Below, one piece after another: positions 1-64,000 of a stretch of 64,000 bases of DNA (position 1 is its first letter; every line of letters starts with the position of its first letter). Source of the DNA: Selaginella tamariscina (Eukaryota > Streptophyta > Lycopodiopsida > Selaginellales > Selaginellaceae); the NCBI GenBank assembly GCA_003024785.1, contig PUQB01000005.1, positions 601,217 to 665,216 on the forward strand, in the 5' to 3' direction. The notes beneath the pieces are model-generated. The model worked only from the letters and a program-made list of their open reading frames with translations, was not told the DNA's origin and searched no databases. The translations under genes were made by a program, and so were the position numbers.

Positions 1-249
1 ACTCTAGGGAGACTTAGGCTAAACCCTAAGTCAACTAGGGTTATCCCTCAAGGGTTTTGGGGCAGACATTCTAGGGAGACTTAGGCTAAACCCTAAGTCT
101 CCTGTCCACTTGGGCATTAGAGTCTAACCCTAGGGGTCGTTGGGGTTGTTCTGGGAAACTTAGCGTTGCTCACACAGGGTGATGACGCCAAATGGCCACC
201 TGGCGCCACGTGTTGCCACGTGTTGGCCCTTTGGGTTAAAACTCTGACA
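1..249 (+). repeat. 5' LTR, right end only
   Basis: The sequence matches the last 250 bases of the LTR at 3969-5774 and ends in the same CTCTGACA. It is followed after two bases by the primer binding site, which identifies it as the 5' LTR. It includes part of the 68-bp tandem unit seen in the 3' copy. Confidence 0.9.
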
Positions 250-251
250 AT

Positions 252-264
252 TGGTATCGGAGCC
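252..264 (+). other. Primer binding site (tRNA-iMet type)
   Basis: TGGTATCGGAGCC lies two bases after the LTR end. It differs from the common plant initiator-methionine primer site TGGTATCAGAGCC at one position. The same site is found in the copies at 20738-20749 (minus strand) and 62578-62590 (as TGGTACCGGAGCC). Confidence 0.85.
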
Positions 265-3200
265 TATTCTCTACGGTCAGTAGGACTACCTAAAGTGTAG
301 TGTATTTTAGGGTTTAGTTAGTTCTAAATTTTGAAATACTCTATCACTTTCGGCTAATGTCTGAATTCTGCGTGGAGAGTTGGTCCTGAGATCTATAACT
401 CTTCAGAGTACACCTACTTCATAAGTGGGTGTGGGTTATGGACTTAGAAGGTAGCACTTGGAAGTCAGCTTCCAAGTTGTATGCCAGGTTATTTTACCTT
501 AAGGTTGTCCAGGTTACTTTACCATATGTTTCCACAAGACGTGGCGTGTTAGTTTGTTCTGGCTTACAAACTAAGTCTTGGAAGTGGATCATGTGATATG
601 CTAAGCTTACCCATTATTGAAAATTTTTCTTTTTCTTTAAGGTGTTTGAATTTGGGATAACACATGATTTGGAAACAGATAGTGTCCTTTGAGTCTTGGC
701 TCATGTCAAGATTCAATATCGGATCCAACTGTAGTGTTCAAACGGGGAAAGACTTATGTTCAGAAATGCATCTTTGACTTCGGGAGAAGGGGCATATTGA
801 AACATAAGAATGAACACTACATTTTGACATAGAAGTGTTAAAAGCTCTCATTATAGTACACGTTTTCCAGAGTGTAACTCCAGAAGCAGACTATGGTGAT
901 GAACTTATGATACAATGGAATGTCGGATATTGACATATGATAAATATGTTAAGCAATGGGTTTGAAGATCCAATGTAGTCAAAGTATTGTCTGATGTTCG
1001 CAATATTTTGATGATGCTAGCTGCAAGTAACATTAGGTGGAATAGTTTACTAAGTTCAAGTCACCTAATTTGGACAAGTATAACTTGAAACCTTAGTTAG
1101 TTGTAAGCGCACTCTGTATTCAAGTTAGCTAGCTCGACTAACTTGATTATGAAGTTATCTCATATGGGATCATGAGAGAGACTTCGGATAATAGCTTGAG
1201 GATTTCGGTTTCTTATCGATATAGTTTTGGGATAGATGGCATGATCTATCAGAAAGAGTAATGTTGGAAACATACGTTTACATTTTCAGTTTACTGAGTA
1301 ATGAAGGACTTGCATAGTGAAGGCGTTCGGCGCACACTTGTGCATTTTTCATTGTTAACTCTTTAATCTTGAAATCTGTAACATTGTTTGCAATGTGGGA
1401 TAAGCTCTTGAACAAGGGTGATTCCTTGGTTAATAAGAGCATGATTTGGGATTCTTCACTTTGTTTATCGCTAAGTAAGGAAACTTGCTAAGTTTGATAA
1501 CTTATGTTGAGAATTACCAATGAGCTAGTAATAGTCGAATTTCCATTGGAGGTTTAAGTGCATGTACCTCCTCATAGAGTCGGTGTTCGATGAGAATTGA
1601 AAGTTGATATTGATTTTCAATATCAATTTCATTTTAGAGTCGAATACGATTATTCAAAAGGGTTTCTTGACTCTGCATCATGGTCACAAATGTGGGCACT
1701 TAAAGAACAAATAAAGTATGTATCTTCAATCTTTCAGAATATTGAAAAAGAACTATTCTTGACTCAAGGTTTGATTGTATTCCTTGGGTTAGTTTTGTTC
1801 TATCTCAAGGTTTGATGGTGTTCCTTGAGTTGGTTCAATATTCTTGTAAGTATGATATTGTGTAGCGGGATTAGCTCAAGAAGATGGTGTCCCTTCTTGA
1901 TGATTGTAGTTCAAGGTTCCTAACGTCTCCAATATCCGTTCGAAAATAGGTTTCCTATCACCTCATCTTGAGATATATACTTAAACTTTGAAAGTATTTG
2001 ACAATCTTTTAAGATTGATTATAAATGACTTGTCAAAGTATATATATCTCTTTAATATTGAGTTTGGAGCGCTCAATATCAAACTTGGTTATGATCACAT
2101 GAGGTGGCCAATCATATAATAAAACTCAAGCATTTGAGTTGACACTTTGGTAAGGCACTACCTTAGTGTTATAACTTGAAACGTGTTTTCAAGTTAGTTG
2201 AGAAATGAGACATTTCTCAATACATTGCTTGAGGGGCAATGTACACTTTCTGGATTGCTAGGTGTCTAGAGTGAATAATGTATCTTAGTTCAATGTACTG
2301 AACTAGATATTTTATTCATGTTTGGGGAGATCTATTGAAATATAAGGTATGACTAAAACATGAAGTTGATCTAACACTTCAGTGTTATGATAACATTTAT
2401 GTGGAGGTTTATATCTTACTAAATCAATTAGATGAACCAGACACTAGTTCATGATTCCTCTTAGTCTCTGAACAAAGTTCCTCGAAACTGTCGTAACATT
2501 ATATTTCCGTCTCAAAATTGAAGTTCGGTTCATGTAAACTAAGACCATATCTATAATGTAGTTGTAGCATTTCGATAAATTGATATGATTGTAAGTTTAT
2601 ATCCACTAGTATAACAACTAGTTGATAAGCTTAGGATTTGAACGTTAAAACGATCATTATCCATTCGAGAGTATCAATATCGAAATTGACTATTTATAGA
2701 ATAAGGATTAGTTTTAAAAGATGTTTATCAAAAACACTAGTTGTTTCAATTAGTGAAATGCTATACTTCGGTATAGTGTTGAAAAACATTTACGAAATAA
2801 GTTTAAGAGTTGGAAATAAATATAATGTTACGGAGGCGTACAGTATTACGAGTTCAGGGAGACTCTTATCGTGAAAACTAAGTTTTAAAATTCCGTATTT
2901 TGAACTTAGTACGATAAGGAGTTAGGAATTATTGAATGCACCTAGTATGTTGTGCTCTTTGGAGAATGAGTACAATGAGGGTACTAATTAAGACAAAGAT
3001 TGTTATTGAGGCATTAGAGATGGGTTGAATTTCCTGGTTTCCACATTGATTTATAAGAAAGGTATGTTAGCTTATCTGGTCCCTGAACTGGTCGGTGTTA
3101 AAAGAGTACAAAGTTATTGTGAAAGATGAATGGTAGTGCTATCACACTTGGTTGCAAATTTGACTGAATTTGATTCCTATCGGGAATAAATTTATGTTAA

Positions 3201-3953
3201 TAACACACCAAGTGGATGGCATTGGTAGGTTGGCAAGACCTTGTTGTATACATGTGTACAGCCATGCGCCTCTGATCGCCTCTGGCCAGATTGACATGTT
3301 TACAAAGAACAGGGTTTTACAACTTGTACTCTTGTATCGGAAAAGAGCTTGATTCCGATAAAAGTCTCATACTTAGTCTGGCGTAACTATATACTAACGA
3401 GAGGTATAGTAGCAGACCCTTATGAAAAGGGGTAATGAGAAACACCGAGGGATGCAGAGATGTAAGCTATAATATCGTAACATGTGGGACCATTGGAAAA
3501 TCAAAGAAATGCGAAGGTGTTTGGTCAAGCATTTGAGAAGTGCTTGTTGTGTAGATGACAGAGGTCGTCAACAGCATTTAATATAAAGGAATAAAGCAAG
3601 TCTTTATTTCTTATTAACCAAGGGGCCGGCAACAACACTAACTAGAGGCCTCCAATATAAATTCTAGTTAAGTAAAGAAATTAACCAGTGTTGTGTGCGT
3701 CGGGTGACAGACTTTGCAGACGTGCAAAAGGTCTCCAAGTGACTTCATGTCGCAGGTGGTGCCTCCGGCAGCTGGGTTTACGACTCAGTGAACGACGGTT
3801 CTGAAGTACTTGGTTTCGCGTAATGCAAGGGGGGTAATAAAAATTATGTGAACTTTTGGCTGACTCCGCATAGAGTGATATGTTAGTTTTGGTTAGTTTT
3901 CTCTAACATTATCTAGTCTTGGAGTTGGACGTCAACGAGGACGTTGACATTTT
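265..3953 (+). other. Non-coding internal region of LARD copy A
   Basis: This region is AT-rich, has many stops in all frames, and is shared with the internal parts of the copies at 14274-20737 (minus) and 62591-64000 (plus). The longest frames are below 80 codons and show no retroelement motif. Near 3570-3590 it resembles the last codons and stop of the chromovirus frame that ends at 54537, so part of the 3' untranslated region and the very end of an ancestral pol frame appear to survive. From there to the 3' LTR the two elements stay alignable. Confidence 0.65.
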
Positions 3954-3968
3954 CAAAGGCGGGGAGTG
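3954..3968 (+). other. Polypurine tract
   Basis: A purine-rich stretch containing AAAGGCGGGGAG sits directly before the 3' LTR start TGTCATAG, the normal place for plus-strand priming. The reverse complement lies at 14274-14290 next to the minus-strand LTR. Confidence 0.75.
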
Positions 3969-3969
3969 T

Positions 3970-3989
3970 GTCATAGTTTTTACTATGAC
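3970..3989 (+). other. Perfect hairpin at the LTR tip
   Basis: GTCATAG, six bases of loop, then CTATGAC. The same structure lies at the tips of the LTR copies at 60775, 15660 (minus) and, with changes, 9199, 20244 and 54923. It could be an integrase recognition feature, but that is inference. Confidence 0.7.
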
Positions 3990-4384
3990 TCCTCTTTTAC
4001 TTTGGACGTAGACTGTTGTTACCTACTGGATTATGTGACGAACCCTAGATGTAGAAGAAACAGGCCCGCATAGTGCACTTGGGTATCTAGTGATGGTCCG
4101 GCCGGGTGTCGTTAGGTATTTGCAAGAAACTCTAGGCGAAGCTAGCACTTCCATTTAGAAAACTCTCCCCCGTTTTGACGTTCCAGGTTAGGGGTTTTCG
4201 CAAAGTATAGCTTGTCAAAATAAGGGTTAGGGACACCCCTAGGGTTGACCTAACCCTAGGGTTGCCCTAACCCCACGTCCTAAACCCCCCCCCTAGGGGT
4301 TAGGTTTAGGATTAGGATTGGACAACTCATTTTCTCTAAGGGCTAGCATTTCAGTGCCAGCCCACTTACTCATATAGGAAAACA

Positions 4385-4413
4385 GGGGGGGGGGGCTCCG
4401 TCACATAAATAAG
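4385..4413 (+). promoter_or_regulatory. LTR core promoter candidate: G-run and TATA-like box
   Basis: Eleven Gs are followed by CTCCGTCACATAAATAAGG. The TATA-like ATAAATAAG is preserved in nearly all LTR copies in the window, including the decayed one near 31570 and the minus-strand copies. The G-run, 7-11 long, varies in length from copy to copy. Confidence 0.45.
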
Positions 4414-5477
4414 GTAGAGTATACGTAGGAGAGCTCCTGGGTTCATGAATGAGTTCGTTGCTCTTCTGCCGGTGCAAGCTTCAGCTTGTGTCGTTAAGGT
4501 ACAACCCTCTGTTGTGCCGCCCTAACTTCCAGATGCCAGGGGTACGTCCCACCTTCGGGGTAGCTTACCCTTAACGTTGGCGAATCCATGCCTGGGAGGT
4601 CTTGTCGGGATGCACGTTCCAAGAGGCAGAGGTTGAGGCTTGTCTCCAGCCTCCTCCTCCACGTCAAGCTAGGTGTAGCACTCACGGCCAAGCAAGGCAC
4701 ATCTGTCCTTGTCCAACTGTGGGCGTGGGATCTTGTTTGACAGGTTCACGTTACCTGGTTCCTGAGGGTTCATTGAGGGGTTCTAGAGTTGGCATTTAGG
4801 AACCACGTTTGTGGTACTTGGTGCAACTCTTGAATCTAAGGGCTATGGCATGATAGCCCACATCGGAAGGCAGTGTCACATGGGATGTGACACTGGGCTA
4901 AACGTCACATGGTACAACGCCGAGGCACGCCCTTTGGGGTTATGTCATGGGCTTGTCGCCAAGGGGTTGGATACTCTAGCAAACAGGCATGCTTGTGCTT
5001 GCACTAGGGTGCTAAGCCTTGGGCATCCGCTCAAGGGAGGTTAGGTCTCGTAACTAGGTGTGCTTTGGCACACTTGGCTAGGGGAGTGTTCTCCTTGGAA
5101 TCCAGGGTTGAACAACCTAAGCTCATTAGCAGAAGCCCTTTCGTAAGGCACTCGCAAGGTCATGTGCTTAGGGTTATCCCAAACCTAGCCTTAGGGAGTT
5201 TGCTTAGCAGAACACTCGTGTCCGCCTACGGCGCACACTCGTGTCCTCACTAAGTACTAGCCCTAGGTCTAGGGTATAACTTGGCCACTCAAACCCTTAG
5301 GGGTTAGTCGTGGTTCAGGGTACCCCTTGTCGCCCTAAAGGGGTTGTACTCCCGGATGAGGGTGATTCCTTAAGGGGTAAGTGATGATGCCTTAGTTCTG
5401 TCTAGGGGTATGTGTGGAACACACGTCTCCTTGATGGGGGTTAGGGCATGAGCCTGTCTAGGTCTTCTAGGGCAAGA

Positions 5478-5613
5478 CCCTAAGTCAACTAGGGTTATCC
5501 CTCAAGGGTTTTGGGGGTAGACACTCTAGGGAGACTTAGGCTAAACCCTAAGTCAACTAGGGTTATCCCTCAAGGGTTCTGGGGGCAGACATTCTAGGGA
5601 GACTTAGGCTAAA
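5478..5613 (+). repeat. 68-bp tandem duplication in the LTR
   Basis: Two units beginning CCCTAAGTCAACTAGGG at 5478 and 5546, with a third partial unit starting at 5614, so the period is 68 bases. The same duplication is visible at 62280-62420 and, in reverse, at 18610-18775. Copy number differs between LTRs. Confidence 0.8.
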
Positions 5614-5774
5614 CCCTAAGTCTCCTGTCCACTTGGGCATTAGAGTCTAACCCTAGGGGTCGTTGGGGTTGTTCTGGGAAACTTAGCGTTGCTCAACACA
5701 GGGTGATGACGCCAAATGGCCACCTGGCGGCCACGTGTTGCCACGTGTTGGCCCTTTGGGTTAAAACTCTGACA

Positions 5775-6519
5775 TTCATAGTCATACACATGCATTGCTA
5801 TAGCCAAACTCGTAGACATGCTTCATTTACTTTTTTCCCATTTATAAGTGATGCTCATAAATACTATGTTAAGAAATCTTTCATGAAATGATATTTTTGT
5901 GCAACCACGACATACTTCATGTGGGCTCCACTCCTCCATACTCGAGTTTGGTTTTACAACCACATTATACCTTGCAAAGAAGATTACTTCTCTTATTGTC
6001 TCAAATTCGTCCAAAAATGTGCAAAAATCTCCTCAAGGACTTTGTTGATACATGAGCTTTTACCCCATTTACCACACATGACCATTCTCCAAAACATGCT
6101 TCTAATAAGCCTTTCTTGAAACATTAGACTTGGAACATGAATACATTTAGAAAGCATAGAACAAGGAGCATAATTACATCATCTTTTCTTTGTTGTGGCA
6201 TGGTGTTTACATCAGTCATAATGCCCAAAGGAGGCTTTTGTAGTTCATCATTCGCTACATCCTTTCTTTCATGTTCTTCAACATCTTTCATGTGGAGTCT
6301 ATCTGTCCAGGCTTATATCTATCTCAGTAGGTCGAGATTCTTAATACTTGGGACTTGAAGTTTTTTGTCCATGTTGAGTTAGAACATTCATCCACTCATC
6401 TCTCTTTAACGTCAATGCACGAACAACACCCTTGTGTCTTTCAATAACCAGATTCACAATTTGAGCATTGTTTATGCCCTTGTTTAAATGTGAGCATTGT
6501 TCATGCCCTTGTTTAAATG
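5775..6519. other. Unassigned sequence without a recognisable gene
   Basis: This lies between a complete LTR and a decayed LTR fragment. Frames of 60-73 codons occur on both strands and none carries a motif I know. The minus strand from about 6130 to 5823 has protein-like composition but several stops, so it may be an old coding fragment. Two nearly identical copies of a roughly 28-base motif containing GAGCATTGTTCATGCCCTTG lie at about 6463-6520. Confidence 0.4.
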
Positions 6520-7530
6520 TGAGCATGGGATCTTGGTAGACATGTTCTCATTACTATGTTCTTTAAGAACTCACATAGAAGGGTTTTAGGGTTGACATCT
6601 ATGAGTTACGTTTGTGGCACTAACTATAGTTCTTGAGTATAAAGGTTATAGTGAGATAGCCTACATCTTAGTAAATAGTATCATGACACTAAACTAGATA
6701 ATATGCAGAGCTTTGCCTAAGGAATGGGTGTGTCACATGTTCAATGTTGAGGGTTGGATACTTAGCTAGCACTTTGCTTGTATTAGGTAAGCCTTGGGCA
6801 TAGCTCAGGTTTCATAATTTGAGTGTGTTAGTAAGTACACTTGAGTGGTGTGTGAATATATATCCATGGATTAAACAACCTAAACTCATTAGTAAGAGCT
6901 TTTTTGTAAAGCACACATGTGGTTGCATGGTTAATGATTAACTATTTTGACATAGACAATGGTTTAAACCATCATATAAACCATGATGATTTAGATTAAT
7001 AAATTTTAAATCAATTTATATAATGGTCTAAAATAATTTTAATTAAATCAAATATACAAGTTTAATTTATATTCTTTAATTTTTATAAATACATTTTCAA
7101 TTTATTCATTATATAAAATATTAATATATATCATTTTTATTAAATTTAGGTTTACTATTTATGAATAATAAAAATTAATCCTTAGGGTTGTCCAAGTTTG
7201 TTGAATAAATACTTTTGTCTGGTTATGGCACTTAATTATGTTGCTACTAAGTACTAACCCTAATAACTTGACCTCACTTAAGTATGTGCAAAATATGTCT
7301 CCTTGGTGAAGGACACGAGCTTATCTAAGTTTCTTAAGACATGATCTTAAACTCTATCCTTTAAGGTTAGTGGATAATCATTTTGGAGACTTAATGTAGA
7401 ATTTTAAGTTTTGTGCCTATTTGGGCATCTGAATCAAACTCTCAAGATTATCTTAAAAGACTTAGTTAAAACTTTAACATAGGTGCTATAGATATAATGT
7501 AACATTGATTAAGTCCACCATTATGTTGGA
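6520..7530 (+). repeat. Decayed LARD-family LTR split by an AT-rich insert
   Basis: Scattered similarity to the good LTRs is visible at 6520-6940 (for example the phrase before AACAACCTAAACTCATTAG) and again at 7175-7530. The middle, about 6950-7175, is very AT-rich, has no LTR counterpart, and starts with an imperfect inverted repeat around GGTTTAAACC. It is probably a small inserted element. Confidence 0.5.
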
Positions 7531-8329
7531 TTATGTAGGCCGTTATGATGTTGTGGCAAGCATGATGGCAATAAGGGAGTAGCCACAAGGGATGTAGCCA
7601 AAGCTATTCTTTTTATGGGCAGTAAGGAAGAAGTGCCAACATGGACGTATATGCTCTCCGAATGTTGCTGAATAGAATTATTTAGGTATTTGGAGGACCC
7701 TCAAAGTCTTTATGGGTAGCTATTGAAAATAATGAGATCATGGATTAGGTTATTTTGTGAAGGCTCAATGGGATGTCTATGTATATACTGAAGATGAAGG
7801 GATGACGTTTTATGATTGAAAAGTTTTTCTTTTGAAAGGTGGTGTTATATAGTTGTGGTACAATTTCTATAGATTGTAGGTTTATGTCAAAGATGCAAGC
7901 TCTTTGGTGTTTAAGCAAATGCTACAAGATTTAAAGCCATGAAAGCATCACAAGCAAGAGCTATTCACATCCTTGGTGTCCCATACAATGTTTGTCATAT
8001 TTTGACTTATAACTTCAATGCACGTTGTAATTAAAATGGGTATGATACATGAAAATAGGAATATAAATAATTGCTAATTAATACTTAAATTTTAATTATT
8101 AATTAATTATTAATTAATATGTAATTAAGCCTTAAATATTAATTAATTAATAAATTAATCATTCAATAACCTTACTTAGTAAGGAATATTCCTAAAATAT
8201 CTTAGAATATTTATATTATTCTTCGTTTTAAAAACAATAATTAAAAATACTATCAAACATAATTACAAATGAAATCATTTTCTTATTAACATGTTAATTT
8301 ATTTATAAATACTTTCTCCCTAACCATAC
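7531..8329. other. Unassigned AT-rich sequence
   Basis: There is no frame worth calling and no similarity to other parts of the window that I can see. Positions 8070-8170 are nearly pure A and T with repeated TTAATTAA-like words. Confidence 0.4.
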
Positions 8330-8604
8330 AGAGAAATCTTTCATTTTATCTAAATCATCATTCTCCTGATTAATTGAATCATTTTGGTTAATATCTTGAT
8401 GTTGTTGCCACCTCCTAACACTCTTACAAATGCAGTTTGGAGTTGCCATCCTTGTTAATACATAAGATGTGATAAGACCAGGTCTGTATAAAGGTTCATC
8501 TAAAAAATAACGTTCCTTAAAATAATATTGTAAAGTGCCCGATTACTATTCTTCATTTTATAAAACTCAAATCACGAGAAGAAAAGCGTCAGAAAATGTT
8601 TAAT

Positions 8605-9198
8605 ATGGTGGATTACTCACAAAAGTTTTCGAGATTCTTTTTTCTGAGGCACATATCCAAGTAGTTCACTAGCTCATTCATGGTATTGGTATCAGAATAT
8701 GGGTTGAAAGTGATTGGATGGATACAAGCAATGTTTTGGTTGAGCATAGCCTTCTGAGGAGAGTTATTTACTACTAAGATATGTGCATTCTTCATTATCC
8801 TTAAATGATTATGAAGCCTAATTAATCTTTCATTCTTGACAAAGTATGGCTCGCTTTCCTTTCTTATATTGTGAAATTCGAGAGTTTATAACATATTTGC
8901 TGGTCAAAAATCCAATCTTTATGAATCACCTCTTCTGCAACACTAATGTTTCTTAAGCAAATTCAACAGTGGTGTCAAATTGTGAATTTGCATGCATGAC
9001 CAAATCCCCACAAGTGCACCCATCTCCTTAAGCTTTTGAAAGAGACGGTCCAACCTGAATGAAAAATGATATAATATCGAAATTTACCATGACAAGGAAT
9101 GAAATCTCCTTGTTTGATTTCTTTTTTTCTATCCTCGGCCCTTTGTCAATGAAGCAGAACACCATTAGCATCCAACAACACAATATGGCCATGGATAA
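8605..9198 (-). pseudogene. FCP1-like HAD phosphatase gene, copy X: C-terminal domain
   Basis: Read on the minus strand from 9198 the segment gives, in shifting frames, VLLDANGVL (motif I region of FCP1/NIF phosphatases, usually D-x-D or D-x-N), then IGIWS-like VGIWSCMQIHNLTPLLN, then at 8613-8795 KNAHILVVNNSPQKAML and a short tail ending in a stop. In the family the later motif is normally DDSP; here both acids are Asn. Stops and frameshifts break the frame between the motifs, and the solo LTR at 9199 separates it from the rest of the gene. FCP1-like enzymes dephosphorylate phosphoserine in proteins such as RNA polymerase II; activity here is doubtful. The family call rests on motif recall only. 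Confidence 0.55.
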
Positions 9199-10906
9199 TA
9201 TCATAGTTTTTACTATGACTCAACCCCTTACTTTGGACGTTGACTGTTGTTACCTACTGTACTATGTTGATGGACCCTTATATAGTAATAACAGGCCCGC
9301 TTAGTGCACTTGGGTATCTGGTGATGGTCTTGCCGGGTGTCATTAGGTATTGCAGAAAACCCACCCCCAATTTTGACATCCCAATTAGGTTGATTGGTTA
9401 ATGTAGATGAGTCGGCATGTTTAGTAGGTTAGGAACACCCTAGGGTTGACCTAACTCTAAGGTTTCCCTAACCCACGCCCTAAAAACCCCCACCCCTTGG
9501 GTAGGGTTTTAGGGTTAGAGTTAGGCTAAGTTAAACACTCTCTCATTAATTTAATAAGGGGCTAACTAATATAATGCCAGCCCACATACACATACAGGAA
9601 AAGAGGGTGGGGGGGGCTCCGTCACATAAATAAGGTAGAGTATGTAGGAGTGAGGGTTCCTCGGTTCATGACTGAGCTTGTTACTCTTCTCCCAGTGCAA
9701 GCTTTAGCTTGTGTCGTCGAGGCACAACCCTTTGTTGTGCCACCATAACTTCCAAACGATAGGGGTACATCCCACCTTCGGGGTAGCTTACCCTTAACGT
9801 TGTGGAATCCATGCCTGGGAAGTCTTGTCGGGATGCACGTTTCAAGAGGCAGAGGTTGAGGCTTGTCTCCAACCTCCTCCACATTAAGCTAGGTGTAGCA
9901 CTCACAACCAAGCAAGGCACATCCGTGTCCTTGTCCAACTGTGGGCGTGGGATCTTGTTTGACAGGTTCACATTGCCTAGTTCCTGAGGGTTTACTGAGG
10001 GTTCTACAATTGGCATTTAGGAGCCACATTTGTGGCACTTGGTGCAACTCTTGAATGTAAGGGCTATGGCATGATAGCCCACATCATGGAAGGCAGTGTC
10101 ACATGGAGATGTGACACTGGCTAGACGTCACATGATACAACGTCCGAGGCACGCTCTTTGGGTTGTGTCATGGGCTTGTCGTCAAGGGTTGGATACTCTA
10201 GCAAACAGACATGCTTGTGCTTGCACTAGGGTGCTAAGCCTTGGGCATTTTTCTAAAGGGAGGTTAGGTCTCGTAACTAGGTATGCTTAGGCACACTTGG
10301 CTAGGGGAGTGTTCTCCTTGGAATCCAAGGGTTGAACAACCTAAGCTTGTTAGCAGAAGCCTTTTCTTGAAACACTCGCAAAGTCATGTACTTAGGATTA
10401 TCCAAACCTAACCTTAGGGACTTTGCTTAGCAAAGCACTCGTGTTTGCCTAAGGTGCATACTCGTGTCCTCACTAAGTATTAGTCGTAGGTCTAGGGTAT
10501 GACTTGGCCACTCAAACCCTTAGGGGTTAGTTGTGGTTTAGGTACCCCTTGTCGCCCTAAGGGTTGTACTCCCGAATGAGAGTGATTCCTCAAGGGGTAA
10601 GTGACAATGCCTTGGCTCTGTCACGAGGTATGTGTGAGACACATTTCCTTTGTGGGGTTAGGGCATGAGCCTGCCTAGGTCTACTGGGACAGGATCCTAA
10701 AAGTCTACTCGGGTTATCCTCTAGGGTTCATGGGATGGTCATTCTAGGGGACTTAGGGTAGGACTCTAAGTCTTTTGGACCTCTGAGTCAGACTCTTAAG
10801 GTTATCTTGGAAGACTTAACGTTGCTCACACAGGGTGATGACGTCGAATGGCCACTTGGCAGCCATGTGTTGCCACATGTTGGCCCTTCGGGTTAAAACT
10901 CTGATA
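9199..10906 (+). repeat. Solo LTR of the LARD family
   Basis: This is a 1708-bp LTR, TATCATAG...CTCTGATA, without PBS or polypurine tract beside it. It is flanked by GATAA (9194-9198) and GGTAA (10907-10911), a 5-bp target duplication with one change. The duplicate gene copy at 25750-25754 has the uninterrupted GGTAA, which shows the empty site. Loss of the internal part by LTR-LTR recombination is the usual explanation. Confidence 0.88.
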
Positions 10907-12729
10907 GGTAACATGGGGTAGTGTTGCCTCTTGAATGCTTTGCAACTCACTTGTTTACTTCCTTTCACATTTATCTATTGACACTATATCGTTGCCTATC
11001 CCTTTATCATTTAATTTACAAGATTCAAATATTGCAAGTGCTAAAGAAAGTGATTTAGGAACTGAAGCCAATAGAAATAGTGATGGAAAAACTAAAGTGG
11101 TCCCCATGGTAACGATGTTTTGAGCTGCATTATTATCCATTTCCTACATGAACTCTGTCATTATGAATGTGGTAGAAGAAATTTTTGCCAAACCCCTTTC
11201 TTAACTCATGGCAATGCTGAAAATCCATATTCTCAATTGTTTCATTACATCTACAAAATGATTTATAATTATCAAGGTATATTATTTACCTTGTTAATGT
11301 GTGACCCATGTTTGAACTAAAAGCTTCATTAATCCTTGAGAATTTATTTTCTGTACAAATATAAATGAAATATACAAAAATGCCTTATGTTACACTCATT
11401 TACAACTATTCGTCACTCTAAGAACTCATTAACAATTCTTCTTTGCTATTTTCTGAGTGAGGTGAAGAAGGTTTTAGCCACTTGGTAGATCGTTCATGAT
11501 CTTCTGTATCTTCTGTTGATGTTTCCATGGGTAATGAAGTATGTGAATGTTCTGTACTCCTTGAGATAACTTTCAATCTAATATCTGATTGAAAATTGTC
11601 CTCAGACTCCGACAGTGAACCATAATATTCGTCTTTAGAGTTATCGCACTTCTCGGGAGGGAACTTTCCCAAATACTCATGTATGTGTTTGTTAGGGTAG
11701 TTAATTGAGAACCTCTCTATCCACTTGTTCATGTCCTCAACCATGGTCTTATCCTTTTCAACGGCAAACACACATGTATCCCAAAGGTAACACTCCTTCA
11801 AGACAGACCCCCTAGTGCAGTACTCAAAACCCACGCATCACTGTGAGGACCCTTGATCAAGTTGACGATGCTCCGTGCCGCTTGACTTATAATGTTTGGA
11901 TAACAGATGCCTGGCTAGTCATTTGGAAGTTTGAAACTATTTGGCGCATTCTTAACAACCAAGTGAACAACTGTATCAATGCACTTCGGATCAGCATCAT
12001 TCATATAAAATCATGTCCAACGATGTTTATTCCTTTTGGCAAAGGCGCAGGCAAAAGTATCGGTGAGATGAGCAAGAATGAAGAAATAAATACCTGAAAA
12101 AGTAGGTATCAGTGAAGAGTGCAAGCATGAATCCAATAATAAATACCTTCTTTGTACATGCTTGCACAACTAAGTTTCTTCACCAAATCCTCTAGTGCCC
12201 TATCTGTCGAAGGATTTTTTGACACCGCCGATCCATCACAAACAATTGAAACGGTTTTCTACAAGCAGTGATGTTACCCCATAAAGTCTCTAAATCCGAC
12301 AACAAACATTTATAGGGCTTGTCGTGATTCATAGCATTCTCCTTTATAAGGTTCAACTCGGTTCTCCACTACTGAAGGACTGCCATAAGAGAAGGCGTCA
12401 TCACAATGTTCTCCTTTTTGACATTGGCGTGTAATAGATTCTTTCCCAGATCTTTCGATTGATTCACCCATTAAACAAGCATATCATTGTTTGTCACATG
12501 CAAATATTTTTTGACCTCTTTGTATGTTGAGGTCGAGGTCCAACCCAATTTGTGGTAGTGTATTCCCAACCACTCCTTGAAGTGCCTAACCATCTTCAAC
12601 TCTATTGCCTTGACATGAAAAGAAGAGGTGAGGTTACTGTTGTTAATTTGTAGTTTCCCATCAATCACCAAATCAGTCAAGACTTCCATCTCCTCCATTG
12701 TTGTTTCATTTAAAGGCTTCAACCATGTG
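10907..12729 (-). pseudogene. FCP1-like gene, copy X: middle exons
   Basis: The minus strand carries a 138-codon frame at 11418-11834, starting near GFEYCTRGSVLKECYLWDTC and ending in a Ser/Glu-rich acidic tail, and an 83-codon frame at 12471-12722. Broken frames between them match the second copy at 26396-27594 almost word for word. The segment 10955-11140 also aligns with 25770-25990. I do not recognise a domain in this part. It is joined by context to the HAD-like domain downstream and to 22216-23290 upstream, from which it was separated by the LARD inserted at 12730. Frameshifts and stops show it is dead. Confidence 0.6.
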
Positions 12730-14273
12730 TGTCAGAGTTTTAATCCAAAGGGCCAACACTTGGCTGCCAAGTGGCCATTTGGCGTCATCACCCTGTGTGA
12801 GTAATGCTAAGTCTTCCAAGATAACCCTAAGAGTCTGACTCAGGGGCCCAAAAGACTTAAAGTCCTACCCTAAGTCCCCTAGAATGACCATCCCCTTAAC
12901 CCTAGAGGATAACCCGAGTAAATTTTAGGATCCTATCCCAATAGACCTAAACATGCTCATGCCCTAACCCCATAAAGGATATGTGTCTCACATATACCCC
13001 CGTGATAGACCTAAGGCATCATCACTTACCCTTTAAGGAATCACCCTCATTCGAGAGTACAACCCCTTTAGGGTGACAAGGGGTCCCCTAAACTAGGACT
13101 AACCCCTAAGGGTTTGGGTGGCCAAGTCATACCCTAGACCTAGGGTTAGTACTTAGTGAAGACACGAGTGTGCGCTGTAGGCAGACACGAGTGTTCTACT
13201 AAGCAAACTCCCTAAGGCTAGATTTGAACAACCCTAAGTACCATGACCTTGCGAGTACTTCACGAAAAGGCTCCTGGTAACAAGTTTAGGTTGTTCAAAC
13301 CCTGGATTCCAAGGAGGACACTCCCCTAGCCAAGTGTGCCTAAGCACACCTAGTTACGAGACCTAACCTCCCTTGAGCAAATGCCCAAGGCTTAGCACCC
13401 TAGCGCGAGCACAAGCATGCATATTTGTTAGAGTATCCAACCCCTTGGCGATAAGCCCATGATATAACTCCAAAGAGCGTGCCTCAGGCATTGTATCGTG
13501 TGACGTTTAGCCCAGTGTCACATCTCCATGTGACACTGCCTTCCCCGATGTGGGCTATCATGCCATAGCCCTTAGATTCAAGAGATGCACCAAGTGTCAC
13601 AAACGTGGCTCCTAAATGCCAACTCTAGAACCCCTTAGTGAACCCTCAGGAACTGGTAATGTGAACCTATCAAATAAGATCCCACACTCACAATTGATCA
13701 AGGACACGGATGTGCCTTGCTTGGCCATGAGTGCTACACCTAGCTTGATGTGGAGGAGGAGGCTGGAGACAAGCCTCAACCTCTGCTTCTTGGAACGTGC
13801 ATCCCGACAAGACCTCCCAGGCATGGATTCACCAATGTTAAGAGTAAGCTACTCCCAAGGTGGGATGTATCCATGTCGTCTGGAAGTTAGGGCGGCACAA
13901 CAGAGCTTGCACCAAGAGAAGAGTAACAAGCTTAGTCATGAACCCAGGAACCCTCACTCCTACAAACTCTACCTTATTTATGTGACGGACCCCTCCCCCC
14001 CTCATTTTCCTAAGTGAGTAAGTGGGTTGGCACGAAAATGCCAGCCCTTAGAGAAAATGAGTTGTCCTAACCTAACCCCTAGGGAGGGGGTTTAGGGCAT
14101 GGGGTTAGGGCAACCCTAGGGTTAGGTCAACCCTAGGGGTGTCCCTAACCCTTATTTTGACAAGCTATATATGCAGGCATGTTTCTTCTACATCTAGGGT
14201 TCGTCACATAATTCAGTAGGTAATAACAATCAACGTTCAAAGTAAAGGGTCGAGTCATAATAAAAACTATGAC
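12730..14273 (-). repeat. 3' LTR of LARD copy B
   Basis: It is 1544 bp, in reverse orientation TGTCAGAG...CTATGACA. The polypurine complement (CACTCCCCGCCTTTGAAAA) follows directly at 14274, which fixes it as the 3' LTR. Confidence 0.88.
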
Positions 14274-14686
14274 ACACTCCCCGCCTTTGAAAATGTCAAC
14301 GTCCTCATTGACGTCTAACTCCAAGACTAGATAATGTCAGAAAAAAATTAACCAAAACTAACATATCACTCTATGTGGAGTCAACCAAAAGTTCACATAA
14401 GTTTCATTACCCCCCTTGCAATACGCGAAGCCAAGTACTTATGAACCGTCATTCACTGAGTCATAAACCCAGCTGCTAGAGGCACCACTTGCGACATGAA
14501 GTCACTTGGAGACCTTTTGCACGTCTGCAAAGTCTGTCACCCGACGCACACAACACTGGTTAATTTCTTTACTTAACTAGAATCTATATTGGAGGCCTCT
14601 AGTTAGTGTTATTACTGGCCCCTTGGTTAATAAGAAATAAAAACTTGCTTTATTCCTTAATATCAAACGCTATTGACAACCCTGTC

Positions 14687-15660
14687 TATCAGAGTTTTTA
14701 CCTAGTGCCACAAAGGCGACTTGCCATGTGTCAACCCTGGAATCCCCTCTTTAAAAACCCCATGGAATCTGATAAAATAACCCATATTAGGAACCCAAGC
14801 CCTAGGAACTCAAGCCTCTAGCTGATTAAGTCCATGAACGAGACTCACCTTGTGAATTAGGATACTCTAACTAGCCGAGCTTCAGGTGTCGTTCCTAGCT
14901 TGGCGTGGTTAAGGCGGCCGAAGCAGGGCTTCAACCATTAGTTTTGCAGAATGTGAACTCGGGCAATGCCTTTGAGCTTGCGGACAGGTTTTCGGACTAA
15001 GGAATCTAACTCCTTGGAAGTGACGTGCCCCTATCTCAAAGGCAAGATCCTGCCAACAATAAGGATAGTCTAACCCTAGGGTGGGTTGTACCCTTGTTTG
15101 TGGAAGTTTGGGTGGCACAATAAAGGGTTGCACCTTGACGACACAAGCTTAGCTTGCACTAATAGGAGGTTAACGAGCTCTTTTTGAACTCATGAAGCCT
15201 CACTACATATACTCTACCTTATTTATGTGACGACCCCCCCCCCGTCGTTTACCTAAGTGAGTAAGTGGGCTAGCTTGGAAATGCCAGCCCTTAGAGAAAA
15301 TAATTATCCTAACCTAATCCTAAACCTAACCCCTAGATGGGGGGTTTAGGGCGTGGGTTAGGGCAACCCTAGGGTTAGGTCAATCCTAAGAGTGTCCTAA
15401 CCCTTATTTTGACAAGTTATACTTTGCAAAGAACCCTAACCTAGAATGTCAAACCGGGGAAGAGTTTATAGAAGGTAAGTTCTAGCTTCACCTAGAGTTT
15501 TCTGCAAATACCTAATGACACCTGACCAGACCATCACTAGATACCCAAGTGCACTAAACGGGCATGTTTCCTAATACATCTAGGGTTCGTCACACAACTC
15601 GGTAAGTAACAACAATCAAACCCCAAAGTAAAGGGTCGAGTCATAGTAAAAACTATGACA
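14687..15660 (-). repeat. Nested solo LTR, shortened variant
   Basis: This is a 974-bp LTR, TATCAGAG...CTATGACA, inside the internal region of LARD copy B. The flanks CTGTC (14682-14686) and CTATC (15661-15665) form a 5-bp duplication with one difference, and the internal sequence resumes as in copy A near 3540-3570. Its U5-side half differs strongly from other copies and is partly deleted, so it represents another LTR subfamily or an older insertion. Confidence 0.75.
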
Positions 15661-18479
15661 CTATCGTCTTAGCACACAAGCACTTTGACATTCATCTCAA
15701 GTGCTTAATCAAATGCCTTCACGTTTCTCCAATTGTTCCACATTTCCACATGTCACGGTATCATAGCCTCACTTTTCTGTATCCCTCGGTGTTTCTCATT
15801 ACCCCTTTACATAAGGGTCTCTGCTACTATATTTATCCCTTGTTAGTATATAGTTATGTCAGACTAGGTATGAGACTTTAATGGAATCAAGCTCTTTTTT
15901 AATACTAGAGTACTATTCCTGAAACCTTGTTTTTTATAGACATGTCAATCTGGCTAAAGGCAATCACAGAGGCACATGGTTGTACACATGTATACAACAA
16001 GGTCATACCAATATGCCAAATGCCATTCACTTGGTGTGTCATTAACATAAGTTATTCCTGATAGGAATCAAATTGAGTCAAATCTTTAACCAAGTGTGAT
16101 AGCTTTACCATCGTCTTTTGCAACCTAACTTGTACTCATTCATAACACCGACCAATTTAGGGACCAGATAAGTTAACATATCTTTCTTACCCATCTTTAG
16201 CGCCTCAATCGACGACCTTAGATAACACGTCTCTTAATTGTCACTTTCATTGTACTCATTCCCCAAAGAGCACATCATACTAGATGCATTCAATACTTCA
16301 TAATTTTTATCTCACTAAATTTAAAAATGCTAATTTTAAAACTTAGTTTCCATGATAAGAGTCTCTCTAAACTCAGTGTACTGCATGCCTCCATAACATT
16401 ATATTTATTTCCAATTCTTAAACTGATTTTGTAAATGTTTCTCAACACTATATCGAAGTATAGCATTTTCACTAATTTGAGCAACTAGTGTTTTGACAAA
16501 TATCTTTTTAAAACTAATCTTTATTTATAAACAGTTGCAATTTCAATATTGATACTCTTGAATGGATAATGATCATTTCAATGTTCAAATCCTAAGCTTA
16601 CCAACTAGCTATTATATAGCAGATATAAACTTACAATCATATCAATTTATCGAAATGCTACAACTATAATATAGACATGGTTTTAGTTTACATGAACCGA
16701 ACTTCAGTTTTGACATGGAATTATAATGTTATGACAGTATTCTAATGAACTTGTTCAGAGATAAGAGGAATCATGAACTAGTGTCTGGTTCATCTAACTG
16801 ATTTAATAAAATAGTAAACTCCACATATTTATGTCATATTAACTTCATGTTTTAGTCATACCTTATAATTCAATAGATCTCCCCAAACATGAATAAAATA
16901 TCTAATTCAATACATTGAACTAAGATCATTATTCATTAGACACCTAGTAATCATCAAAGTACCACATTGCCCTCAAGCAATGTATTGAGAAACTCCTCAT
17001 TTCTCAACTAACTTGAAAACACGTTTCAAGTTATAACACTAAGGTAGTGCCTTACCAAAGTGTCAAACTACTTAAGTCTTTCTATTATATGATTATGTGA
17101 TCATAAGTTTCGATATTGAGCACTCCAAACTCAATATTGAAGAGAATTTATACCATACTTTGACAAGTCATTTATAACCAATCCTGAAAAGATTGTCACA
17201 AATTCTGCCAAAGTGTAGAATATAAATATCTCAACAAATGAGGTGATAGGAAACCTCATATTCTTGAACCGATTTTGAACCATACATTAAGAACCTTGAA
17301 CTACGATCATCAAGAAGGGAGACCATCTTCTTAAGCTAATCCCGTTACTCAATATTTACTTACAAGAATATTGAACCAACTCAAGGAACGCCATCAAACC
17401 TTGAAATAGAACTAACACTAACTAATCAAACCTTGAGTCAAGAATAGTTCTATTTTTTTTTTATTTTTTTTTTTGTATTCCAAAGAACTGAAGATACCTA
17501 CTTGATAAGTTTTTTAAGTGCCCACATTTTCGACCATGATGCAAAGTCAAGAATAATAAGTTTGAATAATCGTATTCAACTTTAAAATGAAATCGATATT
17601 GGAAAACAATACAACTTTTAATTCTTATCGAATACTGACTCTCTGAGGAGGTACATGCACTTAAACCTTCAATGAAAATCCGATTGTTACTGGCTCATTC
17701 ATAGTTCTCAACATAAGTTATCAAACTTAGCAAGTTTCCTTACTTAGTCGATAACCAAAGTGGAGAATCCCAAATCATGTTCTTTAAATCAAGGAATCAC
17801 CATTGTTCAAGAGCTTATCCCCACATTGTAAACAACGTTATAAATTTCAAGATTAAAGAGTTAACAATGAAAATGCACAAGTGTGTGCTAAACGCCTTCA
17901 CTATGCAGTCCTTCATTACTCAGTAAACTAAAAATGTAAACGTATGTTTCTAACATTACTCTTTCTAGTACAATCATGTCATATGTCCCAAAAGCTGCAT
18001 TGATAGGGATGCAACATTAAATCCATCTATTGCCAACATCTATTATTCTATCCCATTCTTATGATCCCACATAAGATAACTTCATAATCAAGTTAGTCGA
18101 GCTAGCTAACTTAAATACAAAGTGCGCGCTTATAACTAACTAAGGTTTCAAGTTGTATTTTGTTTAAATCAAGGTACTTGAACTTAGTAAACTATTTCAC
18201 CTAATGTTACTTGTAGATAGCGTCATCAAAATATTTTGAACATCAGATAATACTTTGATTATGTTGGATCTTCAAACCAACTGCTTAACATATTTATCAT
18301 ATGTTAATATCTGACATTTCATTGTATTATAAGTTCATCACCATAGTCTGCTTCTGGAGTTACACTCTCGAAAACATGCACAATAATGAGAGCTAATTTT
18401 ACACTTTATGTCAAAATGTAGTGTTCACTCTTATGTTTGAATATGCCCTTCTCCCAAAGTCAAAGATGCACATTTAACA
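15661..18479 (-). other. Internal region of LARD copy B, middle part
   Basis: This is the reverse complement of the non-coding internal region of copy A, alignable along about 780-3540. No frame exceeds about 65 codons. An A/T homopolymer of about 20 bases lies near 17450-17473. Confidence 0.75.
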
Positions 18480-20244
18480 TGTCAGAGTTTTAACCCAAAG
18501 GGCCAACACGTGGCAACACGTGGCTGCCAGGTGGCCATTCGGCGTCATCACCCTGTGAGCAACGCTAAGTTTTCCAGAACAACCCCAAGGACCCCTAGGG
18601 TTAGACTCTAATGCCCAAGTGGACAGGAGACTTAGGGTTTAGCCTAAGTCTCCCTAGAATGTCTGCCCCCAGAACCCTTGAGGGATAACCCTAGTTGACT
18701 TAGGTTTAGCCTAAGTCTCCCTAGAGTGTCTGCCCCCAAAACCCTTGAGGGATAACCCTAGTTGACTTAGGGTCTTGCCCTAGAAGACCTAGACAGGCTC
18801 ATGCCCTAACCCCCATCAAGGAGACGTGTGTTCCACACATACCCCTGGACAGAGCTAAGGCATCGTCACTTACCCCTTGAGGAATCACCTTCATCCGGGA
18901 GTACAACCCCTTTAGGGTGACAAGGGGTACCCTGAACCACGACTAACCCTAAGGGTTGAGTGGCCAAGTCATACCCTAGACCTAGGGCTAGTACTTAGTG
19001 AGGACACGAGTGTGCGCCATAGGCAGACATGAGTGTTCTACTAAGCAAACTCCCTAAGGCTAGGTTTGGGATAACCCACCTTGTGAGTGCCTCACGAAAG
19101 GGCTCCTGCTAACATGTTTAGGTTGTTCAACCCTTGAATTCCAAGGAGAAACTCCCCTAGCCAAGTGTGCCAAAGCAAACCTAGTTATGAGACCTAACCT
19201 CCCTTGAGCGGATGCCCAAGGCTTAGCACCCTAGTGCAAGCACAAGCATGTCTGTTTGCTAAAGTATCCAACCCCTTGGCGACAAGCCCATGACATAACC
19301 CCAAAGGGCATGCCTCGAGCGTTGTACCATGTGACGTTTAGCCAAGTGTCACATCTCCATGTGACACTGCCTTCCCCGATGTGGGCTATCATGCCATAGC
19401 CCTTAGATTCAAGAGTTGCACCAAGTGCCAGAAACGTGGCTCCTAAATGCCGACTCTACAACCCCTCAATGAACCCTCAGGAACCAAGTAACATGAACCT
19501 GTCAAACAAGATCCCACCCTCACAGTTGGTCAAGGACACGGATGTGCCTTGCTTGGCCGTGAGTGCTACACCTAGCTTGACGTGGAGGAGGAGGCTGGAG
19601 ACAAGCCTCAACCTCTGCCTCTTGGAACGTGCATTTTAACAAGACCTCCCAGGCATGGATTCGCCAACGTTAAGGGTAAGCTACCCCGAAGGTGGGACGT
19701 ACCCCTGGCATTTGGAAGTTAGGGCGGCACAACAGAGGGTTGTGCCTTGACGACACAAGCTAGAGCTTGCACCGGAGAAGAGTAACGAGCTTAGTCATGA
19801 ACCCAGGAACCCTCACTCCGATATACTACCTTATTTATGTGACAGAAGCCCCCCCCCCCATGTTTTCCTGTTTACATAAGTGGGCTAGCACTGAAATCTC
19901 ATTCCCAGAGGGAATGTACTTGGTGAGTTATCCATCGACCCCTAAACCCTAACTGTCAAACCTAGGGGTATTTCTAAGCATATTCGACACGCTGAATCAC
20001 TGGAACTAGCCATTAATCCAACCGGGACACGAAAAACCAAGGTAAGAGTTTTCTAGATGGAAGTGCTAGCTTTGCCCAAAGTTTCTTGCAAATACCTAAT
20101 GACACCCGGCCGGACCATCACTAGATATCCAAATGCACTAAGCGGGCCTGTTCTTCTAACACCTAGGGCTTATCAACATAGTATAGTAGGTAACAACAGT
20201 CAACATCCAAAAGTAAAGGTCGAGTCATAGTAAAAACTATAACA
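18480..20244 (-). repeat. Nested solo LTR with perfect target duplication
   Basis: It is 1765 bp, TGTCAGAG...CTATAACA, flanked on both sides by TAACA (18475-18479 and 20245-20249). The internal sequence of LARD copy B continues on both sides. It retains two of the 68-bp tandem units. Confidence 0.9.
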
Positions 20245-20737
20245 TAACATAAGCCTTTCCCCATTTGAACACTACGATATTGAATCTTGACCTAAGCTAA
20301 AACTCAATGGACACTGTTTGTTTTCAAATCATGTGTTATCCCAAATTCAAACACCTTAATGAAAAAGAAAAATTTTCAATAATGTGTAAACTTAGCATAT
20401 CACATGATCCACTCACAAGACTGAGTTGTAAGTCAGAACAAAACTAACACGCCACGTCTTGTGGAAGTATTATAGTAAAGTAACCTGAACATTCATAAAG
20501 TAAAGTGACCTGGCCTACAACTTGAAAGTTGCCTTCCAAGTGCTACCTTCAACATTGGAGTCCATAACCCACATCCACTTATGGAGTAGGTTACTCTGAA
20601 GAGTTATAGATCTCAGGACCATATCTCCACACAGAATTCAGACGTTAGCCGAAAATGATAAAGTACTTTAAGAATTTAGAACTAATAAACCTTAAAACAC
20701 ACCACAATTTAGGCAGTCCTACTGACTATAGAGAATA

Positions 20738-20749
20738 GCTCCGATACCA
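20738..20749 (-). other. Primer binding site of LARD copy B
   Basis: The reverse complement reads TGGTATCGGAGC and lies two bases from the 5' LTR boundary at 20752, as in copy A. Confidence 0.8.
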
Positions 20750-20751
20750 AT

Positions 20752-22220
20752 TGTCAGAGTTTTAACCCAAAGGCCAACATGGCAACACATGGCTGTTAAG
20801 TGGCTATTCGGTGTCATCACCCTGTATAAGCAACGCAAGTCTTCCAAGATAACCCTAAGAGTCTGACTTAGGGGCCCAAAAGACTTAAAGTCCTACCCTA
20901 AGTCCCCTAGAATGACCATCCCCTTAACCCTAGAAATAACCCGAGTAGATTTTAGGATCCTATCCCAATAGACCTAGACAGGCTCATGCCCTAACCCCAC
21001 AAAGGATATGTGTCTCACAATACCCCTGTGACAGAACTAAGGCATCATCACTTACCCTTAAGGAATCACCTTCATTCACTAGTACAACCCTTTTAGCGTG
21101 ACAAGGGTCCCCTAAACCACGATTAACCCTAAGGGTTTGGGTGGCCAAGTCATACCCTAGACCTAGGGTTAGTACTTAGTGAAGACACGAGTGTGCGCCG
21201 TAGGCGGACACGAGTGTTCTACTAAGCAAACTCCCTAAGGCTAGGTTTGGACAACCCTAAGTACCATGACCTTGCGAGTGCTTCACAAAAAGGCTCCTGG
21301 TAACAAGTTTAGGTTGTTCAACCCCTGGATTCCAAGGAGGACACTCCCCTAGCCAAGTGTGCCTAAGCACACCTAGTTACGAGACCTAACCTCCCTTGAG
21401 CAAATGCCCAAGGCTTAGCACCCTAGCGCGAGCACAAGCATGCATGTTTGTCAGAGTATCCAACCCTTTGGCGACAAGCCGTGCCTCGGGCATTGTATCG
21501 TGTGACGTTTAGCCCAGTGTCACATCTCCATGTGACACTACCTTCCCGATGTGGCTATCATGCCATAGCCCTTAGATTCAATAGATGCACCAAGTGCCAC
21601 AAAGTGGCTCCTAAATGCCAACTCTAGAACCCCTTAGTGAACCCTCAGGAACTGGTAATGTGAACATATCAAATAAGATCCCACACTCACAATTGATCAA
21701 GGACACGGATGTGTCTTGCTTGGCCATGAGTGCTACACCTAGCTTGATGTGGAGGAGGAGGCTGGAGACAAGCCTCAACCTCTGCTTCTTGGAACGTGCA
21801 TCCCGACAAGACCTCCCAGGCATGGATTTACCAACGTTAAGGGTAAGCTACCCCAAAGATGGGACGTACACCTGTCGTCTGGAAGTTAGGGTGGCACAAT
21901 AGAGGGTTGTGCCTTGATGACACAAGTTAGAGCTTGCACCAGGAGAAGAGTAACGAGCTTAGTCATAAACCCAGGAACCCTCACTCCTACATACACTACC
22001 TTATTTATGTGACGGACCCCCCTCCCCGTTTTCCTAAGTGAGTAAGTGGGTTGGCACAGAAATGCCAGCCCTTAGAGAAAATGAGTTGTCCTAACCTAAC
22101 CCCTAGGGAGGGGGGTTTAGGGCAACCCTAGGGTGTCCCTAACCCTTATTTTAACAAGCTATACTTTGCAAAGAACCCTAACTTGAAACATCAAAACAGG
22201 CGATAGTAAGAACTATGACA
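20752..22220 (-). repeat. 5' LTR of LARD copy B
   Basis: It is 1469 bp and closely similar to its partner at 12730-14273, with which it shares changes not seen in copy A (for example ATTGATCAAGGACACGGATG). Sharing private changes supports that the two are one insertion event. Confidence 0.88.
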
Positions 22221-22520
22221 ATGTGAGCTTGAAATCATTGTTTACATCCTTTGTAAATTGAACAGACTTAGCCTTTGGCGTCTTACTAGGTTTCTTTGTA
22301 GACTTCTCTAAGGGCTCCTCTTCACTTGTCTACTTCTTCTTCAGTGTTCCTTTTTAAAAGGATTCCATAATCCTCAACCATTTGGCAAAGATCTTATCCT
22401 CCCGACAAGAAATCAGCATCATCAAAAAGGATGTTTCCTTCCCTCCCACATGGGCAAAATCAACTACTACAATTTCTTCAACTCTTTTAAAAAAAAAGAG
22501 ATAGATTAATATACCGGCGA
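22216..22520 (-). pseudogene. FCP1-like gene, copy X: Lys-rich exon
   Basis: The minus-strand reading just upstream of the LARD insertion starts at about 22370 and encodes a Lys/Thr/Ser-rich stretch (ESFxKxTLKKKQTSEGEP-like). The same exon recurs at 27600-27745 and, best preserved, at 39598-39708. It continues into 12722-12471 once the LARD is removed. A stop interrupts it here. Confidence 0.5.
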
Positions 22521-22836
22521 GATAAACCCCACCCAGACAATTTACTTACCCGTACATCACACATTGTGTATTCCCTGCAGTAGCTCTTTCTGGTCACCCA
22601 AGATGTTCTCACATGGATCTCGTGTGTTTGAGCTTCTCCCATATTTTGCTGTTGTAGTGGTTGGTGTCGGCAGCATCCTATTCCGCCGATAACTTATGGT
22701 ACTGCTCGATTGTGAGATTCGGCTAATTTTTCTTCTACGACTGATGATTTTCTTCTATGATCCAAATTAACATGTGTGATCCCCAACTGCAATTGTTCTA
22801 ATGTTCTCGGCACGCTCTTTTAGCTTCCGAAAATTC

Positions 22837-23289
22837 CTAGGCAAATTGAACATGATATGTAAAGAACCTAGGACCAAGCCACCCTTTCACCCTAATGATG
22901 TCGTTGTTTTTCTTCAATGTGAAGAGGACAATTGTTCCACTTGTGGATGTTTTGTATTGTGAAACAATCTTTGCTGAGAATACACTTACTCGATGAGTCT
23001 GAAGATCTTCAAAGTAGACATCTAATTGGATCCCCTCCATAGATGGACTTTCGTTGAGTTGAAGAAGAACTCCACCGTCAACATCATTAATGAACATGTG
23101 AACATCATTATCCACAAGTCGACAAAACCACACGAAATTAATGTCATAACTGGCGACCTCTGGATTCGAGAATGTGACATTAAATGGAACAAGGCATACG
23201 TGTCGAGCATCATCCAATTTGAGTTCACATATTGCTTTCAGGTGCTTGACTAGTAAATCTACTTTCCATTGTTTTGCTTGTCCCTGCAA
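22837..23289 (-). pseudogene. Unrecognised 150-codon frame at the 5' side of copy X
   Basis: This is an open frame of 150 codons on the minus strand, beginning MQGQAKQWKVDLLVKHLK and rich in alternating hydrophobic residues, suggesting beta structure. It lies upstream of the Lys-rich exon in the same direction and between that exon and the palindrome array, so it is probably an early exon of the same gene. I recognise no domain. The second copy (ending at 27825) lacks this part. Confidence 0.45.
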
Positions 23290-23844
23290 TGTGATAGAGG
23301 TTAGTTTGACAGCAACATGGTTACTCCAATACGCTTCCCATTTATTTTAAAATATGGTCAAGTTAATTCCAGAATCCCCCTGCCCATCTCTTTTCCTCCT
23401 CTCATCTTCAATGTCACCTCCATTCCACATCTAAATATAAAAATAATTAGTTCTTCAAGCACATATCTGAGTATAACAAATTTTATTATAATTTTTACCC
23501 AGAATTTGACGATGACTCCATATTAATGACTGAATCTTCTTGTTTGACGTCCTTCTGCACAATAATACACTATGAATATAAATCATATAAAAACGCACAC
23601 ACACTTGTATAAACCCGAATATAAAAAAATAATACACTGATAAATTCACATACACCCTGCTTTGTCTCATAGAGAAGTGGATGGGATTAACTATCCAAAG
23701 CTCATGTTTGTGATAATGCAAAAGACAAATAACATTTGGTTTTAGAACCACCACAAACGTGAGCTTTGGACAGTTTCACATATGGTAAAATGATAAAAGT
23801 AAATAAAATGAGATAAGCAACTTACATATAATACACATATATTC

Positions 23845-25020
23845 ACATGGAAGGTGCGGCGGATTTATCTCGCCACACCTTTTATGCCTCCTGAAAAAGT
23901 GGGCGGATTAATCTCGCCACCCTTTTGGACCCCCTGAATGGGTGTGCAAGATTAATCCCACCACCCTTCTCGGTCTCAGAGAGAACTAGGCAGGATTTAT
24001 TTAGCACACCCCTTCATGTGATCCAGAAGGGTGGCGGGATTAATCTCGCACACCATGGAAGGGATGGTGGAATTAATCTCTCCACCTTTCTCAGCCCCCT
24101 GAATTAGTATATAGTAACCCTTCTCCGTCTCAGACAGAAATGGTCAGGATTGATTCGGCTCACTAATTCATGAGACAAAGAAGGGTGGTGGGTTTAATCT
24201 CGCCGCCCCTTCCATGCCTGGTGGGCGGGATTAATCCTGCCCACGACACTCTCATATGGATTAAGGTAGTTGGCGGGATTAATCCCGCCACCCCTTCTAT
24301 GCCCGGTGAAGGGAATTAATCCTCCCTATATTTTTACGCCTCCTCGGAAGGACAGCGAGATTAATCCCGCTACCAGGCATAGAAGGGTCAATGAGATTAA
24401 TCCTGCTGCCCATGGCTTGCGCGAAGGACAGCGGGATTAATCTTGCCACCCTCTCGTAAATAATGTGCACACACACATATATATGGGTGGTGGGATTAAT
24501 CTTGCCACCCTCCGCGAAGGGATGGGCGTGCGGCGGGATTAATCCCACTGCCCAAGCCCTTTCATGCAGGTCATAGGCGGCGGGATTAATCCCGTCACCC
24601 AGGCCCTTCACATAGGCCATGGGTGGCAGGATTAATCCACCGCCTAGGCCCTTCACGCAAGCCATGGGCAGCGGGATTAATCCCACCGCCCTCTGCGCAG
24701 GGCATGGGCGTGCGGCAAGATTAATCTTGCCGCCCAGGCCCTTCACACATGCCATGGGTGGCAGAATTAATCCCTCCGCCCTCTGCATAGGGCATGGGCG
24801 TGCGGCTGGATTAATCCTGCCACCCAGGCCCTTGACGCAAGGCATGGGCGTGCGGCGAGATTAATCCACCGCCTAGGCCCTTCACGCAAGCCATGGGCGG
24901 CAGGATTAATCCCGCTACCCTCCGTGCATGCCATGGGCGTGTAGTGGGATTAATCCTGCGACTCATGAAGTTAACCAAATAGCATGCGTGAAGGGCGGCA
25001 GGATTAATCCCGCCGCTCAT
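23845..25020. repeat. Palindrome array 1 (about 26 units)
   Basis: About 26 imperfect copies of GGCGGGATTAATCCCGCC occur at a spacing of roughly 35-50 bases. Examples near consensus are at about 24222, 24272, 24580 and 24998. From about 24530 the spacers are themselves repeated (AGGCCCTTCACGCAAGCCATGGGC), so that part is a tandem repeat of about 45 bp. The ATTAAT core is the best conserved part and the flanks vary. A 182-codon frame on the minus strand is read-through of the repeat, not a gene. See the matching arrays at 41480-42243 and 57696-57745. Confidence 0.9.
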
Positions 25021-25028
25021 GAGGGTCA

Positions 25029-25099
25029 CATATATATATATATGTATATATATATGGGAATGTGCGTACAGAAAAATCAATAAGATTATATAGATACAA

Positions 25100-25133
<34 letters not shown>

Positions 25134-25256
25134 TTGTATATGTATATATATATATTATATAATATGTATATCATGTGTGTGCATGTGTGTGCAAGAGATA
25201 GATAAATAAATAAAATTATACACACACACACACACACACACGTGTGTGTGTGTGTA
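25029..25256. repeat. Microsatellite block (TA)n / (CA)n / (GT)n
   Basis: Alternating TATATA runs, two CA runs and one GT run, including a CACACACGTGTGTGTG palindromic centre around 25240. It separates array 1 from the second copy of the FCP1-like gene. Confidence 0.9.
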
Positions 25257-25749
25257 TGTATTGCTCACAAAAGTTTTCTTTCTGAGGCATGTATCCAACT
25301 AATTCACTAGCTCATCCATGGTATTGATATTATAATATGGGTCGAAAGTGATTGGATGTTCTTCATTATTCTTAATTGATTAATCTCCCAATGAAGCCCA
25401 ATTAATTTTTCATTCTTAAAGAAGTATGACTTGCTTTCCTTTGTTATATCTTAAAATTCGAGAGGTTTATAACATATTCGCTGGTCAAAAATCTAATATT
25501 TAAGAATCACTTCTTCTGCAACACTACAATGTTTCTTAAGCAAATTCAGCAGCGGTGTTAAGTTGTGAATATGCATGTATTAACCAAATCCCCACAAGTG
25601 CACTCCAACCCCGAGCAAAAAATGATATCATGTCAAAATTTACTATAACAAGGAATGAAATCTCTTTTTTTAATTTCTTTTTTTTTATCCTCAAGCCTTT
25701 GTCAATGAAGTAAAACACCATTGACATTTAACAATACAATATGACCATG

Positions 25750-25754
25750 GGTAA
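25750..25754. other. Empty target site matching the solo LTR at 9199-10906
   Basis: The sequence CCATGGGTAACAAGGGGTAG here corresponds to CCATGGATAA before, and GGTAACATGGGGTAG after, the solo LTR in copy X. It shows the pre-insertion state with a single GGTAA. Confidence 0.85.
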
Positions 25755-27596
25755 CAAGGGGTAGCGTTGCCTCTCGAATACTTTACAACTCACTTGTTTG
25801 GTCCCTTTCACATTTATCTTTTGACGCTATATTATTGCCGATCTCTTATTATTTACTTGTACATCATCCTAGATTCAGATATTGCAGGCACTAAAAAAAG
25901 TGATTTAGGAACTAAAGGCAATAGAAATAGTGATGCAGAAACTGAAGTGGTCCCCATAGTAAAGATGTTTTGAGCTGCATTATTATCCATTTCCTATATA
26001 AACTCTATCATTTTGACATGTGGCACAAGAAATTTTTGCCAAACCCCTCTTTTACCTCATGCTGCTACCGAAAATCCATGTTCTCGACTATTTTATTACA
26101 TCTGCAAAATGATAGTTATCTAGCCTTATAATTAACAAGGTATATTATTTAGCTTGTTAATGTGTGACCCATGTTTGAACTAAAAGCTTCTTTAATCCTT
26201 GAGAATTTATTTTATGTATAAACATAAAAGAAATATACAAAATGCCTTATGTTACATTCATTTACAATTATTTATCACTCTAACAATTCATTAACAATTA
26301 TTTTTCGCTGTTACCTTTTGAATGAGGCAAAGAAGGTTTTAGCCGCTTGAAAGATTGTTCAACATCTCTCGTTTCTTCTATTGATGTTTTCATGATCAAT
26401 GGAGTAAATGAATCTTCTGTACTCGAGATAACTTTTGGTCTACTATCTGGTTCAAGATTGTTCTCACCGAGATTGAATCAGATTCCTCTTCAGAGCTATC
26501 GCACTTCTCGGGAAGGAACTTTCCCAAATACTCCTGTATGGGTCTGTTGGGGTAGTTAGTTGAGAACCTCTCTATCCATTTGTTTAAGTCCTCAACCATG
26601 GTCTTATCATTTTCAACAGCAAACACACATGTATCCCAAAGGTAACACTCCTTCAAGACGGATCTTCTAGTGCAGTAGTAAAAAACCCATGCATTACTGT
26701 GAGGACCCCTGATCAAGTTGATGATGCTCCGTGCACCTTAACTTGTAATGTTTGGATAATGTACATGGAGGTTTAGGCCCGTTGGAGTGCAAACAAATGT
26801 CTAGCCAGTCATTTGGAAATTTAAAATTGTTTGGCGCATTCCTAACAACCAAGTGAACAATTGCATCAATACACTTGGGATTAGCATCATTCATATAAAA
26901 TTCAGTTCAACGATGTCTATTCTTCTTGGCAAAGACGAAGGCAAAAGTATCGGTGATATGAGCCAGAATCAAGAAATAAATACCTAAAAACGTAGATATC
27001 AGTTAAGTGTGCAAAAATTCAATAATAAATACCTTCTCTACACATGCTTGCACAACTAAGTTTCTCCACCAAATCCTCTAGTGCCTTTTTAAGGAAGGAT
27101 TTTTTGACACATGCCGATCCATCATGAACATTTGAAATGGTTTCTTGTAAGTAGTGATGTTACCCATAAAGTCTTCGAATTCGACAACAAACATCTGTAA
27201 GGCTTGTCATGATTCGTAGCATTTATAAGGTTTAACTTGGTTCTCCGCTGCTGAAGGACTGTCATAAGAGAAGGCATCATTGAGATGTTCTCCTTTTTGG
27301 CGTTGGTATACAATAGATTCTTGCTTAGATCTTTTGATTGGTTCACCCATTGGACAAGCATATTATCATCTATCACATGCAGATATTTGCTTTGTATGTT
27401 AAAGTCGAGGTCCAACCTAGTTTATGATAGTGTATTCCCAACCACTCCTTGAAGTGCCTGATCGTCTTTAGCTCCATTGCCTTGAGATGAAAAGGAGAGG
27501 TGGGCCTACTGTTATTAATATGTAGTTTGCCATCAACCACCAAATCAGTTAAGACATCCATCTCCTCCACCGTTGTTCTGCTCAAAAGTTTCAACC

Positions 27597-27601
27597 ATGT
27601 G
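27597..27601. other. Empty target site matching LARD copy B
   Basis: The phrase TTTCAACCATGTGAGCTTAA is continuous here. In copy X the LARD at 12730-22220 sits within it, with ATGTG duplicated on both sides. Confidence 0.88.
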
Positions 27602-27825
27602 AGCTTAAAGTTATTCTTTACATCCTTCGCAGATTGAACAGACTTAGCCTTTGCCGTTTTAGTGAGTTTCTTGACTTCTTCGAGGGCTCCCCTTCACTTG
27701 TCTGCTTCTTCTTCTTCAGTGTTCCTTTTATGAATGATTCCATAATCCCACTCATTTGGCAAAGACCTTGTCATCGGGGCAAGAAATCAACATTATCAGA
27801 AAGGATGTTTCCTTCTCGCCCACCT

Positions 27826-28440
27826 CAAGAAGCATTGATAAAGTCACGATTAACAAAACTGCAAAAGAATGTATGTTTTCTGAAGCTTAAAGCAATTACA
27901 AAATTATAAAATATAGTATATTTAATATTCATAATTATAATAAACTCTTTAATAATACTACCAAATTGTTTACTTAACTACATAAATTTATAAAAAGATA
28001 TGGAATCTTGATATAGGATTTTATATATATATATATTATTAGTACAAAGTTTTAATTAATGTTATATTTAAATATTAATATTTTAATAACAACATAAATA
28101 TTTATATAATGTAGCTCTCATGTTCTTTAATAATTTTTATATTAAACCCATACAATCTTAAATATAATTATTATATAGCTTTATATATTATTAATTTTTG
28201 GTCGATGAATGGTATAATTTATTAAAGGGGTCAATTACAGAAATATAATGTTCTAAAGAATATTCTGTCTTCAAACATATATTTTAAAGAATATTCTTTT
28301 TTTAAACATATATTATTCTAAAGAATTTCTTTAATATTAGAAAATGCTAAGTAAATAACTAAAATTGCTACTTATTAAGAAATGGGACTATAAACATTTC
28401 CATTTTAGTTACAATTTGCATACTAATTATGCTGCCCATA
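27826..28440 (+). mobile_element. Z-transposon tail, second copy
   Basis: The first about 60 bases repeat the last codons and stop of the Z transposase (45598-45661), and the following AT-rich stretch matches 45662-46128. The rest of the transposase gene is absent: the FCP1-like copy Y stands between this tail and array 1. It is either an internal deletion with filler DNA or the end of an element carrying a foreign gene. Confidence 0.75.
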
Positions 28441-29556
28441 TCTCACTTGCTCAGCCTAGGGGTTAGCCTACCCTTATCCTCATGTGTCATCATGTTGGAC
28501 ACACATATTAAGTGTCTAACCAAACATCCTAACTCACATTGTCCATGCCCTTGACTAAGTATTTGTGTGGGTTTTCGAGTCATATTTTCCAAGTGTGGGC
28601 TTCTTGGGTTTGAGCCCTTGTCTCTAGGGAGCTATGACAATAGCCCATGTCTTAGAAAATGCTACATGTAACACTAGGATGGATCTCGTTTAATGAAGCA
28701 TTCAAGGTATGACCATCGAGGTTGTGTCCCAAGTTTTAAGCTGAGGGGTTGGTGATCTTGGTGAGTGCACATGCTTGTGTTTTGGATATGGGGTGTTGAG
28801 CTTTGGGCAACTACTCAAGGGAGGTGAATTCTCTTGGCCAAGTGTGCTTGCAAAGCACGCATGGCTAGAGGTGAACATTATCCTTGGGGTGTGTGAACAT
28901 GTCCCAAGGGTTGAACAACCTAAGCTCTTTGGAGAAGGCCTTCCTAGTCACACACATGGTTCCCTCTAGGAAGCACATGGCCATGGTTGCTTAACTTTAT
29001 TCTTGAGTGTTTGCTTAAGTCTGGTCACTAAATACTTTAACCCTAAAACCAGGGTATGGCTTGGCCACCCAAACCCATAGGGGCTAGTCATTGGTCAAGT
29101 TACCTCTCATTGTCCTTTGGATTATACTCGAGTGAGGTTGATTCTTCAAGGTGCAAGATGATGCCTTAGCTTTGTCATGGGATATGTGTGGAGCACATGT
29201 CCCTTTAGTGGAGCTAGGGCATGAGCTGTCTAGGTCTATTGGGTAGGACCCAAGTTTACTAGGGTTATCCTTTAGAGTTATGAGGGTAGGAATTCTAAAA
29301 AGACTTAGGCTAGACCCTAAGTTTCTTGCATGCTATAGCATTTCAATTTGACCCTAGGAGTCGATAGGGTTGTCCTTAAAGACTTAGCGTTGCTCACACA
29401 CAATAATAATGCAAAAAGCACTTGTTGACCCTTTCAAGTCAAAACTCAAACAATGTTGGAAGAGTGTTCATATGATTTATTAACTCTTCACAGTATGTAT
29501 ATGTGTGTGTATTTCTTACAAGTGTACCTCTCCCTCTCTCTCCATTTTATACAACC

Positions 29557-29580
29557 TATATATATATATATATATATATT
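29557..29580. repeat. (TA)n microsatellite
   Basis: A pure TA run of about two dozen bases within the decayed LARD internal region. Confidence 0.8.
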
Positions 29581-30860
29581 GCATATGCAGCTTTATATGG
29601 ATTAACTAGTATTTTGAAGTTATATAAATTTCCTGAAACACACACATTTAAAATACATGTATTTCAAGTTTTGGAGTTTATGTGTGAGAATAAACACTTT
29701 ATTTTTATGGAAAGTGTGTAATAAACTCTCACTAGTGGTTGCAAATAAGTTGTATAGTTATAATATAATGAAGAGATGAAAAGATAAATAATGTGTAAGT
29801 TATATTAACATATAATAATATGTTAAAGAATTGATTTTAAAGTGGCTATATAGTCAAGATATTATTTATGTTCATATTTTTTCAATACAAATAACATTTT
29901 GTTGACTCATTTATTAAGTTTAGATCATTAGGTTTGAACCAATATAATGTGAAACCTTGGTTACTTGTGAGTGCACATTTGGTACTTGATGATGTTTAAT
30001 ATGACATTGTACTAGATACTTGTAGTTCTTCTATGTGATTATGAGAAAAACTTGGCATAATAGTTTGTGGCAGTATAGGGATTCAAGACTACACTCATAT
30101 CCATGTAATGTGGGGGTCGATTGCGTGGTTTACTAGAAATAAAAATAATGAAGGTGTTTGATGCACACATATACATTTTAATGTTAACTCTTTATGCTTG
30201 GAACTAATAACAGTTTTTGCAATGTGGGGAGGGCTCTTGACCAAAAGGGTGATTCACCTTTTATATTTTAGACTTTGGAAGTATGTGTAATTGTCTATGT
30301 AAAACTGGTTATAAATGACTTGATAAAGTATAGTATAATATGTGCTAAATATTAAGAATATAAACATTTAATATTATGGCTTAGTTATGACCTAATAGAA
30401 TGGCCATAATCATGAGATATATAAACTCAAAAGGGATTTGTGTTTGGCATTTTGGTATGTGGTACCTTAATGTTATAACATTTTTAATAAGTTAATAATG
30501 AGGAAGTTGTTGAACATGTTGTTTTGAAAGTAATGTGATAGCTTGTCGGGTTGTTAACTCTCCAAAATGAGTCATAATGTATTTTAGTTTGGTGTACTTA
30601 AATTGGGTAATTTAAACAATTTGAACTTTTTGCTAACTCCAAAATGATTAATATTAATTTTTGGTTAACTTTCTTAATGTAACCTAGTTTTGAAGTTGGT
30701 CATCAATGAAGACTAACATTGTTCAGTGTCATAGTTTTAATCATTATTGCTATTTACTTTGAAGGTTAACTATTTAGATGGATTAGGAAATAAACTCTTT
30801 TAATGCATTTAGGTATCTAGGGATAGTTCGATCAGGTGTTGTTAAATATCTCTAGGAAAT

Positions 30861-31422
30861 TGTTATAACCTTTCCCTCTCCCTTAAGCAAACAAGGCAAA
30901 GGGCTAATTTCTAGTCACTCTGACCCATTTCTCTTGGGTCTTTTTCTCATACATCCCACAATGTTTACTTAAGTGATCAAACCACCATGTTAAAATTATG
31001 ACACTCATCACCCCTTTGAAAAAGTGGATGTCTTCATCAAGAGTTGCTATTATCACTTCCCTCTTATAGTCACCCATGATAAACCTTATATTGGCAATCC
31101 CCAAAGAATCCCATGCCCACTACTTCCCCTTCTCTATCGGGTGAAGCACATGAGGCCTACTCACCAACAACTGGCTTGGTCTGGTGAGAATTAACCCGCT
31201 CACTTGGTGTATAAATTCACAAGCTTGTCCCTAATGATAATCAAACCCAAGACTACTCCAATATCAAATGTCATAAGCTTTTCCTCTCCCTTTAAGTCAA
31301 CAACGCTCAGAGCCAATTGATGTTTATGAGAGGGTTCATGGTCACTTTGACCCATATTTGCTTAGGTCTTTTTCCTATATATCCGACAAGGTGGTCAACC
31401 CATCAGCTTAGAACTATGAACA
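30861..31422 (-). mobile_element. TRIM (miniature LTR retrotransposon)
   Basis: Two direct terminal repeats, 30861-31003 (143 bp, TGTTAT...ATGACA) and 31269-31422 (154 bp, TGTCAT...GAACA), share most of their words (TTTCCTCTCCC, TCACTYTGACCCAT, TTGGGTCTTTTT-like) and enclose about 265 bp. On the minus strand the inner flank by 31268 reads TTTGATATTGGAGT, a worn iMet primer site, and the flank by 31004 is the complement of a polypurine tract (CCCCTTTGAAAAAG). AAAT occurs on both outer sides. The 3' LTR of the decayed LARD continues after it. There is no coding potential, which is typical for TRIMs. Confidence 0.72.
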
Positions 31423-31739
31423 AAATTACAATTTACCTTTTAAAAAGATCTTTTTTTTCTTCATTTTGATTAGATCCCTAGTTGATTTTTTTGGGTTTGG
31501 CATGTCAAATAAAGCTAGAAACACCCCTAGGATTGACCTAACCCCATGCCCTAAATGGGGGGCGCTCCATCACATAAATTAAGTAGAGTAGGTTTCTAGT
31601 GAGAGATTAAAAGGTTTTTAGTTTCTTCCTTTTCACCAACATGAGCCTAGCTTATGTCGTCAAGCCACACCCTTTGTGATGATCAAACTTTTGACATTTA
31701 GGGGTATGTCACACCCTAAGGGAAATGTCATGGTTCTTA

Positions 31740-34700
31740 CTTAGTGAAGTTACTTCAAATAAATCAAGTTCACTTCAAAAGCCTTTTTTATAACACCAAC
31801 TAGCTCTTTTTTTTTTAATGATTAAGGAAAGAGAGATCGTGATATGATATGTAAACTTACTCTTTGCATTAGCACACTGCTAAGCTTAGGTATGCCATAT
31901 TTAACTTCTTTGTTTCAGTAACCAGTCCAAACACTTGAGAGGTTAGTTAACTCCTTTCATCTAGTAACTCGTTTTCACACTTGGGAAGCTTCTAGTTAAT
32001 GTTGTTTATCGACCCTTAGATTATTTCTTAAAATAAACATAATTGGCAACTCCATTGTCAAATGCACAATAAGTAATTTGAATTCATCTCCAATGCTTAA
32101 CCCAATGCCCTATTGGATTTTTTTGATTTCTCATATTTTCATTTGACATGTTTTCTTATCACTCCTTTTGCAAGGGTTTGCTATCATACCTCCTCCCAAG
32201 CTTAGTGGACAACTATGCTAGACAAGGTGTGAAACCAATATCAAGTGTAAGAGTATGTATTCCTCACTTCCTATGCTCTATAACACTGGCCAATTTAAAG
32301 AGCAGACATAAGCTAGAGTAACTCGACATGGAAGTTCATACCTAGTGCCTCAACTCTAAATACCATGATGTTAGTTGATACGTTCACAATATACTAATTT
32401 CTCAAAGAAAATAACAATTAAGTTGATTCAATAATTTCTAACTACTTATCTCACTAAATTTAAAATACTGAATTTCAAAATTTAATTCTTACGATAAGTC
32501 TCTTTGAACTTGTATTGAATGCATGTAATATTATATCCATTTTTAACTCTAAAATGTAGTGTTCCTCCCAAGTTGTATATTAAAGTATAACATCTTTATT
32601 AATTTAAATATGTTTGACAAGTACCTTTAAACTAATCCATATTTCATGAATAATTGCACTTTGATATTAATAAATAACAATTACCTAATCTTTAAATCTA
32701 AATTTACTTAACTGGAACGCTATGCAATAGTTTAAGGATTAAATAAATCATAAATCATCATTTGGTTTATCTAATTGATTTAATAAAATACTAACTTCCA
32801 CACTAAAATGTTATCATGACATTGAAATGCTTTAATAACCTTATATTTTAATAATATTTCATAATTCAACTAAATTTCCAAATATAAATAAGATATAGTT
32901 CAATATATTAAACGAAAATATACATCATTCATTTTAGACATTTAGCAATTCTATAAATTAACCACTCAAGCAATGTATTGAGACACTCTTTTTAATTTCC
33001 TAGTTAACTCAAAAATGTATTTGAAGTTAGAATACTATCTCAAGATTATGACCACCCTATTTAATCATAACCAAGTCACAATATTAAGTGCTCATGTCTC
33101 AATATTTAACTAATATTTTTTATACTTTGCAAAGTTATTTATAACCAATATTAGAAAGAGTAATAAACATTTTTAAAGTCTAAATTATAAATATTTTAAT
33201 AAATGAGGTGATAAAAAACATTACATTCTCGAATCAAATATGTAATCATACACTAGGGATTTTGAATTACGATTGTTATAAAGGGAGACATTATTTTTTG
33301 AGCTATCTTAACAACTTGACATCATAACTTTCATAAATATTGAACCAAACTCCTCAAGGAACTTCATCAAATCTTAAGTTAATCCATCAACAAACTTAAG
33401 GACACATCAACCCTTCAGTTTAAAATTTTTGCTTTCCAACATTCCAGAGGATTGAAGTACTGTGTATAATTTTCAACATTCACATTTATGATCATGATGC
33501 AAAGTTAGAAAACCGGTTCAAACAATGCTAACTTCTAAATCTCATTAAATATTGGCTCCCTTGAAGAGGTACATGCACTCAAACTTTCAACATATACCGC
33601 AACCATTTATGACTCATTGACATGTCTAAACATGACCTATCAAAGTTAGCAAATTTCCTTACCTAAATATATAGATAGAGATGTAGATAGTAAACTCAAA
33701 GCCCCTATTAACCAAGGAATGTAATAAAATACATATGTGTGTGTTGTTCACCATGCAAGACTTCCTATACTCAATAAAGTGGAAATGTAATGTACATTCC
33801 AAACATTGCCGCTTTGGTAGACCACACCAGTTACCTAAAGATTGCATCAATAGAAATGTAATATTAAATGCCTCTATTATCATAAGTTGTTATCTCATCT
33901 TTATCTCACGATCTCACATGAAACATAGCTATAACCAAGTTAACCATGCTAGCTAAAATTGAACACATAGTGCATGCTTACAACTATTTAAAGTTTCAGG
34001 TTATACTTGTCTAAATCAAGTAACTTGAACTTAATAAACATCAAATTTAAGTTCAACACTATAACATGTTTCTTAAGTTAACACTCTTGACACATATGCT
34101 CTAGTATTAACCCATTTCACACTTTGTATTAGAATTTAAATTATGTGTTATACCAATTTCATACATCTTTAAAAAAATAGATTTTTTTTTAAATTTTTTT
34201 TTTTTATAACAATGTGTACACTTAACATATCCAACGATCACTTCATAAAACTTAATTTGTAATTTAAAAGAAATTGACACATCATGTCTTGTGGAAGTTA
34301 ACATATGTAAATGTATAGTAAAGTAACTTAGGCAAAAGTAAGATAAAGTAACTTTAATATGCAACATGGAAGTTGCTTTATGAGTGCTACCTTGATATTA
34401 CAATTCATAACCCATATGCTAAGACTAAGGCTTCTTGCATTCAACTCAAATGGCCGATAAACATAAACTCTAATACCAAATGCTAGAATTTTAATTTGAA
34501 GAACCGACATGTGGTAACACATGGTTGTTAAGTGACCATTTAGCATTAATACCATGTCTGAGCAACACTAAGTCTTTCAAATGACCCCAAGAGTCTAACC
34601 CAAACAACTTAAGATCATGCCCCATGAGACTTAGACATGCTCATGCCCTAACCTTGTCAAAGAGACGTGCCTTGCACATACCCTTGTGATAGAATTAAGG

Positions 34701-35142
34701 CATTATGAGTTAACCCCTCATCCATGAGTATATCCCTTATAAGGCGACGAGGGGTACCTTGACCCATGACTAATTCAACAATTTGAGTAGTCAAGTCATA
34801 CCCTAGTCCTAGAGCTAGTACATAGTGAGGACATAAGTGTGCACCACAGATAGACATGAGAGTTTTACTAAGTGAATCCACTAAGGCTAGGTTTTCACAA
34901 GAATAAGTACATAACCACATGAGTGCTTCACAAAAAGCCCCTACTAACAAGCTTAGGTTGTTCCTCCCCCGGATGTGCTCACATCTTCAAAATGAAAACC
35001 CCTAGTCAAATGTGCTATTTAGCACACTTGGTTATGAGACCTAATCCCCTGAGTGGATGCCTAAGGCTTAGCACCCTAATGCAAATTTATCATGCCTACT
35101 TGCCACCACTTGGCATTAAACCCATGACACAACCCTAGAGGG
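31740..35142 (-). mobile_element. Strongly decayed LARD copy (-)
   Basis: Internal LARD sequence in reverse runs from about 31750 to 34486, followed by LTR sequence from about 34487 (worn start, CTAGAATTTTAATTTGAAG) to about 35142, where it breaks off at the R-element. Head-to-head placement with the plus-strand copy to its left indicates rearrangement or two independent insertions. Only short frames are present. Confidence 0.6.
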
Positions 35143-36082
35143 TCGGAACGCCAGGAGTTGATATGCACGTTGTGCAGCGAACACCATCCACTGTATCGAT
35201 GCCCCTGGATCGCGATGCTCAAACCCATGCTGGAAGCACATGTACCAAAAGCCACAGGGGTGGCCGAGGGACCAGCCCTGGCCACAGCAACTCTAGGTTC
35301 CACACCGCAGGCCCACCATGTAGAACCGTCAACCCTCGAGCTGCAATGCGGGGCAATCATGAGATCCCAAGCCCAATAGACCATATGACTAGTCAACTTG
35401 GAGGAGAAAGACAACAGGGAGTCCAGTGAAGAGGAAGTGGCAGCCGGACTTGGGAAACCAAGCCAGTGGGAGCAAAAATGTGTTGAAGTGGAAGCGGCTG
35501 TAGAACAGGTAAGACTGGCACAAGGTACCTAAGGGCCCTCGCTGATGGACTGGGAGGAGGCACCAGAAAGAGGGGCCGCATAGTGGCTACCTTGGAGAAG
35601 GGATGAGAGGAAGGTAGCCCTCGCTGGGAAGATGCAAGAAACCCACATGTCGATAACCTTAGGGGAACTGCTACGTTTATCCCCATGGCTGTATGAAGTC
35701 CTCACCAGAGAGTTGCACGGGGCCACAGTCATGGACCCAAGGGTTGCAACAACAGCAGTAGACTTTATGGACGATGTACCAGCCATACCCGTTCAAATGG
35801 CAAGCCGTACAGTCCACAACGTAATCATAGATGGGGGATCAGGTGTGAACATCATGTCCACAGAACTCCATCAACAACTGGGAATGCCACCCCCGAAGCC
35901 CTCACCCTTCCTCATACGCATGGCGAACCAAACCAAGGTGGTCCCTAAGGGCATCATGAGGAAGGTAAGCATTAGGATCCAAAGCATCAAGTTCCTGATA
36001 AACGGACATGCACGCAAAAGGAGGGTTCAACTTACTCTTGGGCCGGCCGTGGCTCCAGGGTGCAAGGGTACAACACGATTGG
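35143..36082 (+). pseudogene. R retrotransposon: gag zinc knuckle and protease
   Basis: Near 35163 the frame gives CTLCSEHHPLYRC, a CX2CX3HX4C knuckle of gag. After a stop-containing linker, the frame at 35632-36207 gives GELLRLSPWL and then NVIIDGGSGVNIMS at about 35817-35858, the aspartic protease active site (D-G-G-S-G in place of D-T/S-G). Around 36010 the frame shifts and the protease C-terminal GGFNLLLGRPWLQGARVQHDW is read in the next frame. It is cut at 36082 by a minus-strand LTR of the same family. Without RT next to it, this is a 5' fragment of an R element. Confidence 0.8.
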
Positions 36083-36762
36083 TGGTCATCGGGGACTCCA
36101 CAGGCCAGATGTGGTGGTGCTCAGGAAGCTACAGTGGTCGCCAGGACGCTGTTGAGGGCGTCCAACTCCAGGGTTCTGCCGGTACGCCGGCCTTACCTCA
36201 GGAGTAATGGGAAGTATTGGGTTGGCCTCTACCCGGATGCTGCGAGGGTCCGTGTACAGGTGAGAGGGGAGTTCTACTGAGATGATTGGGCATAGAGGAT
36301 TGCGGGACCCAGGAGTCGGCAAGCGGGGAATGCCTGCTGGTGGAGAGAATAGAAGGAAATGGATATATATTGCCTGTCTGAGTACAACTATCTCCAACAG
36401 TGGAGTAATCTATAAGACGCAGACTTGACTCCCAAAAAGACCCAACCCACTACCAACCTTCCGGCTTATATAGTGGGTACCTACCACTAGTCCCTAGCTA
36501 CAGGTGGTGCTCTCTCACTGGTCTGCCGCCTGGTGACAAAGTCCTGCCTGTCACATTTATGCGCCTCCCCACGCGTGCTGTCCTTCGTACCCTGGGTAGT
36601 TGGTCCGAACGATCGGATCTTCGCTTGCTTTTGTCGCCGCTTGACACTAGTCGCCATCGGTCCGTACCTGAAGTACCTCCCTTATCTGGCGTTTCGTCCA
36701 GCCGCTTGTCTACACTGGTGACGACTTGCCGGATGGCCACAATGACGGGCCACCGTCAACCA
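36083..36762 (-). repeat. R-family LTR (minus orientation)
   Basis: It is 680 bp; on the minus strand it runs TGGTTGAC...GATGACCA with TGGT/ACCA ends. It is closely similar to the LTR at 51122-51795 and also similar to 52802-53521. A TATATAAGCCGG box (reverse near 36463-36474) is conserved with 51413-51424 and is the probable promoter. Confidence 0.85.
36463..36474 (-). promoter_or_regulatory. TATA box of the R LTR
   Basis: The minus strand reads ACCCACTATATAAGCCGG, identical to the plus-strand LTR near 51408-51424. Its place in the middle of the LTR fits the U3/R border. Confidence 0.6.
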
Positions 36763-36789
36763 GATGCCTGGGCTTATTTGTTGGCACGT

Positions 36790-38660
36790 CCTCCGGCCAT
36801 GTGCCCTAGTTATCTGCTCCTTGTAGCTCCCGGTACATGGCGATCTCGCTCTCTGTTGCCGCTAGCACGGTTTTTAATGTGGTGATGGTCGCCTCTCGAA
36901 GCGCAATCACCCTTTGGAGCTTTGCCTCAGACCTTGTCTGTTGCTCTCGGGCCTGCTGGAGCTAATCCTCTAGGTCCTGCATCCTTTTTCGAGAGCATTG
37001 TAATTCTTGTTCCTTTGCCGCGAGGAGTTGGGCCTGTAGCTGGCTGTGTACCTCTAGCTCCCTGATGGTCCAGGCCAAGTCTTGTCCTGGGCTGGCTGGC
37101 CTGGGGCGCTTGCTTCTGGCTTCCTGAGTAGGGCTCCCGTAGGGGTGGTACTGGTTTTGGAGAGTTGCGTCTTTGTCAATAATTCCCTTCTGACTGCCGT
37201 TAGTTCTGCTTGTGCTTCAACGAGCTCCCTACACCTTCGTTCTAACCGAGCTTTGCATTCCTGTATCTGTTGTTCCCTTCCGGCTATGACCTGGCTGCGG
37301 CGTGCTGGTCATCGTTGAGTAGCCCTAGGAGAGTTTTGCACTCACTGTACAACCACTGGAAGTCCGCTCTCCTTCCGCTCCAGCTTTCCCAGGCGTCCTT
37401 CGTTCTCTTCATTGTCATCATACATAGTCGGCCTCCTTCACTCAGTAGCTCCTTAGCGACTTCTCGGGCTTCCTCCCGTTGCTCCGTGAGTTCTGTCACT
37501 ATGTCGTCATGTTCTCTTGCCATTGCTGGGAGGTCGAGGCCGTCATATATCGCCATGGCTTCGTCTAGCTAGTCGAAGACCCCCGCGAACCTGGTATAGA
37601 CCATGGAGGTCCATCGTCCATTGGCCTAGAAGTGTTGATAGTTACTCTCGTATTCGTCCTCGGGCTTGTCCTTCCTCCCTCCCTGGCTGGGTCCGGTAAT
37701 GCTCGATTGCGTCTGACGAGGATTGGTAGTGGGGGTCCTATAGCCAGGGGAATCGCGTGGATGGGTTCCGCGGTACATACCCTGGTGATTCCTGGTGGAA
37801 GGAGGCTACCCTCCGCCTGCTCCTCTATTGACGCCTGTTCTTCTGTTGAGCCATGTTCTTCTGTTGAGCCCTGTTCTTTGTAGACACCGTTCCCTCCATT
37901 GAATCCTATTCTTCTGTTGACTCCGGGGGTTCTGGCTGTTCCCCCATTTGGAGTGGTGGTGGTGCTCTTACTACTGTTCGGCCGAACGAGCCCGTGGTCA
38001 AAATAGCAATGTATCCAGCCGTGGGTAGTTTGCTCAGTGTCGGCTCGAACTCCGTGAATCCCACTAGTTAGAGCCGGAATTAGGTACTACTTAAGGCATC
38101 AGCCCAATTTATCGCAACTCCTTCCCACGCCCTGCAAAGACCGTTCGCCAATCTCTGGTGATCGACTCCCTGTTCTTCCTGTGAGCATGAAGGCCACTAG
38201 CATTACGAACTCGGCTGCTTCTTCCTTCGCTTGTATGCCTCGTAGTCCATGACTTCCTATGGTGGCGGGCCGTTGAACCTCCGCGTCCGAGCATTCCCCT
38301 AGGGCTAGGTTGTCCCCTGGTAGCCGGAAGACTATCGCCAGTTCATCGAACATAATGCGGAAGATGGCACTCCCATCCGTGCAGAATTGTATCCCCCTAC
38401 GCCCGGTTTGACTAGCCACTAATTCCGCTGACTGGAGGAATTGTTGCCTTCTCATCAAATCCTGGGTCCTCTACTTCTCCCCACGGAAGGTTGAAGAATT
38501 CATCCAATCGTAATTGTTTTCTGACTCGCCGAACGTCAGGTTGCCTGATTAATTCCTTGAACTTGGAGTACCTGGGCGATACTAACTCCGCTACTCGTTC
38601 TTGGCCCTTGATGAGCACTCGAATTTCTCTGATCACCACTGGCCGATTTCTCTCTATCCA
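36790..38660 (-). pseudogene. R retrotransposon: extra ORF after integrase (minus copy)
   Basis: Between the integrase side and the 3' LTR, the minus strand holds frames at 38412-38639, 38099-38458, 37284-37556 and about 36830-37080 that match 49240-51090 of the plus copy in order. The first part has a conserved block, FRIMFDELAIVFRLPGDN against FCIDFNELAAMFCLPENG, then VAFMLTGRTG against VVFMFTGRTE. The last part is Glu/Arg/Lys/Gln-rich (RSEAKLQRVIALREATITTL) and looks coiled coil, stopping just before the LTR. At about 37810-37900 an 18-bp tandem repeat would encode STEEQG-like units. Frameshifts and stops make it inactive. I do not recognise the family; a structural (gag- or env-like) role is possible. 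Confidence 0.65.
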
Positions 38661-39597
38661 CAGGGGTCATGGTAATGGAGGTGTGGACATTGTGCACCTC
38701 CTTTCTGAGTGTAGGTGTTGTGACCATCCTTGTGGCGTCCTCCAAGGTGTCTGGCGCGTCTATCCCTGCGCTTGGATACACAATAATGGTGCCGCCTGAC
38801 CATCATTACCTTCGTAGTGTGTGCCTCACACCTGTGGTCCAACCTCGTGGACCATGTGGTCCTGCGAGCTGGCCACACGTGCGTTTGGAGATCCTGCTTC
38901 CGGCTCCTCCGTCCTCCCTATCTCTTCTCCCCATGGTTCGCTGGTTCTGCCCCGGGATTCTTCAATCTGTGTTCCATCTGGGTGACCAGCGCTGCTACTA
39001 TCGGTCGTTCGTCGTGGTACTTGTCCGTTAACGTAGACTGTGGTTGTTTTGCTGCCGCCTGGTGAGACCCATTGTGGCTCTAACTGCACAGTCTTACCTG
39101 TTGATCCCTTCCTACCGCTTCTTCCCCATACTGGCCCCACATGTCCCCTATCTAGGTTTTCGTGTCCTACTTCCACCCGGGCGTGTCTACATCGGAGCTT
39201 CTCCTCCCCCCCCCCCCACTTCCCGGGCCAATCTCCGATCGGCCCAGGTAGTGGATATCTCTCCTTGGGACCAGGACCGTAAAAGGGCTGCCGATCTCTG
39301 TCGATACCGGCTCTGGAGTGGCTCCACTTGATTGGGGCGGCCGTCTGGCTTGGGTATGTCCACATAGGCCCTCCGGACTTGTCTTGGTGGTTGGTGAACC
39401 CACGTTCCGGTGCCGGATAGTCTCGGGCTTTGGTTGCTTCTGCGATCCCTAGCTCCTTTACGTAGGCCTGCCTCTGATGCGAGGCCTCCTATCTGGCGCA
39501 ACCCAATCCCGGGAGCCGGCCTGCGGAGGTCGCTGTTACGCCCTCGCTCCATCCCCAATGCCCGCCAGGCTCCTAATACTCCATCGCCCCAAATAGA
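38661..39597 (-). pseudogene. R retrotransposon: Gly/Pro-rich region upstream of the extra ORF
   Basis: Minus-strand frames at 38826-39365 and 39187-39708 are rich in Gly, Arg, Pro and Ser. Only the end (VASSQDHMVHEVGP) is matched in the plus copy (VASSQGHMVHKGGP near 48940). The rest is absent there. At 39597 the sequence switches to a fragment of the FCP1-like gene, so integrase and everything before it are missing. Confidence 0.5.
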
Positions 39598-39708
39598 TTG
39601 AACAAACTTAGCCTTTGGCGTCTTACTGGGTTTCTTTGTAAACTTCTCTAAGGGCTCCCCTTCACTTGTCTGCTTTTTCTTCAGTGTTTCTTTTGTAAAG
39701 GATTCCAT
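39598..39708 (-). pseudogene. Third fragment of the FCP1-like gene (Lys-rich exon)
   Basis: The minus strand starts MESFTKETLKKKQTSEGE and continues for 36-37 codons without a stop, the best preserved copy of the exon seen at 22370 and 27745. It is fused in frame to R-element sequence at 39597, which is an accident of insertion rather than a real fusion gene. Confidence 0.65.
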
Positions 39709-40139
39709 GGTGTGTATGTGTGAGAGAAGAGAGACATGCTACATATTATGGATTATGATCATGCATGGTGTGTATGTATGAGAGAAGGGATTATGCATGG
39801 TGACACTGTGTATGTATGAGAGAAGAGAGAGAGTGTTAACAAATTAAAATCGTACACATTGCATATATTAGTACACATATATACATACACACATGTATAC
39901 ACACAGACATATATATATTATATGTGTAAATTCAATGTGTTACATACACACAAACTGAGTACATATAGATCATACATGCGTTGAACATGATGTTTTCAAT
40001 AAAGAAACAATATATAATTTCCCAAGTTTGGTTTAGGGCAATGTGCATGTGTGTGCATATATGTCTCTATAAGTGCTTCTAATGCGTGTGCACATGTATA
40101 TATAAATTTATGATTGTGTTTATATATGTGTGCAAAACA
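39709..40139. repeat. TG- and GA-rich simple sequence
   Basis: Three copies of a GTGTATGTATGAGAGAAG-type phrase lie at 39709-39830, followed by CA/TA-rich simple sequence with scattered ATATAT. No gene is visible. Confidence 0.6.
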
Positions 40140-40930
40140 AATATTGAATAATTAAGAAAATAATATTAATAAACACACTATGAACATATTTTAAATTATA
40201 CATAATAATATATGATTGTATCTAATATATAGCCATATATAGTTTTAATAATATATATTAATTTAATATTGATAATAAGGTTTAACACTAGAATATTCTT
40301 GAAATAATAAGAATTTAATTAAGAAAATCCCATTAATATATACAAATGTAGATCAAGTACTGAAATAATTAACTAAATTAATTATGATAATCATGTTTAA
40401 TATTGGAATATTCTTGGAATAATAAGAAAATAATAAAGAATATCCCATTAATATAAAGAAGATTAATTACTCAAGTAATTAAGAAAATGATATTAATATA
40501 CACACTATAAACATATTTTAAATTATACATAATAATACATCATTTTATCTATATATAGTCATATATATAATTTTAATATATATTAATTTAATATTGATAA
40601 TAAGGTTTAACATAGGAATATTCTTGAAATAATAAGAAATTAATTGAGAAATATTAATATATACAAATGTAGAATAATTACTGATATATTAAGAATAAGA
40701 CTAATTTAATTTGATAATCAGGTTTAATATTGGAATATTCTTTAAATATTAAGAAAATAATAAAGAATATCCCATTAATAGTAGGAAATGTAAATTAATT
40801 ACTCGAGTAATTAAGAAAATAATAATAATAAAGACTATGAATATATTTTAAATAATACACAATAATATATCAATTTATTTATTTATAAGTGTATATATAT
40901 AATATATATTTAATAATATATACTGAATAT
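40140..40930. repeat. AT-rich tandem repeat of about 330 bp, two-part unit
   Basis: The phrase CACACTATGAACATATTTTAA recurs at about 40176, 40507 and, worn, 40832, so the period is close to 330 bases. Inside each unit two related halves begin GATAATAAGGTTTAACA (about 40269 and 40598) and GATAATCATGTTTAATATTGG (about 40386 and 40713). This gives an A-B-A-B order, a small higher-order repeat. Confidence 0.75.
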
Positions 40931-41479
40931 TCAGAATGTAGAATAATTACAAAAATTTGTAATATTAAACATTTGAATCACTTGAATCATATTAAATGCA
41001 ATTTTAAAACACTCATTGGAATTAAAGAGTATATATGTCAGATTGTCAATTATTGTTTCAACTCATCTTAAATTTTCTTTTCTGTTCTTTTTTAAAAATT
41101 TGAATTTCTGACATAAGTATTGTCGTCTGACATGTAAATTTGAAAATGCATTTAATTTCCCACTCAAATTCAATCTGGTTCTTTTTGGCAAGGGTTTCTT
41201 TATTTCTTATTTTTCACTCTTCAATTTTCTTTTTTCTTCATTATGATCAGCTCAGGAGCGACATTAAATTGGGTGCGCTATTGTTTATAGAAAGCACGCG
41301 CCTTCAGTGTTGTTTACAAGTAAGTATTATAAACAAATTTAGATATATTTATAAAGATTCACTCTCTTACATTCTCTCTTAAATTTTAGAATTTAGGGTT
41401 TAGGAATGCATTAGGATTACAATATATTTGTTAGGGATTTATCCCGTTTAAATATCCTTTAACTTAATATTCTCGGTTA
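40931..41479. other. Unique AT-rich sequence left of array 2
   Basis: No frame with recognisable content is present. It probably includes the left part of the Z transposon, whose exact end I cannot find because no second copy of this flank exists in the window. Confidence 0.4.
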
Positions 41480-42243
41480 GCCGCGGATGGGATTAATCGG
41501 CCATTTTTTTTCGCCTCTTAGAAGAGGTGGCGGGATTAATCCCGCCACCATCTCTTTAATAGCTATGGCAGAATTAGTTGGGCAATGCTTCTCGCCTTTT
41601 AAAAAGAGTGGAGATTAATCCCGCCTATAACTCTTCAACTGATAAAGAGTTACTTGAATTTATTAAAAGAGTTGTCAGCGGATTAATCTCGCCAACCATT
41701 TTAGGAGGCAGAGAAGGGGTGGCGGGATTAATCTCGCCACCACTTCCCTGTTTTAAATATTTGTGGGCAGGATTTATCCGAGATCTCTTTGAAATATAGT
41801 TTTAGAGAGAGTTGTGGGCGGGATTAATCCCGCCGCTTATTCCCCGTCGTCAGAGTTGTGGGCGGATTAATCCCCCCCTCTTCCTCGTCAGAGGATTTGC
41901 GGCGGGATTAATCCCGCCGACTTCTCGACGAGGAAGATCCGGCGGCGGGATTAATCCCCGTACTTCCTCATCGGAGGGAGTCCCGGCGGGATTAATCCCG
42001 CCGCTCTCTCGACGAGGGAGTCCGGGCGGGATTAATCCGCCGATCTTCCTCCGAGGGAATCGGCGGCGGGATTAATCCCGCCGATTCTCTTGGGGAGAGT
42101 CGAGGCGGGATTAATCCCGCCACTCTCTCCGAAGGGAGTCGCGGCGGGATTAATCCCGCCGACTCTCTCCAAGGGGTAGAGTCGGGGGATTAATCCCGCC
42201 GACGTTCCTCGTCGAAGGGAGTCTGGGCGGGATTAATCCCGCC
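41480..42243. repeat. Palindrome array 2 (about 17 units) before the transposase gene
   Basis: About 17 copies of GGCGGGATTAATCCCGCC at roughly 40-base spacing. Many, such as those near 41529, 41818, 41900, 41985, 42063, 42103, 42140 and 42224, are perfect over 16-18 bases. Spacers are GA/CT-rich and partly repeated (TCTCTCGACGAGGGAGTC-like, itself imperfectly palindromic). The array ends about 145 bases before the first transposase exon. In En/Spm-type transposons, subterminal arrays of short motifs bind the element's own protein; the same role here is inference. Confidence 0.92.
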
Positions 42244-42389
42244 CATCAGTTGTATTAATAAAGCATGAGATATTATCTTTATACATAATTATGTATTATT
42301 GCACATGCATATTATTAAGCAACGCAGTTATGATTTCTTAAAATATTGCATAAACAGATATCATAAATAACACAATTATTTATGTGCAG

Positions 42390-45300
42390 GACAATATGTA
42401 TAATACTGGAGATAAAGTATGTCTTCTTCGGAACAACGAGATAGTTGGCACTGGAACTGTGGAAGTTCGAGATGATAATGCATCATGTCACAATATTGCC
42501 CAAGGATCTTGTGTGTACGTATGGGTGAACACCATTTTCAAGCATGTTGAGGTTCCGGAATGGAATTTGAGGAGGGTTCTCCTGTATTGTGGAATTTGGA
42601 TGAAGTCAAGGCTGACACAGAATATACAGAGTCACAAACAAACAGTAGCACGAGTTTTCCAGATGATGGCTTGCCTGCTGTGATGGATGAGGTGATTCTC
42701 TTTCTTCATGAGATTGAGGTTGGGAGAGGCATCATCACAGCTATAAATCCAATGGAAGCAGTGTCAGAAGAGAAACTAGGGTCCGACTTCGTGGGTGTAG
42801 TTGTGACAGAGGTTTCACCTAATGGCACATTGCATCCTGGATCCCTCGTGAGGTGGCGAACATCTGAATTAAGACGGCAAGATGGTTCAACATATTCTGG
42901 GTTGGATTTCAATAATAACAACCCGGAAGAACAACTCATATTTGAAGAGGTTCCTTGCATTGGTCCTATTGTAAGAAAAAGGCGATTCATGGGTTGCAGA
43001 TCTTCCCCTGCAAGTTTCAGCAAGAGGGTGAAGATGGATCCTACATCTTCCGAAAGTGTTACGAGCATTTCCACGATTGACTGCTGCAAGAAGAAGTGTT
43101 GTCAGATGGCAGACCGGAATGAAATTACCCAATGTAGACATGTCTTTCGTACGCTCACCCAAAAGCAAAGGCATGAGTTTGTATATGCTGCACTAACTGG
43201 GTGTATTGATGGAATGGCCTCGGACACAGGTTATCAGAGTACATCCATGGTATTTAATAAGGTGGCCATCTGCTTCAAAGCTTGGTACAGTATATACGGG
43301 ATCCCAAAGACCACGTTCTACCGTCGGAGGGATGAGTGGCTAGATGGAGCGCGAACCTCAGTACATGGGAACACTCGCTTGGTCAAAACCCGCTCTCACA
43401 TTATGGCAGCCATAGAGATACTCAAGGCTTTTGTGGAAGCAAATGCAGACAGGATGCCTCACAAATGCCGAACCACAAATGCAGGGGTCAGGGAAAATCT
43501 CAAGGTTTTGCCTTGATCTACACTCAATTGAAGCTGTGTGAACATGTGAACAAGTGCCTCAGCTTGATGGGGCTGCAAGCAATCTGCACTGGTACCTTCA
43601 ACAACATATGGAATACTCATTTTAAGGATGTGGAGATTGCAAAACACTCTAGCTTTTCCAAGTGTGACACTTGTACATCATTGAAGGCTGCAGAGGCTTG
43701 TGCAAAAACCTTGGTGGAGATCACTGCCATTCAAAAGAAGATGGAGGCCCACATGATTGCACAACAAACTTGCCGGTCTCAGTACTATGCACACCGCATG
43801 CTTTCTGTGTCACGCCCATCAGAGTACCTGTGCTTGATCCATGACAAGATGGATCATTCAAAGACCAGCATTCCAAAGCTCGTTGCAACACCAAAGTGCC
43901 TTGGAAATGTCATGAAACTTCCGATTTCATTGACAGGTGTGCTAACACATGGACACGGTTGTGAGTCATATGGACACTTTTCACTTCCACATTGGTCTAG
44001 CGACTCCAATTTCACTATTGGGTCGTTGGCCATGTGTTTCAGAAACCTTGAAGCCCACTCACAGACAAGTCCTATCAGTGATCTCAAAGTGAAGAAACAA
44101 CACCTTCAACCTTTACATAATGCTCTCATGAACACGTCTGCACTTGAGGCTACTTGGGAATATGAGAGGCATTGTCAGCACCTGCACAAAAAACAGATGG
44201 CCCTGTTGAGAGTTCAGGTTCAGTGGAGGGATCTAGCTCAAATAGTGTACATGTGTCCTCAACATCAAATAAGCTTCCTCGTCATTTGCTTTTACAGATG
44301 GATAATTGTGCAGGCGAGAACAAAAATAGGTAAATCATTTTACTTAAGGGTTTCTCAAGCTCATACTTATTTATTTTTTTTCTAAATATGTGCTAGCATA
44401 TGGATAGTGTTTACTAACCTCCTAGAAAATGTAAAAACCTGTGTTATATGATTTTTCGTTTTAAATAAATCTCAAATAACTAAATCACAAAATAAAAAAA
44501 CTGTGGAAGAGTTCACAAAAAAGATTATACTATCAGTTTTATAAAGATAAATAAATATATTGTTGCCAAAGGTATGTTTGAAACAATCATGCTAAGTTTT
44601 CTTATGGTTGGTCACACTCATGAAGATATTGATGCGTTCTTCAGCAAGGTCTCCAACTCTACAAAAAGGACAAGTGCACTTACCTTATCACATATGATGA
44701 ATCTTTTTGAAAATTACATCTCCAAAAAAAGTTGTGCTTTGCTTGTGACTGAGGTGCCAGACTTCAAAATTTTTTTCAAGGAGTATATAAAAGAGGGGAG
44801 TGATTCTTTAGTTGGTCACCTTGTGCCACTACAATTCTTTTTCTCCATACGAGATGATATACCTATTATGCAATACAAGTTACGGCCATCAGAGCATGAG
44901 TGGTTACCGAAAGAGGGGTTAATGCTCTTCAAAAGTGGAAAGAATGGAAAGCCACTTCTCCCAGAAGGACAACCAGACCCTATTCCATTGAGTGCCCAGC
45001 TCAAGGAACAAGAGGTTATTATTGATAGCATCAAAAAAATATGTGGCATGGGTTCAAAAATCGATGCCAAAGAATTTTGATAAGGCAACTGGTTACTCAG
45101 AACTATATAAGCATGTAGTTGACTATTGGGAGACTGTTGTTCGAGAGTTGGAAGGGCCTACTGTCACAAGTACAGAATTGCAACACCCTTTTTGGCCTAA
45201 AACAAGGTGGCGAGAGGAGATTGAAATAACATCACTGAGCACAGAGGACATGGAAGCCATAGTGATGTGGAAGTGTAAACCTCACACTTTGTTGGACAAA

Positions 45301-45661
45301 GGAACCAAAAACCTAAAGCATACTTTGATTGTTGCAAGGATCTTCAAAAACTCACGATGGTTCTCATTACTCCAGATGTGTCATATAATCAGCATATTTG
45401 GATGGGTCAAATTATCGACACACCTGAAGTAATCACAAAAATAGTATGGTTAAGGTTGCATGGTTTAAACCACAAAAAAGGCGACACGAGAAGGAGAGCG
45501 AAAGATATAATGGATGCCTAGAGAAAACATGGTCTCCCAATCAAAAAGACCCAGCATGTTTTATAAATGTTAAATCCATTCGATATGGGTGGATGTCAAG
45601 AAGCGTTGATAAAGTCACGATTAACAAAACTGTAAAGGAATGTATGTTTTCTGAAGCTTAA
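42390..45661 (+). pseudogene. Z transposase, DUF7869-like
   Basis: The first exon follows an acceptor at 42389 (TTTATGTGCAG). Its N-terminal part has two similar segments (VGTGTVEVRDD... and VGRGIITAINP..., each ending V-x-W), resembling the Tnp1-type domain of En/Spm proteins. Then come CCKKKCC, KAWYSIYGIPKTTFYRRR (about 43276-43330), the SKCDTCTSLKAAEAC block, HDKMDHSKT, LLLQMDNCAGENKNR (to 44330), a donor GTAAAT, an intron, then AKGMFETIMLSFLMVGHTHEDID (from about 44568) and a C-terminal VKVAWFKP block ending at the stop at 45661. The D-x-x-D, DNCAGEN and GHTHEDID motifs look like the acidic centres of an RNase H-fold transposase. Frame breaks occur near 42565, 43500, 44190 (A-run), 45040 (A-run), 45350 and 45440, so it is dead. 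DUF7869 is recalled from similar plant proteins and was not searched. Confidence 0.72.
44332..44567 (+). other. Intron of the Z transposase gene
   Basis: Coding sequence stops at GAGAACAAAAATAG with donor GTAAATC and resumes near GTTGCCAAAGGTATG. The family normally has about ten residues (YVFAFLSLL-like) between these points, and here they are not readable, so the acceptor is uncertain and some coding sequence is lost. Confidence 0.5.
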
Positions 45662-46128
45662 AGCAATTACAAAATTATAAAATATCATATATTTAATATT
45701 CATAATTATTATAACTCTTTAATAATAGTACCAAATTGTTTACTTAACTATATAAATTTAAAAAACGATTTTGTATATTATATATATTATTACTACAAAT
45801 TTTTAATTAATAATGTTATATTTAAATATTAATATTTTAATAACAACATCAATATTTATATAATGTACCTCTTATGTTCTTCCTTAATTGTTATATTAGG
45901 CAATATATTATATAATTTAATACTTTCTACTTTTATAATGTTATTAATTTTTGTTTAATGAATGCTATAATTTATTAAAGGGTCGAATACAAAATAGAAT
46001 ATTCTATTTTCAAACATATATTCTAAAGAATATTTCTTTAATATTAGAAAATGCTAATTAAATAGCTAAAATTACTAATTATTAAGAAATGGGACTATAG
46101 CTATGCCAATTTTAGTTACAACATGCAT
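45662..46128 (+). other. AT-rich 3' tail of the Z transposon
   Basis: It is shared with 27887-28440 (same orientation) and, over about 160 bases, with 56937-57100 (reverse). Similarity ends around TTAGTTACAA, some 20-30 bases before the R-element starts, so the true terminus lies near 46115-46128 or has been lost. I do not see a clear terminal inverted repeat. Confidence 0.6.
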
Positions 46129-46149
46129 TAAGGGGGGTACCGCCGGAAT

Positions 46150-47394
46150 TGTGCCAGCACCGAATTAAACTAAAACCTGACACCCGACCCAGTTGGCAAA
46201 ACGCTACCGCATCAACCCGAACTACGCCCGAAAAGCCAAACAAGAGATTGACAAGTGGCTCAAAGCGGACTTCGTTTACCCCATCGAGAATCCGGAATGG
46301 CTGTCACCAATTGTAATCGTGCCAAAGAAAGACGGCCAGCTGAGAATCTGTGTAGATTACCAAAGCTGAATGCCGCCACGGAGAAGGACCCGTTCCCTAT
46401 TCCATGCACATAGGCCATTCTAGAAGATGTTGTGGGCCACGAGATGTACTCGTTCATGAACGGCTTCAGTGGATACAATCAGGTAACGATCGCAGTGGAC
46501 GACCAAGCCAAAACTGCCTTCATCACGAATTGGGGAGCTTACGCCTTCAGAGTTATGCCGTTCGGACTCTGCAACGCTCCAACCACGTTTCAAAGGTTGG
46601 TCCAGTGGGTGTTCCTTGACAACCTCACAGATTTTGTCCAGGCATTCCTGGACGACTTCACGGCTTATGGACAAGCGGAAGACCATGTGACGCGCCTGGA
46701 ATGGGTATTTCGGCACTACCAGGAATATGGGATATCTCTTAACCCCTCAAAGTGCGTATTTGGCATGACCACGGGGAAGTTGCTAGGACACATCGTTTCC
46801 AAGGAAGGCATCACGGTGGACCCAGGTTCAATACGAGCACTGGCCGAAATGCCTCCTCCACATAACGTTACAGAACTCCAAAGATTCCTGGGGAAAGCAG
46901 GGTTCTATCATAAGTTTATCCGGAAGCATGCTGATAGGGCCCAACCAATGACTGAATTACTCACCAAGGGAGCTTTGTACGAATGGACCACCCATCGGCA
47001 GACAACCTTCGAAGACATAAAGTGCCAACTGGTGGAAGCACCCATCCTCATTCCACCGGATTGGAACCGCCAGTTCCACCTGCAAATGGATGGCTCAAGC
47101 ATAGCGATGGTTGCGGTCCTGTCTCAGGAGGACGACGAGAGCATGCTCCGACCCATAGCATACGGAAGTCGACTCATGACACCGGCCAAACGCAACTACT
47201 CGCCGACCGACAAAGAATGCATGGCAGTCATTTATGGGGTATCCAAGTTTCGCCACTACCTTTTGAGTAACCATTTCATACTGATGAGTAGATCACCACG
47301 CCCTGTTATACCTTGTGAACAAACCACAACTCACAGGGAGGCCGGCGTGGTGGATACTCCTCTTGTAGGAGTTCGAGTTTACTGTAATCCATAA
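46150..47394 (+). pseudogene. R retrotransposon: reverse transcriptase and RNase H
   Basis: From about 46180 the frame gives RYRINPNYARKAKQEIDKWL, then LSPIVIVPKKDGQLRICVDY (finger region), a one-base loss near 46365 and a stop at 46407. The long frame 46432-47394 has FRVMPFGLCNAPTTFQRL, the catalytic FLDDF (in place of Y-x-D-D), LNPSKCVFG and LGHIVSKEGI, then RNase H with LQMDGSS and RNYSPTDKECMAVIY. This is the Ty3/gypsy order. The expected protease is not attached on the left, where the Z tail ends. RNase H degenerates before 47394. Confidence 0.88.
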
Positions 47395-47700
47395 GGTAGG
47401 TAAACTGCACGTATCACCAGACCTCCTCTCCCGAATAACGAGTGGTGAACCAGCAGAAACCGCCGATCTACTCGACATACTAGACGCTGACCTTTTTGGG
47501 ACAACTGTTGACCAAGGCACAGTACCACAAACCATCGAACCAAGGACCGGCCCGGACGTCCCAGAGTGGCAACAACCAAAACGGCACTACCTCATCAGCA
47601 GGTTACACAGACTCTCCAGCACATCGGTGACACATCGATAGAGCTTGGCTCGGAGGTGTTTACCGTTCCAGCTGATCGGGGATCAGCTCTACAAGCGAGG
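47395..47700 (+). pseudogene. R retrotransposon: RNase H-integrase linker
   Basis: Broken plus-strand frames, still recognisable as the end of RNase H (KLHVSPDLLSR-like near 47400), connect RT/RNase H to integrase. Frames on the opposite strand here are shadows. Confidence 0.5.
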
Positions 47701-48810
47701 GAGGGATGACATACCCTGGAGATGCCCACTAACCTAGGAAATCCCCGAGATTGTCGAGGCAACTCACGCAGGACTGGGGTAGGACACTTCGAGGGAGACA
47801 AAACAGCCAGGAAGATCCTACAGACTGGACTCTGGTGGCCAACAATCTTCCGGGACGCCACCAAGGTAGCAAGGAGCTGTACCGATTGTCAATGAATAGG
47901 CAAACCCACGGCAGGCCAAGGCATGGAGTACCACCCCTCGGCAGGAATGGCGACATTTGAGAAGTGGGGCCTGGACTTTGTAGGACCTATCAACCCAAAG
48001 GCCCACACAACACACTCTAGGTACATAGTAGTGGCAACGGACTACACCACAAAATGGGTAGAGGCAAAGGCACTCAAGGACGCAACGGCAAGACAGACAG
48101 CAAGGTTCATCTATACAAACATTTTGTTCAGATACCCACTAGAGCTTGTGTCCGACCAAGGGAGCCACTTCATCAACGAGACAGTCCGAGAATTGGTCAA
48201 GGCATTTGTCATCAAGCATCGCATGTCAACAACCTACTACCCACAGGGGAATAGATAGGCTGAGTCCATAAACAAGGTGCTGGTCACCATCTTGAGAAAG
48301 CTTTGCCACAGGGAACCCAAGCATTGGGAAGAAATGCTACCATTGGTGTTATGGGCGTACCGGACAATGTTCAAAACTTCAACAGGAACAACACCCTTCC
48401 AGCTAGCTTATGGTCTAGAGGCCATCATGCCATGGGAGTTCACCATACCCAGCTTACAGACAAGCCTGGGCCACAGGATCATGAACGAACCAGCGGCTGC
48501 GCGGAAAAGACTGGAACAACTGGAGCAATTGGACGAAGTACGATTTCTAACACAGTTGAGAGAGAAAATCGATAACAGCAGACCAAATAAGCTAGAAACA
48601 GGAAAAAAACTCCGAGAATAAAACCAGGGCAATGGGTATGGTGGTTCAAGAAACCACAGGCACTCCGGAAAAGCAAATTCCGACTAGGATGGAAAGGACC
48701 ATATGAGGTGCTAAAAACCTTCGACAATGGCACGATTCTCCTAGGGGCCAATGGGTAGCCGTTGCAACAGAAGGTTAACTGCAACCATCTCAAGCCATAC
48801 GTTCACCCAA
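47701..48810 (+). pseudogene. R retrotransposon: integrase
   Basis: The HHCC zinc site is visible in shifting frames (THAG, GHFEGDKTARK, then CTDC at about 47878-47889), with a stop right after. The core 47923-48258 has the first acid in GLDFVGP, the second in LVSDQGSHF, and the glutamate in AESINK just after a TAG at 48256-48258 that replaces the usual Gln. The frame 48277-48621 follows (LPLVLWAYRT), then a GPY/F-type end, FRLGWKGPYEVLK ... VNCNHLKPYV, to about 48800. There is no chromodomain. At least two stops and a frameshift make it inactive. Confidence 0.85.
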
Positions 48811-48849
48811 CAAGAACACTGGCTTGGAGGGAACAAGAGAGAGAGATAA

Positions 48850-51090
48850 ACCCCACGGGCCTTTGTGGCAAAAGCACAGTTGAAGTAGCGGCGTTAAGGA
48901 CCGTGGGAGGGGCCACCCAACGGGGGAGTGGGGACTCCAGTCCCACACAAGTGGCCAGCTCACAAGGTCACATGGTTCACAAGGGTGGACCACACGCATG
49001 AGCACGTAAAACGGGGCAATAATGGCAGGTGGCACCATGAATGCCCTAATTATGGCACATGGAAGGACGCACCAGCCGTATCCAGCGAGGTAGGCTGCCA
49101 CGTAGGCACCATCTTCGGAAAACAACAAGGGGTGAGCTAGGGCACGCCACTTTTCACAGGAAGATCGACCATTCCCTAGCAGCAAAGATGATGGAGTGGA
49201 CAAGGCAAAAACAAGCCGGTGACCATCCAGCACATCCAGGTGCGGTACGAAGGCTAGGATAGGAGCGTGGCGCTCGTAGCCCCTAGGTTCTCCAAATTTC
49301 AGGAGTTGATCAGTAGACCCAACGTGCGGAGGGTGCGAAAGCAAATGCGACTGCTTGGACTTTCGATGCCCATTGGGTAGAAGTGAGAAGCCCGGATTCG
49401 CAGCACGGGCCATCCAATTCATCCAGACCGTACAGCTGGAGACGGGGAAAACCAAGCGAAAGGAGCTGCGATTCAGGTTAAGCGGCTCTATGAGCTTCTG
49501 CATTGATTTCAACGAGTTGGCCGCAATGTTCTGTCTACCGGAAAATGGCATACTCCTGGACGACCTGGGGGAACCCAAATGCCAGTGGTTCCCCACCAAC
49601 CGAGATGAAATCGCAATGTCCCGACTCTCCATATAGGAAGGGGACGAAGTGGACGAGTTCCTAGCGCTTGTGGTGTTTATGTTCACCGGAAGGACAGAGA
49701 GGCAGGTCACCATGCGACTGGTGAGCGCCCTCTGTAGCGCCTGGGAAGGAGTCGTAGTGGATTGGTGGACTGCCTCAGGCACTACATGATACCAGCCCTG
49801 ACCCACGGCATCAACGGGATCCAGAAGGGAACCGGACAAAGGCTCATAATGGCGGGCCACCTCAGCGTGATGATCGCCGGATACTCAACCGAACCCCGAT
49901 TCTCCTACCGGAGCAATTCTACTCAGGCACCATCAAGGAATTGGGGGTAGGAGAACCAGCCAAACTGAAGAAGGGAAGCAGCCGGACAATCCGGGGTCTT
50001 CGCAAAAACGTGCGAGAGAAGACTCCCCTGCGGAGCAAGCCAGGGGAAGAGGACTGCGGGGAAAGGATCAGAGGGCCTCCACCATGATGTCCCCATCGGC
50101 AGCTCCAAGAGTAGAGGCCCACCAACCCAAGGCCTGCGGAACACGGGGGAGGGCCCTGTCGGCCCCTCACAAGCCAACGAAGTGAATAGCGAGGAAGACA
50201 CAAGCAACGTGCTAAAGGGGACGTACAAACACTTCAACGTGAAGGGGCTATAGACCTCAATAGTGCATATGCATCTGTCCAAGGCCTTCGGCCAAATCCG
50301 GAAGTCCATCGGTGTACAATGGGTTGGATCTCAAGGGGGTTACCGCGAAGCACAATGCAATAATACAGGAGCTCACGAATAACTACTGAACCGCTCAAAA
50401 GGAGGCCAGGAGTACTTGGACCAGCTCATCAAGGGAATTCAACTTTGGGACATCGCGGAGGCCGGGAGGAAGGCAAAGGAGACGTGTCAACAATTAACTG
50501 ACAGCTTGGATCAGCTACAAATCAAGTATGACCACATCAAAAGCTCCACGACCAACTAGGACGGGTTTGAGCAGGTCACAGCGGAGAAGGAGTGACAAGT
50601 TTTTGAGTTAGGATCCACACTTGAGTAGCGCGAAGTAGAGCTCAGCCAGGTTCACACAAGGCCACAGCCAAGGAAGAGCTGCACTAAGCCACCACCCAGC
50701 TCAAAATCATCCCCGCATCTTCCTCAGAGAGACCCACGCCCGAGTTGTACGGAGCTCTGGTGACCGTCCCTCCACTCGCGGAGCGCCAACCAGTCGAAGA
50801 ATTGTAGGACTCGGCACGGACCAGCTCCTGTTCCTTGCCGCAAAGAGTTGGGCCTGTAGCTGGGTGTGTACCTCTAGTTCCCTGATGGTCCACTCGCGAG
50901 AACGGGCGCAGGACCTGGAGGGTCAGCTCAAGCAGGTTCGGGAGCAACATGCAAGGTCCGAGGCAAAGCTCCGAAGGTGATTGCGCTATGGGAGGCGACC
51001 ATCACCACATTAAAGACCACGCTAGCTGCAACGAGAGCAAATTGCCATGTACCGAGAGTTCCAAGGGCAGATACCTAGGGCACATGGCCC
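48850..51090 (+). pseudogene. R retrotransposon: extra ORF after integrase (plus copy)
   Basis: This is the counterpart of 36790-38660. Conserved blocks include FQELISRPNVRRVRKQMRL (about 49293-49350), the frame 49355-49636 with FCIDFNELAAMF, VVFMFTGRTERQ (about 49668) and, near the end, RSEAKL (about 50960) and EQIAMYREFQGQI (about 51034-51071), directly before the 3' LTR. The middle (49960-50600) is Gly/Arg/Pro-rich, then Glu/Lys/Arg/Gln-rich as in a coiled coil. Because two diverged copies keep the same blocks in the same order and sense, it was once a real gene. A 356-codon frame on the minus strand (48790-49860) is a shadow. Confidence 0.65.
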
Positions 51091-51121
51091 GAGGACTTGC
51101 CAACGAATAAGTCCAGGCATT

Positions 51122-51795
51122 TGGTTGACAATGGCCCGACCCATCACACGACCAGCCGGTGAGACGTCACACAGCGCGGACGAGCGACGGGACAAAGTGC
51201 CGGATAAGGGAGGTACTTCAGGTACGGACTGATGACAATCGATGTTAGGCAGCGGTGTAAGGCGTAGATCCGATCGTCTGGACCAACTACTCAGGGTACA
51301 AAGAACAGCATGCGTGGGAAGGTGCATAAATGTGGCAGGCAGAACTCTGTCACCAGGGCAGACCAGTGGGAAGGCGCCACCTGTACTAGGGTCTAACGGT
51401 AGGTAACCCACTATATAAGCCGGAAGGCGGGTAGTGGGTCGGGGTCTTTTGGAGTCAGGTCTGCGTTTTATATCTTGCTCCACTGTCAGAAATAGTTTGT
51501 CTTAGACAAGCAATATATATCCATTTTCCTTTTTATTCACCTTACAAGCGGGTGTTCCCTGCTTGCCCACTCCTGGTCCCCGCAACACTCTCTGCCAGTC
51601 ATCTCAGTAGAATCCCCTTACCTATACACGAGCCCTCGCGCGTCCAGGTAGAGGCCATCAATACCTTCCATTACTTCTAAGGTAAGGCCCGACTTGCTGG
51701 CCAACCCCCGGGTTGGACGCCTCAAGCAACATCCTGGCGACCACTGTAGCTTCTTGAGAAGCACCACATCTGGCCTACGGAGTCCCCGACGACCA
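51122..51795 (+). repeat. R-family 3' LTR (plus orientation)
   Basis: It is 674 bp, TGGTTGAC...GACGACCA, follows the end of the extra ORF and has the TATATAAGCCGG box at 51413-51424. It matches the reverse complement of 36083-36762 closely. The flank GTGGG after it has no partner because the 5' part of this element is missing. Confidence 0.85.
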
Positions 51796-52801
51796 GTGGG
51801 TGACGAAGACAGGCTCCTCCTAGCTGTCCCTTGGGGGCCCGCTCCGTGGGACCAACCTGACAGCTGGTGGCATGGCTTACCTTAGCTGGACGGTATTCCC
51901 TCATCTAGTGATGATTGCGGCTCTGCCGTGTGCCCTGGCGGATTTCTCTTGTGGGGCTGATGCAATGCTGAGTCGTCCGATTGGCTGAACTCCTGGTGTA
52001 GAGGTTGCCTTATTGGCAATCGATGCCCCTCCCTACGGGGGCCTTCCGAATGAAGCTCTTCCTCCCCTCTTTCTGAGCAGCCACGGGTCCCCCGCCTTAC
52101 CCTGGTGGGTGACGGCAGCCCTAGGTTTCCTACCTTACGTCCGTCATGGTGTTGTCCACGCTGGACCTCCGGCTCACATCCCCCATCGCTATCCGTGTTA
52201 CTTTTGCCACCTCGAGATTCCTACCTCTGCCTCATGCCTACCCTTTCCTGGGGTTCTCCTGTACAGGGTTTCCTCCTTTGGGGGTACTCATCAAACACAG
52301 GTTTTGCTCTTTGGTGTGGTGGCTCATTATGGCCGTCACTTTCGCCTACGTTGAGAGGTGGAGGGCTTCCATGGTCCTGCCATTCATCCCATTCTGCATC
52401 GTAGGTCATTGTTGGGCAAAGTCACCCATTCGGGTGCTTCTCATTCCTACATGCTGCTGTGCCTGGACTACCGTTCGGACGTGCTGTGATTTCTTCATAT
52501 CCTTCTTCATCGTTGATAGCACACGACCACCTCTACCACTAGTGTGATGGGTTTACTGCTGCTCGAATTTACTTCGTTCCCTTGGGTACGAGAGGCAAGA
52601 GCCGATTGTGGCAACCGAGGTGCCTCGCTGCCTTCCACCAACCTCCCTCGGCCAGCCCGTCACATTCTCCTAGCCAGCTGATGCTCACTGATCTCTAATT
52701 GTTCGAACGAGTTAATCCTGGCTCTCCTTCGGGCTGCAACTCTACTTGCTATAGTGAACTCCATCCATGTGTACTACTTATCCCTCCGTGGTTGCCATAA
52801 A
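51796..52801 (-). pseudogene. R element: possible gag N-terminal region (minus)
   Basis: This lies between a plus-strand and a minus-strand R LTR. Read on the minus strand from the LTR at 52802 it shows broken frames rich in Pro, Gln, His, Glu and Arg (for example 52221-52409), as expected for an unstructured gag N-terminus. There is no diagnostic motif. Plus-strand frames up to 133 codons are also present and have no known motif. Confidence 0.35.
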
Positions 52802-53521
52802 TGGTCGTCGGGGATTCCGCAAGCCATATGTGGTGCTTCCTAGGAAGCCTTAGTGGTCGCCAAGACGCTGTGGATAATGTCCAACTCCGGGGGTCCAAAC
52901 CGGCAAGCCGGCCTTACCTCAGAAGTAATGGAAGGTGCTGAATGGCCTCTACCTGAACACCACGAGGGTCTGTGTACATGGTGGAGGGAGTTCTACTAGG
53001 GCCTTGCTAGGGTGGTTTGGCAGAGAGTGTTGCTCGGCCTAGGAGCGGGACAAGCGGGGAATCCCCACTTGTAAGGTGAATAGAAGGAGTATGGATATAT
53101 TTATAATGCCTGCCTGAGTACAAACTATCTCTGATAGGGGAGCAAAGTACAAACTATCTCTGACAGGGGAGCAAGATACAAGACATAGACTTGACTCCAA
53201 AAAGATCCAAAAAGACTACCAGCCATCCTACTTATATAGTGGGTCACCTAACCCTAGACCCTAGGTACATGTGCTGCTTCCTTACTGGTCTGCCGCCCTA
53301 TGATAGAGTCCTATATGTCTCATTTATGCGCCTCCCTCATGCGTGTTGTCTTGCGTACCCTAGGTAGTTGGTCCATACGATTGAATCTATGCCTAGTTAC
53401 GCCACCGCCTGACATCGATCACCGTCAGTCCATATCAGCGATACCTTTCTTATCCGGTGCTTCGTCCCGTTGCTTGTCCGTGCCGGCTGGCAGGTTGACG
53501 GTGTCAAACCACCGTCAACCA
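52802..53521 (-). repeat. R-family LTR (minus), second
   Basis: It is 720 bp, starting TGGTCGTCGGGG and ending CCGTCAACCA in plus-strand reading, with the TATATAGTGGGT box near 53233. A short phrase (TACAAACTATCTCTGA-AGGGGAGCAA) is duplicated in tandem at about 53119-53170. Confidence 0.82.
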
Positions 53522-53559
53522 GTTGTTTCAATGCCTAGTCCTAGGGGTCCAAGCTAAGG

Positions 53560-54141
53560 GCTTGACCTTTACCTCAAGGTAAATGGGAGGTGCTATGGTG
53601 GCCTCTACCCGGATGCCACAAGGGTTCGTGTACATGTGGGTTGGAGCTCTTGTCCGGTAGTGCTACTGCCAACTTGATGGAGAAGGAGAGGGAGTAGGGA
53701 GATATGGCAAGGAGGCAACATGAGACAAAAGAGATTGATATATATGTGTTGCTTGCCTTGATATAAGATGGCCCCTTCCCCAAAGAAGGTCGGAGCAAGA
53801 TACAATGAAGAAGATGAACTAGAAGGACCCCAACCCATTACTTGCCTTCGTCCTTAAATAGTGGGTCAACTGGCGCTAGGTCGTAGGCCCAAGTGACACT
53901 TCCCTACTGGTATGCCACCCTATGGCAGAGTCTTGTGCTATGATTTTAATGCACCTTCCTCACGCATGTTATCTTGAGTACCTTGGTAGTTGATCCAGAC
54001 AATCGGATCTAGCCGTTGTCAACACCGTTGGATAGCCATCACTGTTGGTCAGTACCCGTTGTACCTTCCCATCTCCACCATTCGTCCTTGTCACTCATTC
54101 ACTTTGGCTGGTAGTTTGATGGTGGTCAACCATCATCAACC
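53560..54141 (-). repeat. Older R-family LTR, truncated
   Basis: It matches the R LTR from the TTACCTCA phrase to the end (CATCATCAACCA at 54130-54141) with many differences and a replaced middle. The start with TGGTC is missing. Confidence 0.65.
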
Positions 54142-54199
54142 ATCTTTTGAAGTTTTTATCATACTACTTAAGTTTGTATAAGGTGGTAAAGCGAGTAAG

Positions 54200-55235
54200 A
54201 AAGATGGCTTATGGGTTAAATCTTTTTTTAAGATTTAAGTAATACACAATATGTTTTATGTTAATTTGTTCAAGCCATTTCATAAGAATGAGAAACATCT
54301 GAAGAGATACAATAATTTATATGTTTGCCTCTTAAACTAGTCGACAAGGAAGAGTACGAGGTAGAATCCATATTGAGGATGAGAAACATAAGTAAGCTAA
54401 AATATCTAATCAAGTGGAAGGGTTATCTAGGGTGCAAATCAACGTGGGAATCGTTGGAGAATCTACAAATTGCAATGGAGTTAATGAAAGAGTTTAAGAC
54501 AAGGTTTCAAGTTGATTATAATAAAGTTAAGGAATAAAACAAAGCTTTATTTTTTTTATTAACTTAGGGGTAGACATACAATATTAACTAAACACCTCCA
54601 ACATAAATTCTAGTTGAAGTAAAAAAATTAACTACTAGCTTATTGATTGTGTTTGGCTGACAAACTTTGCAGATATATAAATGTTTTCAGGTTACTTCAG
54701 TTGCATGCGATGCCTATGGCAATTGAGTTTACAACTTAATGAACGATAATTTTGAAGCACTTGGCTTTGTGTAATGCAAGAGGGGTAATGAAACTTAAGT
54801 GAACTTTTTATTAAATCCATATAGAGTGATTAACGTTAGTTTGTAATTAATTTCTTATAACTTATTATAATCTTGAAGTTAGTCGTAAATGGGAATGTTA
54901 ACATTTTCAAAGGTAGAGAGTATGTCATAATTTTTACTATGACTTTATTTTTTTTATTTTGGAGTTTAATTATTATTACCTACCAAGTTATATTAAAGAA
55001 CCCTAGATTTATAAGAAACATGCCTGCATAATGCAGTGATGATTTAATTGGGTGTCATTGAAAACTCTAAGTGAATCTAACACTTCCATTTAAAAAACTC
55101 TTTCCTAATTTAACATTTTCATTTAAATTTCTTGGTGAGTTTGATGTGTCAAATAAGGTTAGGAATACCCCTAGGGTTGACCTAACCTCATGTAATCCTT
55201 AGGAGTAGGTTTAGGGTTATGTTAAGGGTTGGCAT
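54200..55235 (+). mobile_element. Truncated chromovirus 3' end, probable autonomous partner of the LARD
   Basis: The order is end of integrase (54250-54320), chromodomain (54325-54537), 3' untranslated sequence, polypurine tract, then an LTR beginning TGTCATAATTTTTACTATGAC at 54923 and breaking off near 55235. From the pol stop onward it follows LARD copy A at 3580-4300 step by step (for example CCTCCAACATAAATTCTAGTT against CCTCCAATATAAATTCTAGTT). This links the non-coding LARD to a coding Ty3/gypsy chromovirus. Confidence 0.75.
54325..54537 (+). pseudogene. Integrase C-terminal chromodomain
   Basis: The open segment starts inside a frame (no Met needed) and reads EEYEVESILRMRN, then LKYLIKWKGYLGCKSTWES, then ENLQIAMELMKEF, the fold signature of a chromodomain with the conserved W-K-G-Y and T-W-E. 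Just before it in another frame is HNMFYVNLFKPFHKNEKH, which matches the H-P-V-F-H-V-S-x-L-K-P-x-H block of chromovirus integrases, so a frameshift near 54313 separates the two. In chromoviruses this module directs integration to particular chromatin. Confidence 0.85.
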
Positions 55236-55914
55236 TTTGGCATTATTGCACATTGATATGCAAAGTATAAGTTCTTACCATCTGCTTATTAATCACATAT
55301 TAATCATGTTCCTAAATAAGAAAGATTTCAACCTTCTTTTATATAAAACCTAATTCTAGGTAAGAAACATGCTCTTGCATTGGGTTTGTTTAATTTATGT
55401 TTGAATGTCAATCAGATTTGATGGATTTAGAATGACTTTTCAGAAAGCACAAGAGTCATAAATGAGTTCCGATGGTGATAGTTTTCTCATTATTTTTTTC
55501 GTCAAAATTATGTTATATCACAATGTCATGAACTCACTATATAATATTTTATTATGTTCTTTACAATTCAAAATTGCTATCTATCAATTAGAAGATGTAA
55601 TTTTGAAAAACTTTCTAGAAAGGAAGGTCATTTCTCCATTTTCATATTAAATATTATTTGTATGACATGCAATCACACTCTTTTTCATTGGATTTATTTC
55701 ATACATGTCAAAACTAGAACATGTGAATTGATTACGATGCCAAACATAGATTGAGCAACTTTGTAAAAAACATCAAAGTGAGTTTGACCTTCTTGAGGGT
55801 TTATTTATTTATTTATTTTTATTATTTACTTTTTCATATGAAGTTATTTGCAGGAATTGAGCATGAGGGAATACTTTAATTAAGGTTAATCCTATTCATG
55901 TTCTTTAGTTTGTG
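55236..55914. other. Unassigned AT-rich sequence
   Basis: Two overlapping frames of 62 and 66 codons (55462-55650, 55554-55754) have ordinary AT-rich composition and no motif. TTATT runs lie at about 55800-55825. Confidence 0.4.
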
Positions 55915-56830
55915 GTTGGGCTTATTATAAATATCATGTGCTTTGCATGTCATATGCCAAATCTTAAATTTAAAATTTATATATTCCAATTCCACAAATT
56001 CCTTTCAATTTTTAACAAATGTGTATTATTTATCTAACTATTTAAGCTTTAATTGGCTCTTCACTGAACTAGTTTGTGTGTTAATAATGTAATATTTATT
56101 ATTTCATGTCACACATGCTATATACATATGTCAAATGCTAAATTTTTTAAATTCTCTTAAATTTGGACTTTTTATTAGGCTCTATTTAAGTAGCTCTTCA
56201 CTAAGCTCTTTTTGTGCGTTAGTAGTGTAGCTACTATTACTTATCGTATATGCCACATGTTAAATCTTAATTTCACAAATTCCTCTGTAATAATTATTTA
56301 GCTTAAAAATGCATTATATGTACATTTATTATCAATAAAGATAGCTTCATAATATTTTCAACAAGTAGAATTTGGCATTTAGGATTTGGCACTTGAAAAT
56401 TTTATAAAGCTATCTTATTGATAATAAATGTACATATAATGCAATTCCAAGTTAATACTTATTACTATACTAATGCATAATAAAAGCTTAATGAAGATTC
56501 AATAAAAGCTTAATGCCAATTAAAGCTTATTATTAAAGCAAGCACAGGAATTGTGGAATTAAAATTTGACATGTGGCATATATGATAAGTAATAGTAGTT
56601 ACACTACTAACACATAAAAAAAAGCTTAGTGAAGAGCTACTTAGAGCCTAATAAAAAGTACAATTGCCAAAATTTAAGAGAATTTAAAGAATTAGCATTT
56701 GGCATTGGAATTTAGCATTTGATATATATATATATATATATAGCTTGTGTGGCATGAAATAATAAATATTACATTATTAATGCACAAATGACTTAAGTGA
56801 AGAGCCAATTAAAGCTTAAATTAAACCAAA
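55915..56830. mobile_element. Foldback-type element with long inverted arms
   Basis: The left arm (about 56035-56350) and the right arm (about 56395-56830) are reverse complements over some 300-400 bases. Examples are TTTAAGCTTTAATTGGCTCTTCACT (left end) against its complement at about 56795-56820, and ATGTACATTTATTATCAATAA against its complement at about 56415. Each arm consists of related modules of 100-120 bp (CACATGY-TAAATYTTAATTYCACAAATTCCT-like), with a third worn module at 55915-56030. It is AT-rich and without coding sequence. Confidence 0.75.
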
Positions 56831-57100
56831 GCTCCAACTAGTATTGTTTTGCTATTTTATTACTAAACACCATCGTAAGACAATAACAGTCAAAGCTGAG
56901 GTGGTCTATAAACAAGATGGTCATTTCTTAATAATTAGCAATTTTTAATATTAAAGGATAATATATGTTTAAAAAAAGAATATTCTTTAGAACATTCTAT
57001 TTTGTAATTAACCCTTTAATAAATTATAGCATTGGTGGATAAAATTGATAACATTATAAAAGTAAAAGGTATTAATATATTATATTTAAGATTACATGGG

Positions 57101-57676
57101 TGTTGAACAAAGAAAATCCTAACACTAAAGAAAACATAGTAGTGGTTGGCACTGTCAACCCGTAATAAAGGTCAAACAGAATAAGGAAAACGTGAAAAAG
57201 AATAAATATCGGACTTTAAAAGGTTGGTAAAGGGCAAGGTATGTAGTAGGTAGCAGAATTGTGGATCCCATTACAGTGCTGAGAAATGAATAGTATACAT
57301 CAAAATAGAGAAATAGGTAAGAGAAGACATATTGAGAGTAAGATAAAACTTATATTATATCTGCACACGACACATAATACAATATAAGTATACTCAGGAT
57401 GCCCTCCTAGTCCTAAACTGGCTTTACTCCCGTTCCTGTACTAGCAGTTATTGTAACTTCCTCCTAGCCTTATCTTATTAGTTATCATAACTCCTTCTAA
57501 TCCTTATCTTGATGTGCCATACTTCATCTTCAACATTGTATTACAATAGTAAATCTATCATATTATGATAGTGACTCGTAATTCTGTATTTCCATCTGAC
57601 TCTTGTTTTTTTCACAAATATACTTTTTTTAGTGTTTTTCCCATTATATGCTAGATGACTAACTACAATCCTAACA
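57101..57676. repeat. Possible solo LTR (copia-like) inside the miniature Z copy
   Basis: The stretch begins TGTTGAAC and ends TCCTAACA, giving TG...CA ends with TGTT/AACA inverted tips and a length of 576 bp, between the Z tail and the palindromes. No clear target duplication is seen (ATGGG against CCCCC) and no second copy exists in the window, so the call is weak. Confidence 0.3.
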
Positions 57677-57695
57677 CCCCCCCCCCCAAAGAGTG

Positions 57696-57745
57696 GTGGG
57701 CGGGATTAATCCCGCCCAGGGGTGGCAGGATTAATCTTACCCCAC
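57696..57745. repeat. Palindrome pair (array 3)
   Basis: One near-perfect unit (GGGCGGGATTAATCCCGCCC) and one worn unit (GGCAGGATTAATCTTACC), preceded by an 11-12 base C-run. Confidence 0.85.
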
Positions 57746-57756
57746 TTCCTTGCCTC

Positions 57757-58080
57757 AAATATGTGTGTGTGTGACAAAAAGAGAAATATAAAGAACTTAT
57801 AAAATATAGATAAACATGTATATATATATACAATTGTGTGTGTGAGAGAGAGAGAGATAAAGAAATTACATATATACAAATACACACGTACATATACATT
57901 CAAAAGTGTGTATTTGAGAGAGAGCTAAAGTAATTATACAAATACAAATACACAGGTACATACACATACAGTTTGTGTGTGTGTGTAAGAAATAAATAAA
58001 TAAATAATATTATATATATGTATATGTATATACAGGTGTGTGTGTGTCTGTGAGAAAGATACATAAATAAATTAAATTAT
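57757..58080. repeat. Microsatellite-rich block
   Basis: Short (GT)n, (GA)n and (TA)n runs alternate with a repeated phrase of the type GAGAGATAAAGAAATTAYAYAATACAAATACACA. Confidence 0.75.
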
Positions 58081-58439
58081 ACAGATAGCACCGGAAAATG
58101 TAAACCCCTAATTTTTGTCATTTTTAAGGTAAAAAACATCTCTAGAAAACAAGCCTTTGTTTTTGTAAAAAGCAGTTAACATACTAGGGGTCGAACATTG
58201 ATTTGTTTTTTTACATAGTTAATATACCTTGTAATATTATTTTGTTTTTACCCTTGTTTTTAACCTTGTTTATACAGTAATAATTTCTGTTTGTTTTCTA
58301 TATAATTTATTTTATTTAATTTTAAATTTATTTATTGATTTTAATTGTACTTAATAAAAACTCTTTAACTTTCATTAATTAAATTAAAAATAATAAACAT
58401 TATTGATTTCTGGTGATCTCTCTGTGAATCCCCTCTCTC
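58081..58439. other. Unassigned AT-rich sequence
   Basis: No gene, repeat or element end is recognised. It lies between the microsatellite block and the 3' side of the macro-domain gene and could be its 3' flank or intron. Confidence 0.35.
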
Positions 58440-58503
58440 TCACACACACCAGTCCACCTTTCGGAAGCGTTTCTTCATGTGTGGTTCTGCATCAACGAGG
58501 CCT
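58440..58503 (-). other. Possible last exon of the macro-domain gene
   Basis: On the minus strand a good acceptor (TTTCTTTTCTTGCAG) is followed by a 64-base stretch that in one frame gives GLVDAEPHMKKRFRKVDWCV and a stop. It does not resemble the usual macro-domain C-terminus, so it may belong to a different transcript or be chance. Confidence 0.25.
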
Positions 58504-58799
58504 CTGCAAGAAAAGAAACTAATGTAAACAGGATTCACCAGTTATACTGTGTGTGTATAGCTAGATAGATAGATATGCTATTATAATATTATTGCAGTAA
58601 GCACAAGCCTATACGTATCAATCCTGATATATATGAATGCATACACATCTAGAGTACATGTATGTATGCTATATAGGAATATATATAATAGGACTCGGCT
58701 GAAAACTGTTGTTCTTTTAAGCTACATGTCTTGTGTTCTTCTCTCGTGTGTGTGTGATAACTGACCAAAACATATTAGATAAAAGAAAGCCATTGTACA

Positions 58800-58932
<133 letters not shown>

Positions 58933-58945
58933 TTGCGAGCTTTAC

Positions 58946-59630
58946 CCAAAGCTCGCAAGACAATGCCGGGAAGGCAATGTATTTAATGCCTTCTGATGTT
59001 GCCAGATTCAAAGCAGCCCTGTGAGTGAAACATCATCCAAACAGTGAGCAAAATAAACAATCAAGTAAGATGTATCAAGCATGTACATTGTGTATATAAG
59101 TATATACACGTACATACTTAAGAATAAATACATAATGAAATAAGAAATGCAATACTTACACATAGGCTTTGGTTAACATCTTCTCAAACTCCTCTCTGTT
59201 CTTCTCTTCGTAAACAGGGCCGACCACATGAATCACACGCAAGGCATGTAGATTAAACCCTCTACAAAGAAAAATATATTAAGTAAAATTAATAAACATA
59301 AGACCTACAATCTAAATAGAAACGTAAACTTTCAAATTAAGTATGCGTGTATATGTAATAATAATAATAATAATAATTAATGAATCGATAAACAAACAGA
59401 CATTGTTTACCTTGTGATGACAACTTGCCCAACCTCACATTTGATACCTTGAGGAGCTACATCAGGCAGCTTTTGACAAGTATCAAGTAATCTAGGACCG
59501 GCAAAACGATGAATAGCTGCAAAAATATTAATTAAATATTTACGAGGATGCCTTACATAATCTTTAATAAATAAAAACTTACTTCCATCAAACCATAGCC
59601 TGCATTGCATCTTTTATTTGCTGGAGCCAC
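58946..59630 (-). pseudogene. Macro-domain (ADP-ribose-binding) gene, partial
   Basis: Four minus-strand exons have plausible splice sites: 59630-59583 (VAPANKRCNAGYGLME; acceptor TATGCAG, donor GTAAGT), 59516-59411 (AIHRFAGPRLLDTCQKLPDV... to VVITR; acceptor TTTTTGCAG, donor GTAAAC), 59261-59160 (GFNLHALRVIHVVGPVYEEK...; donor GTAAGT) and 59018-58946 (AALNLATSEGIKYIAFPALSC). These match the macro-domain signature N-x-A-N, A-I-H-R-x-A-G-P, I-T-x-G-F-N-L, V-I-H-x-V-G-P and I-A-F-P-A-x-S-C. Such proteins bind or hydrolyse ADP-ribose derivatives. The first exon is one base out of phase with the second, the Gly-rich loop is worn (AGYGLM), and the upstream K-G-D-I-T exon and the end of the domain are missing, so it is a pseudogene, or the rest lies beyond the LARD at 60775. 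Confidence 0.72.
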
Positions 59631-59681
59631 CTGCATATGACAAATCAATAGCATGTAGAACAACAATAAAGTGATACAAAG

Positions 59682-59683
<2 letters not shown>

Positions 59684-59715
<32 letters not shown>

Positions 59716-59716
59716 G
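59684..59716. repeat. (CA)n microsatellite
   Basis: A run of about 15 CA repeats, with CT repeats 30 bases further at 59742-59758. Confidence 0.9.
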
Positions 59717-59719
59717 TGT

Positions 59720-60774
59720 ACATGCACGTGTATGTCCGTATGCTCTCTCTCTCTCTCTAAAAGCTGTTGTGTATTACATATAGATGTGCAAAACAGAAAA
59801 AACAAGTATATATGCATGTCACTTAGATACCATATTCATCATGTCTTTTTTTTCTAATTTTTTAGACTTATAAACTTTTATATAATATTTATAAATAAGT
59901 AGCGAAGAACAATAACTGTATAATGTATATATATACTAAGAGTTTCATAAATATCTATTATATCTATTATAATTTAAATATGTGAGTCTATACATCTTAC
60001 AAACATTATTTATATATATTATGTGTAGAGAGGGACAAAGAGAGATGAATTTATGCATGCACACATGCTTGTATATATCCACACACGTGTTTACCTTCAA
60101 CACATGCTAGTGTCTATGCACATAGTCATCCACAGACACACACACGCATATATATGGAATTAAACATTCATAGGCACACCATTTCAATAGATCGCAGAAT
60201 TTATAATGCATCTCTCCTCTTTTGTCTCTCTCTCACATACACACACACACCACATAAGTTAAACATTATGTAATTCAAAATGAAATATTTTGTTAAGCCA
60301 TAATTATCGAGTTTGCATGGAGGATGTATGTATGTGTATAGTATAATATCTAGGTGTGTGTTCCTGATATAATTCAAAACTAAAATAAATTTTATTATAA
60401 TATATTAAACTAAATAAATCTTTTTTTTATCCTATTTACAAAGTAGAAACTATTCTTAATTTAGTTACAGAGTATAAGTTATTATCAAACTACATATGCC
60501 ATGGTGAAATAAAAACATAATCTAAATAAGGAAGTAAATAAAATATTTTTTCACTGTATTTTAATGAATTATAACATAATTTTATACATGTTACAAACCC
60601 AAAAACCAACCCTTATTCTTGGACCCTTAGTACTTCCCCTAATATGTTAGTCAAAATTTTTTTACCCTAGTATTTATAAAATTAGGCATAGTTTTTTTGC
60701 TTTGTTTATTTTACATTTTCCGGTGTAGTATACAAATACACACACACATATATATATGTATATGTATATATAGG
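59720..60774. other. AT-rich sequence upstream of the macro-domain gene
   Basis: It contains scattered CA, TA and CT simple repeats. I looked for the missing N-terminal macro-domain exon on the minus strand and found none. Nothing else is recognised. Confidence 0.4.
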
Positions 60775-62575
60775 TGTCATAGTTTTTACTATGACTCCTC
60801 TTTTACTTTGGACGTTGATTGTTATTACCTACTGGATTATGTGACGAACCCAGATGTAGAAGAAACAGGCCCGCATAGTGCACTTGGGTATCTAGTGATG
60901 GTCGGGGGTGTCGTTAGGTATTTGCAAGAAACTCTAGGCGAAGCTAGCACTTCCATTTAGAAAACTCCCCCGTTTTGACGTTCCAGGTTAGGGATTTTCG
61001 CAAAGTATAGCTTGTCAAAATAAGGGTTAGGGACACCCCTAGGGTTGCCCTAACCCACGCCCTAAAACCCCCACCCCCTTGGGTAGGGTTTAGGGGTAAG
61101 AGTAAGGGTGAGTTATAGGCTCATATTGCTAATTTGTCTAAGGGGTTAAAATTCAGTGCCAACCCACTAACACATATAGGAAAACAGGGGGGGGGGTCCG
61201 TCACATAAATAAGGTAGAGTATATGTAGGAGAGCTCCTGGGTTCATGAATGAGTTCGTTGCTCTTCTGCCGGTGCAAGCTTCAGCTTGTGTCGTTAAGGT
61301 ACAACCCTCTGTTGTGCCGCCCTAACTTCCAGATGCCAGGGGTACGTCCCACCTTCGGGGTAGCTTACCCTTAACGTTGGCGAATCCATGCCTGGGAGGT
61401 CTTGTCGGAATGCACGTTCCAAGAGGCAGAGGTTGAGGCTTGTCTCCAGCCTCCTCCACGTCAAGCTAGGTGTAGCACTCACGGCCAAGCAAAGCACATC
61501 CGTGTCCTTGTCCAACTGTGGGCGTGGGATCTTGTTTGACAGGTTCACGTTACCTGGTTCCTGAGGGTTCATTGAGGGGTTCTAGAGTTGGCATTTAGGA
61601 ACCACATTTGTGGTACTTGGTGCAACTCTTGAATCTAAGGGCTATGGCATGATAGCCCACATCATGGAAGGCAGTGTCACATGGAGATGTGACACTTGGC
61701 TAAACGTCACATGGTACAACACCGAGGCACGCCCTTTGGGGTTATGTCATGGGCTTGTCGCTAAGGGGTTGGATACTCTAGCAAACAGGCATGCTTGTGC
61801 TTGCACTAGGGTGCTAAGCCTTGGGCATCCGCTCAAGGGAGGTTAGGTCTCGTAACTAGGTGTGCTTTGGCACACTTGGCTAGGGGAGTGTTCTCCTTGG
61901 AATCCAGGGGTTGAACAACCTAAGCTCATTAGCAGAAGCCCTTTCGTAAGGCACTCGCAAGGTCATGTGCTTAGGGTTATCCCAAACCTAGCCTTAGGGA
62001 GTTTGCTTAGCAGAACACTTGTGTCCGCCTACGACGCACACTCGTGTCCTCACTAAGTACTAGCCCTAGGTCTAGGGTATAACTTGGCCACTCAAACCCT
62101 TAGGGGTTAGTCGTGGTTCAGGGTACCCCTTGTCACCCTAAAGGGGTTGTACTCCCGGATGAGGGTGATTCCTCAAGGGGTAAGTGACGATGCCTTAGCT
62201 CTGTCTAGGGGTATGTGTGGAACACACGTCTCCTTGATGGGGGTTAAGGCATGAGCATGTATAGGTCTTCTAGGGCAAGACCCTAAGTCAGCTAGGGTTA
62301 TCCCTCAAGGGTTTTGGGGGCAGACACTCTAGGGAGACTTAGGCTAAACCCTAAGTCAACTAGGGTTATCCCTCAAGGGTTTTGGGGGTAGACACTCTAG
62401 GGAGACCTAGGCTAAACCCTAAGTCTCCTATCCACTTGGGCATTAGAGTCTAACCTTAGGGTCGTTGGGGTTGTTCTGGGAAACTTAGCGTTGCTCACAC
62501 GTGATGATGATGCCGAATGGCCACCTGGCAGCCACGTGTTGCCACGTGTCGGCCCTTTGGGTTAAAACTCTGACA
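60775..62575 (+). repeat. 5' LTR of LARD copy C
   Basis: It is 1801 bp, TGTCATAG...CTCTGACA, nearly identical to 3969-5774 across long stretches. It keeps the tip hairpin, the G-run with ATAAATAAGG (about 61190-61215) and the 68-bp tandem units (about 62280-62420). Confidence 0.92.
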
Positions 62576-64000
62576 ATTGGTACCGGAGCCTATTCTCTGC
62601 GGTCAGTAGGACTACCTAAAGTGTAGTGTATTTTAGGGTTTAGTTAGTTCTAAATTCTTGAAGTACTTTATCACTTTCGGCTAATGTCTGAATTCTGCGT
62701 GGAGAGTTGGTCCTGAGATCTATAACTCTTCAAAGAACAGCTACTTAATAAGTGGGTGTGGGTTATGGACTTAGAAGGTAGCACTTGGAAGTCAGCTTCC
62801 AAGTTGTATGCCAGGTTATTTTACCTTATGGTTGTCCAGGTTACTTTACCATTTACTTCCACAAGACAAGGCATGTTAGTTTGTTCTGGCTTACAAACTA
62901 AGTCTTGTGAGATGGACCTTGTAATATCCTATTCTACACATTATTGAAATTTTCTTTTTCTTTAAGGTGTTTGAATTTGGGATAACACATGATTTGAGAA
63001 CGTGATTATGTCCATTGAGTTTTGGCTTAGGTGAAGATTCAATATCAGGTCTAGCAATAGTGTTCAAATGGGGAAAGACTTATGTTTAGAAGTGCATCTT
63101 TAACTTCGGAAGAAGGGGCATATTCAAACATAAGAATGAACATTACATTTTGACATAAAGTGTAAAATAAGCTCTTATTATAGTGCATGTTTTCGAGAGT
63201 GTAACTCTAGAAGCAGACTATGGTGATGAACTTATAATACAACGGAATGTCGAATATTAACATATGATAAATATGTTAAGCAATTGGTTCGAAGATCCAA
63301 TGTAATTAAAGTATTGTCCGATGAACGTAATACTTTGATGATGCTAGCTGCAAGTAACATTAGGTGAAATAGTTTACTAAGTTCAAGTCGTCTGATTTGA
63401 ACAAAGTACAACTTGAAACCTTAGTTGGTTGTAGGCGCGCACTTTGATTCAAGTTAGCTAACTCAACTAACTTGATTATGAAGTTATCTCATGTGAGATC
63501 TTAAGAATGGGATAGAATAATATATTTGGCAGTAGACGGATTTAATGTTGCATCCCTATTAATGTAACTTTGGGATAGATGGCATGATCTATCAGAAAGA
63601 GTAATGTTGGAAACATATGTTTACATTTTCAGTTTACTGAATAATAAGGACATGCATAGTGAAGGCGTTCGGCGCACATTGTGCATTTTCATTGTTAACT
63701 CTTTAATCTTGAAATCTGTAACGTTGTTTGCAATGTGGGGATAAGCTCTTGAACAAGGGTGATTCCTTGGTTAAGAAGAGCATGATTTGGGATTCTCCAC
63801 TCTGCTTATCGACTAAGTAAGGAAACTTGCTAAGTTTAATAAGTTAGTGTGGTGGTGTCAAATGAGTCGGAAGCTAGTCGGTATACATTTTGGAGGTTTA
63901 AGTGCATGTACCTCCTCAAGAGTCGGTGTTCGATGAGATTAGAAGTTATATTGATTTTCAATATCAATTTTATTTTAGAGTCGAATACGATTATTCAAAA
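60775..64000 (+). mobile_element. LARD copy C, 5' part (runs off the window)
   Basis: A complete 5' LTR (60775-62575), the primer site TGGTACCGGAGCC (62578-62590) and about 1.4 kb of the non-coding internal region, closely similar to 265-1650 of copy A. It has inserted next to a (TA)n tract upstream of the macro-domain gene remnant. Confidence 0.88.

Follow-up and report, generated by a model that had tools for sequence, protein, structure and literature searches.

Paired arrays of an 18-bp palindrome in predicted first introns of a DUF7869 transposon of Selaginella tamariscina: candidate binding sites for a dimeric regulator

What does a dense array of a perfect palindrome do directly in front of a transposase-like gene? 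The question is raised by a 64,000-nucleotide stretch of the Selaginella tamariscina genome (the window), in which the 18-bp palindrome GGCGGGATTAATCCCGCC was matched 30 times with up to three mismatches, against 0.01 expected from dinucleotide shuffles. These matches comprise 14 at 41529-42243, 15 at 23901-25014, and one at 57699. When sites were counted loosely, by a centre of ATTAAT, ATTTAT or ATAAAT and up to eight mismatches, the array beside the DUF7869-like gene (array 2) held 17 centres at 41486-42243, eight of them perfect and 14 within three mismatches, in agreement with the dense array of about 17 copies described in an earlier note on this DNA. Its sites are spaced 39-51 bp apart, apart from two wider gaps of 68 and 79 bp, and the last one ends at 42243. 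The distance from there to the predicted exon that carries the ATG of the DUF7869 gene (42396) is 146 bp, where about 145 bp had been claimed. The earlier note was silent on a second array (array 1; 24 loose sites at 23857-25014), which apparently belongs to the same element as array 2. Fourteen of its 24 loose sites lie within three mismatches, and a fifteenth such site, at 24187, has a different centre. The lone palindrome at 57699 is probably a remnant of another copy of the element.

As read from the sequence, array 2 is one of two arrays inside a DNA transposon that has inverted ends and carries two divergent genes. Both arrays of a single element are present in five fetched loci (L009, L013, L015, L017, and L018), all arranged as U gene, array 1, centre, array 2, DUF7869 gene, and in each the two genes read outward. 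The four elements for which both ends were located are 13.8-15.4 kb long. Beyond each gene lies an inverted end, ATGCAnGTTGTAACTAAARTGGGCATG with small variations. The right end was recognized in 29 of the 30 loci L019-L048 (L033 is the exception, and the end of L044 is degenerate), and the flanks of the recognized right ends differ among loci, except that L029 and L030 share one. The transposon is thus, on this sequence pattern, mobile: its inverted ends are found at many unrelated sites. Matching 3-mers, read by eye, flank two of the four elements, E3 (TAT) and E4 (TTA), and not E1 or E2. The common right-end flank of L029 and L030 (C102 and C235) may mean that a single locus entered the assembly twice, or that it was duplicated. 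At L014:1650-1760, an element has inserted into another copy, beside that copy's array; this junction suggests that ATGCA is part of the element and not of the target.

The two arrays of the window are most economically read as parts of one broken element, 8018-46128, split by nested insertions. The features are as follows.

8018..9193, minus strand: left element end and 3' end of the U gene; the left terminal inverted repeat ATGCACGTTGTAATTAAAATGGGTATG begins at 8018
10904..12729, minus strand: further U-gene segment, collinear with locus L010 and separated by other repeats
22218..23640, minus strand: 5' part of the U gene, reading away from array 1
23857..25014, no strand: array 1, 24 loose palindrome copies in front of the U gene
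25359..28421, no strand: second, internally deleted copy, in which the 3' part of U is joined to a right end; its left end was not found
39706..41319, no strand: conserved centre adjoining array 2, including the presumed DUF7869 promoter and 5' exon
41320..42389, plus strand: predicted intron 1 (5'-UTR) of the DUF7869 gene, which holds array 2; splice signals conserved in aligned copies
41431..41448, no strand: weak outlying 18th site, TTAGGGATTTATCCCGTT, recognizable in most aligned copies
41486..42243, no strand: array 2, 17 copies of GGCGGGATTAATCCCGCC, eight perfect, 39-79 bp apart
42396..45480, plus strand: DUF7869 gene, a frame-broken copy with ATG at 42396 and an open reading frame at 42560-43516; the 3' limit is approximate
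45596..46128, plus strand: right terminal region, whose inverted repeat ends with GTTACAACATGCAT at 46128
57699..57716, no strand: lone perfect palindrome with a degenerate neighbor at about 57723, near a right-end fragment at 56932-57101 (minus strand)

The deletion derivative at 25359-28421 is among the nested insertions that break the window element. Other repeats, copied elsewhere in the window, occupy 9194-10904 and 12730-22217 and split the window element. AT-rich tandem repeats of 327 bp lie at 40149-40914 in the element centre, by array 2, and are matched in other copies. Retroelement-like open reading frames are found at about 46.4-47.4 kb.

We searched the 300.7 Mb assembly (1391 contigs) for sites, ends, and DUF7869 genes. 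The palindrome occurs 59,903 times with up to two mismatches, and the element ends occur 3,965 times (2021 + 1944) with up to one mismatch; the reversed controls gave no sites and 0 ends, respectively. This corresponds to about 1,980 element equivalents, and hence an estimated 2,000 or so copies, with about 30 sites per pair of ends, or two arrays of about 15 each; the per-element figure is an estimate, since the count of ends includes those of deletion derivatives. In the fetched stretches, site clusters are often paired, 3.0-3.9 kb apart. The first 100 ends listed include 28 adjacent inward pairs, of which 22 are 10-20 kb apart, and 20 of those 22 combine a left with a right type.

The arrays are tied to the DUF7869 genes. 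The DUF7869 profile gave 4249 first-look candidates, and the 150 that were scored gave 300 matches, those listed all being over the cut-off. Among 20 genes sampled as every seventh of the matches listed (third to 136th), 17 have an array of 4-19 sites located 1.9-3.3 kb upstream of the domain, while none of six matched downstream control stretches has one. The three sampled genes without an array differ in kind: L069 has U-gene sequence in its place, L061 has no homology to the window, and at L079 another element's left end is inserted beside the array's gene-side end. Four other DUF7869 matches have 8, 12, 14, and 0 sites (three of four with an array), and the zero, at L051, is due to deletion. 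The link to this gene family that had been proposed was therefore borne out in the sampled genes, and the loci examined presented neither a genome-wide satellite without such a link nor unrelated arrays at each locus, the two outcomes named beforehand as speaking against it. We reject a satellite or unlinked clusters as the source of the arrays, given the 17 of 20 genes with an array, the 3,965 ends, and the internal position of the arrays in the elements.

Each array sits in the predicted first (5'-UTR) intron of one of the two divergent genes, a placement that we draw from conserved splice signals on both sides. For array 2, the alignment has 30 rows representing 29 distinct copies, with one locus entered twice. 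The donor ACAA|GTAAGTATT is present in 29 of 29 distinct copies and the acceptor GTGCAG|GACAATATG in 26 of 29, the exceptions being TGTAG, TGCAA, and one deletion. For array 1, the predicted donor is CAG or TAG|GTGAGATC (5/5 copies), and the predicted acceptor GCAG|AAGGACG (7/7) is followed by the ATG of the U gene. In the window, the predicted U acceptor GCAG lies at about 23555-23558, directly before the first ATG exon.

The transposon copies are apparently young. Of 19 pairs of nearest copies of the DUF7869 intron region, located at different places, 16 diverge by 0-0.5% and three by 1.3-1.8%. Intron length was compared for pairs with recognized boundaries (pairs with L065, L068, L070, or L087 were excluded and L063 was dropped), and it differs by 42-356 bp in 9 of 12 pairs with up to 0.3% divergence and 0-2 mismatches in the aligned array. 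Since near-identical copies differ in repeat number, array length changes faster than mutations accumulate. L013, L017, and L018, which lie at separate places, have zero mismatches over 603-721 aligned array bases and hold 13, 18, and 16 sites; we read them as a very young burst with unstable arrays.

Fast changes in unit number between near-identical copies are what one would see if the arrays were neutral tandem repeats hitchhiking in a successful transposon. That explanation predicts equal drift of core and spacer, but conservation is far higher in the core, which recurs with unrelated spacers. Entropy was 0.57 bits over 12 unanchored core columns vs 1.42 in the spacer (73 unique 45-bp units, picked by core similarity with up to six mismatches, which favors the core). 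When only the left GGCGGGAT was required, the remaining ten positions agreed with the consensus in 90-99% of 449 sites. Of the 336 sites whose arms match exactly, 324 have ATTAAT as their centre, as do 499 of the 541 sites allowed up to one mismatch in each arm. Spacings of 45 bp are the most frequent (164 of 557 spacings under 200 bp), followed by 44 bp (75). Between array 1 and array 2 of five elements, arm identity is 0.891 (again with sites picked by core similarity), and spacer identity is 0.372, vs 0.346 for shuffled spacers. As the core is common to both arrays and the spacers are unrelated, the core, and not the whole unit, is the common feature. We already disfavor the neutral explanation and hold it to be very improbable; gene conversion confined to the 18 bp would revive it.

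The same conservation bears on a function at the RNA level, in which the intron transcript would fold into successive hairpins and so govern splicing, retention, or the production of small RNAs. Any core can form a hairpin, and pooled spacers fold at -6.95 kcal/mol vs -4.34 for shuffled ones. Once the arrays were separated, the pooled spacer excess was gone for array 2, with a weak remainder in array 1, and we set it aside. Sense folding beats antisense in 29 of 40 representative array-2 spacers and in 13 of 25 array-1 spacers (three ties). The array-1 spacers do fold better than their half-swapped counterparts (1 and 5 of 100 swaps as good), whereas those of array 2 do not (13 of 100 swaps do as well when all spacers are used, and 57 of 100 when representatives are). 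The spacer dyads noticed earlier are thus present, but in array 2 they pair no better than half-swapped spacers. In the core, the arms give no consistent excess of compensatory change over 319 sites (arm matches of 0-16% per position vs 1-12% when permuted), and conservation of the loop ATTAAT equals that of the stem. Flanking pairs covary, at position 10 (0.571 vs 0.441, sd 0.021) and position 17 (0.489 vs 0.411, sd 0.023), which can stem from the relatedness of the units. Rfam gave no match at 41200-42500. Preservation of the palindrome as a structure was rejected on the lack of consistent covariation between the core arms, and we consider an RNA-level role improbable. On balance, the pattern favors a symmetric, sequence-reading protein over a hairpin. 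This upholds the earlier suggestion of a symmetric protein site, as arms and centre are conserved as sequence and the core is common to arrays with unrelated spacers.

CpG sites in the arms had also raised the matter of methylation. Observed/expected CpG is 0.40-0.49 in coding stretches and 0.66 in the element centre, with TpG+CpA about 1.4 in both. Array-2 spacers have CpG of 0.65-0.84 and TpG+CpA of 0.25-0.54; in array 1, spacer CpG is 0.63, not above the centre (0.66), and TpG+CpA is 1.01, without depletion. These values are not independent, as tandem units have common ancestry. The array-2 signature is only suggestive of a methylation difference, and array 1 adds little support. Substitutions at CpG and non-CpG positions number 14/1906 and 22/4228 in the array and 2/222 and 20/1577 in coding sequence, which gives no contrast and has little power. 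Five copies in this set (L063, L065, L068, L070, and L087) had no recognized donor or acceptor, and the last four were kept in the substitution test with untrimmed starts.

Which protein could read the arrays? The window exon of the DUF7869 gene matches Pfam DUF7869 (PF25273) with E = 3.8e-18 and 66.2 bits, vs a cut-off of 26. Further pieces lie at 43522-44331 and 44574-45080, with another predicted intron at about 44332-44560, and a second downstream match to DUF7869 falls just under the cut-off (E = 1.3e-5). In L087, 646 codons are open between the ATG and the predicted intron, and a stretch of 392 codons is open around that intron and beyond it. In C80, an in-frame stop lies at the predicted intron, within a reported 1,092-codon open frame. 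Eight relatives of the protein were found, one of which has a name and comes from the liverwort Riccia sorocarpa. DUF7869 is the sole significant domain in the gene pieces and relatives; across the window pieces, L087, and the eight relatives, there was no significant DNA-binding domain and no Pfam match to Transposase_21 (tnp2), and a MULE-type transposase was likewise without a match. The N-terminal part has sub-threshold matches to HTH_29 (E = 0.07, in relatives), HTH_psq (0.13), and Transposase_23 (0.023-0.18). The predicted structure of a relative was set aside, with a mean pLDDT of 49.6 and a best Foldseek E of 0.68.

The U gene has a late exon (L010:7236-7847, plus strand) that matches NIF, a CTD-phosphatase-like domain (PF03031), above the cut-off with E = 2.8e-7; its homologue in the window lies within 25359-26766 (minus strand). 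NIF is the sole significant match among the U exons, and no DNA-binding domain was found in the U pieces tested. The U middle exon (L010:4699-5397, plus strand), with YYIISGQHTITAAQRLLDEH, has what we take to be a resemblance to a ParB/sulfiredoxin-type module, but it gave no PDB match and no homologue, and nothing better than E = 0.03 in Pfam, NCBIfam, or PHROG. A NIF/CTD-phosphatase-like domain is unusual accessory gene content for a DNA transposon.

We propose, at about even confidence, that the arrays are binding sites for a dimeric protein, probably encoded by the element itself, that regulates both genes. This reading fits because dense, conserved palindromes lie in both predicted first introns and are retained despite fast turnover. 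Each array would serve as a high-density landing strip for a homodimeric DNA-binding protein, and the many sites in cis would confer selectivity. Binding in both first introns would open or un-methylate the central promoter region, so that both genes would be driven together, as VANC does for VANDALs and TNPA for Spm. The candidate binders are the U protein and the N-terminal part of the DUF7869 protein, and the direction of control and any role of methylation are part of the proposal. In a far more speculative version, which we regard as a long shot, U would be a transposon-borne CTD-phosphatase-like anti-silencing regulator. A dimer with a C-terminal NIF/HAD domain and possibly a ParB-like N-terminal module would coat the intron arrays and act on RNA polymerase II or chromatin, and both genes would stay transcribed through host silencing.

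Host factors could bind the array sites instead. The arms GGCGGGA/TCCCGCC resemble E2F sites, and TTAATCC resembles plant WOX homeodomain sites. An amplified host motif would then recruit a host transcription factor and switch the element genes on in particular cells, and the palindrome can be viewed as two E2F-like half-sites, head to head. However, GGCGGGAA, which we take to be the form preferred by E2F, is almost absent from the loci counted (7, vs 897 for GGCGGGAT), and the conserved 18 bp exceed what one host half-site needs. Amplification of E2F sites by plant transposons is known from Brassicaceae (PMC12595863), in which MITEs and other DNA transposons likewise multiplied sites genome-wide; here, in contrast, a full palindrome stands in ordered arrays within a coding element, with GGCGGGAA nearly absent. 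We judge recruitment of a host factor to be unlikely.

The arrays might also act in cis during transposition, in transposase binding and synapsis, like the TNPA-bound subterminal repeats of CACTA elements. TNPA recognizes motifs repeated in the subterminal regions, which serve as cis-determinants of Spm/En excision, and the subterminal motifs of soybean Tgmt* can form palindromes (PMC2613891). Against this, the arrays lie 3.8-5.2 kb inside the element ends in all four elements with both ends located, and right-end copies without arrays exist (the L022/L051 copy and the 25359-28421 derivative), although these perhaps moved before the array was lost. We therefore consider a direct role in transposition unlikely.

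The regulator reading has precedents. The targets of VANC are tandem repeats of short motifs in introns and upstream regions, with units gained and lost fast (PMC5735166), and motif density confers specificity (PMC5735166, PMC10398659). The Selaginella element resembles VANDAL/VANC of Arabidopsis (MULE superfamily) in being a multi-gene transposon with tandem motif arrays in introns (here predicted) or upstream and rapid turnover of units. It differs in its motif, an 18-bp palindrome with a 45-bp period instead of the 9-bp YAGTATTAY, and in transposase type, with DUF7869 and no MULE domain match. The scans reported nothing VANC-like in the pieces they covered, U having been scanned in pieces only.

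The earlier note had drawn the comparison with En/Spm (CACTA). TnpA activates Spm, and activation correlates with demethylation (PMC10398659). Both are large elements with many motif copies, and the motif is bound by the element's own protein in En/Spm, as is proposed here. The comparison nonetheless fails on array position and terminal sequence: the arrays here are internal, in predicted introns, so that a subterminal, CACTA-like position was rejected (a comparison that covered the GGCGGGATTAATCCCGCC motif only), and the ends begin with ATGCAnGTTGTAAC, whereas En/Spm ends begin with CACTA or CACTG. A 3-bp target duplication, as in En/Spm, would fit two of the four elements here. En/Spm has Transposase_21, vs no such match here and Transposase_23 only below the cut-off. 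Judged by its sequence, the element falls outside both VANDAL and CACTA on transposase type, and outside CACTA also on ends and array position. For the proposed control, VANC/VANDAL is the nearest working parallel and Spm TnpA the second. Searches of open-license PubMed Central found no paper on the DUF7869 transposon family, on the 18-mer palindrome, or on NLI interacting factor with transposons, and among the matches listed for palindromic or first-intron tandem arrays, none concerned the DUF7869 family by title or abstract start.

If the regulator reading is true, control by a motif array plus a trans-acting element protein would have arisen independently in a DUF7869 transposon family, and U, if it is the regulator, would provide a route to anti-silencing that involves neither VANC nor TNPA. 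Any host factor able to recognize the palindrome could be titrated by its roughly 60,000 near-identical copies in 300 Mb. With an estimated 2,000 copies, near-identical young members, and at least one copy in which both main coding stretches are open (L087), binding, silencing, and escape from it are directly testable in this family.
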